DNA of 60,107 nt from assembly GCF_000739635.1 (NCBI RefSeq), contig NZ_BATQ01000130.1, positions 1-60,107 of the forward strand. The letters run 5' to 3'. The stretch comes from Verrucomicrobium sp. BvORR034. Lineage in GTDB: Bacteria > Verrucomicrobiota > Verrucomicrobiia > Verrucomicrobiales > Verrucomicrobiaceae. The position numbers and the translations under genes are program-made. The notes below the pieces were generated by a model that did not search any database, was not told the origin of the DNA, and was given only the letters and a program-made list of their open reading frames with translations. Positions 1-60,107 of this stretch are shown here, one piece after another. The first letter of the stretch is position 1; each line of letters opens with the position of its first letter.

Positions 1-1205
1 AAGTCTCCGGCACGCCGGGCGAGTTTGGCCTTGAGCCAGCGAGCGGCCGGGCTGGTGCCCTCGGAGAGCTTCAACCAACGGCCAGCATCTTCATACTTCC
101 CCATGCTGTAGGCCACCCAGCCCAGGTACTCCGCATCCGGTGTGGACTTTACACCGGTCTTGGCGATGGCCGTCAGCCATCGAGCCTGCCGGGCAGGGTC
201 CGGCTTGGAGACCCCGCTGTCATTGTCCCAGGTGGAACCGACGCCAACCGCCAGAACATGAGCGGTGACAAGACGGCGCAGCACGGGATCTGCGGCGGCC
301 TTGGCCAGAGCGGCCTCTGTCGAGTCTACCGCATAGGCCGTTCCGACCGCGGGAGACACCTTCACCGGATCTTCATTTGAATACGGAGACGAATCGCGAT
401 CCGGCACCAGATACTTCAGCGAGACCACCGCGGACACATCGCCAAGTGACAACTGAGTCAGGTATAGCCTGGCAGATTGCGCCGCATGGCCGGATTCCAT
501 CTCCGCCAGGGCTTCCCACCCATAACTCTCCGCCGCCAGGCCCAAACCATCGGCGAATCCGTCCTTGGCCAGCTTGCGCGTTTCCTGAAACCGTTTCACC
601 GCCTCATCATACTTTTTCTCACCCAGCGCCAGCTTCCCCAGCATGTAAGCCGCCCAGGTGGAGCGATACTTGCGCTCCTCTGCCGGACGCAGGAGCAGCG
701 CTTCCCACGCCGACCTGGCCTTCGCGTTGTCACTGTCCATGGCGAGCGCTCCCGCATGGTAATCGGAGAATTCGCCCGGCACTTCGTCCGCTGCAGTCGC
801 TTCAGCATCCCCTTTGGCGATGCCGCTCAGCTTTTGTCTGGCGTGCCGGTGGGCTTGCAATGCTTTGGCCTGGTCTGCAGTCTTCACCAAGCCGGCTTTG
901 ATTGCCGCCTCGAACTCCTCGATATCCACCCTGGCGGTAAAGGCTTGCCGATAGCCCTCGAAGGCCTCCTGATCCGTGGAGTCTTCCGGATAGGGGGCTG
1001 GGACCAGTTCCTCAGGCGCTTCCTGCTCTGCCGCCAGTCGCTTGACCTCCAGTTCCCAGAAAAACTCTGGTGCCGCCACCAGGGGTTCCCCTCGTTCACT
1101 GATCCATGAACGGGGCATCCACATCCCCGTGGCAAAGACTTGTGCAGAGGCACCTGCGATACCGACCAATAGCCCAACTCTAGCGAACAGGGACAACTTC
1201 AACAT
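1..1205 (-). CDS. Secreted repeat-rich protein, 3' end outside window (partial)
   Basis: A minus-strand reading frame stays open from an ATG at 1205 to the left edge, about 401 residues. The N-terminus (MLKLSLFARVGLLVGIAGAS) is a typical signal peptide, so export is inferred. The body is Ala/Lys/Glu-rich and helical, with TPR/Sel1-like helical pairs such as AAYMLGKLALGEKKYDEAVKR and LGWVAYSMGKYEDAGRWLK, where a small-residue and aromatic pattern recurs. I infer a tetratricopeptide-type scaffold and cannot name a substrate. The start overlaps the end of the upstream DUF3142 gene by 26 bp, so the two are probably co-transcribed and translationally coupled. No catalytic motif is visible in the part present. 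The C-terminus is not available. Confidence 0.75.
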   Translation of the reverse strand, partial: MLKLSLFARVGLLVGIAGASAQVFATGMWMPRSWISERGEPLVAAPEFFWELEVKRLAAEQEAPEELVPAPYPEDSTDQEAFEGYRQAFTARVDIEEFEAAIKAGLVKTADQAKALQAHRHARQKLSGIAKGDAEATAADEVPGEFSDYHAGALAMDSDNAKARSAWEALLLRPAEERKYRSTWAAYMLGKLALGEKKYDEAVKRFQETRKLAKDGFADGLGLAAESYGWEALAEMESGHAAQSARLYLTQLSLGDVSAVVSLKYLVPDRDSSPYSNEDPVKVSPAVGTAYAVDSTEAALAKAAADPVLRRLVTAHVLAVGVGSTWDNDSGVSKPDPARQARWLTAIAKTGVKSTPDAEYLGWVAYSMGKYEDAGRWLKLSEGTSPAARWLKAKLARRAGD

Positions 1206-2469
1206 GGAATGGAGCGCCGGGTTCCAGGCGCAGCCAGCCGATAGCACACTCCTCTCCGGGCGGCAATCGTCTCGCATTCCCAACGGCACGGAAAAACACG
1301 ACTGACTTTTTCTCCCGCTGAACCTCCCACCCTGGAAGAGACTCGGCGACCGGGATCACGTCCGCTTCCCAGCGGATTTCGACCCGGCATGCAGGCGATT
1401 CGTCCGACTCGCCGGTATTGCACAACACCAGATCTGCCGGGTTCGGCGAGTCACTGCCAGCAGGAATTTTACCATCCGCTCTCACGGTCCAGGTCTGGTG
1501 CGGCGACCGCCCCGCCATGACGGCACGGAGAGTCGGCCAGCGCCAGTTGTTCTCATCCGTGGCTACCGGGAGCCGGTACCACACGATGCCTTCCGCATGA
1601 GCAGGCCTGTTCACCATCCACTCCTTCACCATGGCAGCCATGGCTTCCGCATCCAGCCCGTACTCCTTCACCCGGGTACCCGACGGCCAAGACGGGCGCA
1701 CGGAATCAGACGCCACCCCCACCAGATCGCCCCCAGAACTGTATCCCACATAGGATCGATAGGTGGGCAGCGCGATCTCAAATGGCAAACCAAGCGCCGA
1801 CGCCTGCTCCACCCATCGCTTTGCCTGAACGGGATCACAGATCTGGGTCTGCTCATCTCCCTGTGGGGAGGCTACGGAATGTACCTGGATGACATAGCGC
1901 TTCGCTTCCCGTGCCAGGGATGGAAAGGCCGGTTCCGACAGCCATGATGGTAGAGCCGTAATGACCAACGGAACAGAACCTATGCTCTCCCGCACTGCCT
2001 TCACCCATTGGGCATAACCGGTCAGCTTCTTCTGAGCGCAGTCGAAATCGAGCTGAAACTCCTGAACCTCCACACCAGCCGACTTGGCCTCCTTGAGAAG
2101 GTCCTGTGCCACGCCCCGCAGGCTGGCCACCACGCTCCCCTCCCCACTAAAGGGACCGGGATAGGGAGCGACCCTCAGAGCCAGACCCACGGGTTTCCCA
2201 AAGGACCGCAGAGCTTCCCAGTCAATCTTGGGCCGGATCGGAACTGGAGCCCCATTTCGCCATTCCACCTCTGCCCCCAGCACCACGCACCCCGCCAGCA
2301 CGTCCCTTCCCTCTTGAAGCGACCTCGCCACCGGGGCATTCCAGTCGCGCTGCCATACGTAGGCCCGCTGGGGCAGATCACCATCCGCCCTGGGTTCATT
2401 CCGGCATCCCGAGAAGACCACCAGACTGGCTATTCCCGCGAACATCGTGAGCGCGACCAGCGATTTCAT
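1180..2469 (-). CDS. DUF3142 domain lipoprotein
   Basis: 429 residues from the ATG at 2469. The start MKSLVALTMFAGIASLVVFS is followed by Gly-Cys, giving a lipobox (VFSGC), so the product should be a lipoprotein. An upstream ATG at 2490 would add seven residues before this signal peptide and is less likely. The mature part (YVWQRDW near the N-terminus, a VEVQEFQLDFDCA stretch, a Trp-rich IVWYRLPV segment near residue 300) resembles DUF3142, a TIM-barrel-like family of unknown activity found in verrucomicrobia and proteobacteria. That assignment is from memory of the family. The gene leads a two-gene minus-strand unit with the partial repeat protein, whose start it overlaps. Biochemical role unknown. 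Confidence 0.75.
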   Translation of the reverse strand: MKSLVALTMFAGIASLVVFSGCRNEPRADGDLPQRAYVWQRDWNAPVARSLQEGRDVLAGCVVLGAEVEWRNGAPVPIRPKIDWEALRSFGKPVGLALRVAPYPGPFSGEGSVVASLRGVAQDLLKEAKSAGVEVQEFQLDFDCAQKKLTGYAQWVKAVRESIGSVPLVITALPSWLSEPAFPSLAREAKRYVIQVHSVASPQGDEQTQICDPVQAKRWVEQASALGLPFEIALPTYRSYVGYSSGGDLVGVASDSVRPSWPSGTRVKEYGLDAEAMAAMVKEWMVNRPAHAEGIVWYRLPVATDENNWRWPTLRAVMAGRSPHQTWTVRADGKIPAGSDSPNPADLVLCNTGESDESPACRVEIRWEADVIPVAESLPGWEVQREKKSVVFFRAVGNARRLPPGEECAIGWLRLEPGAPFHVEVVPVR

Positions 2470-2688
2470 ACATTTGGCGCCACCACCCATCCTACCGTCT
2501 TTGGAAGAAGCATGCGGAACAACCGGAGACTCTGGCGATACTGGGATTTGTCCATTTTCTGTTCTGCTTCATGGGACCGTCTCCTAAAATCTGCCCACCA
2601 CAAGATCACACAGCCAGCAGAACCTGTCACATATTGAGAGAAATCCGTACTTGCACCCCGTTGGGGATCGTTCCAATTCTGACGTTCC

Positions 2689-3606
2689 ATGATCAAGCTC
2701 ACCGGCATCGCAGACGAAGCAGGCGCGTCCCTCGACGTGCAAATCAAGGCCCACCAGGAACTGGGATGGGACAGCATTGAATCCCGCGTCATCGAGATCG
2801 ACGGCGTGAAAGGCAACCTGCACGAGGTGCCCGAGGCCACCTTTGAAAAGGCCTGCGAAATCCTCGCTGCCGCCAATATGAAGGTGAGCGGTTTCGGTTC
2901 GATCATCGCCAACTGGGCCCACAAGATCGAAGACGACTTCTCCATCACCGAGGGCGAGATCGCCCGCGCCATCCCTCGCATGCAGAAGCTGGGCACGAAG
3001 CTGATCCGGGTGATGAGCTACGCCGTGCGCAAAGACGAGGCGGGCAAGGATCTGGATGACCAACTGGCCGACGAGCGCATCAAGCGCATGCGTGAGATCA
3101 ACAAGCGCTTCAACGACGCCGGCCTGACGGTGGTGCATGAGAACTGCATGAACTGGGGCGGCATGAGCGTGAGCTACGTGAATCGCATGAACGAAGCCGT
3201 TCCCGGCATCAAGTGGGTGTTCGACACCGGCAACCCAGTTTTCATCGACGACCGCGACCGCCCCGGCCAGAAACAGGACGCGTGGGAAATGTACCAGGCC
3301 ATCAAGCCCCACATGGTGCACATCCACGTCAAAGACGGACGCCGGAACAAAGAGAAAAACGATGCCGACTACACCTTCCCCGGTGAAGGCGACGCTCAGG
3401 TGGAGAAGATCCTTTCTGACGTGGTCACCAGCGGATACAAAGGCTACATCAGCATCGAGCCCCATGTCGCCGTCGTCTTCCACGGTGCTGGTGCAGCCGA
3501 CGACCTTTCCCCTGAGGCCAAGGCCAAGGAGCAGTACGACAGCTACGTGAAGTACGGCCGCCAGCTTGAGACCCTCCTGAAGAAGGTGGGAGCACAGTTG
3601 GCCTGA
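2689..3606 (+). CDS. Sugar phosphate isomerase/epimerase family (xylose-isomerase-like TIM barrel)
   Basis: 305 residues, full length for the AP-endonuclease-2/xylose-isomerase-like TIM barrel superfamily. The metal-binding signature is visible in order: Glu in VVHENC (about residue 148), Asp in VFDTGN (about 182), His in MVHIHVKDG (about 208) and Glu in ISIEPH near the C-terminus. Family members isomerise or epimerise ketoses, inositols or sugar acids with a divalent cation. There is no signal peptide, so it is cytoplasmic. The exact substrate cannot be read from sequence and the gene is monocistronic, with a strong terminator just behind it. A 198-bp gap separates it from the divergent DUF3142 gene and must hold both promoters. 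Confidence 0.85.
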   Translation: MIKLTGIADEAGASLDVQIKAHQELGWDSIESRVIEIDGVKGNLHEVPEATFEKACEILAAANMKVSGFGSIIANWAHKIEDDFSITEGEIARAIPRMQKLGTKLIRVMSYAVRKDEAGKDLDDQLADERIKRMREINKRFNDAGLTVVHENCMNWGGMSVSYVNRMNEAVPGIKWVFDTGNPVFIDDRDRPGQKQDAWEMYQAIKPHMVHIHVKDGRRNKEKNDADYTFPGEGDAQVEKILSDVVTSGYKGYISIEPHVAVVFHGAGAADDLSPEAKAKEQYDSYVKYGRQLETLLKKVGAQLA

Positions 3607-3638
3607 TCTGAAGTTCCCGCCCTCGATATTTTGCCTTT

Positions 3639-3670
3639 GGCCCATCCCATCGCGGGATGGGCCTTTTTTT
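3639..3670 (+). terminator. Rho-independent terminator of the isomerase gene
   Basis: A perfect 10-bp stem (GGCCCATCCC / GGGATGGGCC) with a five-base loop is followed directly by seven Ts. It starts 32 bp after the isomerase stop codon. It also argues that the following DUF421 gene starts at 3708 rather than at a frame-open position inside the T-run. Confidence 0.93.
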
Positions 3671-3707
3671 GGTTTTCTCCGGGCGAGATTCTGTACATGC
3701 TGGGAGC

Positions 3708-4184
3708 ATGTGGTCCATCTCCCTCCCCTGGTGGGAATTCGTCGTCCGCGCTGCGGTGGTGTATGTCCTGGTACTCTTGATGCTGCGCGTCACCGGAAAA
3801 CGACAAGTGGGACAGCTCGCACCTTTCGATCTCGTCCTGCTTCTGCTCCTTTCCAACGCCGTGCAGAACTCCATGAATGGAGGAGATAACTCCATCACCG
3901 GCGGTCTCGTTCTTGCCGCCACCCTGGTGGGACTCAACTACCTCTTCGGTCTGGCCACCTTCAAGAGTCGCAAACTGGAGACACTCATCGAAGGCAAGCC
4001 CCAAGTCCTCATTCACAAAGGTCAGGTGGATGAGGCGATCATGGCCGCGGCCAAACTCACCCGGCACGAACTCGATCTCGCCCTCCGCCGCCATGGCTAC
4101 ACTTCCCCTGCTGAAGTCCGTCTGGCTGTGCTGGAAAACAATGGGGAAATCAGCGTGGTGCAGAAGATGAAAGAAGAAGGCTAG
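3708..4184 (+). CDS. DUF421 (YetF-like) membrane protein
   Basis: 158 residues from ATG 3708. The N-terminal half carries three hydrophobic segments (FVVRAAVVYVLVLLMLRVTG, LVLLLLLSNAVQN, LVLAATLVGLNYLFG). The C-terminal half is a soluble domain with the family's ETLIEGKPQVLIHKGQV signature, followed by LTRHELDLALRRHG. This is the DUF421/YetF/YcaP architecture. Relatives are linked to spore or envelope stress, but biochemical activity is unknown. A short GGGAG lies immediately before the ATG, tighter than ideal. An in-frame start farther upstream would lie inside the preceding terminator and is rejected. Followed by an inverted-repeat element. Confidence 0.88.
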   Translation: MWSISLPWWEFVVRAAVVYVLVLLMLRVTGKRQVGQLAPFDLVLLLLLSNAVQNSMNGGDNSITGGLVLAATLVGLNYLFGLATFKSRKLETLIEGKPQVLIHKGQVDEAIMAAAKLTRHELDLALRRHGYTSPAEVRLAVLENNGEISVVQKMKEEG

Positions 4185-4196
4185 CCACCGAGAATA

Positions 4197-4373
4197 TCAA
4201 AACTTCAAAAATCAAAATTCAACCTTCAAGCTGAGGGCGGCACAGCCAAGAAGAAAGATCTAAACTCCCGCATAGGAAATCGCGCCCAACGAAACGCGCG
4301 AGCGCATCTCGTAATTGGCCCTGACTCTCGCACTCCCCCTTTGAAGTTTGAATTTTGGTTTTTGAAGTTTTGA
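4197..4373. repeat. 177-bp inverted-repeat element (MITE/REP-like)
   Basis: Two 33-nt AT-rich arms, 4197-4229 and 4341-4373, are inverted copies of each other with only two mismatches (left arm begins TCAAAACTTCAAAAATC; right arm ends in its complement). They enclose 111 bp of GC-richer DNA with no convincing gene. The element fills most of the gap between the DUF421 gene and dapL, ending about 85 bp before dapL. The low-complexity arms contrast sharply with the GC-rich surroundings. It could be a non-autonomous mobile element, a REP-like repeat or a large RNA hairpin. No flanking target duplication is obvious. Confidence 0.7.
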
Positions 4374-4457
4374 AACTCCACTTCCCCCTTTTTTAGAATC
4401 ACTTGGCATTCCCCCAACCTTCGCTATCCTCACTCCCCTCTATCACCCGTTCCCGTC

Positions 4458-5693
4458 ATGGCCCTCATCAACGAAAACTATCTCAAGCTCAAGGCTGGCT
4501 ACCTTTTCCCGGAAATCGCACGCCGCGTCAAGGCCTTCACCGAAGGCAACCCAGAAGCTGCCCAGCGCCTTATCCGCTGCGGCATTGGTGACGTGACGGA
4601 GGCCCTTCCAGAGGCTGTCCGCTATGCGATGCACGAGGCGGTGGACGAACTCGGCAACCGCTCCACCTTCAAGGGCTACGGTCCGGAACAGGGCTACGAC
4701 TTCCTGCGCAACGCCATTGCCGACAACGACTACAAGGCCCGCGGCCTTCAGATCGAGGCAGATGAGATCTTCATCAGCGACGGCAGCAAGTGCGACACCG
4801 GCAATATCCTGGACATCTTCGGCCAGGGCAACACCATCGCCATCACTGACCCCGTGTATCCCGTTTACGTGGACACCAACGTCATGATCGGCAACACAGG
4901 CGAAGCGGATGAAAATGGAGCCTACGCCGGTCTCGTGTATCTGAAGTGCACCCCGGAAAACGGTTTCGTGCCCGATATTCCTCAGGAGAAAGCGGACCTG
5001 ATCTACCTCTGCTATCCCAACAACCCCACCGGTGCCGTTGCCACGCGTGCCCAGCTTGAGGCGTGGGTCAAGTATGCTCGTGAGAATGGCTCCGTGCTGC
5101 TTTACGACGCCGCCTACGAAGCCTTCATCCAGGATCCCGCGATCCCCCACTCGATCTTTGAAATCGAAGGAGCTCGCGACTGCGCCATCGAGTTCCGCAG
5201 CTTCTCCAAGAACGGCGGCTTCACCGGCGTGCGCTGCGCGTATGTGGTGATTCCGAAGACTCTCATGGGCCGCAAGAAGAACGGCGAAGCCCAGGCCCTG
5301 CACCCGTTGTGGTCCCGCCGCCACAGCACCAAGTTCAACGGAGCCAGCTACGTCGTGCAGAAGGGTGCAGAAGCCCTCTACTCAGCCGAAGGCAAGTCCC
5401 AGACCAAGGCCCTCATCGAGCACTACATGGGCAATGCCGCCCTGCTCGTTGAAGCCTGCAAGAACGCCGGGCTACCCGTGTTCGGCGGTGTCAACGCCCC
5501 CTACGTGTGGGTGGGCTGTCCTGCGGGCCTTACGAGCTGGCAGATGTTCGACAAGATGCTCAACGAAGCGAATGTCGTGATCACTCCTGGCAGCGGCTTC
5601 GGCAGCGCCGGTGAAGGTTACTTCCGCATCAGCGCCTTCAACAGCCGCGCCAATGTGGAAGAAGTCTGCCGCCGCATCGCCGCACTGAAGTAG
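4458..5693 (+). CDS. dapL: LL-diaminopimelate aminotransferase
   Basis: 411 residues, the usual length. DapL converts tetrahydrodipicolinate plus glutamate directly to LL-diaminopimelate, giving meso-DAP for peptidoglycan and lysine. The class I/II aminotransferase fold is clear: GYGPEQG near residue 73, [10 protein letters not shown] (about 116-125), the pyridoxal-contacting CYPNNPTGA (about 189), YDAAYEAFI, and the PLP-binding lysine in [13 protein letters not shown] (about residue 251). The N-terminus [20 protein letters not shown] is diagnostic for DapL versus other aminotransferases. Verrucomicrobium spinosum is known to use the DapL route, which fits the proposed host. The gene stands alone, with a terminator behind it and the inverted-repeat element before it. 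Confidence 0.96.
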
Positions 5694-5737
5694 CCCTTGC
5701 GATCACCCATCGGCCTCCCGGCCCACATGATTCTCTT

Positions 5738-5770
5738 CGGCCCGGTTCCTTGAACCGGGCCGCTTTTTTT
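5738..5770 (+). terminator. Rho-independent terminator of dapL
   Basis: A perfect 11-bp stem (CGGCCCGGTTC / GAACCGGGCCG) with a three-base loop is followed by C and seven Ts. It lies 45 bp after the dapL stop and may also separate it from the convergent chloride channel gene. Confidence 0.93.
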
Positions 5771-5825
5771 GCCGCACTCGCCAGCTGACGGCCATCGCCT
5801 GAGTTCGCGGTGGCAACACTGTTTC

Positions 5826-7187
5826 TCAGGACTTCGGCGGGGGCGGTTCATCATCCTGCACCGTTCGCTTGTACCAGTCACGCAGGGTCACGTTCCCCTC
5901 GCCCAAGCCCCCCTGAATCGATCCCTTTTCTGCTGCCATGCGTTGCGACAAGTAGATGCCCGAATGTCCGCTGGCCATGAACGCCACAAAACAGGCGACC
6001 GCAAAGTAGACCGCATAGTGAGCGCCAAATAACTCGATGCCCATGAGCGTGCACGCCAACGGCGTATTCGCAGCCCCGGCAAAGACAGCAATGAAACCGA
6101 GCGCCGCAAACAGCCCAACCGGCTCCTGAAGCAGGGCTCCAATGGCATTTCCCAGCGTCGCGCCCACATAGAACAGCGGGGTCACCTCGCCCCCTTTGAA
6201 TCCGCTGCCCAAAGTCACGCTGGTAAACAAGAGCTTGCCCAGCCAGCTCCAGCCCGAAGCCCCACCCGGTTCAAATGAAGACATGATCGAGACAGCCCCA
6301 CCCGGCGGCGCGTGCACCCCCAATCCCAAGAAATCCCTGGTGCCCGTAAGGAAGACCAGGCCGATGACCAGCAGCCCTCCCAACACGGGCCGAAGCGGGG
6401 CGAAGGGCAGCACCCTGGCAAAACACCGCTGCAATCCATGAGTCACTTCTGAAAACAGGCGGCTGGCCAGACCAAAGCAGATCGCAGCACCCGCCACCTT
6501 CACCAGCAATACCGCATGGAAAGCAGCGTGACTGCCTGCCCCAGTAGCCACATCCAGATGGTAAATGGTGTGATGCACTCCCCAGGCGGAACAGGTGGCG
6601 TCGCCCACAATGCTGGCGAGCAGCACCGGGACCAGAGCCTCGTACTGCACCCGGCCGACCACCAGCACCTCCATGGCAAAGACGGCACCGGCAAGCGGCG
6701 TGCCAAAAACGGAACCAAATCCCGCGGAAACGCCGCACATCAGCATCATCCGGCGCGATGCAGTGCCGACACGCAACCAGCGGGAAAGTAGAGCCGCCAG
6801 GCTGCCTCCCATTTGCACAGCAGTCCCCTCCCGCCCTGCCGAGCCTCCAAACAAATGGGTAACGAGGGTACCCAGCAACACCAATGGAGCCATGCGGGCC
6901 GGCACCCCTCCCCCGGGGGCGTGGATCTCCTCCAGGATCAGATTGTTGCCCTTGTCAGAACCCCGACCCCAAAAATGATAAAGCAGCCCCACCAGCAACC
7001 CTCCCACAGGCAGAGCCCACAACAGCTGTGGGCTCTGCCACTGCATCGCAGTCACCCAGTCCAGCGCCTGGAGAAACAAGGCACTCGCACTGCCCGCCAG
7101 CACCGCCACCGGCAGCGCCAGGAGCATTCTCCTGAATAACGGGACAAACTCCGTCGCCCACCGACGCCCTGTGGTGGCCACGTTCAT
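5826..7187 (-). CDS. ClC-family chloride channel/transporter
   Basis: 453 residues from ATG 7187 (a TTG three codons upstream is an alternative). The protein is almost entirely hydrophobic helices, as expected for the ClC fold. Selectivity-filter regions can be seen: GGGVPARMAP, the GSAGREGTAVQMGG loop containing the gating glutamate (family GREGP, here GREGT), and LGSGFKGGEVTPLFYVGATLG. No CBS domains follow, so it is the short bacterial form that moves chloride or exchanges it for protons across the inner membrane. It is convergent with dapL and divergent from the glucan operon. A role in acid or osmotic balance is inference from the family, and the adjacency to osmoregulated glucan genes is suggestive only. 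Confidence 0.93.
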   Translation of the reverse strand: MNVATTGRRWATEFVPLFRRMLLALPVAVLAGSASALFLQALDWVTAMQWQSPQLLWALPVGGLLVGLLYHFWGRGSDKGNNLILEEIHAPGGGVPARMAPLVLLGTLVTHLFGGSAGREGTAVQMGGSLAALLSRWLRVGTASRRMMLMCGVSAGFGSVFGTPLAGAVFAMEVLVVGRVQYEALVPVLLASIVGDATCSAWGVHHTIYHLDVATGAGSHAAFHAVLLVKVAGAAICFGLASRLFSEVTHGLQRCFARVLPFAPLRPVLGGLLVIGLVFLTGTRDFLGLGVHAPPGGAVSIMSSFEPGGASGWSWLGKLLFTSVTLGSGFKGGEVTPLFYVGATLGNAIGALLQEPVGLFAALGFIAVFAGAANTPLACTLMGIELFGAHYAVYFAVACFVAFMASGHSGIYLSQRMAAEKGSIQGGLGEGNVTLRDWYKRTVQDDEPPPPKS

Positions 7188-7407
7188 TCCCTGCAACGGG
7201 TTCCTTCACCCCGGACGCTTCTGCCGTTTGCTGCCATGATGCACACTGGATTCATTAGCTTGTGTCTAGGAATTAAACTCGACGACCGCCTCTCGCAACC
7301 CGCGCGGCAAAATCCATTTTGAACATGCCACGCGCAACGCTTGACGGAAAAGGAACTCGCGGCATTCTTGCCGCGCTTCCGCACCTTTTTCTGTGAAGCA
7401 TCGCACT

Positions 7408-9072
7408 ATGCATCGCCGTTACACTCTCGCAGGTCTGTGCTCGTTGGTTTTGTCGCTGCCCGCCGTGGCGCAAACTCCCGCACCGGCACCCTCTCCAGCG
7501 CCTGCGCCCGCCCCGCAAGCCGCCCCCAGCCCGGCTCCAACTCCCGCGCCTGCGCCCGCTCCGGCACCAGCGCCAGTTCCGGCCGTCCCGGTGGAGGTGG
7601 CTCCATCGCCTGTTGCGGGCATCCCGCCGATCCGCACCTATCTCGACCTGGAGGCCTATGCCTCCCAGCTGGCCCAGAAGCCCTATGTGGCTCCGGCCAT
7701 GAAGCTGGACCCGTTTTTCGAAGGATTGAAGTACGACGGCCATCGCCAGATCCGCTTCAAGCCTGAAAAGGCGCTCTACGGCGATGTGGACCACTCCTAC
7801 AAGGTGGAGTTTTTCCACCCCGGTTGGATGTTCAGAAAGCCCGTCGAATACTTCCAGATTGATGGCGGCCAGCCCACCTTCATCCCTTTCGACAAAACGC
7901 TTTTCAATTATGGTGATCTGAAGGTCCCCGACCAGGCGATCTACCCGAACGGTTACAGCGGCATGCGCCTCCTGGCTCCCGACACGCTCCTCGACAAGCG
8001 TTTTGAGTTCATGGTTTTCATGGGCGCCAGCTACTTCCGAGCTGTCACCACCAAGCAGGGCTGGGGTCTCTCCGCTCGCGGCCTGGCTATCAACACCGTT
8101 GGTGGCGAACCTGAGGAATTCCCTGACTTCACTCATTTTTGGTTCCTCACCCCCAAGCCGGGTGACAAGGTCTTTCACTTCTATGCCCTCCTCAACGGTC
8201 CCAGCGTGACCGGCGCCTATGAGTTCGAAATCGAACCTGGCGAAACGACGGTCATGCGCATCAGCGGCTCCATCTTCCTCCGCAAGGTCGTGAAGCTTCT
8301 GGGCCTGGCTCCTTTCTCCAGCATGTTCTGGTATGGGGAGAACACCCATCCCAAACCCCTCGACTTCCGCCCTGAGGTGCATGATTCCGACGGTTTGCTC
8401 ATCGAGCAGGCTCACGCACCCACCTTGTGGCGCCCCTTGGACAACGGCCGGGAACTTCGCCACAGCGTTTTCGCGATTGAAGGCATCAAGGGCTTTGGCC
8501 TGCAGAAGCGTGACCGCGAGTTCAAGAACTTCGAAGACCTTGAGGCCCGCTACCACGAGCGCGTCGCCGTGTGGGTGGAACCGATCGAAGGTTTCGGCCG
8601 CGGCAAACTGCACTTGATTGAAATCCCGACCGGTGAAGAGACCTGGGACAACGTGGTCACCCTCTGGGAACCCGACATCTTCCCCACTTCCACCGAGCCG
8701 CTGCGCTTTGCCTACAAGCTCAACTGGCTGAAGGAGCATGAGCACTCGCTCGCCAAGGTGACCGCCAGCCGCTGGGGTGAGGGCGTTGCCACCACGGAAG
8801 TCCTGAACGATTTCGTGTTCGTCCTGGACTTCACGAAGGGCCCCGTCCCTGCCAACAAGCCTCAAGGCTGGGTGCCAGACGTCGCAGTCAACATCCAGGG
8901 CGAGGCCAAAGTGCTCGACAAACGCGTGATGGCCAATCCCGAGACCGGTGGCTGGCGTGCGTTCTTCAAGCTCGACATTCCGCCCACCACGAAGTTGCTG
9001 GAAATCACCTGTGATCTCCTCGACGACAAAAATCCCATTTCCGAGCGCTGGAACTACCAATGGCGTCGATAG
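7408..9072 (+). CDS. Periplasmic glucan biosynthesis protein, OpgG/OpgD family
   Basis: 554 residues from ATG 7408; a GTG at 7393 is also in frame. A signal peptide (MHRRYTLAGLCSLVLSLPAV) is followed by an unusually long Pro-Ala linker at about residues 23-70. The MdoG domain then begins (YDGHRQIRFKPEKALYG, KVEFFHPGWMF, GYSGMRLL, MVFMGASYFRAV, GLSARGLAINT, FWYGENT, PLDFRPEVHDSDGLL). The family shapes the beta-1,2-glucan backbone in the periplasm; OpgD and OpgG homologues have been shown to be beta-1,2-glucanases. It heads an operon with an unknown gene and opgH. Whether it is OpgG or OpgD cannot be decided by eye. Confidence 0.95.
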   Translation: MHRRYTLAGLCSLVLSLPAVAQTPAPAPSPAPAPAPQAAPSPAPTPAPAPAPAPAPVPAVPVEVAPSPVAGIPPIRTYLDLEAYASQLAQKPYVAPAMKLDPFFEGLKYDGHRQIRFKPEKALYGDVDHSYKVEFFHPGWMFRKPVEYFQIDGGQPTFIPFDKTLFNYGDLKVPDQAIYPNGYSGMRLLAPDTLLDKRFEFMVFMGASYFRAVTTKQGWGLSARGLAINTVGGEPEEFPDFTHFWFLTPKPGDKVFHFYALLNGPSVTGAYEFEIEPGETTVMRISGSIFLRKVVKLLGLAPFSSMFWYGENTHPKPLDFRPEVHDSDGLLIEQAHAPTLWRPLDNGRELRHSVFAIEGIKGFGLQKRDREFKNFEDLEARYHERVAVWVEPIEGFGRGKLHLIEIPTGEETWDNVVTLWEPDIFPTSTEPLRFAYKLNWLKEHEHSLAKVTASRWGEGVATTEVLNDFVFVLDFTKGPVPANKPQGWVPDVAVNIQGEAKVLDKRVMANPETGGWRAFFKLDIPPTTKLLEITCDLLDDKNPISERWNYQWRR

Positions 9073-9134
9073 TAGAATAAGTTGCTGCGGGTTTGCGTCA
9101 GTATCACCTCTCCGGCCCGCGGTCCCGTTCTTCC

Positions 9135-9749
9135 ATGTCGCTATCTGATCTTCAATCCGCCCTCCCCATGGAGGCCGTCACCATCCACTTCGCGCCCAAG
9201 ACGGGTTCGGAGGAGGAATGGAATGAGGCCTACGCCCGGCTGGCTGACTACTTCCGGTCCTTCCGGCTGCACAACCGCATCCGGAGGACTCAGCTCATCC
9301 TGGAGACTCTCCGCCGTGCGGCAGACGCCCATGAGGCAGACCCCAAACGGACTCCGACCGCTCACGCCATCGAGCAGGCCCGTCTCATGCTGCGCGAGTG
9401 GCTGGGGCAGATCTACGAGGGCATGGAGCTGACAGAGTCCCAAATCGAAGGTTCAGGCCGCCTCGGCTTTCACCTTTGCGATGGGCCCACCCGCTGGCCC
9501 CATTTCTTTATCGACCGGGATAACCTTCCGCCAGACATGGCTGAGGCCATGCGCTCTGCCATTCGGGCCTCCGGGCCCCGTCTCCAGGTCTCCAAGATGA
9601 CCCCCCGCCCCATCGACCTTGGGTTGTTTGGTGACGAGGAGGAAGATGAGACCGACCGTCGCCCCTTCGCTTTCGTCCGCTATTTCGTGTTGTTGTTGTT
9701 TGTGGCCGCCGTCCTTACAGCAGTTTACCGGTTGACCATCGACAAATGA
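9135..9749 (+). CDS. Unknown tail-anchored protein inside the glucan operon
   Basis: 204 residues from ATG 9135. I do not recognise a named family. An N-terminal helical region (EWNEAYARLADYFRSFRLHNRIRRTQLILETLRRAAD, HAIEQARLMLREWLGQI) is followed by a compact segment with many aromatics (RLGFHLCDGPTRWPHFFIDRDNLPPDMAEAM), an acidic stretch (GDEEEDETDRR) and a single C-terminal membrane helix (YFVLLLFVAAVLTAVYRLTI). There is no signal peptide, so most of it should face the cytoplasm. It sits between the OpgG/D-like gene (62 bp upstream) and opgH, with an ATGA overlap to opgH, so translation is coupled. I infer an accessory or regulatory subunit of the OpgH glucosyltransferase. Confidence 0.85.
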   Translation: MSLSDLQSALPMEAVTIHFAPKTGSEEEWNEAYARLADYFRSFRLHNRIRRTQLILETLRRAADAHEADPKRTPTAHAIEQARLMLREWLGQIYEGMELTESQIEGSGRLGFHLCDGPTRWPHFFIDRDNLPPDMAEAMRSAIRASGPRLQVSKMTPRPIDLGLFGDEEEDETDRRPFAFVRYFVLLLFVAAVLTAVYRLTIDK

Positions 9750-11908
9750 GTACCCCCGCCGTTAACCCGCCCATGGGTAGCCGCACCGCGCAACTTGCAT
9801 CTCATGCAGGGCTGCCCTCCGTCACGACCTCACGGATGCGTCGGGCCACGTTTTTCTCTTTCGTCTTCCTGGGCACCGTCATTGGTATCTGGCTGCTTTT
9901 CCTGATGCTGCAGGTCGATGACCTGGCCTGGTACGAAGTGGGCATCATCATCGTCTTCATCCCCCTTTACTACCAGCTCAACGTCGGCTTCTGGACGGCG
10001 TTGATCGGGGTGTGGATCATGAACCGGGCCAAGCCGGATCCCATCGATCTCTTCCGCACCATCACCAAGGATGACATCGATGCCCCGCTGCACGCCACCA
10101 CGGCCATCATCATCCCCGTGTACAACGAAGACGTCACCCGCGTCTTCGAGGGTCTTCGCGCTGTTTACAATTCACTGAATAAAACCGGCAGGCTGGAGCA
10201 CTTCGACTTTTTCATCCTGAGTGACTCCGACGACTCCAACAAATGGATCGAGGAAGAAACCGGCTGGCTGGAGCTCTGCCGCCAGCTCAATGCCTTTGGC
10301 CGCATTTTCTATCGCAAGCGCCGTACGCCCATCAATCGCAAGAGCGGCAATGTCAGCGACTTCTGCCGTCGCTGGGGCAAGCGTTACCGGTACATGATCG
10401 TGTTTGATGCGGACAGCGTCATGAGCGGATCGCTCATGGTGAACATGGTTCGCCTCATGGAGAAGAACCCCGGCGTGGGCATCCTCCAGACCTTTCCCAA
10501 GCAGATTGGGGCAGACACCTTCCTGGGCCGCGTCATGCAGTTTGCGCAGGCGCTCTACGGCCCGGCCTTCATAGCGGGACTCAACTACTGGCAGTGCGGT
10601 GAGGCCAACTTTTGGGGTCACAACGCCATCATCCGTCTCGCGCCATTCATTGAATACTGCGCCCTGCCGCCTCTCCCGGCCAAGGTGCCCTTTGGTGGCC
10701 ACATCATGAGCCACGACTTTGTGGAAGCAGCGCTCATGCGCAAGGCCGGCTACGCCGTGCGCCTCATTCCCACCGACCACGGCAGCTATGAGGAAGGTCC
10801 CCCGACGCTCATTGACATGCTCAAGCGTGACCGCCGCTGGTGCTTGGGCAACATGCAGCACTTCTGGCTGCTCTTCGCCCGTGGCTGGCACCCGATCAGC
10901 CGGCTGAACTTCTTCCACGGCATCATGAGCTACGTGAGCTCCCCGCTGTGGCTGATCTTCCTCGTGCTGGGCACCATCATGGCTGGCATGGGTGAGGGAG
11001 TGATGGGGCAGCAGGCCAGTTTCGCGGGTCAGCTCCTCTTGGGGCTCACGCTCATGTTCATCTTCCTGCCGAAGACCGTGATCGTCATGGACGAGGTGGT
11101 CACAGGACGCCTGTTCAAGCCGTTCCGTCTTCGCATGCTCACCGCATTCAGCAGCCTGCTTGATACCCTGTTGTTCACCTTCATGGCCCCCGTGATGATG
11201 ATCTTCCACAGCAAGTTTGTGATGAAGACCATCTTGGGTCAGGGGGTCAGCTGGGTGGCCCAGCGACGCAAGCTGGGCTCCGGCATCGACTGGCGGGAGC
11301 CTATTCTCACCTTTGGGGGCACCTCCCTCCTTGGGGTTGCCTGGGGCATCCTGGCCTTTTTCATCTCTTCAAACTTCCTGCTCTGGATCAGCCCCGTGCT
11401 GCTTGCCTTGGTCGTGGCCATTCCGTTTGCCATCATGACCTCCAGCAACCGCTCCCTCCAGCGGTTTGGCCTGTTCCTCACACCTGAGGAACTGCACCCC
11501 CCGCCCGTGCTTCAGTCCTTGAACCAACACCTCAAGGAAGTGAAAGATCGCCCCAAGATGCAGCCCGAAATGGAGCAGCGCTACGGCCTCATTCAGGTGT
11601 GTCTGGACCCCTATGTCAACGGTCTGCATGTGAGCCTGCTCCGTCGCAGAAAGCACCCGCACCATTCCCGCGAGTATTTCGCCTATCTGGCGCAGAAGCT
11701 GGTCGCCCAGGGGCCCAATTCCCTCAGCTCCAAAGAGCTGGTGGCGGTGCTCTACGACCAGGATTCAGTCACCCACCTGCACTACCAGCTCTGGTCGGCG
11801 GCGGATGAGAACCTCGCACCGTTTTGGCGGCTGGCGATCCGGCAGTACAACCTCGTAGCCCCCAATCCGTTCACCCATCTGCTTGCACAGAAGGAAGTGA
11901 CGGCTTGA
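9746..11908 (+). CDS. opgH: Glucans biosynthesis glucosyltransferase H
   Basis: 720 residues, shorter than the roughly 850 of enterobacterial OpgH, mainly at the N-terminus. The enzyme is a membrane GT2 that polymerises UDP-glucose into the linear beta-1,2-glucan backbone and passes it to the periplasm. Visible parts: two N-terminal membrane helices, IIPVYNEDV (about residue 122), ILSDSDDSN (about 157), the DxD motif in VFDADSVMSG (about 219), SHDFVEAALMRKAGY (catalytic acid region), KRDRRWCLGN (the (Q/R)xxRW motif, about 361), then several C-terminal membrane helices. The start overlaps the preceding gene by four bases. The operon layout fits osmoregulated periplasmic glucan synthesis. Confidence 0.95.
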   Translation: MSTPAVNPPMGSRTAQLASHAGLPSVTTSRMRRATFFSFVFLGTVIGIWLLFLMLQVDDLAWYEVGIIIVFIPLYYQLNVGFWTALIGVWIMNRAKPDPIDLFRTITKDDIDAPLHATTAIIIPVYNEDVTRVFEGLRAVYNSLNKTGRLEHFDFFILSDSDDSNKWIEEETGWLELCRQLNAFGRIFYRKRRTPINRKSGNVSDFCRRWGKRYRYMIVFDADSVMSGSLMVNMVRLMEKNPGVGILQTFPKQIGADTFLGRVMQFAQALYGPAFIAGLNYWQCGEANFWGHNAIIRLAPFIEYCALPPLPAKVPFGGHIMSHDFVEAALMRKAGYAVRLIPTDHGSYEEGPPTLIDMLKRDRRWCLGNMQHFWLLFARGWHPISRLNFFHGIMSYVSSPLWLIFLVLGTIMAGMGEGVMGQQASFAGQLLLGLTLMFIFLPKTVIVMDEVVTGRLFKPFRLRMLTAFSSLLDTLLFTFMAPVMMIFHSKFVMKTILGQGVSWVAQRRKLGSGIDWREPILTFGGTSLLGVAWGILAFFISSNFLLWISPVLLALVVAIPFAIMTSSNRSLQRFGLFLTPEELHPPPVLQSLNQHLKEVKDRPKMQPEMEQRYGLIQVCLDPYVNGLHVSLLRRRKHPHHSREYFAYLAQKLVAQGPNSLSSKELVAVLYDQDSVTHLHYQLWSAADENLAPFWRLAIRQYNLVAPNPFTHLLAQKEVTA

Positions 11909-11939
11909 GCCCTGCGAAATCGTCTGGTAGCATCCTCGC

Positions 11940-12722
11940 ATGCACCCCGTGACGTCTTCCTCCTGCCTGGCATGCCTGCTGGCGGGTCTGCTATCCGCTC
12001 CGGTCCTGCGTGCCCAGGATTCCGCCAGCAACACCCTTCCCATTCCCCCTCTGCCGACTGCGGCCCCGCGGACCAAGGTTCCGGAGCCTGCGGAGGAGAC
12101 GGCGACTGCCAAACCTGCGGTGTCTGCCAAGGCGGCGCATGTCACCTCTATCTCGCCCGATGAGATCGAGGGATATGATGCCTACCCAGCGCCGCTACAG
12201 ACCCTCATTACCGAGGCTCTGGCCCTCACCAAGCTCAATCTGCGCTACCAGTTTGGCTCTTCGGACCCCAAATCCGGGGGCATGGACTGCTCTGGCACGA
12301 TTTATCACCTGCTGCACAAGCTGGGTGTCTCAGATGTGCCCCGGCAATCCAGTGAAGTCTGCGACTGGACCATGCGCCAGAGCATGCTGTACCGGACAGA
12401 GCATGTGGGCAATCTCAAGGACCCCGCCTTCTCCGCGCTCAAGCCCGGAGATCTGCTCTTCTGGACTGGGACCTACGAGTCTAACGCCCCCCGCTCCACT
12501 CCGGTCACCCACGTGATGATCTATCTGGGCAAACGCAAGGGGAACGGCAAGCCCGTCATCTTCGGTGCCAGCGACGGTCGCTCATTCGATGGCGAACGCC
12601 AGAACGGCGTCAGCGTCTTCGATTTCCCTCTCCCCAAAGCTGGCAGCCCTGCGGAGTTCTACGGCTACGCTCCCCTGCCCAGCGCGGCCTGGGAAAAGAT
12701 CCGGGGCGGAAAGGGACGGTAA
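11940..12722 (+). CDS. NlpC/P60 family cell-wall peptidase
   Basis: 260 residues. A signal peptide (LACLLAGLLSAPVLRAQ) is followed by a Pro/Ala/Thr-rich linker of about 50 residues. The NlpC/P60 domain then carries the catalytic cysteine in GGMDCSGTIYHLL (about residue 119), the histidine in TPVTHVMIYLG (about 190) and the expected LKPGDLLFW turn between them. Family members cleave peptide stems of peptidoglycan, typically gamma-D-Glu-DAP bonds. It begins 31 bp after opgH on the same strand and may be the last gene of that transcript, joining glucan synthesis with wall remodelling. That functional link is inference. Confidence 0.92.
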   Translation: MHPVTSSSCLACLLAGLLSAPVLRAQDSASNTLPIPPLPTAAPRTKVPEPAEETATAKPAVSAKAAHVTSISPDEIEGYDAYPAPLQTLITEALALTKLNLRYQFGSSDPKSGGMDCSGTIYHLLHKLGVSDVPRQSSEVCDWTMRQSMLYRTEHVGNLKDPAFSALKPGDLLFWTGTYESNAPRSTPVTHVMIYLGKRKGNGKPVIFGASDGRSFDGERQNGVSVFDFPLPKAGSPAEFYGYAPLPSAAWEKIRGGKGR

Positions 12723-12834
12723 CCCAGAGCGCCGGTCATTGTCCAAGTCGCTGCGCCGCCGTCTCTCACTGGTGAGAGGGGTGTCCAACGGTTGGCCGCA
12801 TCGCTGCTGAGTTCACGACAACCTCGAACCGTCA

Positions 12835-14100
12835 TCAGTTCGCCGTCAGCATCTCAGGAACGCCCTGCCCAGCCCCTTCGCTGGTCGCCAGTTCTCCACC
12901 TTTGCGCGGGATGCGGATCGTGAAGACGGTCTCAATCCCGGGACGGCTGTGCAGCGTGATGGTGCCACGGTGGGCCTCCACAGCCCGCTTCACGATGGAG
13001 AGCCCAAGGCCCGTGCCTTTGATCTCCTGGGAGTGATGGCGGGCAACCCGGTAGAAACGTTTGAAGACAAAAGGCAGGTCGGCATGAGGAATGCCCACGC
13101 CATTGTCCCGCACCTGAATCTCGGACGACTCAGCTTCCTGACGCAGCCTGATCACCACATCCAGCCCTTTGGCCAGGTTTTCTTTGAGCGCGTTGCTCAC
13201 CAGATTAAAGAGGATCTGATCCCAATAGTACCGGTCCCCGGAGATGACCGCGGAGCCTTCCTCAATATCCAGCGTCACCCTCGCCTCCTTGCTCTGAATC
13301 ACGGGACTGAGGCGGTGCACTACATCTTGGGCACAGGCACGGAAGTCGAACTCTTCCGCTCTCACAGCATCATGCTCACCCGATTCCATGCGACTGATCA
13401 CCAGCAGGTCTTCCACCGTGGAAGCCAGTCGGTCGCCGTGTTTCTTCATCACCATGTAGGCGCGCTTCGCTTCTTCCGGAGTTTCGATGTCGCCTTCGAC
13501 CAGATTTTCGAGATAGCCGTTGATGATGGACAGGGGCGTACGCAGCTCATGCGAGGCATTTGCCACGAAGTCCTTCCGGATCTTCTCCAGCGCATGTTTG
13601 TCCGTCTCATCCCGCAGCACCATCAGGAGTGCGCCATCCATCTCCGTGGGCATGGTGGCCCGCAGCGAAAGCACTTCCACAGAATAGACGCGATCCTCGA
13701 TCGTTTTGGAGTGGCCGCTCATGGCCACCAGGAACTCCTCCTTCATCCGCGTCCCCTTCTCGGCCGCAGTAGCCACGAGTTCCACGATGCGATGATCCCG
13801 CACGCACTCCAGCAGAGTGCGCCCCACCGGCTCTGACACCGGTTGAAAGAACCGCATGGCACCGCGGTTCACGAAAATAACCTTGAGCTCGGGGCTAACG
13901 ATGAACAACCCATCGTCAATGCCGTCCACCAACTGGTGAAGCATTTCCGCCCGGCGTTGATTTCGCTGCACAAAGCTCTCTTCCACCTTCAGCTTCTTCA
14001 TCAGGTCTGCTTCCAGCTCACGCACGTGAATCCGAGACCGCAGCCACAGCCAGCCGCACACCAGCAATGTAAATAGCACCCCGATGGCAAAAGCGGTCAT
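12835..14100 (-). CDS. PhoR-like sensor histidine kinase
   Basis: 421 residues from ATG 14100, chosen because longer starts would overlap the response-regulator gene. One N-terminal membrane helix (FAIGVLFTLLVCGWLWL) is followed by a short coiled region, a PAS-like domain (GIDDGLFIVSPELKVIFVNRGAMRFF), a HisKA domain with the phosphorylated His in NASHELRTPLSI (about residue 184) and an HATPase domain with N-box (LFNLVSNALKEN), G1 (DNGVGIP), F-box and G2 (GTGLGLSI). There is almost no periplasmic loop, as in PhoR kinases that sense through Pst/PhoU. It lies 41 bp downstream of the regulator gene. The phosphate role is inferred; no pst or phoU genes are in view. Confidence 0.9.
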   Translation of the reverse strand: MTAFAIGVLFTLLVCGWLWLRSRIHVRELEADLMKKLKVEESFVQRNQRRAEMLHQLVDGIDDGLFIVSPELKVIFVNRGAMRFFQPVSEPVGRTLLECVRDHRIVELVATAAEKGTRMKEEFLVAMSGHSKTIEDRVYSVEVLSLRATMPTEMDGALLMVLRDETDKHALEKIRKDFVANASHELRTPLSIINGYLENLVEGDIETPEEAKRAYMVMKKHGDRLASTVEDLLVISRMESGEHDAVRAEEFDFRACAQDVVHRLSPVIQSKEARVTLDIEEGSAVISGDRYYWDQILFNLVSNALKENLAKGLDVVIRLRQEAESSEIQVRDNGVGIPHADLPFVFKRFYRVARHHSQEIKGTGLGLSIVKRAVEAHRGTITLHSRPGIETVFTIRIPRKGGELATSEGAGQGVPEMLTAN

Positions 14101-14141
14101 TCGAGCGGTAAGGGCCGGGGTGCCACGATGCGATGCCAGTA

Positions 14142-14849
14142 CTAAACAGCAACCGCCACAGGCGAAGGTTCCTTGAAGATGTAGCCGAAGCCACGAGACG
14201 TTTGCAGCCACTCGGCATGCTCACCCAGTTTCTCACGCAGACGCTTTACGTGGGTGTCGAGCGTGCGAGTGCGCACTTGCTCGGTATATCCCCACACCTC
14301 ACGCAGAATGAAGTCGCGCTCCACCACCTCGCCCTTCCGGCTGGCGAGCAGGTGCAGCAGCTTGAACTCCAGAAGCGTCAAATCCATGGGCTGCCCCCCC
14401 AGATTCAACTTCACTCCAGAGAGATCGAATTCGAAGGGTCCTTCTTTCAGCTCGGATCCAGAGCCCACCGTGGCGGCCCGACGCAGCAGCGCCTGCACCC
14501 GCAGCACCAGCTCTTTGGGGCTGAAGGGCTTTGACAGATAGTCATCCGCCCCGCGCTCCAGACCGGCGATGCGGTCCTGAGTCTGCCCCTTGGCAGTGAG
14601 CATGATCACCGGAATGTGGCGGGTACTCTCGTCCTCCCGCAATTCCTGGCAGACGCCAAAGCCATCCCGGCCCGGCATCATCACGTCCAGCACGATGGCA
14701 TCTGGCTTGCGTCTTCTTACTTGGGCCAGCGTCTGCAGCCCGTCCGCCGCCTCGACAGTGTCATATCCAGCCCGTCGGAGATTCATCCCGACGAGTTCGC
14801 GAACATCTTCTTCGTCGTCCGCGATGAGAATGAGTGATTTGTCAGACAT
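14142..14849 (-). CDS. PhoB-like OmpR-family response regulator
   Basis: 235 residues from ATG 14849 (MSDKSLILIADDEEDVREL). The receiver domain shows the acidic pocket (DDE, residues about 9-11), the phosphoacceptor Asp in IVLDVMMPGRDG (about 53), Thr in MLTAKGQ and Lys in YLSKPFSPKEL. The C-terminal winged helix (MDLTLLEFKLLHLLASRKGEVVERD, TLDTHVKRLREKLG, RGFGYIF) is the OmpR/PhoB type. It pairs with the kinase just downstream. Longer in-frame starts are possible but would add a non-conserved leader. A small palindrome lies about 62 bp upstream and could be an autoregulatory site. Phosphate-starvation control is inference from closest family resemblance. Confidence 0.92.
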   Translation of the reverse strand: MSDKSLILIADDEEDVRELVGMNLRRAGYDTVEAADGLQTLAQVRRRKPDAIVLDVMMPGRDGFGVCQELREDESTRHIPVIMLTAKGQTQDRIAGLERGADDYLSKPFSPKELVLRVQALLRRAATVGSGSELKEGPFEFDLSGVKLNLGGQPMDLTLLEFKLLHLLASRKGEVVERDFILREVWGYTEQVRTRTLDTHVKRLREKLGEHAEWLQTSRGFGYIFKEPSPVAVAV

Positions 14850-14910
14850 AGGAGTGTTGGGGTATCCCCTTGAATGTGACGGATTCGTCGAGCTCAACAA
14901 ACCTGCGAGT

Positions 14911-14926
14911 GTGACAAGATTGTCAC
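14911..14926. promoter_or_regulatory. Inverted repeat upstream of the PhoB-like gene
   Basis: GTGACA-AGAT-TGTCAC is a perfect 6-4-6 palindrome in the 95-bp gap before the response regulator. A second GTGAC lies at 14876-14880. TGTCA elements recall Pho-box half sites, but classical Pho boxes are direct repeats at 11-bp spacing, so the match is partial. It could be an operator or a short hairpin at the end of the glycosyltransferase gene. Confidence 0.4.
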
Positions 14927-14944
14927 CCCCGATAACATCTGGCA

Positions 14945-16054
14945 CTAGCCCAATTTATCAATCAGGAGCATCCACTTTCGCAGGTGAGCCTCCCAGGTGA
15001 GGGGCACCACGGTCGCCCGTGCAGCCTCTCCCAAGGCCTTGCGCTCCCCATCAGACAGCCGCATGGCCCTCTCTACGACAGATCGAATGGCAACGGAGTC
15101 GTCAGGTTGGCCCAAGAGCAACCCGTTGCGGCCCTCCTGCAGGAGATCAATGACCCCATCATGCACGGAAATCAGTCCTGGAAGTCCGCACGCCATACTC
15201 TGCAAGACCGTATTGGCACAAGCATCGTACTGCGTCGGGTGAATGAACCAGTCGGCCGCTTGATAAATCAGGGCCACGTTTGACTGCGGGGCCATGGTTT
15301 TCACCCGTTCCTGTAGGCCATACCTGGCGATCAAGGCCCGGTAGTGGGCATTCAAGGGCTTGCCCACGATCCACAAATCCGCATCGATCCCACGCCAGGC
15401 CTCCAGCAGAGGATCCAGGCCTTTGCGTCGATGGCTCAGGGAAACAAAGAGAAATGCCGGTCGGCCAGGATCGCTCCCCAACTGCTTGCAGACCGCTTCC
15501 TTCACAGCCGCACGGTCGGTCGCAGGCTGGAAGCGCGCAGTGTCCACCGCCGTGTGGATCACCTGGAACTGATCCGCAGGTGTGCCGTAGAGCTCGCGCA
15601 ACTGGCCCGCCACCTGTGCCGAGTTCACGACAAACTGGCGGGTCCGCCCTGAAGTGTACAGCTGCCGCTCCAGCTTCAGTTCGAGGAGATTCTTCACTGA
15701 CCAGCGTTTCCACGGCGGAAGCAGGCGGGAGTACACCGCGTGGCATCCGCCCCCGGCGCGATGCAAGTCATGAGTGGTAGTGCGGCCAAATCCAATCGTG
15801 ACCGAAACCGGAAGTTCGCTCGCGAGTCGGGAGGCCTCCCGCTCGAACTGCCACATGCGCAGCAATGGAGAACCCCGCAAAAGGGGCACCTGATGAACCT
15901 GGGCCCCCAGCTCCTTATCGAGGGCGGGGTGAATCTCCCCCGTCACCACATCCAGTTCATGCCCGGCCGCTTTCAGCCGGAGCGCAAACTCCATGAGGTA
16001 GCCCTCCAGGCCGCCACGTGGAACAAACTGATGATAGATGAGGGCGATGCGCAT
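14945..16054 (-). CDS. GT4 family glycosyltransferase, WaaG-like
   Basis: 369 residues. The GT-B fold of family GT4 is apparent: MRIALIYHQFVPRGGLEGYLMEFALRL with the Gly-rich first loop, a central VIHTAVDTARFQP, FLFVSLSHRRKGLDPLLEAW (nucleotide-sugar region), and the C-terminal IHPTQYDACANTVLQSMACGLPGLIS, corresponding to the donor-binding E(x7)E region although a Gln stands where the second Glu is usual. The GGGCHAVYSRLLP stretch resembles lipopolysaccharide-core glucosyltransferase WaaG. It is cytoplasmic or peripheral at the inner membrane. It starts six bases after the GT2 gene, so the two form an operon, probably for outer-membrane glycolipid assembly. Confidence 0.88.
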   Translation of the reverse strand: MRIALIYHQFVPRGGLEGYLMEFALRLKAAGHELDVVTGEIHPALDKELGAQVHQVPLLRGSPLLRMWQFEREASRLASELPVSVTIGFGRTTTHDLHRAGGGCHAVYSRLLPPWKRWSVKNLLELKLERQLYTSGRTRQFVVNSAQVAGQLRELYGTPADQFQVIHTAVDTARFQPATDRAAVKEAVCKQLGSDPGRPAFLFVSLSHRRKGLDPLLEAWRGIDADLWIVGKPLNAHYRALIARYGLQERVKTMAPQSNVALIYQAADWFIHPTQYDACANTVLQSMACGLPGLISVHDGVIDLLQEGRNGLLLGQPDDSVAIRSVVERAMRLSDGERKALGEAARATVVPLTWEAHLRKWMLLIDKLG

Positions 16055-16060
16055 GATGAA

Positions 16061-16840
16061 CTATTGGCGGGGTGGCGGTTGCGATCCCACCTCGTCTTCA
16101 TACTTCCGGCTGTAGCGCACAAATGCAAAGAAAGACGTGGCCACCGCGATCCAGAAGCCCGGGAAGCCATCCAGAAATCCCCTGCGCAAAATGTAAGCAC
16201 GAACAAACCGCCACCAGGGGCGGAAGACATTGGATGCCAGAGACCAGCGCTTGCCTTCGGCCTTTTGCCGTTCGAGGAACACATCTGCGAAGCCGTTGAT
16301 CTTGTCCACGTAGCGGCTCATGTTGGGGAAGGAGAAGTGGTGCAGATCTCCCTTCAGTTGCACGGTGGGACCGCTCAGTTCGATGTAATCATGCTCTGGG
16401 CTGCCCGCCCACCGGGCCCCTTCCCGCTTGAACAGCCTGAGCTTGCGGTCTGGGTACCAGTCGCCATGCGTGATCCATCGGCCCAGGAACCATACCTTGC
16501 GGTTGCAGACGCCTCCATCAAAGCGGCTCGCCTCACCCGATTGGAAGAACTCAAGAATACTGGCCCGAAGTTCGGGTGAGAGCTCCTCATCGCAATCCAA
16601 CGCCAGCACCCAAGGGCGTGTACACAAACCAAGCGCCACATTCTTTTGATCCCGATGCCCGAGCCAGTCCTGATGCACCACCCGCGCTCCGTAGGACTCG
16701 GCAATCTCCCGGGTCCGGTCTTTGGAGCCGGAATCCACCAGCACGATCTCCTCAGCAAGATCCGCGGCACTGGCCAGGCATCGGCCCAGATTGGCTTCTT
16801 CGTTACAAGAAATGATGGAAAGAGACAGGGGGAGCGGCAT
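16061..16840 (-). CDS. GT2 family glycosyltransferase, WaaE/KdtX-like
   Basis: 259 residues from ATG 16840 (MPLPLSLSIISCNEEANLGRC). GT-A features: LVDSGSKDRTREIAESYGARV (nucleotide binding), LALDCDEELSPELR (DxD equivalent), WYPDRKLRLFKREGARW, then LHHFSFPNMSRYVDKIN and a C-terminal hydrophobic helix region. This order is that of the WaaE/KdtX family, which adds a beta-1,4-glucose to heptose in lipopolysaccharide core. The acceptor here is unknown. It precedes the GT4 gene by six bases. The gap on its other side (16841-16989) must contain this operon's promoter and that of the divergent unknown gene. Confidence 0.9.
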   Translation of the reverse strand: MPLPLSLSIISCNEEANLGRCLASAADLAEEIVLVDSGSKDRTREIAESYGARVVHQDWLGHRDQKNVALGLCTRPWVLALDCDEELSPELRASILEFFQSGEASRFDGGVCNRKVWFLGRWITHGDWYPDRKLRLFKREGARWAGSPEHDYIELSGPTVQLKGDLHHFSFPNMSRYVDKINGFADVFLERQKAEGKRWSLASNVFRPWWRFVRAYILRRGFLDGFPGFWIAVATSFFAFVRYSRKYEDEVGSQPPPRQ

Positions 16841-16954
16841 CCAGTTCAGCGGAAAAGTTCGATACTCATGTGTCCGACAAATTTCCGGAGCATGCAACCC
16901 GTCAGAAGGCATTTGCATTTGCATGCAAAGCTAAATATGTGCTAAGAGTTTCCC

Positions 16955-16992
16955 TTGCGGCACGTCTTTGTTTCGTTATAGTTATTATAATG
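16955..16992 (+). promoter_or_regulatory. Candidate promoter with little or no leader
   Basis: TTGCGG at 16955-16960 and TATAGT at 16977-16982 are spaced by 16 bases, a sigma-70-like pair in an AT-rich stretch. The expected transcription start falls about at the ATG of the next gene (16990), implying a leaderless or near-leaderless message. A second TATAAT overlaps the start codon itself. Confidence 0.35.
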
Positions 16993-17496
16993 GACATCCT
17001 CCTGAACAATCCAGTATCACATGGCTACCTCTCCAATGAGGTACCCCACCATATCCGGGGACGGTTGTGGGTGATCGGTTGTTCAGAACCCGTCATCGTT
17101 GAGCTTCGGGGTAATTTCCTCCGTGACATCGCAGGATGTCGCATCAGTTTCTTCAATCCCTTCCCCGAGCCCAGTCTGGAAGACACGCTCGCGATGCATT
17201 CGCATCAGACGGGGACGGCTGGCGAGATGTCCGCCTCCCGGCGCGTCAGCCAGCTCTGGCAGAGAAGTTGCCGGCCGAGCCACCCCTGTTTCGTTTTCGA
17301 CAACTCCACACTGAAAAACATGCTGTTGTTGGAGTGGTTCAACCCCCAAGGTCAGCGGGTTCTCATCCGCGCCTGCCACTGGCAAGTTGGCGTTTCTGAC
17401 AGACGCTGGGAGTTGACCGAAGCCCAGGAGATGGCACACATACGGGCCACCCGCATTCAGAGACGTCAGTTCTTGCTGACTCGGGAAGGGCGCTAG
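16990..17496 (+). CDS. Unknown protein upstream of the CHAD gene
   Basis: 168 residues from ATG 16990; the frame is open upstream but the leader before this ATG is not protein-like. I do not recognise the family. The sequence opens MDILLNNPVSHGYLSNEVPHH and has short beta-like segments (RGRLWVIGCSEPVIVELRG, CRISFFNPFPEPSLED, LLLEWFNPQGQRVLIRACHW), and ends in a charged helix (ATRIQRRQFLLTREGR). There is no signal peptide or membrane helix, so it is cytoplasmic. It precedes the CHAD protein by 33 bp on the same strand, likely as an operon. The strand pattern may indicate a small beta-sandwich ligand or nucleic-acid binder, but that is a guess. Confidence 0.7.
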   Translation: MDILLNNPVSHGYLSNEVPHHIRGRLWVIGCSEPVIVELRGNFLRDIAGCRISFFNPFPEPSLEDTLAMHSHQTGTAGEMSASRRVSQLWQRSCRPSHPCFVFDNSTLKNMLLLEWFNPQGQRVLIRACHWQVGVSDRRWELTEAQEMAHIRATRIQRRQFLLTREGR

Positions 17497-17529
17497 CCTG
17501 CCGATATCCGGTGGGCCACCGCTCCGGCA

Positions 17530-18411
17530 ATGCAGCCGCTCACGTCCGTGATTGCCCGGTGCTCCACTTCTGAAAAAGCTCATGCCGCCCCTCCTGAGGC
17601 TGCGGTGTGGCTGAAGCGTCTTCTCGTGCATATGGCCACCCTGGCGGAGCAGGATGCCCACCGGGTCCAGGCCCACCCGGACACCGCCATCCATGCGCTC
17701 CGCAAGCGCATGAAAAAACTCCTGGCCCTGCTGCGCCTCGCCCGCCCTGCCCTGTCGGTCGAGCAGTTTGCCACGCTCAAGGGAGCGATCCGGAATCTCA
17801 AACGCACCGTCGCCACCCAGCGGGATCAAGTGGTGATGGATCAGCTCCTAAAGTCCCTCGACCACGCCGGACTCTGCCCCAAGGATGACCAGGGCCGGAA
17901 ACTTCGGCGCAAGTCCGTGCGTCCCCCGGTGGTGACCGAGGCCACTCTAGAACAGCTCACCCGGCAGGCTTCCAGTTTGACAGACCGGCTGGGACGACTG
18001 CGACTGTTTTCCCTTTCTTGGGAAACCGTGGCCGAGGCCTATACCAAGACTTACCGCAAAGGTCACAAGGCATCCGAACGGAGCCACAAGGATACCGGCA
18101 CAGAGGCACTGCACTCCTGGCGAAAGGTCGTCAAAGACCACTACTACCAGACACTGGCACTCTATGTGTGGCTGGGACACCCCCGTCGATTGCGGCGCAC
18201 CCGCAGGCTCAGTTCCCTGCTCGGCAAGGTGCATGACATTGATGTCTTTGTCCGAACGCAACAGGTCGATGAGTCAACCCGCTCAGCGCTTGAAGACAGA
18301 CGCGAGAAGTTGCTGTCGAAAATTCAGAAAAAAGGCGCCCGCGTGTACGCCAAGTCTTCTCATGAAATGGAGGAAGAGGTGAAGACTCTGCTGCCGGAAC
18401 TGGAGGTCTGA
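17530..18411 (+). CDS. CHAD domain protein
   Basis: 293 residues, all predicted helix, with the conserved-histidine alpha-helical domain signature: HALRKRMKKLLALLRLARP (about residues 56-74), a second HSWRKVVKDHYYQTLALY (about 197), and LGKVHDIDVFVR (about 234). Clusters of Arg/Lys line the helices. CHAD domains bind inorganic polyphosphate and are often paired with CYTH triphosphatases; no CYTH domain is present here. I infer a polyphosphate-granule-associated cytoplasmic protein. The start at 17530 follows the unknown gene by 33 bp. A GC-rich hairpin without a T-run lies at about 18423-18451 behind it. Confidence 0.93.
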   Translation: MQPLTSVIARCSTSEKAHAAPPEAAVWLKRLLVHMATLAEQDAHRVQAHPDTAIHALRKRMKKLLALLRLARPALSVEQFATLKGAIRNLKRTVATQRDQVVMDQLLKSLDHAGLCPKDDQGRKLRRKSVRPPVVTEATLEQLTRQASSLTDRLGRLRLFSLSWETVAEAYTKTYRKGHKASERSHKDTGTEALHSWRKVVKDHYYQTLALYVWLGHPRRLRRTRRLSSLLGKVHDIDVFVRTQQVDESTRSALEDRREKLLSKIQKKGARVYAKSSHEMEEEVKTLLPELEV

Positions 18412-18480
18412 GGAAAACAAAATAGCGGCACCGGGTTCCCCAAGTGCCGCCAGATGGATCTCCCAAAGAAACGCGATGCC

Positions 18481-18957
18481 CTAGGCTCCGCCTGCACAGG
18501 CCGATTTCATGGCCTCCTGCATCTCTTCCGGCGTCACATCCTTGATGTGCGTGGCGATGGACCAATGATGACCGAAGGGATCTTCCACCTTGCCATAGCG
18601 GTCACCCCAGAAGGCATCCTCAATCGGCATGATCACCTTCGCGCCAGCATCCACCGCTTGCTTGAAGAGGTCGTCCGCATTCTCCACCTGCAGGTGGATC
18701 GTCACAGACGCCCCTTTGAGTGCGGCCGGGCCCAAGCAACCCCAGTCTGGCATCTGGTCCACAAGCATCACCATGGAGTCCCCTATCTTCACCGCGGCGT
18801 GCATGATTTTCCCATCGGGTGTGGGCATGCGGCAGATCTCGGTGGCACTGAATGCCTTTTTGTAGAATTCGATCGCATCCGCAGCCCCATCACAGATCAG
18901 GTGGGGGGTCACGGTGCGCATATCGCTTGGTACTGCTTCCACTTTGCTCGTGCTCAT
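18481..18957 (-). CDS. VOC-family (glyoxalase/PhnB-like) protein
   Basis: 158 residues. The fold is two beta-alpha-beta-beta-beta modules: TPHLICDGAADAIEFYKKAFSA, a MHAAVKIGDSMVMLVD strand pair, then VTIHLQVENADDLFKQAVDAGA and WGDRYGKVEDPFGHHWSIATH. The last motif is typical of PhnB-like VOC proteins. Such proteins are metal-dependent isomerases, dioxygenases or antibiotic-binding proteins, and the substrate is not predictable. It is divergent from the YciI-like gene across a 276-bp gap. VOC/PhnB and YciI genes are often neighbours of ECF sigma factors, but none is present in this window. Confidence 0.9.
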   Translation of the reverse strand: MSTSKVEAVPSDMRTVTPHLICDGAADAIEFYKKAFSATEICRMPTPDGKIMHAAVKIGDSMVMLVDQMPDWGCLGPAALKGASVTIHLQVENADDLFKQAVDAGAKVIMPIEDAFWGDRYGKVEDPFGHHWSIATHIKDVTPEEMQEAMKSACAGGA

Positions 18958-19233
18958 AACAAGTTGGTTTGGTTTGGTTTACGTATCGTTGGACTTGCTC
19001 GGGAGGGTCCCGGTTGGGTGAGGTTGGGAAAAGCCGGTGTTTCCGGCATTTCATCGTCACGACGAATGGGAGCGGTCGTTTCGGACAGTCCCCGCCATTT
19101 TATTTGAATTAGGTCGTTCCCACTCCAGCAGACACGCTCAAGGGGAGCCAGAAATCCGATGCAAACAATTCGTATCTGTCCCATCTGAGCTTTCCTGTTC
19201 GTCATCCAGAGGAACTCCACACCTACCTCCTTC

Positions 19234-19644
19234 ATGAACTCCACCTCCCCCTCCAATCCCACCCGGTACATGCTCCTCTTTCGTGATGGCGACGCCACCT
19301 ATCACCAGATGTCCCCGGCTCAGCGCCAGGAGCTGCTCCAGCAATGGAACGAGTGGTACCAGCGCCTGTTTTCACAGGGCAAACTCGAGGGAGGACACCC
19401 GCTCGAAGGCACAGGCCGGGTAGTCTCCCGGTCTGGGAGTCGCACGGTGGATGGCCCCTTTGTGGAATCCACCGAGGCTGTCGGTGGCTACTTTCTCCTG
19501 ACGGTGAACACCCTGGAAGAGGCGGTGGAGATCGCCAGCGACTGCCCCAGCGTGCGTCTCGGCCTTACCGTGGAGGTCAGGCCCGTGGCTGATATGTGCC
19601 CCAGCCTGCGTCAGTTCCAGGAAGCTCTCGCTGAGGCGGTCTAG
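19234..19644 (+). CDS. YciI-related (DGPF domain) protein
   Basis: 136 residues. The opening TRYMLLFRDGDATYHQMSP, the central TVDGPFVESTEAVGGYFLL (the DGPF signature) and ASDCPSVRLGLTVEVRPV at the end define the YciI-like/DGPF family, small ferredoxin-fold proteins of uncertain activity. It is cytoplasmic. The upstream 276 bp are shared with the divergent VOC gene. Downstream lies a palindrome and the large TerD-like gene. No ECF sigma factor, the common partner of this family, is seen. Confidence 0.92.
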   Translation: MNSTSPSNPTRYMLLFRDGDATYHQMSPAQRQELLQQWNEWYQRLFSQGKLEGGHPLEGTGRVVSRSGSRTVDGPFVESTEAVGGYFLLTVNTLEEAVEIASDCPSVRLGLTVEVRPVADMCPSLRQFQEALAEAV

Positions 19645-19723
19645 GCCATTGCGCCCCCGCTTCAACTCGCACGGGGCCATCTGTTCTTTCCTATACCCCA
19701 GCAACACGGGGTTCTATTTTTTT

Positions 19724-19747
19724 GATCCTGACTGCCCAGTCAGGATC
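19724..19747. repeat. 24-nt palindrome upstream of the TerD-like gene
   Basis: GATCCTGACTG-CC-CAGTCAGGATC is a perfect 11-bp inverted repeat with a two-base loop, preceded by seven Ts. The Ts are on the wrong side for a plus-strand terminator, and the complementary strand has As after the stem, so it is not a classical intrinsic terminator on either strand. It lies 80 bp after the YciI gene and 172 bp before ATG 19920. Possible roles are an operator or a hairpin in the leader of the downstream operon. Confidence 0.6.
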
Positions 19748-19919
19748 CCCCGGTGTTTATGCCATAAGCTTGCAATCACCACGCTGGCGAAGTATTCCTT
19801 TCACGGCGGCTCTGAAGATCCTTCCTTCTAACCTTCGAAACCCTAGGGTCTTCGCTTTCCGCCCTATTCAGCGCCCCAGCGGCACACCAGCCGACCGGGG
19901 CGCCTGTCTTTCGCCAGCT

Positions 19920-21983
19920 ATGAACTCCATCTACATCCGGCGCCGTAGCAAGGTGACGGTTCCCGCATCCGACGGCGGCACCACGCCCCTACCAGTCCTT
20001 GCCGCGCTACAGAAGAATCTTGAGTCTCTCGGCTATCTCCTCTCGGAAGAGGTCATTCGAGGGTTGGGCAACCTCTCACGCACAAAGGTGGAAGGTTTCT
20101 ACCACCGCCTGACTCATGACCTCCAAGTCCTGGTAGGTGCCCATCGTCCGTTCGAGCCCTTCTACCCCAATTTCCCTGCGCAAGTCATGGAGATGGAGGA
20201 AGCAGAACTCTACTTCCGGGCCATCATGTACTATTGGACGCTGGACCGGCAGGAACTCCCCGCCGAGCCCCGGCCTCCTCTGCAGGACCGCCCCGCCCTT
20301 CGCGTCATCCGTCTGGGTGATACGGCCGATTTCAATCAGGCGATGGCAGATCTCATGCGCTCCCGTGTCGCGTACTCCCCGCAGGACAAAGAGGACATCA
20401 CCTGGCTGGTGTCACAGTACCGGGACGACGTGCTTCCACTGCTGCCCGCCTCTGTCACCTCCCGGGAAAACCTCGCTCACCTCGGCTCAGAGTTGGTGAA
20501 ACACACCTCCATTGGGATCGCCTATCTCGACAGTCGGATGAAGACCGCCACAGATGTGTTGCGTCTGGCGGTGGCTCTGAGCGGAGGAGATGTCTCGTTG
20601 GCAGAGCCGGTTCGATTTGGCAAAATCGGCCGTCGCCTGCGATTGAAATTCCTCGCATGGCTGGAAAGCTTCCCGAACCGGGTCGAAGATATGTTGCGGT
20701 GGAAGCCCCGATGGACACGGTTGGGAGAACGCCTCCATCCCGGCGAGTATGCCAAGCGTTTTCCGGAAACCGCGAAGGCGTTCGATGTGTTACGGAACAA
20801 TCTGCCGTCCCCCACTCTTAACAGCGCGTTGGAGGCAGGACTGCTCCACCGTGATGTTCCTGGTCTCCTCCAACTGCTCAAGAGAAGACCGGGCGAGTTT
20901 GCTCGCAGGCTGGATCACCTGCTTCGGATCAGCTCTTCACCAGACGAGGTGGTGGCTGCGTTCAGCCAGCAAGCACACGAGGTTTCCACCTCGGTGTTGC
21001 TGCAGTGTCTCGTCCATTTCCGCCATCGCCACTCCCCTGCCCCGCTGAGAGCTTTTTTCCCGAAGGGCACCCTTGCGAACGTCTTTGCCACCACAGAGCC
21101 TCTCCCTCCCATTCCTCCAGCCATCACGGAGAAGCTCGTCGCCATCTGCGATGAAGCGCTGCTCCAGCACTACGCAAAACTGCCGCCACTGGGCCGTTGT
21201 TACCTCGATCCCGGATTGAAGGACTACCAGGTCCCCTTCGCTCTGCGATCAGCCTCCAAATCGCTCCGGACCCTGGTACGCGGCAGCCGGCTGCCTTTGC
21301 CAGACGGGGAGGTTCTCCGCTTCTTCATCTGGTGGAAGAACGGCCGGAGCCGGGTGGACATCGACCTGTCCGCCACAATGTACGATGAGAAATTCCAGTA
21401 CGTTGACTTGCTCAGCTACTACAGCTTGAAGAACTTCGGCGGACATCATAGCGGCGACATCGTGGATGCTCCGCACGGAGCAGCAGAGTTCATTGATGTC
21501 ACCCCAGAATTGTGCCGCCAGAAAGGCGTGCGCTACATCGTCATGAGCCTCCACAGTTTCACAGAGCAGCCCTACTGCGAGCTTCCGGAGTGCTTTGCCG
21601 GTTGGATGGCGCGTTCTGCTCCCAATTCCGGCGAGATCTTTGAACCCTCCACCGTGGTGGACAAAGTGGATGTCGCCGCCAACACTCGCATTTGCCTGCC
21701 CGCCATTTTTGACCTCGTAGATAGGAAGGTCATCTGGGCGGATATTGCCCTCACCAAACACCCTCCCGTTTACAACAACGTCCACAGTTCCCTGCGCGGG
21801 GTTTCCCTCATGGTGCGAACGCTTGCGCAACTGCGCAAACCGGATCTGCACACGCTGTTTGACCTGCACATCCGTGCTCGCGGGCAACAGGCAGCAAGTC
21901 TGACGGAGGCCGACACCGTCTTCGCGGTTGAACAAGGGATCACCCCATTTGACCTGGATCACATCAAGGCCGACTTCTTGTGA
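19920..21983 (+). CDS. Large cytoplasmic protein with C-terminal TerD-like domain
   Basis: 687 residues from ATG 19920 (MNSIYIRRRSKVTVP). The N-terminal 110 residues include VLAALQKNLESLGYLLSEEV and FYPNFPAQVMEMEEAELYFRA. The middle is helical. The C-terminal 200 residues contain RVDIDLSATMYDEKFQYVDLLSYYSLK, HSGDIVDAPHGAAEFIDV and RKVIWADIAL, which look like a TerD-type calcium-binding stress domain. From memory this resembles the MXAN_6230/SCO0854 family, but I see no cysteine pattern of a RING finger here. No signal peptide. It is the first gene of a tight three-gene unit (22 bp to the next gene). Molecular function unknown; a stress or phage-defence-associated role is conceivable. Confidence 0.8.
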   Translation: MNSIYIRRRSKVTVPASDGGTTPLPVLAALQKNLESLGYLLSEEVIRGLGNLSRTKVEGFYHRLTHDLQVLVGAHRPFEPFYPNFPAQVMEMEEAELYFRAIMYYWTLDRQELPAEPRPPLQDRPALRVIRLGDTADFNQAMADLMRSRVAYSPQDKEDITWLVSQYRDDVLPLLPASVTSRENLAHLGSELVKHTSIGIAYLDSRMKTATDVLRLAVALSGGDVSLAEPVRFGKIGRRLRLKFLAWLESFPNRVEDMLRWKPRWTRLGERLHPGEYAKRFPETAKAFDVLRNNLPSPTLNSALEAGLLHRDVPGLLQLLKRRPGEFARRLDHLLRISSSPDEVVAAFSQQAHEVSTSVLLQCLVHFRHRHSPAPLRAFFPKGTLANVFATTEPLPPIPPAITEKLVAICDEALLQHYAKLPPLGRCYLDPGLKDYQVPFALRSASKSLRTLVRGSRLPLPDGEVLRFFIWWKNGRSRVDIDLSATMYDEKFQYVDLLSYYSLKNFGGHHSGDIVDAPHGAAEFIDVTPELCRQKGVRYIVMSLHSFTEQPYCELPECFAGWMARSAPNSGEIFEPSTVVDKVDVAANTRICLPAIFDLVDRKVIWADIALTKHPPVYNNVHSSLRGVSLMVRTLAQLRKPDLHTLFDLHIRARGQQAASLTEADTVFAVEQGITPFDLDHIKADFL

Positions 21984-22005
21984 TCGAGGTACCGGCCCCA
22001 TTCCC

Positions 22006-22341
22006 ATGACCCACTATCACGTTTGGTTTAGCTTCAAGGAGGACATCCCCGAACAACAGGGACTGGGGGCCGTAGCCGCCTTCCTCTCCAAACTTTGCAA
22101 AGAGTCCCGGGCGGTGGACTTTCACCTGGCCCGAAACAACGGCCAGCCTCCCCGGTCCAAGCTCTTGCCCTACCATGCCGAAATTTGTTTCGCCGACGGC
22201 GAGGCCTTGGGATCGGCCATGAAACTGCAGACTCAGGAAGGCGTCCACGCCGGACTTCACGGCCAGATGCTGGAAGTGATCGCCCAGTTTCACGTTGAAG
22301 TGTTTAGCGGTATCGCGATGCCGACGATCGGAGAATTGTAA
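22006..22341 (+). CDS. Small unknown protein, possibly DUF6614
   Basis: 111 residues from ATG 22006 (MTHYHVWFSFKEDIPEQQGL). An alpha/beta ferredoxin-like pattern is suggested: a first strand (THYHVWFSFK), a helix (LGAVAAFLSKLCKES), a second strand (AVDFHLARNN), then YHAEICFADGEAL. DUF6614 is the nearest family I recall, with low certainty. It starts 22 bp after the TerD-like gene and its TAA stop overlaps the ATG of the following gene by one base, so all three genes are likely one translationally coupled operon. No catalytic motif seen. Confidence 0.75.
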   Translation: MTHYHVWFSFKEDIPEQQGLGAVAAFLSKLCKESRAVDFHLARNNGQPPRSKLLPYHAEICFADGEALGSAMKLQTQEGVHAGLHGQMLEVIAQFHVEVFSGIAMPTIGEL

Positions 22342-23303
22342 TGCCCGCGATTCAGGAGGACATTCCCAGCTTTGGGCTGTATGCTTCGTGCCATGCTGCC
22401 ACGGTTTGCGTTCATGAATCGCGTTTGCTGGTTGCCTACTTCGGGGGGCCGTATGAGGGACACCGGCGCACAGCCATCTGGATATCCATCTCTTCAGAGG
22501 GCGTCTGGGAAGCACCACGCAAGGTAGCTGACGGCAAGGTCTGTACAGGGATGGAACGAGCCTGCTGGAACCCGGTGTTCTTCCGATTCAATGACTGCTT
22601 GAAACTCTACTTTAAGGTGGGCGCTTCGCCTCAGAACTGGCGAGGCTACGAGATGGAAAGTCCCGATTGGGGGCACACTTGGAGTCATCCAGCCCCCCTC
22701 CCTCCCGGAATCCTGGGCCCAACAAAAAATCCACCCATTCACAGCGGTCCTCTGGTTGTAAGCGGAAGCAGCGACGAGCGATCGGGGTGCGCCCTCCACT
22801 TCGAACTCACTACGAATGGTCATCACTGGAACAAGGTCTTTCCAGCCTCACATCTCGGACTGGAGGGCTGCATTCAGCCTGCGATTCTCGACCTGGGTGA
22901 AAAACACCTGCTGGCCTTGGCCCGAAGTTCCATGGGTTTCCTGGTTCAAACACGCTCCCGAGACGGTGGACGCACGTGGGGCACTGTTGAAACCACCGTA
23001 CTCCCCAATCCAGACTCAGCCATATGCACTTTGAGTCTGGCTCCCGGCAGGCATGTACTCGCCTACAACCACTCAACCATGTCCCGTACACCTCTCGTAC
23101 TGGCCATCAGTGCCGACGGCACAAGCTGGCGAGACACGCAGACAATCGCAAGCGGTGATGGGGAATTTTCCTACCCAGCATTGGACTTCGATGGCCGCGC
23201 CATCTGGCTTGCCTACACGGTCAACCGCACCGCGATCCGCCTGGCAAAGATAGTATCAGACGACTTGTTCAGGCCCCATCATCAAGATGGACCTCTTCCT
23301 TGA
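22341..23303 (+). CDS. Sialidase/BNR-fold protein without signal peptide
   Basis: 320 residues. Several Asp-box-like turns are visible: SPDWGHTWSHP (about residue 109), SRDGGRTWGTV (about 206) and SADGTSWRDT (about 258), the hallmark of sialidase six-bladed propellers. Other propeller motifs are ACWNPVFFR, TKNPPIHSGPL, and the acid/Tyr region GEFSYPALDFDGRAIWLAYT. The family includes exo-alpha-sialidases and lyases, most of them exported, but this one has no signal peptide and appears cytoplasmic. It is the third gene of the TerD-like operon, start and stop overlapping by one base. Its 3' end overlaps the convergent arginyltransferase-like gene by 35 bp. Substrate unknown. Confidence 0.85.
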   Translation: MPAIQEDIPSFGLYASCHAATVCVHESRLLVAYFGGPYEGHRRTAIWISISSEGVWEAPRKVADGKVCTGMERACWNPVFFRFNDCLKLYFKVGASPQNWRGYEMESPDWGHTWSHPAPLPPGILGPTKNPPIHSGPLVVSGSSDERSGCALHFELTTNGHHWNKVFPASHLGLEGCIQPAILDLGEKHLLALARSSMGFLVQTRSRDGGRTWGTVETTVLPNPDSAICTLSLAPGRHVLAYNHSTMSRTPLVLAISADGTSWRDTQTIASGDGEFSYPALDFDGRAIWLAYTVNRTAIRLAKIVSDDLFRPHHQDGPLP

Positions 23304-23970
23304 GCTCAGACTTTTCTAATGGCCGCCACTCCCCTGACTCCCAGTCCAGGCCCTCCATTGCGTTGAACTGTTTCTTATAGTCGTAGTGACTGGGGCCAGT
23401 CATGGCGTAGCCAGGATAGTGATAGCGGAACCCTTGCTGTCGCGCCCACTCCAGCTCCAGCAGCATGGTAAAGATGCCCAGACTTCTGCGCGACTCCTCC
23501 GGCTCAAAGATCCCGTAAACGCTGGAGACGGCGGCATGGCCCACATCCACAAAGCTGACAGCGACCAGTCTGTCCCCCAGACGACACTGGAGTTCAAGAC
23601 ATTGACACGGTCCTTTTTCGGGAGTTTCCCCCAGGAAGCAGGCCAGCGATTCCGGGACGTTCTCTTTGAAACGGGCCTTGTGCCGCTCAAACATCGCCAC
23701 GGTCTCCTCAGAAACGCATATCGGCGTCCAGAGAACCGTCAGGTCGGCATTCTTTCTCAGCACACGGCGCTGGCTCTTGCTTAGCGAGCTAGCCTGCAGA
23801 TCAATCCGCAGCGGTACAATACCCTGCCACTGGCCAGCATGTTCCGCCACGCTATACCGGAAGAACTGCCTCCCAAAATGCCGCCAGCCCGTGGACCACA
23901 ACAGGTCCATCCCCTGCGGCGGCACGACCTCCGCATCCACGGAATCCCAGATCAGCGGCGGGAGGGGCAT
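23269..23970 (-). CDS. Arginyl/leucyl-tRNA-protein transferase-fold protein
   Basis: 233 residues. The segments LSKSQRRVLRKNADLTV, SVYGIFEPEESRRSLGIFTMLLELEWARQQGFRYHYPGYAM and the ending HYDYKKQFNAMEGL are the C-terminal acyltransferase half of ATE1/Bpt proteins, which transfer Arg or Leu from tRNA to protein N-termini as a degradation signal. The CxxC-containing N-terminal half of ATE1 is missing, so the protein is about the GNAT-like half only and may act on a different acceptor. It is cytoplasmic. It is convergent with the sialidase-fold gene, overlapping 35 bp, and followed upstream by a low-complexity inverted repeat and the ABC transporter. Confidence 0.82.
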   Translation of the reverse strand: MPLPPLIWDSVDAEVVPPQGMDLLWSTGWRHFGRQFFRYSVAEHAGQWQGIVPLRIDLQASSLSKSQRRVLRKNADLTVLWTPICVSEETVAMFERHKARFKENVPESLACFLGETPEKGPCQCLELQCRLGDRLVAVSFVDVGHAAVSSVYGIFEPEESRRSLGIFTMLLELEWARQQGFRYHYPGYAMTGPSHYDYKKQFNAMEGLDWESGEWRPLEKSELKEEVHLDDGA

Positions 23971-24061
23971 GAACGGAAAAGTTGGAGGTTAGGAGTTAAT
24001 TGATTGACAACTGCCTTTGGAACTCAATCCACCCATAACGTCTAACTCCTCACTTCCCCCT

Positions 24062-25939
24062 TCACTCCTCCAACTGCAACTTGGCCAACGTGCGATACAA
24101 GCTGTTCTCCTTCGCATAGAGTTCATCATGGGTTCCGCGCTCGATGACGGTGCCGCCGCTCATCACCAGGATTTGATCCGCCCGGCGCACGGTGCTCAGA
24201 CGGTGGGCAATGATGATGCTGGTGCGATTGGCCATGAGCTTGTCCAGAGCCTCCTGGACGAGGCGCTCACTCTCGGCATCCAGACTGCTCGTGGCTTCAT
24301 CCAGAACAAGGACCGCCGGATTGGCCAGGATCGCACGGGCGATGGCCACACGCTGGCGCTGCCCTCCGCTTAGCTGGGTGCCACGTTCGCCCACCAGGGT
24401 CTGATAGCCCTCTGGCAGCTTCTCAATAAACAGGTGCGCATTGGCCTGGCGGGCCGCTTCCACCACTTCAGCATCTGTCGCATCTGGCCGGCCATACCGG
24501 ATGTTCTCCTGAATGGAACCACCAAAGAGCAGCACCTCTTGAGGAACCAGCGAGAAGTTTTTGCGGAGGGCGGCCAGCGGATAGTCCCGGGCCGGGCGAC
24601 CGTCCAAAAGCACCTCACCTTTTTCGGGTTCGTAGAAACGATACAACAAATTGACCACCGTGCTCTTCCCGGCACCACTGGGGCCAACGAGAGCAATCTT
24701 CTGCCCCGCCTTTGCCTCCAAGTTAAAGTCCGCCAGTACCGTGGTGTCGGTACGCGAAGGATAGTGAAACCACACGCCTTGCATGGCGATGTCACCGTGA
24801 AGTCGAACATACTCATCGGGACGCAGTTCCTCCTCCGGCTCCTCCAGGATCTCCCGCACGCGTTCAAGCGCGCCCACGGCTTTTTGCAGTTGGGAGACCA
24901 GTTCCGGCAGCGTGGCGATGGAGCCACTCATGAAGGCGGTGAACAACGTGAGCTGGATGAACCGTTCACGGTCAATTTCACCATTGATGACCATTCGCAC
25001 CCCGAACCAGACACAAAGCGTGATGACACTGGTGAAGACAAAGATGATGAAGGCAACGAACGCCGCCCGCAACCAGGCCCCGCGCAAGGCAGCGCTCAAA
25101 AAGCGATCCAGGAAGCTGTGATAGCGACCGATCTCCTGGGCCTCGTTGGCAAAGGCTTTCACACTGGTGATGCTGGTGAGGCTCTCATCCACCACCACCT
25201 GGCTGGCGGCGAGCTCGTCCTGGGCCATCCGGGAGACCTTGCGGATTCTGGCTCCAAAGATGGCCACCAGCAGCACGGCTGCAGGAATGCAGGCCAGCAT
25301 GAAGAGGGAAAGTTTGACCGACTTGGTGAAAACCAGAACGATCCCCGCCGCCAGCAGGATGCTATGGCGGATGATCTGTGGGATCGTGGAAACAAGCGTC
25401 TCCCGGATCACCTCCACGTCATTTGCCAGTCGGGAACCCAATTCCCCCACCCGACGTGCCTGAAGTGTGGCCATCGGCAGCTTCAGGATGCGGCTGAAGG
25501 TGTCCACTCTGACCTGAACCAGAGCACGCTCAGCCGCCTTGCTGAAGAAGAAGATGCGCCAGAAAGCCAGCAACGCCTGCACCCCCAGCACCGTGCCGAT
25601 GAGCACGGCGTAGTGATTGATCGTGTGCAGGGCCTGACCAATGTCCTCTCCGTGCGCCGGCACGGCCCGTGCCACAATCTTGCCCATGAACTCCGGCAGG
25701 AACAGCGTCAGCAGCGCGGTGATGATCAGCACAAATAACGCCGGGATGAACACCGACGCATGCGGCTTCAGGTACTTGATAAAAAAGCCCGCCTCTTCTT
25801 TGAAGCCGGATTTGAGATTGCTCTTGCGCTCGGAGGAGGATGATCGCGACACAGGTGGGTGGATGGAAGGAAGGGAACGATTGATAAACAGGGGCCGGGC
25901 AGCCCCAAAAGATGGACCTAGTAGAAACGCACCGTCCAA
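24062..25939 (-). CDS. ABC exporter, fused membrane and ATPase domains
   Basis: 625 residues as drawn; the true start may be a GTG at 25852, since the first 29 residues are not conserved-looking and overlap the preceding gene. Six membrane helices (from FIPALFVLIITALLTLFLP onward) are followed by a nucleotide-binding domain: Walker A GPSGAGKST, Q-loop SLVPQEVLLFGGSI, signature LSGGQRQRVAIARA, Walker B VLVLDEATSSLD and H-loop IIAHRLSTV. The layout is that of MsbA/BmrA-type exporters, which act as homodimers and export lipids, peptides or drugs. It is probably co-transcribed with the SGNH-hydrolase gene upstream. Substrate unknown. Confidence 0.93.
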   Translation of the reverse strand: MDGAFLLGPSFGAARPLFINRSLPSIHPPVSRSSSSERKSNLKSGFKEEAGFFIKYLKPHASVFIPALFVLIITALLTLFLPEFMGKIVARAVPAHGEDIGQALHTINHYAVLIGTVLGVQALLAFWRIFFFSKAAERALVQVRVDTFSRILKLPMATLQARRVGELGSRLANDVEVIRETLVSTIPQIIRHSILLAAGIVLVFTKSVKLSLFMLACIPAAVLLVAIFGARIRKVSRMAQDELAASQVVVDESLTSITSVKAFANEAQEIGRYHSFLDRFLSAALRGAWLRAAFVAFIIFVFTSVITLCVWFGVRMVINGEIDRERFIQLTLFTAFMSGSIATLPELVSQLQKAVGALERVREILEEPEEELRPDEYVRLHGDIAMQGVWFHYPSRTDTTVLADFNLEAKAGQKIALVGPSGAGKSTVVNLLYRFYEPEKGEVLLDGRPARDYPLAALRKNFSLVPQEVLLFGGSIQENIRYGRPDATDAEVVEAARQANAHLFIEKLPEGYQTLVGERGTQLSGGQRQRVAIARAILANPAVLVLDEATSSLDAESERLVQEALDKLMANRTSIIIAHRLSTVRRADQILVMSGGTVIERGTHDELYAKENSLYRTLAKLQLEE

Positions 25940-28290
25940 CGGGACGTCGGCTTGTCCGTGAGCTCCAGCACCGCCAGCGACTCAGCATCGTCACGGTAAC
26001 GGCCGTTGCTAGTCAGGATGAAGGGCAGATAGCTTCCGCCGGTCCCTGTCTCGTTGGCCTGCCAGAGGGAGAACTGGGTGTTGACGCCGACCTGGCTGTT
26101 GCCATTCCCCATGGCCCACTCATGCAGATACAGATAAGACCGCGGGACCGTCATGGTGAATCTCCTTGAACCATCCGGGCGGCTTGTCAGACGGGCTTTC
26201 ACCGCCTTCTCGTCGAAGAACATGCCATATCCCGTGCCAAACACCCATGGAGGCAGAGGCCCAACTTTGGCGTCGCCGTCAGCAGCCGCGGCCGCCACCC
26301 GGATGACATCCGTGGTGCCGTGCATGAGCCGTTTGCCATAGCTGCGAGCATCGAGGTTCAAATCCACCTGCAAGGCCCCACCACCACCGGGATTGTCCTG
26401 CAGATTCAGGCCAAAGACATCCCAGGTCAGATAGAGGGCGTTCGAGTCCGCATCCGCACGGAAGGCCACACTCGGAGCCGCAGGTCCCGGCGTCGGAGGC
26501 GTCACGACCTGGTCTCGCACGTAGGCCGCAGGGCTCAGCAACACCGTCGTATCCTTGAGCCCGAGATTGCGCACCAGCTCGATCTCGCGGTCAAACTTCA
26601 AGACTTGTCCGCCAACGCTCACGGTCACGGCCAGGGTGCCTTTCTGGCGGCCTGGGGCATTGATCCCCGTCGGCAGCCTGACCGGGATGGCCAGGGGAGA
26701 CTCACCTTTAGGAGCCGCCTTGAAGGCACCGCCCCAAGCCTGCCCAAACCACTTGGCCTCCCACTTCCCGTCCACTGGCTGGGCACTCGTGTTGATGAGA
26801 CGGCCAGTGAGCTCTGCGATATTTTCTTGATTGTAGAGTACCCCTGTGTTCCACACCAACGCCACAGGCGTCATCGTGGCCCGGACCACTTCGATCCGGA
26901 CAGTGTCACCGCTCGTAATAACCACCGGCAGGCGGAGGTAGTAGTCCTGACTGGGGAGCAGATCCATCCGACCTCCACCCGAGGCGGGATCAGGAGCGGC
27001 GCTCCGTTCGTAGGTGATGTTTACCATCGCCTTTATGCCAGCTTTCAAGGTCACACGTGAGGGGGCATCCAGCGGACGCAGGCTAGAAGTGACCAATGGC
27101 AGGACTGTGTAGCTCCGCTCTTCCTGGGTCGGGTTCTCCAGGCGATAGGCCAGCTCGCACTTGCCGCCGCTCACCAGATTCGCCGTGGCACCGCCCACTT
27201 CCCAAGGCACCGGCCGGGGCCCGTTTAGAAGCTCGGCAAACACCCTCTTGCCCAGGGCCCGCTGGGTGACGCTGTTTGGATGCAGCCAGTCTGGAGGATT
27301 TACCATCTGGAAGCGCTGCTTCATCGCATCCACCACCTGCTGGAAAAGTCGCATCGCGATCTTGTCCGGATCAGGATCGTAGTCCTTGGCCACAGGGTTC
27401 TCCACCTTGGGCGCTGGAAGCGGTGGGGGCGGCGGATTGCCATCCAGGGTCGGCACGGGTGGCACCACGGCAGGCGGCGTGGGGGCCGCTGGCGCAGCTG
27501 CCCCAGGATTGCCCGCCGCTGAGGGATCCGTCTTGGGCTTTTTGGGTGGTGCCAGCGGAGACTTCCGGTCATCCACCTTGAGCAGCCAGGAGAGATCTCC
27601 GAGGTCTGCGAAGAATACCCCGTTGGCATCTGCCACCTCCCGCATCACATCGGCGTAAGGCCGGGTATGGGCCAGTCCCTGCTCAGGGACGTCACTCATG
27701 ATGACGGTGGGGCCACAGAGAATCAGGTCTGACTTCTCAGCCGCGACCAGATTCACCACCTGCTGCACGTAGCTCCGGTACACTTCCAGGGGAAGTCCAG
27801 AGTTGGCATCATTGATGCCGTAGCTCACGATCACGATGTCAGGCTTGTTTTCAAAAGCCACCGTGGTGAGAGGTTGGGTGGCGTGCAGCATGAGACGACC
27901 GCCGCGGGAGAAATTCTGAAGAGTAATCTCCGGTCCTTGCAGGGAGTGCAGCTTCTCCGGCTGCCCCTTGGGAGGACGAATGAGGCGGACACCGCCCGTG
28001 TAGGCGAACTGGTCCGCCAGCTCCTGGAGGAACACGCCGCTCCATGCTTTCAGGGCATTGCCATTGTCGGCATCGTTGCTTTGCATGTTCATCACACTGT
28101 CGCCGATACAGATCGCGTGGACGGGCTGACGGCGCAGCATCTTGGCGTAGGCACGGGGTACGAACTTTCGCAGCCGCACCTCCTGCTCCATGGTGAGGTC
28201 ATAACTGGCGGCCTGGAGACCCTGGGTGGCCAGCAGGGCAAAACAAACAACCAGACGGATGAGGGAAGTTGCCATTGGGGGGGTGGTCAT
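25918..28290 (-). CDS. Large secreted SGNH-hydrolase-like protein
   Basis: 790 residues from ATG 28290; ATG 28275 gives a cleaner signal peptide (MATSLIRLVVCFALLATQGL). The SGNH catalytic blocks appear in order: block I CIGDSVMN (Ser), block III SYGINDAN (Gly/Asn) and block V PDWLHPN (Asp-His). Between blocks III and V lies a Pro/Ala-rich insert of about 60 residues (PPKKPKTDPSAAG, PPPPPLPAPK), which is odd inside a catalytic domain. The C-terminal 400 residues are beta-rich and lack motifs I recognise; they end in a strand-like TSRWTVRFY. The role is likely extracellular esterase or deacetylase on polysaccharide. It overlaps the ABC exporter start by 22 bp. Confidence 0.85.
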   Translation of the reverse strand: MTTPPMATSLIRLVVCFALLATQGLQAASYDLTMEQEVRLRKFVPRAYAKMLRRQPVHAICIGDSVMNMQSNDADNGNALKAWSGVFLQELADQFAYTGGVRLIRPPKGQPEKLHSLQGPEITLQNFSRGGRLMLHATQPLTTVAFENKPDIVIVSYGINDANSGLPLEVYRSYVQQVVNLVAAEKSDLILCGPTVIMSDVPEQGLAHTRPYADVMREVADANGVFFADLGDLSWLLKVDDRKSPLAPPKKPKTDPSAAGNPGAAAPAAPTPPAVVPPVPTLDGNPPPPPLPAPKVENPVAKDYDPDPDKIAMRLFQQVVDAMKQRFQMVNPPDWLHPNSVTQRALGKRVFAELLNGPRPVPWEVGGATANLVSGGKCELAYRLENPTQEERSYTVLPLVTSSLRPLDAPSRVTLKAGIKAMVNITYERSAAPDPASGGGRMDLLPSQDYYLRLPVVITSGDTVRIEVVRATMTPVALVWNTGVLYNQENIAELTGRLINTSAQPVDGKWEAKWFGQAWGGAFKAAPKGESPLAIPVRLPTGINAPGRQKGTLAVTVSVGGQVLKFDREIELVRNLGLKDTTVLLSPAAYVRDQVVTPPTPGPAAPSVAFRADADSNALYLTWDVFGLNLQDNPGGGGALQVDLNLDARSYGKRLMHGTTDVIRVAAAAADGDAKVGPLPPWVFGTGYGMFFDEKAVKARLTSRPDGSRRFTMTVPRSYLYLHEWAMGNGNSQVGVNTQFSLWQANETGTGGSYLPFILTSNGRYRDDAESLAVLELTDKPTSRWTVRFY

Positions 28291-28409
28291 CGGGAACAGG
28301 CTATTTCCACCATGGGCGCGGCATTTCCAGCACGAAATCACACCCCGCCCGCCAGTCGAATTGCAGCGTACTTGGCAATAAAGGCCTTTCACGCTAGTCT
28401 CCTGCCCTG

Positions 28410-28973
28410 ATGAAAAATGTCCTCCTAGGTGTCACCGGCTCCATCGCCGCCTACAAGGCCGCAGATCTCGCCAGCCAGCTCGTGAAGCGAGGCTGCACGG
28501 TCACCTGCATCATGTCCGCGGGAGCGCAGGAATTCATCACTCCCCTGACCCTCCAGGTCCTGTCACGAAATCCGGTGGTGACGGGTCTGTTCGATGAAAA
28601 AGAAAGCTGGCGGCCGGGGCACATCCATCTGGCCGATCACGCGGACCTCCTCCTGATCGCCCCGGCCACGGCGAACACACTGGCTTCACTGGCCCACGGG
28701 TTCGCCAACGATGCCCTCTCCGCCATCGCCCTGGCCACCCTGGCACCCGTCCTCATCGCCCCCGCCATGAACGGCCACATGTGGTCCCACCCCGCCACCC
28801 AGCAGAATGTGAGCGTGCTGAAAACGCGCGGAGCCAAGTTTATCGGCCCGGATGAAGGCATGCTGGCCTGCGGCTACGAGGGTTCGGGCCGACTGTGGCC
28901 GGTGGAAGGCATCGTGGACCGCGCAATGAGCATGCTGGAGGCCAGATCCGCCTCCCTGCCGGTCGAGGAATGA
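28410..28973 (+). CDS. Phosphopantothenoylcysteine decarboxylase-type flavoprotein (CoaC domain)
   Basis: 187 residues, the length of a stand-alone CoaC/HFCD flavoprotein. Motifs: LLGVTGSIAAYKAADLASQL (FMN binding), the catalytic His in GHIHLADHADLLLIAPATANTLA, the family APAMNGHMW loop (PxMNxxMW, substrate binding) and GMLACGYEGSGRLWP (reducing-Cys flap). CoaC makes 4'-phosphopantetheine in coenzyme A synthesis. Most bacteria fuse it with CoaB synthetase, but here the frame stops at 187 residues and no CoaB is next to it. It could also be an EpiD-type peptidyl-cysteine decarboxylase; the motifs favour CoaC. Divergent from the SGNH gene across 119 bp. Confidence 0.93.
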   Translation: MKNVLLGVTGSIAAYKAADLASQLVKRGCTVTCIMSAGAQEFITPLTLQVLSRNPVVTGLFDEKESWRPGHIHLADHADLLLIAPATANTLASLAHGFANDALSAIALATLAPVLIAPAMNGHMWSHPATQQNVSVLKTRGAKFIGPDEGMLACGYEGSGRLWPVEGIVDRAMSMLEARSASLPVEE

Positions 28974-28987
28974 GCTCCGGCGAATAG

Positions 28988-30316
28988 TCAGCGCTCCACG
29001 GCTGGCACCGCTAGAACGGGAATCCGCGAGTGGGCAAGCACCGCCTGCGCCACGGATCCCAAGACGGCTGCCACCACACCTGTGTGCCCGCGGGTGCCCA
29101 TGCAGATGAGGTCCACGCGGCGGCGCTCCGCCTCTTCGCAGATCGCTGCGGCCACATCGTGACGGTGGACGGCTTTCAAGCCCACTTTCACCTGTCGTGA
29201 GGCCAGTTCCTTGGGCACTAGGGCCAGGAGACGGGCCTCCTCCGCCTCGGAGTGCGAGCTCCCATTCTCCAGAATCGCCACATCCCCCTTGCCAAGAGGA
29301 GCCACGTGAAAGAGGTGAATGCTGCCGCCATTTTCCAGTACACCGTAGGCGACTCGAAGCGCTGCGTTTCCGTTGGCAGAAAAGTCCGTCGCCACCAGCA
29401 CGCTGCGCACGGGTGAGACAGAAAACTCAGGGGTATAAGAGGCCAGAGGCACACACAACACGTTCCGAGCGGCCTGCCCAAGGACCCCACGGGAGAAAGA
29501 GGGTCCCCGCAGCCGTTGCAACCCATGCCACTGGTGTGCGCCGACCACCAGCAATCCGCTTGCCATTTCCTCCGCCAGTCGGACAAACTCGTAGTCGAGC
29601 CTGCCTCCCGTCCCACGCACATGCGCCCGCACGGGCACACCTTCCAGCAGGCCGCCGACCCGCTCCCAGAGATCGCGCTGGTGGCTTTCCATCGTTTCTT
29701 TCCATTCGGCATCCCCCTCCGGGTTACCCTCTTCGCCCCCCTGCCAGGGCCAGTCATGAGGCCACTCAATGAAGGCAGCGTCCACTTCGCAGGGGGCCAC
29801 TTTGGCCAGAGATTTGACAGCCAAAAGCGCGGCATCTGCCGTGATGGAGAAATCCACCCCACAGAGGACTTTCAGAGGAGCCCCCTCCTGCAGCCACTTC
29901 ATCAGTGGAGCAGGCTGCCTCACCACCAGCGTCGGCACTGGCACCGCCTCGGCCACGCGTTCAGCCACGTTTCCGGTAAGCCAACGGCCTGCCAACCCAC
30001 GACCGGCTGACCCCAACACCACCATCCGCGTGTTTTCCCGATGAGTGCCATGCACCACATCATCTACTGCCCTGCCAAAGTGCAGGTCCGTCTCCACCTC
30101 CGCGCCGTAGGCCCTCAACCTCGCGGCCTCTTCTTCCAGAGCGGCCTTTGCCCTCTCCTCAATCTGACTGATGACCGGCATTTCCACACTCACCACCGCA
30201 TCCGGGGCGCTGTGCTGGAGCTTGAGGGGCATTTTCATCCTGGCCGCGAGCAATGCGGCCACTTCCGCCGCCCGTTGGGCGGACTCCGAAAAATCCGTGG
30301 GACACAAGACATGCAT
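28988..30316 (-). CDS. Triple universal-stress-protein domain protein
   Basis: 442 residues from ATG 30316, which has a good GGGAGGA site eight bases upstream. Three UspA domains in tandem: the first begins MHVLCPTDFSESAQRAAEVA and ends with the ATP-binding GSAGRGLAGRWLTGNVAERV; the second begins LKVLCGVDFSITADAALLAV, but its matching loop (GAHQWHGLQRLRG) lacks the Gly-rich signature; the third begins RSVLVATDFSANGNAALRVA and ends GTRGHTGVVAAVLGSVAQAV. Usp proteins bind ATP and respond to starvation or oxidative stress. The degenerate middle domain may be structural. No membrane segments. Convergent with the CoaC-type gene, 14 bp apart. Confidence 0.93.
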   Translation of the reverse strand: MHVLCPTDFSESAQRAAEVAALLAARMKMPLKLQHSAPDAVVSVEMPVISQIEERAKAALEEEAARLRAYGAEVETDLHFGRAVDDVVHGTHRENTRMVVLGSAGRGLAGRWLTGNVAERVAEAVPVPTLVVRQPAPLMKWLQEGAPLKVLCGVDFSITADAALLAVKSLAKVAPCEVDAAFIEWPHDWPWQGGEEGNPEGDAEWKETMESHQRDLWERVGGLLEGVPVRAHVRGTGGRLDYEFVRLAEEMASGLLVVGAHQWHGLQRLRGPSFSRGVLGQAARNVLCVPLASYTPEFSVSPVRSVLVATDFSANGNAALRVAYGVLENGGSIHLFHVAPLGKGDVAILENGSSHSEAEEARLLALVPKELASRQVKVGLKAVHRHDVAAAICEEAERRRVDLICMGTRGHTGVVAAVLGSVAQAVLAHSRIPVLAVPAVER

Positions 30317-30513
30317 GGCGAACGTCCTCCCGGCAGTGACACTCACTCCCATTGTTGGTTCATCTATAGCATCGTATTCCCCCGCCTCGTCGGCTCGACG
30401 AATCCTGCGGATCGTCAGGCAGACATTGCGACTGATCCTCGGTCTCCCCGACCCCGGGATCGCGAGCAGAAAGGGTTATTTGACCAAACCAGAACTGTGC
30501 AACGGATGGCGAC

Positions 30514-30783
30514 TCAAGACGGAGCCGCACCGTCGCGCGGCCCATCTGCCAGGCCGAAATGCTTGTAAAACAAGGCCTCGCACTGTTTCAGCCCTTCCTC
30601 CGTCAACATCACGGATTTGGCCTTGTTCCGGGCATCGTAGATCAACCCCTTTTCACAGAGTCTATCCAACGATGCCCAATCAAACCCCTTCCAGGCCCGA
30701 GCATGGCCATGATGGGTGAGGCACATCAGGGCCAGCACGACCTCGTCAATTTTGCCTTCGTCGTAGTCCAATTCTTCTGACAT
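30514..30783 (-). CDS. DUF6429 family small protein
   Basis: 89 residues from ATG 30783, with a GGGAG ten bases before. The sequence KIDEVVLALMCLTHHGHARAWKGFDWASLDRLCEKGLIYDARNKAKSVMLTEEGLKQ matches the DUF6429 pattern I recall: a small winged-helix-like cytoplasmic protein of unknown role, common next to mobile genes but also in stable chromosomal places. It lies 28 bp downstream of the Tm-1-like gene on the same strand and may be co-transcribed. There is nothing to suggest a specific partner. Confidence 0.88.
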   Translation of the reverse strand: MSEELDYDEGKIDEVVLALMCLTHHGHARAWKGFDWASLDRLCEKGLIYDARNKAKSVMLTEEGLKQCEALFYKHFGLADGPRDGAAPS

Positions 30784-30811
30784 GGCTGCGATCTCCCGTC
30801 GTCGAATGATA

Positions 30812-32050
30812 CTAGGAAACCTGCTTGTACGCCGCAATATTCTTCAAAAGAGCTTCTGCTGCGGCTTCTGCAAACGCGGGATCATTGATCGTGGAGTCCA
30901 CCTCCAATACAGGAAGACCAGGGCGGGCATGCCGCTTGACCGCCTCGAACAAAGCCAGGTCTGACGCCGGTTCGTGGAAGGACCCACCTGCCGCACTGAT
31001 GACGCTCACCCCGCGCAACGGGAGCAACAGGGTCGCTGGAGCAGTGTAGGCATTCACCTTCTCAGCCAGGATCCGCCCCAACTCCGCATTTTCCTCTGCA
31101 TTCGTCCGCATCAGAGTGACCTGGGGATTGTGCTGGTAGAAGAGGCGTCCGGCGAATTTCGCCGGGACAGTGGCAGGTTCGCCAAAGTTCACCATGTCCA
31201 GGCAGCCAGGGGCCACCACCGCCGGGACCCCAGCTTTACCAGCCGCCTCCAGACGCGTGGGACCGGATCCCAGAATCCCCCCCACCAACTCGTCCGCCCA
31301 TTCTGTGGTGGTGACATCGAGGACGCCGCTGACGAGACCACTCTCAATGAGCGACTCCATGATGCGCCCACCCATGCCGGTGGAGTGAAACACCAGCACC
31401 TCGTACCCCGCATTCTCAAGGATCTGCTTGGCCGCGCTCACGCACTGCGTGGTATTGCCGAACATGGAAGCCACGATCAGAGGCTTCTCATCTGCCGCGG
31501 GTGGCACGACCTCCACCATGCCGCAGATGGCACCTGCCGCACGCGCCAGCAACACCCGGGAAAGGCGGTTCAGGCCCGACACGTCCACAATACTGGGGAA
31601 CATCACGATGTCCTTGGTCCCGACGTACGGAGCCACATTCCCCGCTGCCAGCGTGCTGACCATCACCTTGGGAAAGCCCACGGGAAGCGCCCGCATCGCG
31701 GCGGTGCCAATAGCAGTTCCACCACCTCCGCCTAGGGAAATAACCCCGTCGATTTTCCCAGCACTCACCAAGCCAGAAAGCAACTGGGCCGCCGCTCCCG
31801 CCATCGCTGTCACACTCTCGCCCCGGTCCTGCCGCGACTGTAGCCCCGGCAGATCCACTCCCCCAGCCGCAGCCACTTCTTCACGGCTGATGTCGGGCAC
31901 CACCTTGGGCGGCTCCAGCGAGCCCACATCAATCAACAAGACCCGGTGACCTTTGTCGAGAATGATGCCCGCTACGTAGGCATGCTCATCTCCTTTTGAA
32001 TCAAGAGTGCCGAGGACTGCGATCGTTTTGGGTGAGGACAGCGAAGACAT
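30812..32050 (-). CDS. Tm-1-like / UPF0261 ATP-binding protein
   Basis: 412 residues. The N-terminus SPKTIAVLGTLDSKGDEHAYVAGIILDKGHRVLLIDVG and the internal ISLGGGGGTAIGTAAMRALPVGFPKVMVSTLAAGN define UPF0261, whose plant member (Tm-1) is the tomato mosaic virus resistance protein. The Gly-rich loop binds ATP in Tm-1. The C-terminal part (CLDMVNFG, VNAYTAPATLLLPLRGVS, GGSFHEPASDLALFEAV) is also characteristic. In bacteria these genes often sit beside a PEP-hydrolase-like TIM-barrel gene or catabolic genes; here the neighbours are DUF6429 and a PEP-CTERM protein. The cytoplasmic function in bacteria is unknown. Confidence 0.92.
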   Translation of the reverse strand: MSSLSSPKTIAVLGTLDSKGDEHAYVAGIILDKGHRVLLIDVGSLEPPKVVPDISREEVAAAGGVDLPGLQSRQDRGESVTAMAGAAAQLLSGLVSAGKIDGVISLGGGGGTAIGTAAMRALPVGFPKVMVSTLAAGNVAPYVGTKDIVMFPSIVDVSGLNRLSRVLLARAAGAICGMVEVVPPAADEKPLIVASMFGNTTQCVSAAKQILENAGYEVLVFHSTGMGGRIMESLIESGLVSGVLDVTTTEWADELVGGILGSGPTRLEAAGKAGVPAVVAPGCLDMVNFGEPATVPAKFAGRLFYQHNPQVTLMRTNAEENAELGRILAEKVNAYTAPATLLLPLRGVSVISAAGGSFHEPASDLALFEAVKRHARPGLPVLEVDSTINDPAFAEAAAEALLKNIAAYKQVS

Positions 32051-32087
32051 CCTTCATCCATAGGCAAATCCGCGGGAAATTCGTACT

Positions 32088-32130
32088 CAAAAAACAAAAA
32101 AATGGATGCCAGTGTCCCGGCATCCATTTG
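32088..32130 (-). terminator. Terminator of the first PEP-CTERM gene
   Basis: On the minus strand an 11-bp stem (AAATGGATGCC / GGCATCCATTT, arms 32119-32129 and 32100-32110) with an eight-base loop is followed by a T-rich run (complement of 32088-32099). It lies 26 bp after the PEP-CTERM stop codon and 38 bp before the Tm-1-like start, so the two genes are separately transcribed. Confidence 0.9.
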
Positions 32131-32155
32131 AGAAGAGAAAAATTCCGACCGGGTC

Positions 32156-33040
32156 TCAGACGCGATTGCGACGGCGTACCAGGAAATAGATTCCCAAGCC
32201 CATCAAGGTGAGGCTGCCAGGTTCCGGCACCGGAGTCACCGCGAAGTTCGTGAACTCCATGACGGTTTGGTTCCCCGAGATGCCTCCCAGCGCATCGACA
32301 TCGGCGACAGCTGTGGCATCAAACCGGAACTCAAGCTGGTCCAGCGCCACCGGGGTGAAGAAGGTGAACTCGAAGTTTGTCAGGTCATTGCCCAGTTGCA
32401 AGAGGTCCAGAAGGTTGAGCGTGTTGGAACTGTTGATGTCCGTAAGCAGCACGCCATTGTTGTAGAGACGGAACCTCGCAGTGGACAGAGCGTCCAGATC
32501 TATTCCCGCGCCCCGGTCAATGGTGAACCCGATGGTGTAGGCTGTATTGGCTCCAAGAGAGAGGCCCGTGACGGTAGCCGTGGTGTCCCATTGGCTGATC
32601 AAACTAGCGCCCAATACCGAGTTCGTGAGGGCGTTGATGGTGGGATTCAAGAGCGCACCGACCCCCAGAGGATCATTGATCGTCGTGACAAGCTCACGGC
32701 CGAAGACCAAACTGTTGCCCGTTGTCTGGGTGAAAGTGGCCAACTGAACATCGACGGATGCGAGTCCCACATTGGCACCAATTTGCGCAAAGCCACCCGC
32801 TTGGTGATCCCAGTTCACGTTTCCATCCGTCTCAGCCCCTCCCAAGGCGGGATTGTAAAGCGCGTTTTCGACAGTCAGTGAAAGCAAGATGCTCGGATCT
32901 CCCGGCCTCCGCGCCGTGTAGTCCGGATCATAGAAGTCACTGGGATTGATGATCGATTGAGCTGACGCTGCCCCGGACAGCCCAAGCAGTACCGCGATCA
33001 CTGGAACCGCCCCGCGTTGGAAAAAAGATTTTGGAGTCAT
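32156..33040 (-). CDS. PEP-CTERM sorting-domain exoprotein
   Basis: 294 residues. A signal peptide (FFQRGAVPVIAVLLGLSGAASA) is followed by a beta-rich body. The C-terminus is VPEPGSLTLMGLGIYFLVRRRNRV: the PEP motif, one membrane helix and a basic tail, which is the PEP-CTERM signal recognised by exosortase. The protein should be cleaved by exosortase and released to the envelope or extracellular matrix. The body (DVQLATFTQTTGN, ALSTARFRLYNNGVLLTDIN) shows no catalytic motif; it may be a surface or matrix protein. The gene has its own terminator and a strong inverted repeat at 33087-33135 upstream of its start. Confidence 0.92.
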   Translation of the reverse strand: MTPKSFFQRGAVPVIAVLLGLSGAASAQSIINPSDFYDPDYTARRPGDPSILLSLTVENALYNPALGGAETDGNVNWDHQAGGFAQIGANVGLASVDVQLATFTQTTGNSLVFGRELVTTINDPLGVGALLNPTINALTNSVLGASLISQWDTTATVTGLSLGANTAYTIGFTIDRGAGIDLDALSTARFRLYNNGVLLTDINSSNTLNLLDLLQLGNDLTNFEFTFFTPVALDQLEFRFDATAVADVDALGGISGNQTVMEFTNFAVTPVPEPGSLTLMGLGIYFLVRRRNRV

Positions 33041-33086
33041 GACGCTGAATGGATGGAGGATTGACCGCCACCAGGGGAAAGCCCTG

Positions 33087-33135
33087 CATTAATGGCGCTA
33101 CTTTGCACGGCGGCATAATAGTAGCAAAATTAATG
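33087..33135. promoter_or_regulatory. Compound inverted repeat upstream of a PEP-CTERM gene
   Basis: Two 16-nt arms, 33087-33102 (CATTAAT-GGC-GCTACT) and 33120-33135 (AGTAGC-AAA-ATTAATG), are complementary except for their three central bases; 17 bp separate them. The element lies 47 bp before the start codon of the minus-strand PEP-CTERM gene, in the promoter or leader region. An operator for a dimeric regulator pair or a leader hairpin are both possible. A further perfect AT-rich palindrome (GAGTAAAA-AA-TTTTACTC) lies at 33218-33235. Confidence 0.55.
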
Positions 33136-33297
33136 TAAAAACAAGAACGTTTTCTAATGGAGCGATGTTTTTCTCATTACAACACCTTATAGATCACACA
33201 CTCTCAACAGCTTTCAAGAGTAAAAAATTTTACTCATCCATCGCGGAACTTTTCGGGATGGCCCCTCGCGCAAACCCGCTCGCAGCTCAAGGGGGAC

Positions 33298-34566
33298 TCA
33301 ACCCACGTAGGGAATCGTGAGCGGCCCTTGGGGCAATACTGCCACCCGCCCCAGCCCTCCCAAGCGATCAAGTTCCCGCTGCATGGCAGCGCCGATATCA
33401 GAACAGGGCATCAGATGAGCTGCTTCCACTAAATCCGGGGTCAAGCTGCTGTAGAGCAACACCCTAGCCCGTCTGGAAATGAGACTTTGAATCTGCGCCT
33501 GCCACTGCTCGGGGCGGACAATCCCAGGCCGGGCCAGCATCTCCAGGATCCCTTCTGGATTCCCGGCCTCACGGAGCAGCCTGTCATAAGGACTGCCAGA
33601 GGGAACACCCTCTCGGCACTCGCAGGCCAGGATCAAGAGTCCATCAGGCTTGAGGATGCGGGCCGCAGCACTCATCCCCTTTACCCCCTGGTACAGGTTC
33701 ATATCCAGCGGATAGCCGCTGTTCGAAGTGACGACGATATCGAAGAGCCCTTCCACCCGTTGCATCGCCGTGGAACGCACAAACTCACAACCTTCACGGT
33801 GTGCTTTGACAAGATCCCCCGCGAAAAAGCCGGTAATCTCCCTCTGCTCGTTCAGGGTGACGTTGATGAGAAAGCTTGGCCCCACCCAGGTGGCAATGTC
33901 ACGCATTTCGCACCAGATGGGATTCTGATCCAGTTCTCCAAACACGGCACCGGGATCCCCGATCATGCTGGCTCCGTGATTGCTCATCACCGTCTCCAAG
34001 CCTGCCACACCAGGCATGATGCCTTTGGGACCTCCACTAAAACCCGCAAAGAAATGAGGTTCTATGAATCCTGTAACAATGCGAACGTCTGCGCTGGCGA
34101 GATGCCGGTTGATAAGGGCCCTGGCTCCCCCGCGAGTCGCTCCAATTTCCACCATATCCTCCAGGGCATGACAGTCGTGGTTGATCACCCGATAGTCCCT
34201 GACCACTTCCGGAGTGAGCATTCCCTCCAATTCCTGTCGCGTGTTTCCCCGGTGCGTGCCCGTGGAATTGAGGAGAGTGATGGCCTCCCTTGCCACCCCG
34301 GCCGAGCGCAGCCAGTCCAGCAACCAGGGAATAATGCGGTCGTTGGGCGTGGCTCGTGTGATGTCTGTAAAAACGATACAAACCGAAGCCTCCGGAGTGA
34401 GCCACTCCCGTAGAGGCGCGCAGCCCGTTGGAGATGCCAATGCCTGCTCCATCCCCAGACGCTCATCCTGCAGACCGGGACGGTGCGAGGGCTCAATGAT
34501 CGTGACCCCCTTGTCAGGAAGGTCGAGGCCAAGCTTCCCTTCCCCATAGGCGAGCGAAATTCGCAT
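33298..34566 (-). CDS. LarA-family (nickel-pincer) racemase/epimerase
   Basis: 422 residues from ATG 34566 (MRISLAYGEGKLGLDLPD). Family motifs: VFTDITRATPN, the His in STGTHRGNTRQELEGML (about residue 105), INHDC, and the His-Lys block EPHFFAGFSGGPKGIMPG (about 168-185), corresponding to LarA residues that hold the nickel-pincer cofactor. LarA proteins racemise lactate or epimerise other 2-hydroxyacids, and many paralogues act on unknown substrates. The cofactor needs LarB, LarC and LarE; none is encoded here, so they would have to be elsewhere. Cytoplasmic. It stands between the two PEP-CTERM genes. Confidence 0.93.
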   Translation of the reverse strand: MRISLAYGEGKLGLDLPDKGVTIIEPSHRPGLQDERLGMEQALASPTGCAPLREWLTPEASVCIVFTDITRATPNDRIIPWLLDWLRSAGVAREAITLLNSTGTHRGNTRQELEGMLTPEVVRDYRVINHDCHALEDMVEIGATRGGARALINRHLASADVRIVTGFIEPHFFAGFSGGPKGIMPGVAGLETVMSNHGASMIGDPGAVFGELDQNPIWCEMRDIATWVGPSFLINVTLNEQREITGFFAGDLVKAHREGCEFVRSTAMQRVEGLFDIVVTSNSGYPLDMNLYQGVKGMSAAARILKPDGLLILACECREGVPSGSPYDRLLREAGNPEGILEMLARPGIVRPEQWQAQIQSLISRRARVLLYSSLTPDLVEAAHLMPCSDIGAAMQRELDRLGGLGRVAVLPQGPLTIPYVG

Positions 34567-34632
34567 GCCCCTTTTTCGCCAGATACTCACCGCACCACAA
34601 GCCCAAAGACCCGGGCGACGGGATGTTTGCCC

Positions 34633-34672
34633 CAAAAACAGAAACGCCTGGGCCACTCAGGGTGGGCCAGGC
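34633..34672 (-). terminator. Terminator of the second PEP-CTERM gene
   Basis: On the minus strand an 11-bp stem (arms 34662-34672 and 34646-34656, GCCTGGCCCAC against GTGGCCCAGGC, one mismatch) with a five-base loop is followed by TTTCTGTTTTT. It lies 22 bp after the stop codon of the upstream PEP-CTERM gene and 67 bp before the LarA-family start. Confidence 0.85.
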
Positions 34673-34693
34673 GCATAAACTTTTAGGCGGCGA

Positions 34694-35518
34694 TCACTCA
34701 GCGGTCGCACGGCGCTTCCGACGAAGCACCAACACCATGCCGGCTGCCGCGATAAACACCAGGCCGGAAGGCTCAGGCACCGCCACGGGATTTCCAAAAT
34801 CACTGGTATCCCCCTTGAGCAGACTCAAATCGCCATCGATGGCGGTGAAAATACCATTCGGCAATGTGCCCGAGGTCGTCTTCGACTCGAAGTCCAGCGT
34901 GATCTTGTTCGTGTTGTTGTAGGTCAGGATGGCCGCAGCAGACGGATCAGTCTCGGAAATATTGTACCCGGGACCACTGAAGAGGACGCCGTTCGTGAAA
35001 TAGGAAGCCGACACACTGTTCGGGCTGTCTGCCAGACGGTAGGAGGTCAAGCCATCCGACAGGTAGGCACGGAAGGCCTCAGACTGCTTGGCCTCACCGT
35101 CCACATCGTAGATGAGCAGATCAAACTGGCTCACCGTGAAGGTCGTGCTGAAATTCGTGCCCCCTTTGAAGAACTCCAACGTGTAATGCAATCCACCGGA
35201 GCCATAGGACGTGGCCGTGTAGTAGAGGCCAAGGTCACCATTGGGCTGACCGGAAGTCTGGCTGTAATCAGGCAGGTGGCCCGTGAAAGCGTAGGAACCC
35301 CAAGCGGAAGCCGTGACTCGCAGGTCCACCGACACATTTCCCACACTGGCCACATTGGTGAACTTCATCACCGAGGACTGGTAGTACGGACCAAGATCCT
35401 GCAGCGTCCCGGTTTGGTTCCCGGAGAAGTTGTCGAACTCAATGTCCACCGACTCCGCTGCGGGAAGGGCGGCACCCATCAGAAGGGTAGCCAAAGTGGT
35501 CAGAAAGGAAAGTCTCAT
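34694..35518 (-). CDS. PEP-CTERM sorting-domain exoprotein
   Basis: 274 residues. A signal peptide (MRLSFLTTLATLLMGAALPA) is followed by a beta-rich domain with repeated aromatic strands (YSQTSGQPNGDLGLYYTATSY, GGTNFSTTFTVSQFDLLIYDVDG). The C-terminus is VAVPEPSGLVFIAAAGMVLVLRRKRRA, again a PEP-CTERM signal. Exosortase processing and surface location are expected. The middle resembles carbohydrate-binding or LamG-like beta sandwiches only in a general way. It has its own terminator. The 333-bp AT-rich region upstream (35519-35851) holds its promoter and that of the divergent ceramidase-like gene, with a repeated TTTTGAGACT at about 35708 and 35742. Confidence 0.92.
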   Translation of the reverse strand: MRLSFLTTLATLLMGAALPAAESVDIEFDNFSGNQTGTLQDLGPYYQSSVMKFTNVASVGNVSVDLRVTASAWGSYAFTGHLPDYSQTSGQPNGDLGLYYTATSYGSGGLHYTLEFFKGGTNFSTTFTVSQFDLLIYDVDGEAKQSEAFRAYLSDGLTSYRLADSPNSVSASYFTNGVLFSGPGYNISETDPSAAAILTYNNTNKITLDFESKTTSGTLPNGIFTAIDGDLSLLKGDTSDFGNPVAVPEPSGLVFIAAAGMVLVLRRKRRATAE

Positions 35519-35851
35519 AGCTGATAGTGCCGTGCAGTTGATTTCTCAATTTTCACAGACTCTATCAGAAAAGCAACTTCATATTATCGCATTTACAGCA
35601 TTTTTCTCTCTTTTGCGCCTCTTCTGGTGGGTATTGCAGCCTATTGAACCTATCAAACGCGATAAAACCGGACTTAGCAGCACCTTTTTCGCACCTTTTC
35701 TCTTTTTTGAGACTCTCTCGGGCACATCACTAAGCACCTGTTTTGAGACTGGGTTCCGGTGCCCAGAGCCGCACGTGGTACTCTTTTGCCGACTTGTAAT
35801 CGGATAGTCATCCGGGGCAAAGGCTCTGACTCAGCCCTGCGTATCTGGCCC

Positions 35852-37231
35852 ATGCCCACCGTTTTCCACAGAGCATCCCTGCATATTGCTCTGCTCCTGT
35901 TCACCCTCTTCGCCAACGCCCAACTGACTCGCGCCGACGGCATCAAGATCGCCACCTTTGACGTGGATGCCACCCCGCCCGTCGGCTCCGCCATGGCTTA
36001 TGACAAAGTGAAGCGGCTCGACGAGTTGACCCTGAGAGCCCGGGGCATTGTCATCCTAGGGCAGGATGCGCCGATTGTGCTGTGCGCAGTGGATTGGATC
36101 GGAATCGGCAACGAAGGGCACGATGCCTTCTGCCAAGCCCTGGCCGCGGCGGCCAATACTTCAGTCCACCGCGTCGCCGTACACACCCTCCATCAACATG
36201 ACGCACCTGGCTGCGACTTCACCGGAGAGAGAATCATGAAGGATCTGGGCATGGTTGATCTAGGGCGCTGCGAAGGCACCTTCCATCGTGAAGTGGTAGC
36301 ACGTCTCACCGAGGCCGTGAGGACCGCCCTGCCCCTCGCCCAGCCAGCCACCCATGCCGGTTGGGGCGAGGCCAAAGCTATTGAAGTAGCCTCCAACCGA
36401 CGCATCGTCGGACCGGAAGGCCGGCTCCGCCCCATGAGAGGCAGCGCCACCAAGGATGCCAGCCTGCGTGCCGAACCCGAGGGACTGATTGATCCCGTCG
36501 TTTCCCAGTTGAGTTTCTGGAATGGAGACAAGCCCCTCGCCGTGCTGAGCTACTATGCATGCCACCCGCAGAGCTACTACCGCACCGGAGTGCCCAGCTG
36601 CGACTTCCCCGGCATTGCCCGATTCATGCGCGGGCAGTCCGTGCCCGAAGCCTTGCACGTCCACTTCAACGGCGCTGGCGGCAATGTGGCCGCTGGCAAG
36701 TACAATGATGGCGCCAAAGAAAACCGCCTCACTCTCGCCACACGTCTGGCCGACGCCATGGCCCGAGCGTATGCTGCCACCGAAAAGTTCCCATTGAACG
36801 GGAGCGACGTCCGCTGGGCCTACGAACCGGTGCGACTGCCTGCGGGCAAGCACCTCGTCAAAGAAGACCTGGAAAAAACACTGCTCAGCACTTCCGTGCG
36901 GATGGGATACATCGGGCAGATCGACCAGCTCTCTTTCCTGGATCGCGACCGGCAACAGCATCAGATCGAAATTGGCTGCCTCGCCGTGGGACCCGCCCGC
37001 ATCCTCCACATGCCAGGGGAGCTCTTCGTCGAGTACCAACTCAACGCCAAGGCTCTGCGCCCGGACCTGAAGGTGGCCATGGCCGCCTACGGCGACTATG
37101 GCCCCGGCTACATCAGCACCCGCGCCGCCTATGCCCAGGGCGGCTATGAGATGGAGCCACGTTCCACCAACGTGGGGCCGGAGAGCGAAGAAATCCTGAT
37201 GGGCGCAGTGAAAAAGCTGCTGGCTCACTGA
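35852..37231 (+). CDS. Neutral/alkaline ceramidase-like secreted protein
   Basis: 459 residues from ATG 35852 with signal peptide (LHIALLLFTLFANAQLTRADG). The N-terminal domain of neutral/alkaline non-lysosomal ceramidases is recognisable: FDVDATPPVGSAMAYDK, VVLCAVDWIGIGNEGHDAF, VAVHTLHQHDAPG (zinc-binding histidines), YYACHPQSYYRTGVPSCDFPGIARF, HFNGAGGNVAAGKYND, and the Tyr-rich YGDYGPGYISTRAAYAQGGYE near the end. Ceramidases hydrolyse the amide of ceramide, but this short family is often of unknown substrate. Expected in the periplasm or outside. First of a same-strand run of exported proteins; the next ceramidase-like gene starts 57 bp on. Confidence 0.9.
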   Translation: MPTVFHRASLHIALLLFTLFANAQLTRADGIKIATFDVDATPPVGSAMAYDKVKRLDELTLRARGIVILGQDAPIVLCAVDWIGIGNEGHDAFCQALAAAANTSVHRVAVHTLHQHDAPGCDFTGERIMKDLGMVDLGRCEGTFHREVVARLTEAVRTALPLAQPATHAGWGEAKAIEVASNRRIVGPEGRLRPMRGSATKDASLRAEPEGLIDPVVSQLSFWNGDKPLAVLSYYACHPQSYYRTGVPSCDFPGIARFMRGQSVPEALHVHFNGAGGNVAAGKYNDGAKENRLTLATRLADAMARAYAATEKFPLNGSDVRWAYEPVRLPAGKHLVKEDLEKTLLSTSVRMGYIGQIDQLSFLDRDRQQHQIEIGCLAVGPARILHMPGELFVEYQLNAKALRPDLKVAMAAYGDYGPGYISTRAAYAQGGYEMEPRSTNVGPESEEILMGAVKKLLAH

Positions 37232-37288
37232 TCACTGCTACCCCGGGCCGGAAATCCTCAGTTCGCCCACCCTCCTCCATGCGACCTC

Positions 37289-38731
37289 ATGAAACCTTGT
37301 TTTTCATCGAACCACTGGAGAAGTGCCCCACCTCCCGCCAGCGTTACGCGGCGTGAGGTTCTCCGCCTGGGCGTCCTGGGCGCGCTCAGCATCGGAGTCT
37401 TCTCGTTGACAGAGCGTGCCGCAGCCCAGGCGGGAGGGTCTTGGAAAGCAGGTGTGGCCCGCGCCGTCATCACGCCAGAGCAGGCGGTCTGGCTGGCTGG
37501 CTATGGCAGCAAACGGGTTCCCGATGGCAAGCTGCATGAACTGTGGGCCAAGGTCCTGGCACTGGAAGACGCCACCGGGCATCGCGCCGTGCTGATCACC
37601 ACCGACTTCCAAGGCGTGCCGAGGGAGATGAGCGACCGCGTCTTTGCCCAGCTCCGCCAGCAACTGGCCCTGGAGCGACATCAGGTCATGCTCGCGTTCT
37701 CCCACAATCACTGTAGCCCCAGGCTGGGCGATGATTTGGGGGATTACTATCCCGTGGAAGAGGAGCAAGTGGCCCAGGTGGAACAATACACCACCCAGAT
37801 GGAGACCAAGCTGGTGGCACTGGTGGACGAGGCTTTGAAACAACTATCCCCGGCCACGCTCAAGCAGGGTGCCGGCATGATCGGATTCGCCGTCAACCGC
37901 CGCAACAACCGCGAAGCCGAGGTGGGCGAACTGCTCGCTCAGGGAACACCACTCAAAGGCCCCGTGGACCACGCCGTGCCCGTCATGACAGTGACAAGAC
38001 CGGATGGGAAACTGGAAGCCGTGCTCTTTGGCTATGCCTGCCATCCCACGACACTCAGCTTCACCAGCTGGTGCGGCGACTACCCCGGCTTCGCCCAACT
38101 CGCGCTGGAGCAACAACACCCCGGCACGACCGCAATGTTTGTAAACACCTGCGGCGGAGATCAGAACCCGCTGCCCCGTCGCAGCGTACTGCTGTGCGAG
38201 CGCTACGGACGCATGCTCGCCCAGGCGGTAGATGAGACCTTGACCAAGGACTTGCAAACCATCTCCCCCAAGCTGCGCACCGCTTTTTCTCTCGTGGATC
38301 TGGCCTACGACAAGGTCATGACCCGCGCGGAGATTGAGCCGGACCTGCAAAACGCCAATCCCATCCGCGCTCGTTGGGCTGCCCGCCTGCTGCGTCGGCT
38401 GGATGCCGGCGAGAGCTTTGCCACCAGCTATCCCTACCCACTGCATGCATGGCAGCTTGGCGGGGAAATGCTGTTGCTGGGCATCGGCGCTGAAGCCGTG
38501 GTGGACTACGCCCTCCGGTTCAAGAAGGAATTTGGCCCCGGCACCTGGGTCTGCGGCTACGTGGATGACATGGTCGCCTACATTCCCTCCCGCCGAGTAT
38601 GGGAGGAAGGCGGGTATGAAGGCGGCTCCTTCCTCTACGAGTACCGCCACCCCGCTGTGCGCTGGGCCGGAGATGTGGAAGACCGCATCGCCACCAGCAT
38701 CCATGCCCTCGTTAAAAAGGTCAGGGCTTGA
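37289..38731 (+). CDS. Second neutral-ceramidase-like protein, Tat-type signal
   Basis: 480 residues. The N-terminus SVTRREVLRLGVLGALSIGVFSL contains a twin-arginine motif, suggesting export in folded form. The ceramidase-like domain shows ARAVITPEQAVWLAGYGSKR, LITTDFQGVPREMSDRVF, LAFSHNHCSPRLGDDL (His pair for zinc), VLFGYACHPTTLSFTSWCGDYPGFAQLALE, MFVNTCGGDQNPLPRRSV and a C-terminal WEEGGYEGGSFLYEY. It is a paralogue of the preceding gene but clearly diverged, with a different export route. The two are separated by 57 bp and likely co-transcribed. Whether they act on lipids or on other amides cannot be said. Confidence 0.9.
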   Translation: MKPCFSSNHWRSAPPPASVTRREVLRLGVLGALSIGVFSLTERAAAQAGGSWKAGVARAVITPEQAVWLAGYGSKRVPDGKLHELWAKVLALEDATGHRAVLITTDFQGVPREMSDRVFAQLRQQLALERHQVMLAFSHNHCSPRLGDDLGDYYPVEEEQVAQVEQYTTQMETKLVALVDEALKQLSPATLKQGAGMIGFAVNRRNNREAEVGELLAQGTPLKGPVDHAVPVMTVTRPDGKLEAVLFGYACHPTTLSFTSWCGDYPGFAQLALEQQHPGTTAMFVNTCGGDQNPLPRRSVLLCERYGRMLAQAVDETLTKDLQTISPKLRTAFSLVDLAYDKVMTRAEIEPDLQNANPIRARWAARLLRRLDAGESFATSYPYPLHAWQLGGEMLLLGIGAEAVVDYALRFKKEFGPGTWVCGYVDDMVAYIPSRRVWEEGGYEGGSFLYEYRHPAVRWAGDVEDRIATSIHALVKKVRA

Positions 38732-38769
38732 ACCCACAACATCCCACCATGCCCCCCTGGAGGCACTCC

Positions 38770-40194
38770 ATGAACCACCCCCTCTTCCGCTTCCACCGGC
38801 ATCTCGCGGCGCTCGCCCTGATCCCCCTTCTCGTCATTCATACGTTGCGGGCGGATCCAGGAAAAAACACTTCCGCTCCCGCCCCACCCCAGGCGGCGCC
38901 ATCAGAGAAAGGCCCCAACTGGACATTGACCACGCCTCAAGCAGCATGGCAGCCTCGGGATTCGTCGGGTGAGGTGGTGTACCGCGACCGTCTTTGGATC
39001 TTCGGCGGCTGGTTCAACTCCCAGGAGGCACCTCCGCGGGATGTATGGAGCTCTCCCAACGGCAAAGATTGGACACTCATCAACCGGGAAGCTCCCTGGA
39101 AGCACAGCGATCTGCCCATGAGCCTCGTCTTCAATGACCGGATGTGGATGATAGGCGGCTGGTACAACGGGCGGCTGCCGGGTTATTCCGCGGGTCGGGA
39201 AGTGTGGTGGTCCCAAGACGGATCCACCTGGCAGCAGGCCGCAGCCACAGCCGCCTGGACACCACGCACCGCTGCTGCAGCCGTGGTCTTCAAGGACAGG
39301 ATGTGGCTTCTGGGCGGCACGGAGAACTACTACTTTGGCGACGAGAAGAGCCTGAAAAACGATGTCTGGAGCTCTACAGACGGCAAGGTCTGGACTCTGG
39401 CCACCGCAAACGCAGCATGGTCACCCCGCGCCTATCATCAGGCGGTGGCGCTCAACGGCAGGATCTACCTCTTCGGCGGCGGAAACTATGTGCCCGAGTA
39501 TCACGCCTTGAACGATGTCTGGTCCTCCGACGATGGCATCCACTGGGTTCAGGAAACATCCGCCGCCCCCTGGATTCCACGGCTCTGGTTCTCATCAGTC
39601 ATCTACCGGGATTGTATGTGGGTACTGGGCGGTTGGTCCAACCACCCCTCACAAAACCTGGGGGACGTCTGGTACTCCCGGAACGGCAGGGAATGGGCGC
39701 AGCTAAAGTCTGATGTTTCATGGAAAGAACGCCATGAGCACTCCGCCTACGTCTTTCGTGACCAGATTTTTGTGGCCGGAGGTCATGCCCGGCCGTTGAG
39801 CCATGAAGTGTGGTCGCTGCAACTCCCGGCGGACTGGGTACCCGCCGTTCCCGCAACGACGCCCCAAGCTCCCAGCACCGAAGTCCCGAGAAAGCAGAAT
39901 AGAAACAGCAGGACAAGCACCGTTTCCCGCATCTATGGGACTACGATATGCTCCGCATTCGGGAGGCAAAAGTCTGTCGCGCGGAAAGCTGCGCCCGTTT
40001 GGAAGCGTATTCTCCTTCCCCCATGTTTTTTCGCTTTTCCCGGCTTCTTCTGGCAGGCTGCGCCTGCGGCGTGGCCCACATGTGCCCGGCTCAAGAACCT
40101 TCCCCCACGATTGCCACGGTGTCGGATGCCCTGGACAAGGCTCTCCTGCCCATTCTTGAACAGCGGTGCATGGACTGCCATGACGACGAGATGA
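38770..40194 (+). CDS. Secreted kelch-repeat protein with runaway C-terminus
   Basis: 474 residues from ATG 38770, which has a good GGAGG site. A signal peptide (LAALALIPLLVIHTLRAD) is followed by six kelch blades, each with a GG pair and a downstream Trp: IFGGWFN, MIGGWYNG, LLGGTEN, LFGGGNY, VLGGWSN, VAGGHAR. A galactose-oxidase-like propeller for binding or catalysis is inferred. After about residue 360 the sequence becomes low quality (SRIYGTTICSAF, PPCFFAFPGFFWQ) and the frame runs on to 40194, overlapping the next gene by 172 bp in another frame. The last 100 residues look like non-coding translation, so the original stop may have been lost. Confidence 0.82.
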   Translation: MNHPLFRFHRHLAALALIPLLVIHTLRADPGKNTSAPAPPQAAPSEKGPNWTLTTPQAAWQPRDSSGEVVYRDRLWIFGGWFNSQEAPPRDVWSSPNGKDWTLINREAPWKHSDLPMSLVFNDRMWMIGGWYNGRLPGYSAGREVWWSQDGSTWQQAAATAAWTPRTAAAAVVFKDRMWLLGGTENYYFGDEKSLKNDVWSSTDGKVWTLATANAAWSPRAYHQAVALNGRIYLFGGGNYVPEYHALNDVWSSDDGIHWVQETSAAPWIPRLWFSSVIYRDCMWVLGGWSNHPSQNLGDVWYSRNGREWAQLKSDVSWKERHEHSAYVFRDQIFVAGGHARPLSHEVWSLQLPADWVPAVPATTPQAPSTEVPRKQNRNSRTSTVSRIYGTTICSAFGRQKSVARKAAPVWKRILLPPCFFAFPGFFWQAAPAAWPTCARLKNLPPRLPRCRMPWTRLSCPFLNSGAWTAMTTR

Positions 40195-41912
40195 AGAAGG
40201 GCGATATCAGCCTGGAGGCTCTGCGGCAGCCGGGATTGAATCGGCACAACGTGCGGCTCTGGGACAAGGTTCGGGAACAGGTGCGCTCCGGGACCATGCC
40301 CCCCAAGAACAAGACACCGCTTGAGGCAGGTCAGAAGCAGGCAGTGCTCGACTGGATCAAGTCCAACGAGCTGGCGATCAAAGCCAGCCCCGCGTCCGAC
40401 CCGGGCCATCGCAAGGTCCGGCGCCTGAATCGCGAAGAGTACTCCAACACCCTTCGCGATCTTCTGGGTATCACCAGCCGGCCCGGCGACAAGTTCCCCG
40501 CCGATGGCGCGGGTGGCGAGGGTTTTGCCAACAATGCGGACACTCTGACCTTTTCCACGCTCCTGATGGAAAAATTCATGGGCGGCGCCAATGACGCCAT
40601 CGCCGAAGTCTGGAGCAAGCCAGAACTCCGCGGGCGACTGATGGCCCCCGTCACCAGCGACAAGCTCCCCGCTGAGGTGGGCGCAGAACTGACCCTTCGC
40701 CCCTTCCTGCTGAAGGCTTATCGGCGACCGCCCACCGAGGCCGAGCTCAAAGAGGTCATCAAGATCTTTGCCGCGGCGCTCCAGCGTGGCGAGAACTGGG
40801 ATGGTGCCATGAAGGTTGCCTTCAAAGCGGTCCTCCTGTCCCCCAAGTTTCTGCTCATTGAAGAAGAAGACCGCCCAGGGACGAAGGAGCCTTGGAAGAT
40901 CAACCACTACGAGGTCGCCAGCCGGCTCTCTTACTTCCTCTGGGTCTCCGCTCCCGACGACGCCCTGCTCAAGCTGGCTGCAGAGCAGAAACTTCACGAC
41001 CCGGCAGTGCTTGCAGGGGAAACCAAGCGCATGCTGGCCGACCCCAAGGGCCTGGCCTTCACCAAGAACTTCGCCGGCCAGTGGCTCCATTTCGAGCAAC
41101 TCTTCAATGCCGTGGATCCCGATCGCCGGAAGTTCAAAGACTTCAACGACACCCTCCGGCAGGCGATGTACGACGAGGTCTTCGCCTTCTGCGACGCGGT
41201 CCTGCGCCACAACGGACGAGTGCTTGATCTGCTGGACAGTGACTACACCTTCGTCAATGAGCCTCTCGCCAAGCTCTACGACATTCCCGGCATACAGGGC
41301 AAGGAGATGCGCCAGGTGAAGTTCACCGACAACAAGCGTGGTGGTCTCACCGGGATGGGAGCCATTCTCGCCGTCACCGCGCTCCCGCAAAGGACCAGCC
41401 CGGTTCTCCGCGGCAAGTGGGTGCTGGAACAACTCCTCAGCGCCCCTCCCCCTCCTCCTCCGCCGAATGTAGGAGAACTCCCCGAGGATGATCGCTCCAT
41501 CAAAGGTGAACTCACCTTCCGCCAACGCCTGGAGCAGCATCGCGCCAAGCCCGTCTGCGCCGGCTGCCACGCCCGCATGGATCCTCTGGGCTTCGGCCTG
41601 GAGAACTTCGATGCCATCGGCAAGTGGCGCAATGACGAGAACGGCAAGCCGCTCGATGCCAGCGGCCTCATGCCTGACGGCACGAGCTTTGCCGGCCCGG
41701 CAGAGATGCGCAGGGTGCTCATGCTGGAGAAGGACATGTTCGTCCGCACCCTTTGCTCACGCCTCCTTGGTTATGCCCTAAACCGCGGCCTGGAGGTGAA
41801 CGACCAACCCACGCTGCTCCGACTGGAGGAAACGCTTAAGAAGGCGGACTACCGCAGCGAGTCACTGATCATCGCCGTCGTCCAGAGCTTCCCCTTCCTG
41901 CACCGCAGGTAG
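40023..41912 (+). CDS. DUF1587/DUF1592/DUF1588/DUF1585 secreted di-haem protein
   Basis: 629 residues from ATG 40023 with a signal peptide (FFRFSRLLLAGCACGVAH). A cytochrome-c-like domain carries CMDCH (about residue 49). Then DUF1587 (KVRRLNREEYSNTLRDLLGI), DUF1592 (FLLKAYRRPPTEAELKEV, LLSPKFLLIEE, RLSYFLWVSAPDDALLKLA), DUF1588 (GLTGMGAILAVTALPQRTSPVLRGKWVLEQLL, then CAGCHARMDPLGFGLENFD with a second CxxCH) and DUF1585 (FVRTLCSRLLGYALNRGLE). The set is typical of planctomycetes and verrucomicrobia, where a DUF1552 partner normally follows; none does here. An electron-transfer or haem-dependent exoenzyme is inferred. It overlaps the kelch frame by 172 bp. Confidence 0.93.
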   Translation: MFFRFSRLLLAGCACGVAHMCPAQEPSPTIATVSDALDKALLPILEQRCMDCHDDEMKKGDISLEALRQPGLNRHNVRLWDKVREQVRSGTMPPKNKTPLEAGQKQAVLDWIKSNELAIKASPASDPGHRKVRRLNREEYSNTLRDLLGITSRPGDKFPADGAGGEGFANNADTLTFSTLLMEKFMGGANDAIAEVWSKPELRGRLMAPVTSDKLPAEVGAELTLRPFLLKAYRRPPTEAELKEVIKIFAAALQRGENWDGAMKVAFKAVLLSPKFLLIEEEDRPGTKEPWKINHYEVASRLSYFLWVSAPDDALLKLAAEQKLHDPAVLAGETKRMLADPKGLAFTKNFAGQWLHFEQLFNAVDPDRRKFKDFNDTLRQAMYDEVFAFCDAVLRHNGRVLDLLDSDYTFVNEPLAKLYDIPGIQGKEMRQVKFTDNKRGGLTGMGAILAVTALPQRTSPVLRGKWVLEQLLSAPPPPPPPNVGELPEDDRSIKGELTFRQRLEQHRAKPVCAGCHARMDPLGFGLENFDAIGKWRNDENGKPLDASGLMPDGTSFAGPAEMRRVLMLEKDMFVRTLCSRLLGYALNRGLEVNDQPTLLRLEETLKKADYRSESLIIAVVQSFPFLHRR

Positions 41913-41934
41913 GCAAGTTGGTCTTGGAATACGA

Positions 41935-42026
41935 GCGGGGTAGGTTCCTCGATCCGCATGGGGCGACGCACGCATGACACAAGGCGAGGACACCCCGTCG
42001 CCGCTTTTGAGGATCAACCTACCCGC
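41935..42026. repeat. Nested inverted repeats (cruciform-like, about 92 bp)
   Basis: Outer arms: 41935-41946 (GCGGGGTAGGTT) pairs with 42016-42026 (AACCTACCCGC). Inner arms: 41962-41968 (GGCGACG) pairs with 41996-42002 (CGTCGCC). The structure lies 23 bp behind the DUF1592-type gene, in the 235-bp convergent gap before the DUF423 gene. It lacks a T-run, so it is not a standard intrinsic terminator. It could be a REP-like repeat, a small structured RNA, or a Rho-dependent end. Confidence 0.5.
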
Positions 42027-42147
42027 ACTCACTCAGATTCGCATGACTGGCAGATAACCGACCCGGCCAGCCAGCGCTCAGTCGAAACACTTCCCCGAAG
42101 AGGGTGAACTTCGACTGACAACATCGCCGCGTTCTCCTGGCCCTGAC

Positions 42148-42543
42148 TCACGCCCTCTCTTTTGCAGAAAAGAGCAGGCCGAGCCAGCCGAGCATGAAAA
42201 GCACCCCGCCAATTGGCGTGACGGCACCGAGCCATTTCACACCGGTCAGGCACAGCAGATACAAACTCCCGCTGAAAAACACGATGCCCCCAGTCATCAA
42301 TCGACTGACCCAACGTCCTTGATCAGGGCGGCTAAAGGCGAAGGCGAGGATCAGCAACACCACAGCATGTGCAAGATGGTACTGGCTCGCCGTCTTCCAG
42401 ACATCCAATCGATACGCCGCTTCCACAGCCCCCAAGGTGGTCTCCCACTTGGTCTTCAGCGCATGAGCCCCCATCGCCCCCAGCCCGACGGCAAGAAATC
42501 CCATGATGCCTGCAATACGGAGCTTGAGGAGGTCTGCCTTCAT
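42148..42543 (-). CDS. DUF423 small membrane protein
   Basis: 131 residues from ATG 42543; the frame is open upstream but without conserved sequence. Four hydrophobic helices (IAGIMGFLAVGLGAMGAHAL, YHLAHAVVLLILAFAFS, LMTGGIVFFSGSLYLLCL, AVTPIGGVLFMLGWLGLLF) and the family motifs GAMGAHAL, YHLAHAV and FSGSLYLL mark DUF423 (YwdK/YgdD). The function is unknown; it is a widespread inner-membrane protein. It is convergent with the DUF1592-type gene and divergent from the DUF4112 gene (168 bp). Confidence 0.93.
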   Translation of the reverse strand: MKADLLKLRIAGIMGFLAVGLGAMGAHALKTKWETTLGAVEAAYRLDVWKTASQYHLAHAVVLLILAFAFSRPDQGRWVSRLMTGGIVFFSGSLYLLCLTGVKWLGAVTPIGGVLFMLGWLGLLFSAKERA

Positions 42544-42710
42544 GAGCCGCACTCTCTCCCGCGAACGGAATGACGCCAATGAAATAATGTCGCAGCCACC
42601 TGCAACACTTGCCCCATCCTGTCTGCCCTCCGAGCATATCGCGCCCTTGGTGCCCCCAATCCGCCAAGCTTTATGTGAACAGTCGCGGTCCATGCATCAC
42701 CAAGCTGGAA

Positions 42711-43178
42711 ATGACGATTCCAAACGAAACCCACTTTGAGGTACTGCCGCCAGAGATGCCTGAGGCATCCGCTCCGCCCCAGTACCTGACCCCTGACCAA
42801 GAACTCATCCTCAAACAAGTTGAGAAACTGGCCCGCATTCTAGACTCGGCGATCAACATTCCCGGCTTGAACTGGCGGGTGGGCGCGGATGGGGCCATCG
42901 GCATGCTCCTTCCCGTCGTGGGCGACGTAGCGACCTCGCTGGCCTCCGGCTACATCGTCATCCAAGCAGGGAGACTCGGACTTCCTCGCGCCAAGCTGGC
43001 CAAGATGGTCGTGAACATCCTTATCGATACGGGCGTAGGATCCGTCCCCTTCGCCGGCGACATTTTTGACCTCGTCGTGAAGGCCAATCTCAAGAATGTG
43101 GACATGATCAGGGAGCACTTCCAACTCCCGCCGATGGAGCGGTCGTGGAAAACGCCGCCCAGCACCGGTGATCAGTGA
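42711..43178 (+). CDS. DUF4112 protein
   Basis: 155 residues from ATG 42711. The core LARILDSAINIPGLNWRVGADGAIGMLLPVVGDVATSLASGYIVIQAGRLGLPRAKLAKMVVNILIDTGVGSVPFAGDIFDLVVKANLKN is the DUF4112 signature: two amphipathic-to-hydrophobic helices around GLLPVVGD and SVPFAGDIFD. It probably associates with the membrane. Function unknown. It ends 13 bp before the stop of the convergent FAD oxidoreductase gene. Confidence 0.92.
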   Translation: MTIPNETHFEVLPPEMPEASAPPQYLTPDQELILKQVEKLARILDSAINIPGLNWRVGADGAIGMLLPVVGDVATSLASGYIVIQAGRLGLPRAKLAKMVVNILIDTGVGSVPFAGDIFDLVVKANLKNVDMIREHFQLPPMERSWKTPPSTGDQ

Positions 43179-43191
43179 AACCTCCTCGCAC

Positions 43192-44580
43192 CTACGAGTG
43201 CTGCAACCGCTTAAGCACCACTTGAGCGGCCGTCGCGCCCATTCGCATGGCGGAATGCATGTTCGGATACTTGAAGCCCCCCTGCCGTCCCGTGGACTGC
43301 AGGTTGCTGACCCCTTTCACCCACTGCATGACCTGCTCATAGTGCGGCTCGAATCCCAGACTGAAGATGGGATAGCCCGTTTCGCCATGGAGGATGTTCA
43401 CCTCCACCACGTCTTCCCTGGCACAGATGTTCTCCAGTTCCAGATCCGTGAAGAGGCGCTCTTTGGCTTCCTCAGTGCCGTTCCACTTGGCATCGCCGAT
43501 CTCGCAGGTGGTCTCCACGATGAGCACGGTATGCCCCTCGGGTTTCACCACGAGGCCGGCGTTCTTGGGTTCACCCACCCGGTGGAAGAAGCGATCCCGA
43601 TAGTAAATGTAGAGACCGTCGATGCACTTCGGCTTCTTCACCAGCAAGCCGTAAATAGAGATGGGCTTGAAGCGGAGTTGATGGGAGGCCTCGACCACGC
43701 TCGTGACAGGCACCGGATCTGCCTTTTGCACCAGCCAGGGCAACGGGATCGTGGAAATGCACTCATCGCATTCCACCACATGAGTCTCTCCACCCTGCTG
43801 ATAGGTCACTGCCGTCACCCGGCCATCGCTCATCTGGACCTGCTGAACGTCGGCGTTGAGAATGACTTTCCCGCCCGCTTCCGTCACAGCCTGGGCCATT
43901 GCCCGGGGCATGGCTTCCGCACCCGTGCGGGAATAGTGCAGCGTCTCCTCATGCAGGGCACTGTCCACCGCCTTCACGCTTTTGTCCTTCACGCCCACTT
44001 TGCCGAGCGCTTTTTTGATCACATCCACCGCACTGAGGCGCGGCATCTTGGTGGTGATGAAAGTGGCGCTGAGCTCGCGGGGGTGAATGCCCCAGTAGCG
44101 ATGGGTGAAGTCTTTGAAGAAGAACTTGTAGAGAGGTGCCCCGTAGAGCTGGATCAGAGCCTCCTCCGCATTCTTCGGGTGCCAGGGCACCAGAGCCTGA
44201 CGGATCTGGGCGTAAAACAAACCAATCGTGTAGAAGGCAAGGGTGAAGATGGGAATCCCCTTGATCATGTCCTGGAACTGAAGCGGGTAGCGGTAGAAGC
44301 TGCCCGCCCAGCGGATCTTGGCATCCAGCTGCACAGGGATGCTCTCATCCCCCATGAGGGACATGATGTCTTCATAGACCTCTTTGTCGAACTCATGAAG
44401 CATGTGGCAGCCCAGGTCGTACCAGTTGCCACTCCGCTCATGTGAAGTGGCCAGGCCTCCCGGCTGCGCTCCTTTTTCCAGAACGGTGACCGGAATGCCC
44501 ACACGGGTGAGGACGCGGGCGGCATAGAGCCCACACACTCCTCCTCCGAGGATTGCGACATGTTTCTTGGTAGCTGCCAT
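43192..44580 (-). CDS. FAD-dependent amine-oxidase/UGM-like oxidoreductase
   Basis: 462 residues. An N-terminal Rossmann dinucleotide fold is clear: HVAILGGGVCGLYAARVL with E after the second strand (VTVLEKGAQPGGLATSHERSG), then YDLGCHMLHEFD as in the UDP-galactopyranose mutase and protoporphyrinogen-oxidase branch. The C-terminal FAD motif is GGFKYPNMHSAMRMGATAAQ. Substrate domain details (FYRYPLQFQDMIKGIPI, YGAPLYKFFFKDFTHRYWGIHP) are close to UGM-like proteins, but key arginines cannot be checked by eye. It lies 36 bp downstream of the SAF-domain oxidoreductase on the same strand, so the two act together in all likelihood, perhaps on an unusual sugar. No signal peptide. Confidence 0.85.
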   Translation of the reverse strand: MAATKKHVAILGGGVCGLYAARVLTRVGIPVTVLEKGAQPGGLATSHERSGNWYDLGCHMLHEFDKEVYEDIMSLMGDESIPVQLDAKIRWAGSFYRYPLQFQDMIKGIPIFTLAFYTIGLFYAQIRQALVPWHPKNAEEALIQLYGAPLYKFFFKDFTHRYWGIHPRELSATFITTKMPRLSAVDVIKKALGKVGVKDKSVKAVDSALHEETLHYSRTGAEAMPRAMAQAVTEAGGKVILNADVQQVQMSDGRVTAVTYQQGGETHVVECDECISTIPLPWLVQKADPVPVTSVVEASHQLRFKPISIYGLLVKKPKCIDGLYIYYRDRFFHRVGEPKNAGLVVKPEGHTVLIVETTCEIGDAKWNGTEEAKERLFTDLELENICAREDVVEVNILHGETGYPIFSLGFEPHYEQVMQWVKGVSNLQSTGRQGGFKYPNMHSAMRMGATAAQVVLKRLQHS

Positions 44581-44616
44581 CCGTGTGCCTTTCGTGCCTT
44601 GCCACTAGCTCCCCGA

Positions 44617-45867
44617 CTACTTCTTGATGCCGGGAAGGGCCATCTGCTGATTCCAGAGCTCGACCATGCGACTGGCCGGCATATTGAAGTCATCCCAGAA
44701 CAACGGCTCGTCTTTTTTGACGGCACGCTTGAGCACCGGGCGCTCGTTGGACTCCTCCACGTCCAGCACGCCCTGCGGCATGCGACCCGCAGCGTAAGCG
44801 GGCGCGGCTTCTTCAATGAGGCCGTAAACTTCATCACTACCGATGGCGTGCTCCACGCGGGTGCCTGCCGAGAGGTCCTTCTTGGCGTACGCGAAACAGT
44901 CCGAGATCCGCCCCATGCGCTGGGTGCAGACCGGCTTGTTATACAATGCAGCCAGAGCGGAGGCCCGAGGCGTCTCCAGGTGGCAGAGGTGATAAGGACG
45001 AAGGAACACGTAGTACGGGTGCTTGTTCGTCACCTTGTAGTAGTTCATGTAGCCCTGCTGGAACTCGCTCTCACACTTGGCGACCACATAGACGCCGCCA
45101 CCGTGCTCCTTGGCACCCAGCACGTAGTCCACACGGCCTTGACCGTTGTACTTGTCGAAGTCGAAGAGATCCACCACGTCCTGCATCTTGTTGGCCTTGG
45201 GGCCTTCCATGCCAGGGACGAACGGGGTCAGCCCATATTCGTTCGCGATGACGGCCATCTCGATGTTCAACTTGGAACCATCGGTGTAGGCGAGACACTG
45301 AATGGTGCTCAGGCCAAGTTTCTTGGCGATCTCCACGGTGCCTTCGATGTCACGGTGACGGTCCAGGAACCCTTTCATGTTGCCTGCCTGGACGATGTCA
45401 AAGCCCCACATCTCGATCTCTTCCATCATGCGGGCGAGCACCCCGTGCTGGTCGCCAGCGTCGCTGGTCACCACCACTCCGTGCTTCTGAGCCTCTGCCT
45501 GGAGCAGATGCCCCAAGATGAGGTCCACTTCAGCGTTCATCATCACGACATGCGATTTGCGCTGGATCGCCGCGATGCAGTAGTCATACGCAGCGATGAT
45601 GGAGTTCGTGGCTTCCACAAACACGTCCACGTGCAGCTTTTCATCACGAAGGGCGGCCATGCCATCCGTGGTGACAAGAGTCGGTTTGCCGTACTTGTCG
45701 GCACCCTTCTGCGCAGCCTCAAGATTCTGGTCGGCAACGAATGCAAGCCGCATGCCCGGGGTCCGGCCAATCTGGTAGGCAATGCCAGTACCCATGGCAC
45801 CAGACCCGATCAATCCGATCTGGATGGGCCGGCCTTCTTTCTCTCTCTGCTTCAGTTCTTGCAACAT
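44617..45867 (-). CDS. NAD(P)-dependent homoserine-dehydrogenase-like protein with SAF domain
   Basis: 416 residues. An N-terminal Rossmann domain (IQIGLIGSGAMGTGIAYQIGRTPGMRLAFVAD) is followed by a homoserine-dehydrogenase-like catalytic region (VDVFVEATNSI, HVVMMNAEVDLILG, TSDAGDQHGVLARMMEE, GNMKGFLDRHRD) and, at the C-terminus, a SAF-type segment (SAGTRVEHAIGSDEVYGLIEEA, GVLDVEESNERPVLKRAVKKDEPLFWDDF). SAF domains occur in sialic-acid synthase, antifreeze proteins and altronate dehydratase. Proteins of this type are found in sugar and exopolysaccharide loci. It is the promoter-proximal gene of a two-gene unit with the FAD enzyme. Substrate unknown. Confidence 0.88.
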   Translation of the reverse strand: MLQELKQREKEGRPIQIGLIGSGAMGTGIAYQIGRTPGMRLAFVADQNLEAAQKGADKYGKPTLVTTDGMAALRDEKLHVDVFVEATNSIIAAYDYCIAAIQRKSHVVMMNAEVDLILGHLLQAEAQKHGVVVTSDAGDQHGVLARMMEEIEMWGFDIVQAGNMKGFLDRHRDIEGTVEIAKKLGLSTIQCLAYTDGSKLNIEMAVIANEYGLTPFVPGMEGPKANKMQDVVDLFDFDKYNGQGRVDYVLGAKEHGGGVYVVAKCESEFQQGYMNYYKVTNKHPYYVFLRPYHLCHLETPRASALAALYNKPVCTQRMGRISDCFAYAKKDLSAGTRVEHAIGSDEVYGLIEEAAPAYAAGRMPQGVLDVEESNERPVLKRAVKKDEPLFWDDFNMPASRMVELWNQQMALPGIKK

Positions 45868-46162
45868 GATGTAGGGCGGGCATTCAACACGGCATCACCG
45901 GGCTGTCAAACGGTATGGGAATGCATGAAAATGGTCTCAATATGGGATTCAACGGACCGACGCATGCGCCCTGAATGCCCCTCAGCAGGCGGATTGTCGC
46001 CAAGCGCACATCCCCTCTGGCCAATCCGAGCGGCCCATTTGTCCAAGCCCTCCCCCGAATGAAAAATCTGTCATGTCCCTCCCCGCCCCGGCTGAAATGC
46101 GATGAGCATGGCGCTGGAATAAAAATCGTGGCCTGGAAGCGGGGTCTGGTCCAGCATGCAAC

Positions 46163-47131
46163 ATGCACCGCGCGTCCCTTCTCCCGCTCCTGCTGCTGGC
46201 CGGTCAATGGCTCCCTGCGGCTCCACCATCTGGCGATCCCTCCATCGTCACACAGACCCCGGGACTTGTGGCATTCTGGACCTTTGGCGAGCCCGCTGGC
46301 CAGCCGCGGCTTTCCACAGGGACCGCCAATCCTCACCCTCTTGTTGAAGTGGGTGACCCGGTGTCACGCAGCGAAGGGGGCCCCTACTCAGGCTATGCCG
46401 CAGAACTCAATGGAAAGAACTTTCTCCGAATCCCCTACGCAGAGACCGCAGATCTGAACATTTCGGGTCCCTACGCCCAAGTCACGCTCTTCGCCGTCGT
46501 GCGCATCGTGAACCTCCATGTCAGCCGCACCATCGCCGGCATGTGGAGCGAAGGGAAGGGCAAGGATGATGACTCTGGAACCCGGCAGTACGCGCTGCTC
46601 ATGAACATGCCCGCATACGGCGGCCCCAACAAACTCGTCCCCCACATCTCCGCGGAGGGCGGAGTGACCCGCCGGGCGGATGGTTCAAAGTTTCCCTGGT
46701 GTGCCGACTACGCCGTGAGTGCTGGCGACGTCCCCACCGAAAAATGGTGCACCCTGGCATTCACCTACGACTCCAAATTCCTCCGGGCCTACATTAATGG
46801 ACGCCTCGACGCCAATGAACTGGATCCAGTGAAGCACAAGCGGACGGATCCCTACTTCCTCAAGGAAGGCCCCAATGGCGGCCCACGCGGAATCAATCCC
46901 TACTACCATGGACGGGGCATTTTCCGCTACGAACGTGAAAAGCACGCGGAGACCAAGCTCATGGGTGGATCGGATTTCATCGTGGGGGCTCGATATGCGG
47001 TTGGCAGCCTCTTCGCCGACGGCCAGGCAACGATAGGCAAGTTCGGCGGACTCGCAGTTTTCAATCGTGCACTCACCGATGATGAGATCCGCCATCTGCA
47101 TGATTCTGCCCGAGTCGAGGCATTGAAGTGA
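46163..47131 (+). CDS. Secreted LamG/concanavalin A-like lectin protein
   Basis: 322 residues with signal peptide ([18 protein letters not shown]). One LamG-like jelly roll fills the protein: [61 protein letters not shown], and the typical ending [24 protein letters not shown]. Laminin-G-3 proteins of this kind bind or scaffold carbohydrates and are abundant in planctomycetes and verrucomicrobia. The preceding 295 bp (45868-46162), shared with the divergent SAF-domain gene, show no clear site. The last codon overlaps a GTG of the next gene. Confidence 0.92.
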
Positions 47132-47868
47132 CGCGTGGGGCCAGCCCTCTGTCTCCGCTAAACCTTATGACCGCCTCCGAGGGCTTCATTACCGACCTCC
47201 TTCCGGTCAGGACCCCGTGGGTGACTTTTCACGTTCTCAGGGACAGAGAGGAGAATGCCCTCTACCTCATTGATACGGGGATGCTCTCGGGCATTCCTGC
47301 CCTCAGACGTGGACTCCGATCTCGCGGCTGGTCTGGGCTGCCAATCAAAGGGATCGTGCTGACGCATGGACATTTCGATCACATCTGGAATGTCGCCCGG
47401 CTGGTGGCCCAGACAGGCGCATGGGTGGCAGCCCCGCGACTGGACGACCTCCATTGCCAGGGGCGCTATCCCTATCGCGGCTGGTCCAGGGTCTGCGGTG
47501 GACTGGAGGCCACTGGTCGTCTCCTTTTGGGATTTCAGGGGTTCAAGGTCGATCATTGGATTGACGATGGGACTGAGCTTCCCATCTGCGGCGGACTACG
47601 GGCGATCCACCTTCCGGGCCACACCGACGGCCACATGGGCTTCCTCCTTCCGCATCAAAAGCTGCTGTTCTCTGGAGACCTGTTCGCCAGTTTTGGCCCC
47701 TGGTCCCACCTCCCCCCACGTTTTCTCAACAGTCGCCCTGACCTCCTGACCTCAAGCCTGAGACGGGCTTTGGACTTGGACCTTATCGGGTGCCTCCCCA
47801 ATCACGGTTGGCCAGCCACACCGTCCGAACACCTGCGAATTCTGAATCGCCTCGCGGGACATGGGTGA
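47128..47868 (+). CDS. Metallo-beta-lactamase-fold hydrolase
   Basis: 246 residues from GTG 47128, whose GTGA overlap with the stop of the LamG gene suggests coupling; ATG 47167 is an alternative giving 233 residues. Metal ligands: THGHFDH (HxHxDH, about residue 80), His in [12 protein letters not shown] (about 162), Asp in LFSGDLFAS (about 183) and His in LPNHGWPA (about 225). It has the glyoxalase-II-like layout, cytoplasmic, with two metals. Substrate not predictable. Behind it comes the AT-rich gap. Confidence 0.92.
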
Positions 47869-47989
47869 AAGCATCACCCAACGCGCATTGACCACACTCC
47901 CTAACCCACCTGCGATCCGCTTCTGGGTCGCCACCTCAACCTCATAAACTGGAGCCAGCGAGCGCATCTTGCTCACATACTCACAATCC

Positions 47990-48290
47990 ATCAAGGCTCC
48001 GATTTATCCACACTTCGACCACCACGTCTGTGAGTAACCCGCAAGAAAAGCTCCCCGATGTTCACACTAGAATATTCACATTTTCATTCACTTGCCCCAT
48101 CAATTTTCAAACAATCAGAAAACGTAATTTCTCATCTTTCCCATTGATTTATAACGCGATACTCGATCTTAATACGTTATAAATATCCACGCTCCATGTG
48201 TGAATAAGATGTGAATTAAAGTGCCAATAACTTGGAGAATCCTCATCAATCTACTCGCTCAGTTATTCCCATCGCACTGCGCTTTCTGAA
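47990..48290. other. AT-rich gap with DnaA-box-like cluster (candidate origin)
   Basis: The 499-bp gap 47869-48367 has no gene and its right two thirds are strikingly AT-rich. TTATCCACA (48004-48012) is an exact consensus DnaA box and the reverse complement of 48199-48207 is TTATTCACA, also matching TTWTNCACA. One-mismatch copies occur at 48072-48080, and on the minus strand at 48029-48037 and 48210-48218; TTATTCCCA is at 48263-48271. A perfect 10-bp inverted repeat (ATTTATAACG / CGTTATAAAT) spans 48147-48156 and 48175-48184. dnaA, dnaN and gyrB are not nearby, so an origin is only a candidate. Horizontally acquired DNA is the main alternative. Confidence 0.35.
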
Positions 48291-48367
48291 ATCGGATGTT
48301 TATGACAAGTCTTCACGTTTTAAACCATCATATTACTTTCTTTATCAACTGATTATCTTATTAATTT

Positions 48368-48841
48368 ATGTTCTATTCTGAATATATGTGCCCGATTGGG
48401 AAACTCCTGTTCACATCGAATGGCAAAGCACTTACGGAACTATGGTTCCCGGAGGATAAATATTCAAGTAATATTGAAAATCAGAATATACGAAATGATT
48501 CCATTTTCGGCAGCCTCCATCACCAGCTCGATTTGTACTTTAAAGGGGTCGATCCGTTGTTCGACATCCCGTTGGAAATGGCGGGCACGGAATTCCAGCG
48601 GAAGGTGTGGAATGCCCTCCGGGAAATCCCCTACGGGACGACTTGGAGCTATGCGAAATTAGCGAGGTACATTGGCCAGCCCAAAGCAGTCCGAGCAGTG
48701 GGTGCGGCAAACGGAAAGAATCCCATTCCCATCATCGTCCCCTGCCACAGGGTCATTGGTGAGGACGGCGGTCTCGTCGGCTACGGAGGCGGACTACCGA
48801 TCAAGGAATACCTGCTGCGTCTGGAACGGATCATCCTTTGA
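48368..48841 (+). CDS. ogt: Methylated-DNA--[protein]-cysteine S-methyltransferase
   Basis: 157 residues. The suicide enzyme takes O6-alkyl groups from guanine onto its own cysteine. The DNA-binding and active site part is clear: FQRKVWNALREIPYGTTWSYAKLARYIGQPKAVRAVGAANGKNPIPIIVPCHRVIGEDGGLVGYGGG, with the acceptor Cys in PCHRV (residue 126). The N-terminal 60 residues are encoded by AT-rich DNA (TSNGKALTELWFPEDKYSSNIENQ), continuing the composition of the upstream gap, while the C-terminal half is GC-rich like its neighbours. The split composition is unusual and may mark a recombination edge. Convergent with the NYN gene, overlapping by 11 bp. Confidence 0.93.
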   Translation: MFYSEYMCPIGKLLFTSNGKALTELWFPEDKYSSNIENQNIRNDSIFGSLHHQLDLYFKGVDPLFDIPLEMAGTEFQRKVWNALREIPYGTTWSYAKLARYIGQPKAVRAVGAANGKNPIPIIVPCHRVIGEDGGLVGYGGGLPIKEYLLRLERIIL

Positions 48842-49271
48842 GTCGGCGGCCCAAATCCGCCTCGGCACGTTCCACCTCAAACTTCAGTTCCTGGGGCGAG
48901 ACACACACCGCACCAAAGGCCTCCACCGTGTCCCGCTCCATGCCATCGGCAGTAGCCACCCGGATCGTATAGGTGCACGCGTAGCGGGCCACGAGCCGCT
49001 CAATCACCGAGTCCGCCGTCCGGCCAGAGTTCGCATAGAAAACCTGTACTCCAGCCGACTCCCGCTCGTCTGTGACCTTGCTGCCGACCCCGTCAAAAAC
49101 GACCACCACCCTAACCCCGGTCACGTCTTGATAGAGGCGCAAGCGCTTGAGCAATGCCTCGCGGGCAAGGTAGCGCCGGGGGCCGTTCTGGTGGAGCCGT
49201 CGAAGGTCCTCCCAGGCGTGAATCACGCTGTGACCATCCACAATGACAAACTGGGTGACTGGATCCGCCAT
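48831..49271 (-). CDS. NYN-domain (YacP/Rae1-like) RNase-fold protein
   Basis: 146 residues from ATG 49271; ATG 49286 would add five residues. The NYN/PIN-like fold shows VTQFVIVDGHSVIHAWED with the first acidic residue, VRVVVVFDGVGSK, the FYANSGRTADSVIERLVA block with acidic active-site residue, and IRVATADGMERDTVEAFGAVCVSP. This matches YacP/Rae1, a ribosome-associated endoribonuclease in Bacillus; function here is inferred from fold. Convergent with ogt (11-bp overlap) and divergent from the SGNH hydrolase gene across about 200 bp. Confidence 0.9.
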   Translation of the reverse strand: MADPVTQFVIVDGHSVIHAWEDLRRLHQNGPRRYLAREALLKRLRLYQDVTGVRVVVVFDGVGSKVTDERESAGVQVFYANSGRTADSVIERLVARYACTYTIRVATADGMERDTVEAFGAVCVSPQELKFEVERAEADLGRRLKG

Positions 49272-49469
49272 GCTCGGTCGGAGCATCTCCGACCCGACAC
49301 AGGGGGGCAAGTGGAACCACAGAAAACCCGCGAGTCGCGGGATTTGGTATCTTGAGGACCTTGCGAAAAGCTCCCACAAACCCATCGTCTCGATCCGTTA
49401 TAGTGGGTCGCCCGCATTCCCATGCGCAGCCCTAATCTCCAACCTCCGTCACCGCACTCCCCAGCTATC

Positions 49470-50135
49470 ATGCAACGCCGCCTCTTCCTCAGCCTCCTTT
49501 CCGTACTGCCTCTGGCCGTCCTCAGCGCCGCGCCCGGCCTGGCTCCAGCCGCTCCCGTCAAGGTGGCCTGCGTGGGTGACAGCATCACGGCTGGCTCGGG
49601 AGTCAAGGACAAGAGCATGACCTACCCGAAGCAACTCGCCGCGTTGCTCGGGGACACCTATACAGTCCAGAATTTTGGCGTCAGTGGTGCCACCATGCTC
49701 AACGCAGGCGACAAACCCTACCAGAAGGAAAAGCGCTTCGCGGATGCGCTCGCCTTTGTGCCTGACATCGTCGTCATCAAGCTGGGGACCAATGACACCA
49801 AGCCCCACAACTGGTCCAAGAAGGAGGGCTTTGCCACGGATGCCAAGGGCCTCATCGCCGCATTTCAAAAGGTGAATCGCAAGGTGCAGGTTTACCTTTG
49901 CACACCCGTTCCCGTGTTTGCCCAGGGGAACTTCGGCATTCGGGGTGATGTGGTCCTCAATGAGATCATCCCCCTGGACAAGCAGGTCGCCAGCGAACTC
50001 AAGATCCCCCTGATCGACCTCCACACCCCCTTTGCAGGCAAAGACGCCCTCGTGCCTGATCGCGTGCACCCCAATGATGCCGGCGCCACCATCATCGCCC
50101 AGACCGTCTTCGAGTCACTCAAGAGCAAAAAATAG
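49470..50135 (+). CDS. Secreted SGNH/GDSL hydrolase
   Basis: 221 residues from ATG 49470 with signal peptide (FLSLLSVLPLAVLSAAPGLA). SGNH blocks: VACVGDSITAGSGV (Ser, about residue 37), NFGVSGATML (Gly), VIKLGTNDTKP (Asn) and VPDRVHPNDAG (Asp-His). The size is that of a single-domain acyl-esterase such as TesA-type or carbohydrate acetyl esterases. Exported, substrate open. A hairpin (CTTGAGGCA / TGCCTCGAG, 50163-50186) without a T-run lies 27 bp behind it. Confidence 0.93.
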   Translation: MQRRLFLSLLSVLPLAVLSAAPGLAPAAPVKVACVGDSITAGSGVKDKSMTYPKQLAALLGDTYTVQNFGVSGATMLNAGDKPYQKEKRFADALAFVPDIVVIKLGTNDTKPHNWSKKEGFATDAKGLIAAFQKVNRKVQVYLCTPVPVFAQGNFGIRGDVVLNEIIPLDKQVASELKIPLIDLHTPFAGKDALVPDRVHPNDAGATIIAQTVFESLKSKK

Positions 50136-50234
50136 TAGCACGAGAGCGAAAGGTGACGTGACCTTGAGGCAGCAGGTCTGCCTCGAGGGAACTCGTCCGG
50201 CTCTACTTTCTACTCTCCACTTTTTACTGCTCAC

Positions 50235-51272
50235 CTAGCCCCCGATCGCGATCATCCGGCGTCCGGGCTGATAGCTTCCCCGGAAGTCGTGCTCCTTGGG
50301 CTTCCGAGCCACGACATGGAGGAAGAAGTCGGCGAGTTCATCATCTGAGCATCCGCTCCGCAGCACCTCCCGCAGGTCAAACTCCAAATAGCTGCCGAGG
50401 CAGGGGCGCAGCTTGCCGTCGCAAGTGAGCCGCAGCTTGTTGCAGGTCTCACAGAAGTGAAAGTTGGTCATGGCCCCGATGAAGCCGATCAGCTGATCGG
50501 TGCCGGGGATCTGGTAGTAGCTCGCCGGCCCATTCGTCTTGTAGTCCGGTCGGGGGATGAGGGGCCCCGTCTCGCGTTCGATGAGCTTTTTCGCCTGGCC
50601 ACAAGCCAGGAAACTGTCCTCGCGCAACACTTCGGCGGTGCTCACTGGCATCAGCTCGATGAACCGGATCAATGCCCCCTTCTCCCGGGCAAACATGATG
50701 AGATTCATGAGTTCCCGCTCCGTCTGGTGGCGGATGAGGACGCAGTTGAACTTGATGGACCCGAATCCTGCGTCTTGGGCGGCATCAATGCCCGCCAAAA
50801 GCTTCGGCAGCAGATCCCGGCGTGTGGTCGAGAAGTACGAGGCCCGGTCCAGCGAATCCAGCGAGAGATTGGCAGTACGCACCCCGCCCTGCACCAAGGC
50901 CTCCGCTGTTGTGCGGCCGTCAGCCAGCGGTTTGGTCAGCAGCGTCCCGTTGGTGGAAATCCCCACATCCCGGATGCCAGGTAACGCAGCCACTTGAGCG
51001 CAGAAGTCCACGGCCCCAGGCCGGGTGAGCGGCTCGCCACCCGTGATGCGGACCTTCCGAATACCCAGACGGGTGCCCACCTGGATCACCCGCAGCATCT
51101 CCTCATAGGTAAGCACCTCCGCACGGTCGAACCACTGCTGCTCCTCATCCGGCATGCAGTACCGGCACCGCTCATTGCAGCGGTCCGTGATCGAGACTCT
51201 CAAATAGGAAATGTGATGACCAAAGGGATCTTCCACAGAGGAGAAAGGTAGGACAACGCTGGACAAAGGCAA
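50235..51272 (-). CDS. moaA: GTP 3',8-cyclase
   Basis: 345 residues. MoaA is the radical SAM enzyme that begins molybdenum cofactor synthesis by cyclising GTP. The first cluster motif is CNERCRYC (CxxxCxxC, residues 32-39), followed by RITGGEPLTRPG (SAM-binding GGEP), ISTNGTLL, LSLDSLDR and FNCVLIR. The C-terminal cluster is CETCNKLRLTCDGKLRPCLG, and the protein ends in the conserved Gly-Gly. No other moa genes are adjacent, so the pathway is scattered. Cytoplasmic. Divergent from the small lipoprotein gene across 58 bp. Confidence 0.97.
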   Translation of the reverse strand: MPLSSVVLPFSSVEDPFGHHISYLRVSITDRCNERCRYCMPDEEQQWFDRAEVLTYEEMLRVIQVGTRLGIRKVRITGGEPLTRPGAVDFCAQVAALPGIRDVGISTNGTLLTKPLADGRTTAEALVQGGVRTANLSLDSLDRASYFSTTRRDLLPKLLAGIDAAQDAGFGSIKFNCVLIRHQTERELMNLIMFAREKGALIRFIELMPVSTAEVLREDSFLACGQAKKLIERETGPLIPRPDYKTNGPASYYQIPGTDQLIGFIGAMTNFHFCETCNKLRLTCDGKLRPCLGSYLEFDLREVLRSGCSDDELADFFLHVVARKPKEHDFRGSYQPGRRMIAIGG

Positions 51273-51330
51273 CCACCACCACGCTGAACAGCGCTGGTGA
51301 TCACCTGTCCAATTGTGCTACGTTTGTCCC

Positions 51331-51768
51331 ATGAAAAAGTTCCCGGTCATTTTTGCCCTGGCCGCGCTTGGCCTTCTGGCCAGCTGCACGGCCCCTGTGC
51401 AGAAGCGCATCGAGCGCAACCCGCAGATTTACAGTGGACTGAGCGAGCGACACAAGGCGATGGTCGCCCAACGCAAGATCGAGGAAGGTATGTCCAAAGG
51501 CGCTGTTTTCATCGCCTGGGGACGACCGGACCGAGTCGGCCGTGGGTCCAAAGCTGGCAAGCAGTATGAACGCTGGAGCTACACGGGGACTGAGGCCGTG
51601 CCAGCCTATGGCGGCGGCTTTGGCTACGGATACGCGCCCGGGTTCTGGGGCCATCGCTACATCTATGACCCGCTCTTCTATTATGATCCCTTCATTGAGG
51701 TGCCCTACGAAGCCGGGCGGGTCGAGTTCCTGAACGGCAAAGTCTCCGCCTGGTCGGTCACCAAGTAG
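51331..51768 (+). CDS. Small lipoprotein
   Basis: 145 residues from ATG 51331. MKKFPVIFALAALGLLASCT is a lipoprotein signal (LASC lipobox). The mature protein has YSGLSERHKAMVAQRKIEEGMSKGAVFIAWGRPDRVGRGS, reminiscent of the SmpA/OmlA-like helix-helix region that tests a genome-specific GMSK..V..AWG.P pattern, followed by a Gly/Tyr/Phe-rich stretch (YGGGFGYGYAPGFWGHRYIYDPLFYYDPF). Membrane-anchored, function unknown. Convergent with the COG0523 gene, 14 bp apart. Confidence 0.9.
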   Translation: MKKFPVIFALAALGLLASCTAPVQKRIERNPQIYSGLSERHKAMVAQRKIEEGMSKGAVFIAWGRPDRVGRGSKAGKQYERWSYTGTEAVPAYGGGFGYGYAPGFWGHRYIYDPLFYYDPFIEVPYEAGRVEFLNGKVSAWSVTK

Positions 51769-51782
51769 CACCTGACCTCACT

Positions 51783-52934
51783 TCAGAATCCTCGGGCAAG
51801 ACAGGCGTCGAATTCGCAACGGAGAGCGGCCTCGTCCATCTTCCGGCCGATCACCACGATTTCCTGACGCCGGTCCCCCCACGGTTCCTGCCAGTTCTCC
51901 TGGAGTTCCCTACGTTCCGATGGCTCAGTGGGCCAGGCCGCCTGATCCACGGCGGCCCACCAGTACCCGATTTCTTCCGTATGGCGCATCACCCCCGCCT
52001 GCTGGAGGAAGCTCGCCTTTTCCATCTCGTCAGACAGCCAGATCAACCCTTTGGCCCTGAGCACGCCCGGCCACTCCTCCTGGCTCCACCTTTGAAAGGA
52101 GCGCGGATCAAAAGGCCCTCGGGCACGGTACACGAAGCTGGTGATGCCGTACTCCTCAGTCTCTGGAGTGTGCCCCACCAGACTGTCCATCCATCCGTCC
52201 GTGGCCTCCGCCTCGCTTTCCGAAAAAAGTCCCGTGCCCATCACCGCCCCCAAGGGCACCTCTGACCGCGTCGTTTCATAGACCTGAGCCTTGGGATTGA
52301 GCGCTTTCACCATCGCTCGCACTGCCACCCGGCAATCGGAGTCCATGGCGTCCGCCTTGTTGATCAGGATCACATTGGCAAATTCGACTTGGTCCACGAG
52401 GAGATCCGCCACGGATCTCTCGTCCCCCTCCCCGATCGCCTGGCCCCGTCCTTTCAAGTCCTGTGTGGAGCGGAGGTCGTTCATGAAGTTCCGCCCGTCC
52501 ACGACTGTCACCAAGGTGTCCAATCGAGCGACATCGGAAAGCTTCCGCCCTGACTCATCCGCAAACGAAAAAGTCTCCGCCACAGGCATCGGTTCAGAAA
52601 CGCCGGAACTCTCGATCACCAGATGATCAAACCGGCCCTCCCCCGCCAGTTGCCCGACTTCGATGAGGAGGTCTTCCCGCAGGGTGCAGCAGATGCATCC
52701 GTTCGACAACTCCACCAGCTTCTCCTCCGCCCGCGCAAAGGCGACATCCGACTGCTTCACAAGCAGCCCATCCATGTTCACCTCAGACATGTCGTTCACG
52801 ATCACCGCCACCTTCCTCCCCTCCCGATTCCGGAGGATGTGATTCAGCAGCGTCGTCTTCCCCGCCCCCAGGAAACCGGAGAGGACCGTGACCGGTAGCT
52901 TTGATTCAGACAGGTTTTCATTGTTAATGCACAT
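51783..52934 (-). CDS. COG0523 (CobW/ZNG1-like) metallochaperone GTPase
   Basis: 383 residues from ATG 52934; ATG 52958 would add eight residues. Motifs: Walker [17 protein letters not shown], the metal-binding CxCC in [13 protein letters not shown] (about residue 66), [13 protein letters not shown] (base recognition) and the C-terminal CobW_C domain ([28 protein letters not shown]). Members insert or ration zinc or cobalt under limitation. Two 15-base operator-like palindromes lie at 52929-52943 and 52985-52999; the first overlaps the start codon, which supports repression by a metal-sensing regulator such as Zur. The regulator itself is not in the window. Confidence 0.93.
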
Positions 52935-52999
52935 AGATTGCATTAATGATGAAGGCACGGCCAGGTGGGAATTGCAAATATTTTCGCAACTTAATTGCG
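52925..52999. promoter_or_regulatory. Two operator-like palindromes before the COG0523 gene
   Basis: TTAATGCA-N7-TGCATTAA (52925-52947) is a perfect inverted repeat overlapping the likely start codon. CGCAA-N5-TTGCG (52985-52999) lies 56 bp further upstream. Both share the form xGCA-(7)-TGCx when centred. COG0523 genes are often under Zur, so zinc-dependent repression is a fair guess, but the half sites differ from the enterobacterial Zur box. The rest of the gap to 53221 holds nothing recognisable. Confidence 0.5.
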
Positions 53000-53221
53000 T
53001 TTAATACCGCGACCTCCATCCTCGTGGTGCCAAGCCTCAATCAAGCGCCTACGCCCAGCAATGTGGTTACCTCTTCTCCGCTGAACTTCACCTGGCTGCA
53101 CGGGCAGGATGTCCGCGAGGCAAGTTGTTTCCTACCCCCAAGAGTTCCCACCTGTGGCACGCGACCTTTCGTACAAGAGGCCTTGCACTGTGGTCACGGA
53201 TAGAGTGGATGTCTCAAATCT

Positions 53222-53974
53222 CTAGGCACATTGTGTCGGAAGAGGGCGCTGCGGTAACGCCTGCAATTGCTCCAGCGCCTTCAAGGTCGCCCCGTGCCGG
53301 TTCTCCACGCCCAGCTTCCGATAAATGCGCTCCAGGTGGATTTTCACCGTGCCTGTGGCAATGCCCAAAATCTGTCCCACCTCCGAGTTTGTCTTTCCTT
53401 CACTGATCCAGGACAACACCTCCTGTTCCCTTCGCGTCAGTCCCAGTCCTTCCAAACTTGGGGCACAACGCGGGCAATCCCATTCCAACAACGCTTTTAT
53501 GTGCGGCAGCAGCAGGGTAAACAAATCCCGGTCCCGCTCCTGAAAGGTGCGCCGCTTGCGCAGGACACAGGCATTCACCAGGCTCCCGTCCCCCAGCCGA
53601 AAATCGGAGCCCAAATCCTCCTCAAGACCGTGAGCCTCTCGAGAGACTTGATACAACTCCTGACGATGCCAGTCATGGCGGCTTAGCAAGTCAGAAATCT
53701 TCACCACATTGCCCTGCAAATCCTTCCTCCGCACGCGTGGATGAGTGAAAAACAGCTCCATTGGAAACCTGAGCAGCGACTGGGCCACCTCGGTCTCGCT
53801 CATCAGAAATGAGGTCCTGGGCCCGCCACTCACTCCGGCAATGCCTACCTCACCGCCCAGCAACTCGGGCAAGGTTTGGGTAATGGCCTGCAATGCTCCC
53901 TCTTTGAAAGCCACCACATACATTTTCGCCACCACTTGATTAAACCTCACGAAATCTTGATGCTCCAGCCTCAT
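53222..53974 (-). CDS. LuxR-type HTH regulator, copy 1
   Basis: 250 residues. The C-terminal LuxR/NarL DNA-binding domain is LGLTRREQEVLSWISEGKTNSEVGQILGIATGTVKIHLERIYRKLGVENR, complete with the TNSEVGQIL / VKIHLERIYRKL recognition helix. The N-terminal 180 residues are helical, have no receiver Asp pattern and no autoinducer-domain signature I recognise (AKMYVVAFKEGALQAITQTLPELLGGEVG, SDLLSRHDWHRQELYQVSRE), so it is an orphan LuxR-like sensor of unknown ligand. It is about 80% identical by eye to the next gene, and their upstream 60 bp also match, so the pair is a tandem duplication. Confidence 0.93.
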   Translation of the reverse strand: MRLEHQDFVRFNQVVAKMYVVAFKEGALQAITQTLPELLGGEVGIAGVSGGPRTSFLMSETEVAQSLLRFPMELFFTHPRVRRKDLQGNVVKISDLLSRHDWHRQELYQVSREAHGLEEDLGSDFRLGDGSLVNACVLRKRRTFQERDRDLFTLLLPHIKALLEWDCPRCAPSLEGLGLTRREQEVLSWISEGKTNSEVGQILGIATGTVKIHLERIYRKLGVENRHGATLKALEQLQALPQRPLPTQCA

Positions 53975-54268
53975 GTCAGATAGTTTCCTTCCACTAAGAC
54001 ATTTCCCATTTTTTCAGGCTTGGTTACCCACAACGTTGAAATGCCTTCCCCCCTGGAGTCGGAAAGGTCGCAGGCAACTCCCGCAAAGCGCAACACCGGA
54101 GGGCATTCTCCTGTGGCAAAAGAATCCAATCCTCTGCCCGTAACGAGCGGGACAGCCTGCAGTACAGCAGGGTCAGCATGGATAGTTTCCACGAACGAGG
54201 GGCGGACAGCCTTGATCTGCGGCTGTGAGGATCCCAACCACAGCGCGAGCCTCAGTGCTATAGAGGTT
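53975..54268. other. Gap between the two LuxR-type genes
   Basis: 294 bp. The part next to copy 1 (53975-54030) repeats the sequence before copy 2 with few changes, including GAAA-rich blocks and the CTATCTGAC that abuts both ATGs, so it carries a duplicated promoter or leader. The remainder (54031-54268) contains no convincing gene, terminator or palindrome. Confidence 0.6.
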
Positions 54269-55033
54269 CTAGGAAGCCTCACGCGATGGTCGACTGTACG
54301 GGGGAGCTGGTAGCCCCCCATGCAGTTTTTCCAGCGCCTTCAAGGTTGCCCCGTGCCGGTTCTCCACGCCCAGCTTCCGATAGATGCGCTCGAGGTGGAT
54401 TTTCACCGTGCCTGCGGCAATGCCAAGAATCTGCCCCACCTCTGAGTTTGTCTTTCCTTCACTGATCCAGGACAACACCTCCTGCTCCCTTCGCGTCAGG
54501 CCCAGTCCTCCCAAACCTGGGGCACAACGCGGGCAACCCCAGTCCAACAGAGCCCTTATGTGCGGCAGCAGCAGGGTGAACAAGTCCCGGTCTCGCTCCT
54601 GAAAGGTGCGCCGCTTGCGCATGACACAGGCATTCCCCATGCTCCCGTCCCCCAGCCGAAAATCCGTGCCCAAATCCTCCTCAAGACCGTGGACCTCCCG
54701 GGAGACCTGATACAGCTCCTGACGATGCCAGTCATGGCGGCTCAGCAAATCAGAGATCATCACCACATTCCCCTGCAGATCCTCCCTGCGCATGCGTGGA
54801 TGAGCAGAAAACAGCTCTGGCGGAACTTTTTGCAGCGCCTGTTCCACCTCTGTCTGGCTCATCATAAACGAGGTCTTGGCATTGCTGATCACACCGGCAA
54901 CGCCGACCTCCCCGCCCAGTAGATCTGGCAAGGTTTGGGCAATAGCCCACAGCGCTCCGTGCCTGAAAGCCAGCACATACATTTTCGCCACTGCTTCATT
55001 AAACACCGCGAAATCTTGATGATCGAGTCTCAT
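54269..55033 (-). CDS. LuxR-type HTH regulator, copy 2
   Basis: 254 residues, aligned without gaps to copy 1 over about 235 residues. The HTH block differs by one residue (GIAAGTVKIH against GIATGTVKIH), so both should read the same DNA site. Differences concentrate in the N-terminal half (residues about 9-37 and 48-82) and the last 20 residues. The central SDLLSRHDWHRQELYQVSRE is identical. I infer two sensors with shared targets but altered inputs. It is upstream of copy 1 on the same strand. The 311 bp before it (55034-55344) hold its promoter and that of the divergent autotransporter gene, with nothing else recognisable. Confidence 0.93.
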   Translation of the reverse strand: MRLDHQDFAVFNEAVAKMYVLAFRHGALWAIAQTLPDLLGGEVGVAGVISNAKTSFMMSQTEVEQALQKVPPELFSAHPRMRREDLQGNVVMISDLLSRHDWHRQELYQVSREVHGLEEDLGTDFRLGDGSMGNACVMRKRRTFQERDRDLFTLLLPHIRALLDWGCPRCAPGLGGLGLTRREQEVLSWISEGKTNSEVGQILGIAAGTVKIHLERIYRKLGVENRHGATLKALEKLHGGLPAPPYSRPSREAS

Positions 55034-55344
55034 GTCAGATAGATCCCTTCCACAAGAGCATTTCCCTTTTTTCAGCCTCGGTTGCCAACAAGCCTAAAAT
55101 ATTTTTGCGCTAGAGCCGGCAGCGGTCGCAGGACGCTCTCACCGCAGCATTTCCATTTCAGGCACGCAGACCTTCAGGCCTGCGGCTTCGCGGGCGACGG
55201 CCAACAAAGTGCCCTGTGTATGCTGGTCGGCATATCGCACATTTGCAGGACTCGGCGTTGTTCGCCGCACATGCAGGCATCTCTCAGAAGCCTCATTTGG
55301 CACTCCCGTCTTCGCGGCATAACCGCCCTCAAACCCTGACTCCC

Positions 55345-58300
55345 ATGAAAACGAACCCTCCTTTCGTGTCGCCATCTCCCATGCTGCGGAAGCCATTCCG
55401 CTCCTCCCTGTTGCTGGCAGGCCTCTTGACGATGATCATCCCCCTGACTGGCCTCGCAGCGGAACTGGAGGCATCGGATGGAGCGGCACTCGACCGTTTC
55501 GGCTGGTCGGTAGGCCTGTCGGGGAACACCGGACTCGTCGGTGCCTACAACACAGAAGTGGCCCACCTGTTCCGCCATTTGGATACAGCCACCGGCACCA
55601 TCACGGAAACGGTAAGGCTTGTGGCTTCCGACGATTCACCCTCCAGTGTCTTTGGCGAGGCAGTGAGTCTGTCAGGCAGCAACGGTCTCGTCGGCGATAT
55701 GGTTCACACCGTCAGCCAAGGGGCAGCTTACGTCTTTCGCAACCTGGATACGGCCACCGGCACCATCACGGACAACACCAAACTCATCGCCTCCGATGGC
55801 GCGACAGGCGATTCTTTCGGCACTGCGGTCAGTTTGTCGGGCAACATCGGTCTCGTGGGAGCCAACCAACATGATATCGGTGGTAATGGCAGTCAAGGTG
55901 CGGCCTACGTCTTTCGCAATCTGGATACAGCCACCGGCACCATCACAGAAAACGCCAAACTCATTGCCTCCGATGGCGCGGCAACGGATTTCTTGGGCCA
56001 GTCCGTGAGCCTGTCAGGCAACATGGGCCTTGTCGGCGCTGGGTCACATTCTACAGGAGGAAACAACCTGCAAGGTGCGGCTTACCTCTTTCGCAACCTG
56101 GATACAGTCACTGGCATCATCACCGAGAACGTCAAGCTCATCGCCTCCGATGGCGTGGCAAACGATCTTCTCGGTTTTGGCAACAATTCCGTAAGCCTGT
56201 CGGGCAATGCTGGCCTCGTCGGGGCCTATCAGCATGATACCGGAGGCAATGCCAGTCAAGGTGCGGCCTACCTGTTCCGCGATCTGGATACAGTCACCGG
56301 CACCATTACCGAAAACGCCAAACTCATCGCCTCCGACGGAGCGGTATTCGACACCTTCGGCATTGCCGTAAGTCTGTCCGGCAACATGGGCCTCGTTGGA
56401 GCGCAAGGGCACAATTTGGGAGGCAATGCCGACCAGGGAGTAGCCTACCTCTACACCGGCCTGGACACGGCCACCGGCACCATCACTGAGACCGTGAAGA
56501 TTTATGCCTCTGCCGGAGCGGCCGGTGATTTTTTTGGCCAGGCCCTGAGCCTTGATGGAGATGGTTTCTTGATTGGAGCCTATAGTACCAGCGGCAACCA
56601 GGGCAAAGCCTACAGCGGCAGCGTCAGCGCCCTCACCACACTGGATGCAGGAAACACCAGCAAGATCATCTCCGGCCTCAGCTTCGTCTCTCAGACGGAC
56701 TGGATCATTGGGGAATCTACCAGCGGGAATCAGGTGACCCTCAGCGCAGGAGACACCGCGGACGTCACCGCCCCGGGCAAGGGCGTCTACATCGGCAAGA
56801 ACGTCGGGGCAGTGGACAACACCCTCATCATCGAGGGCAAACTTAACACGAACTTTGTCCACGTCGGCGAAAACGGTGACGGCACCCTCTTTATCCAGAA
56901 TGGGGGCGAAGTGACGAGCGCCAGCGGCCGCATCGCCAGAGGCCAATTCTCCACCGGTACGGCAACCGTGGAGGGCCCAGGCTCCAGTTGGACCATGTCC
57001 GGCCAGTTCGATGTCGGCTCCGCTGGCGACGGGGTCCTGATCATCCGGAACGGCGGTGCCATCACCAACACCTACGGATACATCGGCAACGGCGCAGGCG
57101 CTGTCGCCTCCACCGGGAAGGTCACGGTGGACAACGCCACGTGGACGAACACCGTGGCCCTGGGTGTCGGTGCCTTTGGCCATGGTGCCCTCATCATCCA
57201 GAATGGCGGCAAGGTCACCGCCCCGATCGTCACGGTGGCCATTAATCCCGGCTCAACCGGCGTCATCAACATCGGCTCTCCAGCAGGAGAAACGCCCACT
57301 GATCCAGGCTTGCTGGATACCCCCGAGGTCACTGGCGGGGACGGCACGGCAACGCTCCAGTTCAACCACACCGCCACAGCAGGTGCGCCTCACTATTTCA
57401 CCTCAGATGGCACCAGTGGCGGCACCCCTGTCCTGATCTCTGGGAGCATCAGCCTGGTGCATAACAACGGCGCGACCGTCCTCAACGCGGCGAACACTTA
57501 CACCGGGGGTACCGTGCTTAATGGTGGCACTCTCTATACCGAACACGACTCCGCGCTGGGCACAGGACCATTGACCATCTACGGCGGTACGCTCGGCACC
57601 CATGTTCCCAACTTGGAGTTGGGGAATGATCTCATCGTCAACGGCAGCTTCACCATCTCCCCTGAGGCTGTCAACCCTCCGGTGAACAATACCTGGTTCT
57701 ATCTCACGGGCGGTATGACCTTGAACTCGACAGTCACCATCACCCATGCGGCTGCTCCCAACGATGTAGGCATCAAAGGGGTGATCAGCGGTTCGGGGGG
57801 CGTCACCTTCACCGCCACAGGCGCAGGTTATTTCCACCTTTTCAACACCAACACCTACGCAGGGCAGACGACCGTGAGCGACAAGGCCAGAGTCGGCCTG
57901 CAAAGCGCCACTGGCAACGCCATTCCCCACGACCTGCTCATCGAAGGTCAGGCCATGGTGTATACCTACCATGATGAGCAAATCGCGGACGACGCCATCG
58001 TGACTGTGAACAGCGTGGGAAACTCGATTGTTGCCACGGATCAAGGGCTGGCCCTCTACGGAGACATCGAAACCATCGGTCAGCTCTATGGCAGCGGTTC
58101 GGTGGGACTTGGCTCAGGCACACTCATCGTAGGGGCGGGGGAGTTCATGGGTAGGATCCTGGATGGCAACTCGGGTGTGGGCGGGCAATTGATCAAGAAC
58201 ACATCCGGCACCTTGCTGCTTGCCGGAGCCAATAACTATACCGGCGGCACCACCATCGGAGCCGGTCGACTCCTCACGCAAAACTACTCTGCTCTCGGTT

Positions 58301-60107
58301 CCGGCCCCGTCACCCTCAACTCCGGCATCCTCCAGCCCATCACCCCACTCGGCATCTCCGACCTCAACTGGACCACCGCCAACCTCGCCCTTGCTCCCGC
58401 CACCGGGGCCCTGGTTTACATCAACGGCGCGTTCACCAACGGAGGATCCGGCGGAGCTTATCTCATCGACTACACCGGCATGAACCCCGGCACCTATCTC
58501 CTCACCCAGTTTGGCAGCACTGATTTTGTAGTTTCCCAATTCACTGCCGCCAACATTTCAAACAATCCCAACGTCAATGTCATCCATGAATTCCAGCTTA
58601 CCAACAACAATGTCCTGCTCACGGTGATCAGTGCCACCGCCACCGGAGAAATACTCCAGAACAGCGCCCCGGTAAACATCCCCACCTTTGCCGACTTCTT
58701 TGTGCGCGGCCAGGTCCGCACAGGGGAGTTCGATGAAAACAACACCATCAAGTCCCTCACCTTTGATCCCGGCAGCAATCTGAAGGTCTACAACCACCTC
58801 ACTGTCTCCAGCGGCAACCTCACCGTCTCAGGAGGCAAGGCGACCATCCAGGGCGGCACCGTCCTCGTCCCCGGCGTGTTCCACAAGTACGGCCCCGGCA
58901 CGCTCGATGCCAGCACCGATGTCCTGGTTGCAGGAAACAGCTTCATCCACAGTGGGGCGCTCGCCGTCAATGGCACCTTTGCCACCCCCCTGCTCCACGT
59001 TCTGGGCGGAGGCACCCTCATGGGCAACGGCACCGTCTTCGGCAACGTTCTCAGCAGCGGCACCGTCGCCCCGGGCAACTCGGTGGGCCACCTCCATATC
59101 CAGGGCAACTACACCCAAAAGAGTGCCGGCACCCTCCAGATCGAGGCTGCCAGCGCCCGCCACCATGATGTCCTCTCTGTCAGCGGCACCGCCCGGCTCG
59201 GCGGAACGCTGGAGGTGGTTTCCCTGGGCTACAAGCCCAAGTATGGCGACCAGCTGCCCTTCCTGCGCGCCGGGAAGATCACCGGGAGGTTCAACCGCAT
59301 TGCCATGCCTGACCCCCACGTGAACAGGGGTCGTTTCCTGAACCTGGGCAACCTGGGCGTGCTTCTCGTTGCCCCCACCAGCTACACGCTCGTGGCAGAG
59401 ACGCCCAACCAGAGCCGTGTGGCCCGTTCGCTGGATCGGTGGATTGGCATCGAGGACGGTGACATTGGCGCCACCACCCTCGCCCTCGATCTGCTGCGCA
59501 AGGAGCAGTATCCCCAGGCCTTCGAGGCCATCATGCCCGGATTTCATGAGGCGGCGCTCAGCACTGCAGTGGAGCTCAGCCACAGCCAGGGCCAGATGCT
59601 CCATCAGCAACTCAGCGCCCGCCGTCTCGGCCAGCGCCCCACCCAGCCCAGCCTGGGTCAACGCTCCCTCGCTGGAGCCGACGGCAAGGCTGCCAAGTCC
59701 GTGCGGTCGGTCGATCCCGGTTTCTTCACCCCGGAGCCTGATGACTCCCGCTGGAGCACCTGGATGCAAGGCAGCGGCCTCTTCTCCCAGGGCGGGCTCA
59801 GCCTGGTGCCGGGCGAGGACTTCGAGTCCGGCACCTTCCTGGTCGGGGCCGACTACGCCCTGAGCGAGCACTTCACCGTCGGTCTCTTTGCCAGCTACGG
59901 CGAAGGCTGGGGCGACTATGACAACGGCGGCCAGATCGATCTGGAGCGGGTGACCTTCGGTGGATATGCCACTGTGGATCTGGGCAACTTCTACCTCAAC
60001 GCCGCCCTCGGAGGAGGCTCGGTGGACTATGACATCCAGCGTCCTATCCAGTTCGCCACACTCAACCGCAAGGCACGCAGCGATCCCGATGGCACGGAGT
60101 TCTTCGG
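55345..60107 (+). CDS. Autotransporter with FG-GAP-like tandem repeats (partial)
   Basis: A plus-strand frame open from ATG 55345 to the right edge, 1587 residues. ATG 55381 begins the hydrophobic part of the signal peptide (FRSSLLLAGLLTMIIPLTGLA); the longer start gives an extended signal as in many type V proteins. Residues about 45-410 are tandem repeats of about 59 residues (LDTATGTIT..KLIASDGA..FG.AVSLSGN.GLVGA), FG-GAP-like and propeller-forming. Next come pectate-lyase-like passenger strands with autotransporter-associated repeats (NTYTGGTVLNGGTLYT, NNYTGGTTIGAGRLLT). From about 1468 the C-terminal barrel begins (WSTWMQGSGLFSQG, GADYALSEHFTVGLFASYG). The end of the barrel is outside the window. 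Confidence 0.93.
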   Translation, partial: MKTNPPFVSPSPMLRKPFRSSLLLAGLLTMIIPLTGLAAELEASDGAALDRFGWSVGLSGNTGLVGAYNTEVAHLFRHLDTATGTITETVRLVASDDSPSSVFGEAVSLSGSNGLVGDMVHTVSQGAAYVFRNLDTATGTITDNTKLIASDGATGDSFGTAVSLSGNIGLVGANQHDIGGNGSQGAAYVFRNLDTATGTITENAKLIASDGAATDFLGQSVSLSGNMGLVGAGSHSTGGNNLQGAAYLFRNLDTVTGIITENVKLIASDGVANDLLGFGNNSVSLSGNAGLVGAYQHDTGGNASQGAAYLFRDLDTVTGTITENAKLIASDGAVFDTFGIAVSLSGNMGLVGAQGHNLGGNADQGVAYLYTGLDTATGTITETVKIYASAGAAGDFFGQALSLDGDGFLIGAYSTSGNQGKAYSGSVSALTTLDAGNTSKIISGLSFVSQTDWIIGESTSGNQVTLSAGDTADVTAPGKGVYIGKNVGAVDNTLIIEGKLNTNFVHVGENGDGTLFIQNGGEVTSASGRIARGQFSTGTATVEGPGSSWTMSGQFDVGSAGDGVLIIRNGGAITNTYGYIGNGAGAVASTGKVTVDNATWTNTVALGVGAFGHGALIIQNGGKVTAPIVTVAINPGSTGVINIGSPAGETPTDPGLLDTPEVTGGDGTATLQFNHTATAGAPHYFTSDGTSGGTPVLISGSISLVHNNGATVLNAANTYTGGTVLNGGTLYTEHDSALGTGPLTIYGGTLGTHVPNLELGNDLIVNGSFTISPEAVNPPVNNTWFYLTGGMTLNSTVTITHAAAPNDVGIKGVISGSGGVTFTATGAGYFHLFNTNTYAGQTTVSDKARVGLQSATGNAIPHDLLIEGQAMVYTYHDEQIADDAIVTVNSVGNSIVATDQGLALYGDIETIGQLYGSGSVGLGSGTLIVGAGEFMGRILDGNSGVGGQLIKNTSGTLLLAGANNYTGGTTIGAGRLLTQNYSALGSGPVTLNSGILQPITPLGISDLNWTTANLALAPATGALVYINGAFTNGGSGGAYLIDYTGMNPGTYLLTQFGSTDFVVSQFTAANISNNPNVNVIHEFQLTNNNVLLTVISATATGEILQNSAPVNIPTFADFFVRGQVRTGEFDENNTIKSLTFDPGSNLKVYNHLTVSSGNLTVSGGKATIQGGTVLVPGVFHKYGPGTLDASTDVLVAGNSFIHSGALAVNGTFATPLLHVLGGGTLMGNGTVFGNVLSSGTVAPGNSVGHLHIQGNYTQKSAGTLQIEAASARHHDVLSVSGTARLGGTLEVVSLGYKPKYGDQLPFLRAGKITGRFNRIAMPDPHVNRGRFLNLGNLGVLLVAPTSYTLVAETPNQSRVARSLDRWIGIEDGDIGATTLALDLLRKEQYPQAFEAIMPGFHEAALSTAVELSHSQGQMLHQQLSARRLGQRPTQPSLGQRSLAGADGKAAKSVRSVDPGFFTPEPDDSRWSTWMQGSGLFSQGGLSLVPGEDFESGTFLVGADYALSEHFTVGLFASYGEGWGDYDNGGQIDLERVTFGGYATVDLGNFYLNAALGGGSVDYDIQRPIQFATLNRKARSDPDGTEFF
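55590..56530 (+). repeat. 177-bp-period tandem repeat in the autotransporter gene
   Basis: About five copies with a mostly constant period of 177 bp (59 codons) as measured from successive CTGGATACxG CCACCGGCACC segments at about 55744 and 55921, with one slightly longer unit near 56160-56290. Each unit encodes one strand-rich FG-GAP-like module. High nucleotide similarity between units favours expansion or contraction by recombination. Confidence 0.8.

Follow-up and report, generated by a model that had tools for sequence, protein, structure and literature searches.

A protein of a sporadic bacterial and phage family with a predicted TerD fold and Ro60-like helical repeats, and its possible role in RNA repair

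The locus and its four genes

Four genes, A to D, were followed up in the window, which is the whole stretch of 60,107 nucleotides that was analysed. They are listed here together with the parts of A and with two stretches that differ in G002 and G003, relatives from the same genus.

19920..21983, + strand: gene A, 687 aa, a RING-less relative of the MXAN_6230/SCO0854 family, by NF041916 and full-length homologues
20244..20291, + strand: A residues 109-124, a low-confidence loop (pLDDT <50) at roughly the Prok-RING_4 site of RING-bearing relatives
20301..21179, + strand: A residues 128-420, predicted helical repeats resembling Ro60/Rsr, by the match to 2nvo
21261..21824, + strand: A residues 448-635, predicted TerD domain, by Foldseek (2kxt, 3ibz, 2qz7) and VIA-align (Z 12-15)
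22006..22341, + strand: gene B, 111 aa, DUF6614 (PF20319, E 4.4e-12)
22341..23303, + strand: gene C, 320 aa, sialidase-superfamily BNR_2 (PF13088, E 3.5e-61, 207.4 bits versus a cut-off of 31.4)
23269..23970, - strand: gene D, 233 aa, arginyltransferase-like ATE_C (PF04377, E 6e-22; NF002346)
19818..21942, no strand: stretch missing at the syntenic place in G002, where the last 12 codons of A and its stop persist as a scar
22322..23320, no strand: stretch, nearly all of C, swapped for 190 bp in G003

Judged by sequence comparison, all four are real genes, since four relatives hold full-length homologues of A (93, 54, 55 and 54% identical) and B, C and D have Pfam matches. The layout is as originally predicted: A starts with ATG at 19920 and B with ATG at 22006, a 22-bp gap separates the two, and B and C overlap in TAATG. 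The convergent gene D overlaps the 3' end of C by 35 bp. By its BNR_2 domain, C is assigned to the sialidase superfamily, and inspection of its sequence by eye agreed with the claim that an obvious signal peptide is absent.

Gene D had been described as a half-length ATE1, which does not hold. Its residues 22-219 align to positions 53-246 of the 247-position bacterial arginyltransferase model NF002346, so that D lacks only about the first 30-50 model positions and appears to be a nearly full-length bacterial-type transferase, not half of one. It scores below the curated cut-offs, with 123.2 bits versus 170 for NF002346.

The original prediction further took A, B and C for a functional stress or defence module. 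The tight gene spacing and the TAATG overlap favour such a unit, as does the A-B-C order, which seems ancestral in the genus. However, the genes are found separately in relatives, and the co-occurrence check across genomes fails: among 96 relatives, A is present in five and B in three, and they occur jointly in two, namely the window's genome and G003. A and C were lost separately within the genus, as G002 keeps B, C and D with A reduced to a 41-base scar, while G003, of another species, keeps A, B and D but has 190 bp instead of C. Because G002 retains these 41 bases of the 3' end of A (the five differences in them all fall on third codon positions), a deletion in G002 is favoured over a fresh insertion of A in the window's lineage, which we regard as the less likely of the two. 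Among 80 A loci from other genomes, none has a B homologue, and C has one weak match, 7.4 kb from A. Likewise, across the eight DUF6614 loci in the phylum, A or C lies within the 1.5-kb flanks only at the window's own. At E up to 1, none of the four genes matched a PADLOC profile, which also argues against the module and led us to drop a defence-system identity for them. The module reading is already largely refuted and, in our estimate, hardly credible. B and C look like bystanders; along with D, they would be neighbours inherited at this place, not partners of A.

Family and predicted fold of the A product

The product of A matches three long segments of the RING family model NF041916 (positions 3-106, 174-355 and 388-746 of 842; E 9e-141), but it has no RING finger, and its 470.7 bits do not reach the cut-off of 600. 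Pfam yielded no family for A at E up to 1, and so no RING finger, TerD, TROVE (PF05731) or vWA match. Prok-RING_4 (PF14447) is found in the relatives L118 and L119; in the Streptomyces relative it lies at 130-175. The A family is rare and patchy in bacteria, plasmids and large phages (35 viral contigs and 11 phage records hold relatives), and it is probably mobile and horizontally spread. The PHROG match of A is phrog_33734, a family of unknown function, and most of its structure matches in BFVD are TerD-like proteins or phage proteins that bear no functional name. A profile of A against PDB sequences gave one match, at chance level.

The structure of A was modelled from a 49-sequence alignment; an earlier 7-sequence model (pLDDT 74), which had no PDB match at E <0.001, was set aside. 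In the predicted model, A carries a clear TerD fold, which is its firmest structural match: Foldseek relates this region to 2kxt, 3ibz and 2qz7 with E values from 6e-5 to 3e-4, and VIA-align scores these three at Z 12-14. The original prediction had placed a TerD-like domain in the large protein and proposed structure prediction as its test; since the model contains the fold, the test did not refute it, despite the lack of a Pfam match in A itself. PF02342 is similarly missing from A, and in the relative L020 it is found at E 8.7e-5, with 22.5 bits versus a cut-off of 25.3. D480, D482 and D513 of A, putative calcium ligands of the TerD domain, are invariant across the 49 sequences. While residues 448-635 thus share the predicted fold of tellurite-resistance TerD, in A the domain is fused to about 450 other residues. 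By Pfam, no Ter gene adjoins A in the window. In Deinococcus L131, the A relative has a TerB gene a few kb away.

The helical part and the overall layout of the A model resemble Ro60/Rsr, which combines TROVE and vWA. The whole-chain model compares with Rsr 2nvo at Z 9.9 (317 residues, 4.1 Å, range 137..687), with human Ro60 9nen at Z 6.5 (318 residues) and with 1yvp at Z 7.2, although structural Z values below about 13 may reflect a common arrangement of helical repeats and count against a Ro60 link. Within residues 128-420, 11 of the 30 invariant positions are Arg or Lys. Unlike Ro60, A has the TerD domain at the place of vWA, for which it has no match. A sequence link to TROVE failed as well, with none of three hhalign comparisons to TROVE proteins being significant (E 0.06-0.11), and Rfam gave no Y RNA match at E up to 1 between 17000 and 26000 of the window.

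The Pfam text on Prok-RING_4 reportedly names a TerD domain together with repeats like those of TROVE and suggests a part in RNA processing, in which case the architecture of A would have been noticed before. In the literature on prokaryotic RING, TerD, TROVE/Rsr and RNA repair, of which our sources cover a part, no description of an A-type protein was found.

Neighbourhoods of A relatives

Both the spread of the family and the gene neighbourhoods of its relatives are observed directly. The window's phylum, Burkholderiales and Paenibacillus all have A relatives with RNA-repair neighbours, as do several phages, and some relatives adjoin Rsr, Y RNA and rtcBA, a further likeness to the Ro60/Rsr system. 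In Pelomonas L057, the order is rtcR, Rsr, YrlA RNA, an unknown gene, rtcB, rtcA, A and 28 tRNA genes with a GOLLD RNA. In Variovorax L050, it is rtcR, Rsr, YrlA, rtcB and A, with rtcA directly after A; L086 has the same order, but Rsr and YrlA were not detected there. In L020, from the window's phylum, rtcR is divergent from A, and in L118 it is three small genes away.

Against a role in RNA, no RNA-repair gene was detected within 8 kb at 76 of the 80 bacterial A loci, and tRNAs are absent from 75. A tRNA link in bacteria was set aside, since at least three tRNAs occur at only three of the 80 loci, and one of these, next to an SRP RNA, is probably a native cluster. The window's A stands alone in its genome, like most bacterial copies (76/80): no RNA gene or RNA-repair gene lies near it in the window, which again counts against a role in RNA. 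In favour of such a role, the genome does have an rtcR-rsr-rtcB-rtcA locus, on contig C194 and not on the window's contig. Sigma-54 (RtcR-type) control of A was rejected, with 299 consensus matches in the window versus 297.9 by chance. RtcR is present in 42 of the 96 relatives overall and in three of the five A carriers, and hence no genome-level link between A and RtcR was seen. TROVE was found in at least 11 of 30 A-bearing genomes, a count that has no baseline and is a lower bound, since the search missed the known Rsr gene of the Pelomonas genome. Neighbouring ORFs were clustered from 87 loci (the 80 A loci and seven others, one of which is without A). Besides A and overlapping spurious frames, this gave an ABC-type ATPase, a protein type that is very widespread, in 17 loci and clusters of same-genus synteny in 10 or fewer loci, as labelled from their sequences; a common bacterial neighbour of A was dropped on these grounds.

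For viruses, 26 long records were used, comprising 18 of the 35 viral contigs (those >80 kb) and 8 of the 11 phage records, with L187 and L188 being near copies. Near A, 137 tRNAs were counted versus 43.6 expected, where the expectation is each record's own average and not derived from permuted windows, with Rfam supplying the totals and ARAGORN the numbers near A. At least three tRNAs occur at 13 of the 26 merged viral A loci; speaking against a role in RNA, 10 of the 26 long phage records have none near A. RlaP adjoins A in phages L121, L122 and L125. In viral contigs, the commonest Pfam matches of 123 ORFs around A include Thg1, the polyA/CCA-polymerase head, T4-type RNA ligase, RNA_ligase and PNKP phosphatase. 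However, queries for RtcR, RtcB, RtcA, Rsr, RlaP and ligases matched at 1 of the 35 viral A loci, again against such a role.

Possible role of A

Because some relatives lie near RNA-repair genes or viral tRNA clusters, A probably helps look after damaged RNA. We give an even chance to the reading that A, built from a Ro60-like ring and TerD, binds RNA and serves in the repair or quality control of tRNA. A would stand alone and belong to a family of scattered occurrence, probably spread by horizontal transfer, in which a helical ring resembling Ro60/Rsr (TROVE) may carry a TerD domain in place of vWA. Its ligand would be RNA that is structured or broken, tRNA in particular, and it could act as a scaffold or in quality control, either in RNA decay or in repair by RtcB/RtcA, RlaP or RNA ligases, while the TerD domain may take a metal or nucleotide signal. 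Given the rtc locus on another contig, A would act in trans on this genome's RNA repair. The stress or conflict role first proposed would then stand perhaps in the sense of RNA repair, by way of the relatives of A; as defence it is not borne out by PADLOC.

Alternatively, A could have nothing to do with RNA and be a solitary TerD-type protein of the response to metal, tellurite or xenobiotic stress, and the neighbourhoods would be cargo hotspots. The firm TerD match fits this explanation, as do the solitary position of most bacterial copies and the TerB gene in Deinococcus. However, it leaves aside both the recurrence of RNA-repair neighbours across the three bacterial groups and several phages and the match of the large helical part to Rsr and Ro60, and we consider it unlikely. 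Still further down, we find it improbable that A came to bacteria from viruses and is in the main a phage gene for counter-defence or for protecting tRNA: the viral and phage relatives, many of them among tRNAs, and the patchiness in bacteria are consistent with such an origin, but the window's A sits among syntenic chromosomal genes.

Returning to the reading of A as an RNA-binding factor, we tentatively put forward a more specific form of it, namely that the family is a second, mobile class of Ro60-like RNA chaperone in bacteria and large phages, in which the TROVE-type ring bears a TerD sensor instead of vWA. Moving together with RNA-repair enzymes, tRNA clusters and the Y and GOLLD RNAs, it would work beside Rsr in sensing or scaffolding damaged tRNA, with the window's RING-less copy as an unlinked, trans-acting form. 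Functional work on bacterial relatives of Ro60, a human autoantigen, has mainly been in one organism, and the role of Rsr and Y RNA in the RNA-repair operon was open (PMC7790460). If the proposed role is true, a Ro-like protein with another C-terminal domain would be a new handle on the recognition of damaged tRNA, TerD domains would gain a function beyond tellurite resistance, and several large phages would have an explanation for genes now labelled hypothetical.

Gene A and its neighbours within the genus

Gene A, encoding the TerD-domain protein, lies 22 bp ahead of B; B and C share the motif TAATG, and C overlaps the opposing gene D by 35 bp:

19920-21983, + strand: gene A (ATG at 19920), 687 aa
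22006-22341, + strand: gene B, 111 aa, DUF6614 match (Pfam)
22341-23303, + strand: gene C, 320 aa, BNR_2 match (Pfam)
23269-23970, - strand: gene D, 233 aa, ATE_C match (Pfam)

No family was matched in a Pfam search with A, which aligns to the NCBIfam MXAN_6230/SCO0854 RING family (NF041916) at 470.7 bits, below the 600-bit cut-off. Directly upstream of A lies a gene for a YCII-related protein (19234-19644), with genes for a glyoxalase-type protein (18481-18957) and a CHAD-domain protein (17530-18411) nearby. Gene D, originally predicted to be a half-length arginyltransferase, is nearly complete when judged against bacterial models: it covers positions 53-246 of the 247 in the best of these.

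The original prediction also suggested that A, B and C may form an undescribed module, TerD domains often marking stress or conflict systems. Among 96 related genomes, A is present in 5 and B in 3, while C has some match in 78, mostly distant copies at other places. Synteny at this locus extends across three genomes of the genus. In G003 (DNA 90-91% identical), A, B and D are kept and 190 bp replace 22322-23320 of the window, nearly all of C. In G002 (83-86%), B, C and D are kept and the stretch corresponding to 19818-21942 is absent, with A's final 12 codons and stop retained at the junction; across the 41 bases shared with A, this remnant shows five differences, every one at a third codon position. 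We read this as the deletion of a formerly working A, and hence the A-B-C order would be ancestral in the genus. Despite that order, A and C each appear to have been lost without the other genes.

In other genomes, the 80 A loci used (the best 80 of 231 confirmed places) hold no B and a single weak C-like match, 7.4 kb away at L098. Across the phylum, 8 of 387 genomes encode DUF6614, and A or C occurs within the 1.5-kb flanks of these eight loci only in the window itself. With A and C lost separately and B absent from the other A loci, a three-gene module is not supported. In two relatives a different gene overlaps A's end by a few bases (L017 7066-7956; L018 7210-8070); the L017 copy gave no match in a Pfam search.

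Predicted structure of A

An AlphaFold2 model of A, built from 49 sequences, has a pLDDT of 84.8 and a pTM of 0.70. Six PDB matches were obtained at E <=0.001: 2kxt, 3ibz and two chains of 2qz7, all named TerD or TerD homologue; 2qng, listed with unknown function; and 9a6r_B, whose title calls it a model of GLPD-SCP2. VIA-align places these six on residues ~448-635 at Z 12-15, followed by 7jtk_A (11.9) and then by Deinococcus radiodurans Rsr, a bacterial relative of Ro60 (2nvo; 9.9, with 317 residues aligned at rmsd 4.1). Further down come Ro with RNA (1yvp; 7.2 over 241 residues) and human Ro60 (9nen; 6.5 over 318 residues), in a group of helical proteins that score Z 7.8 or less; most of the others in this group have fewer residues aligned or a very high rmsd. 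A caveat is that Z below ~13 may be common among helical repeats. By hhalign, A gave no significant match to sets of 3 or 14 TROVE proteins. We regard the TerD part as firm for a predicted model, and the Ro60-like part as likely but unproven. Roughly where RING-bearing relatives carry Prok-RING_4 (~130-175), A has a low-confidence loop (109-124).

Distribution and neighbourhoods of A relatives

Proteins homologous to A and some 690 aa long are encoded in records named as Verrucomicrobia, Planctomycetota, Acidobacteria, Cyanobacteria, Armatimonadota, Bacillota and Proteobacteria. The distribution is patchy: a search of 399 genomes from a single order gave full-length A in just the 2 that were already known. 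Relatives are also carried by 33 plasmid records (15 spanning at least 80% of A), 11 phage records (two duplicate pairs included) and 35 viral contigs. Several of these loci contain RNA-repair or tRNA genes.

Genes near A relatives
L057 (Pelomonas sp. Root1237), 711-15768: rtcR (divergent), Rsr, YrlA RNA, a 256-aa gene, rtcB, rtcA, A, 28 tRNA genes and GOLLD RNA
L050 (Variovorax): rtcR, Rsr, YrlA, rtcB and, farther on, A with rtcA directly after
L086: rtcR, rtcB, A, rtcA; Rsr and YrlA not detected
L020 (the window's phylum): rtcR divergent from A
L113 (Paenibacillus): within 8 kb, Rsr (Pfam) and an RtcB-like match (29%, truncated by the locus end)
L118 (plasmid): rtcR, separated from A by three small genes
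L129 (plasmid): RNA ligase gene a few kb from A
L120 (phage): tRNAs and RtcB
L122, L125 (phage): tRNAs, permuted tmRNA, RlaP
L121 (phage): RlaP
L212 (phage): RlaP, by tblastn

The Rsr of L057 has both TROVE and a Ro60-type vWA. An RNA-repair gene was detected within 8 kb of A at 4 of the 80 bacterial loci against a chance expectation of ~0.2, a rough figure that assumes one such locus per 3-9 Mb genome and is qualified by three of the four being from Burkholderiales.

Genes for tRNA or tmRNA number three or more in 19 of the 35 viral-contig loci, and at least three tRNAs in 13 of 26 viral loci once near copies are merged. In 26 long records, the A loci hold 137 tRNAs versus 43.6 expected from record totals; 13 of these records have three or more near A, and 10 have none. 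Fourteen RNA-repair queries matched at 1 of the 35 viral-contig loci. Among the best 25 of 102 Pfam families in 123 viral-contig ORFs near A, Thg1, polyA/CCA-polymerase head, RNA_lig_T4_1, Thy1 and Metallophos have 3 matches each, and RNA_ligase and PNKP phosphatase 2 each. Permuted tmRNA genes lie at L122 2895-3116, L125 3259-3561 and L206 31-256.

In published work, 20 of 29 archaeal tRNA clusters are described as accompanied by TROVE genes (PMC6333295), and separate sections of one article report ROT/TROVE and TerD proteins in jumbo phages (PMC7824862).

A possible role for A in tRNA repair or decay

The window's own genome carries rtcR, Rsr, a 346-aa gene, rtcB and rtcA in a row on another contig (L139, C194), where a YrlA search gave no match. 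A could act in trans with this locus; counting against such a link, RtcR is present in 42 of 96 relatives and in three of the five that carry A, and sigma-54-type sites are no more frequent in the window than chance predicts. The Rsr-rtcB intervals of L139 (7093-8133) and L057 (4750-5520) hold genes without a Pfam match, and a second RtcB match in the genome, partial or divergent, lies at 64292-65140 of contig C200 (L136).

In support of RNA binding by a ring in A, 11 of the 30 invariant positions at residues 128-420 are Arg or Lys. Our best explanation, held with about even confidence that is lowered mainly by the few repair matches at viral loci, is that A is an RNA-binding factor for tRNA repair or decay. 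Its Ro60-like ring would bind structured or broken RNA, its TerD domain may bind metal or a small signal, and A would then pass tRNAs on to repair or decay.
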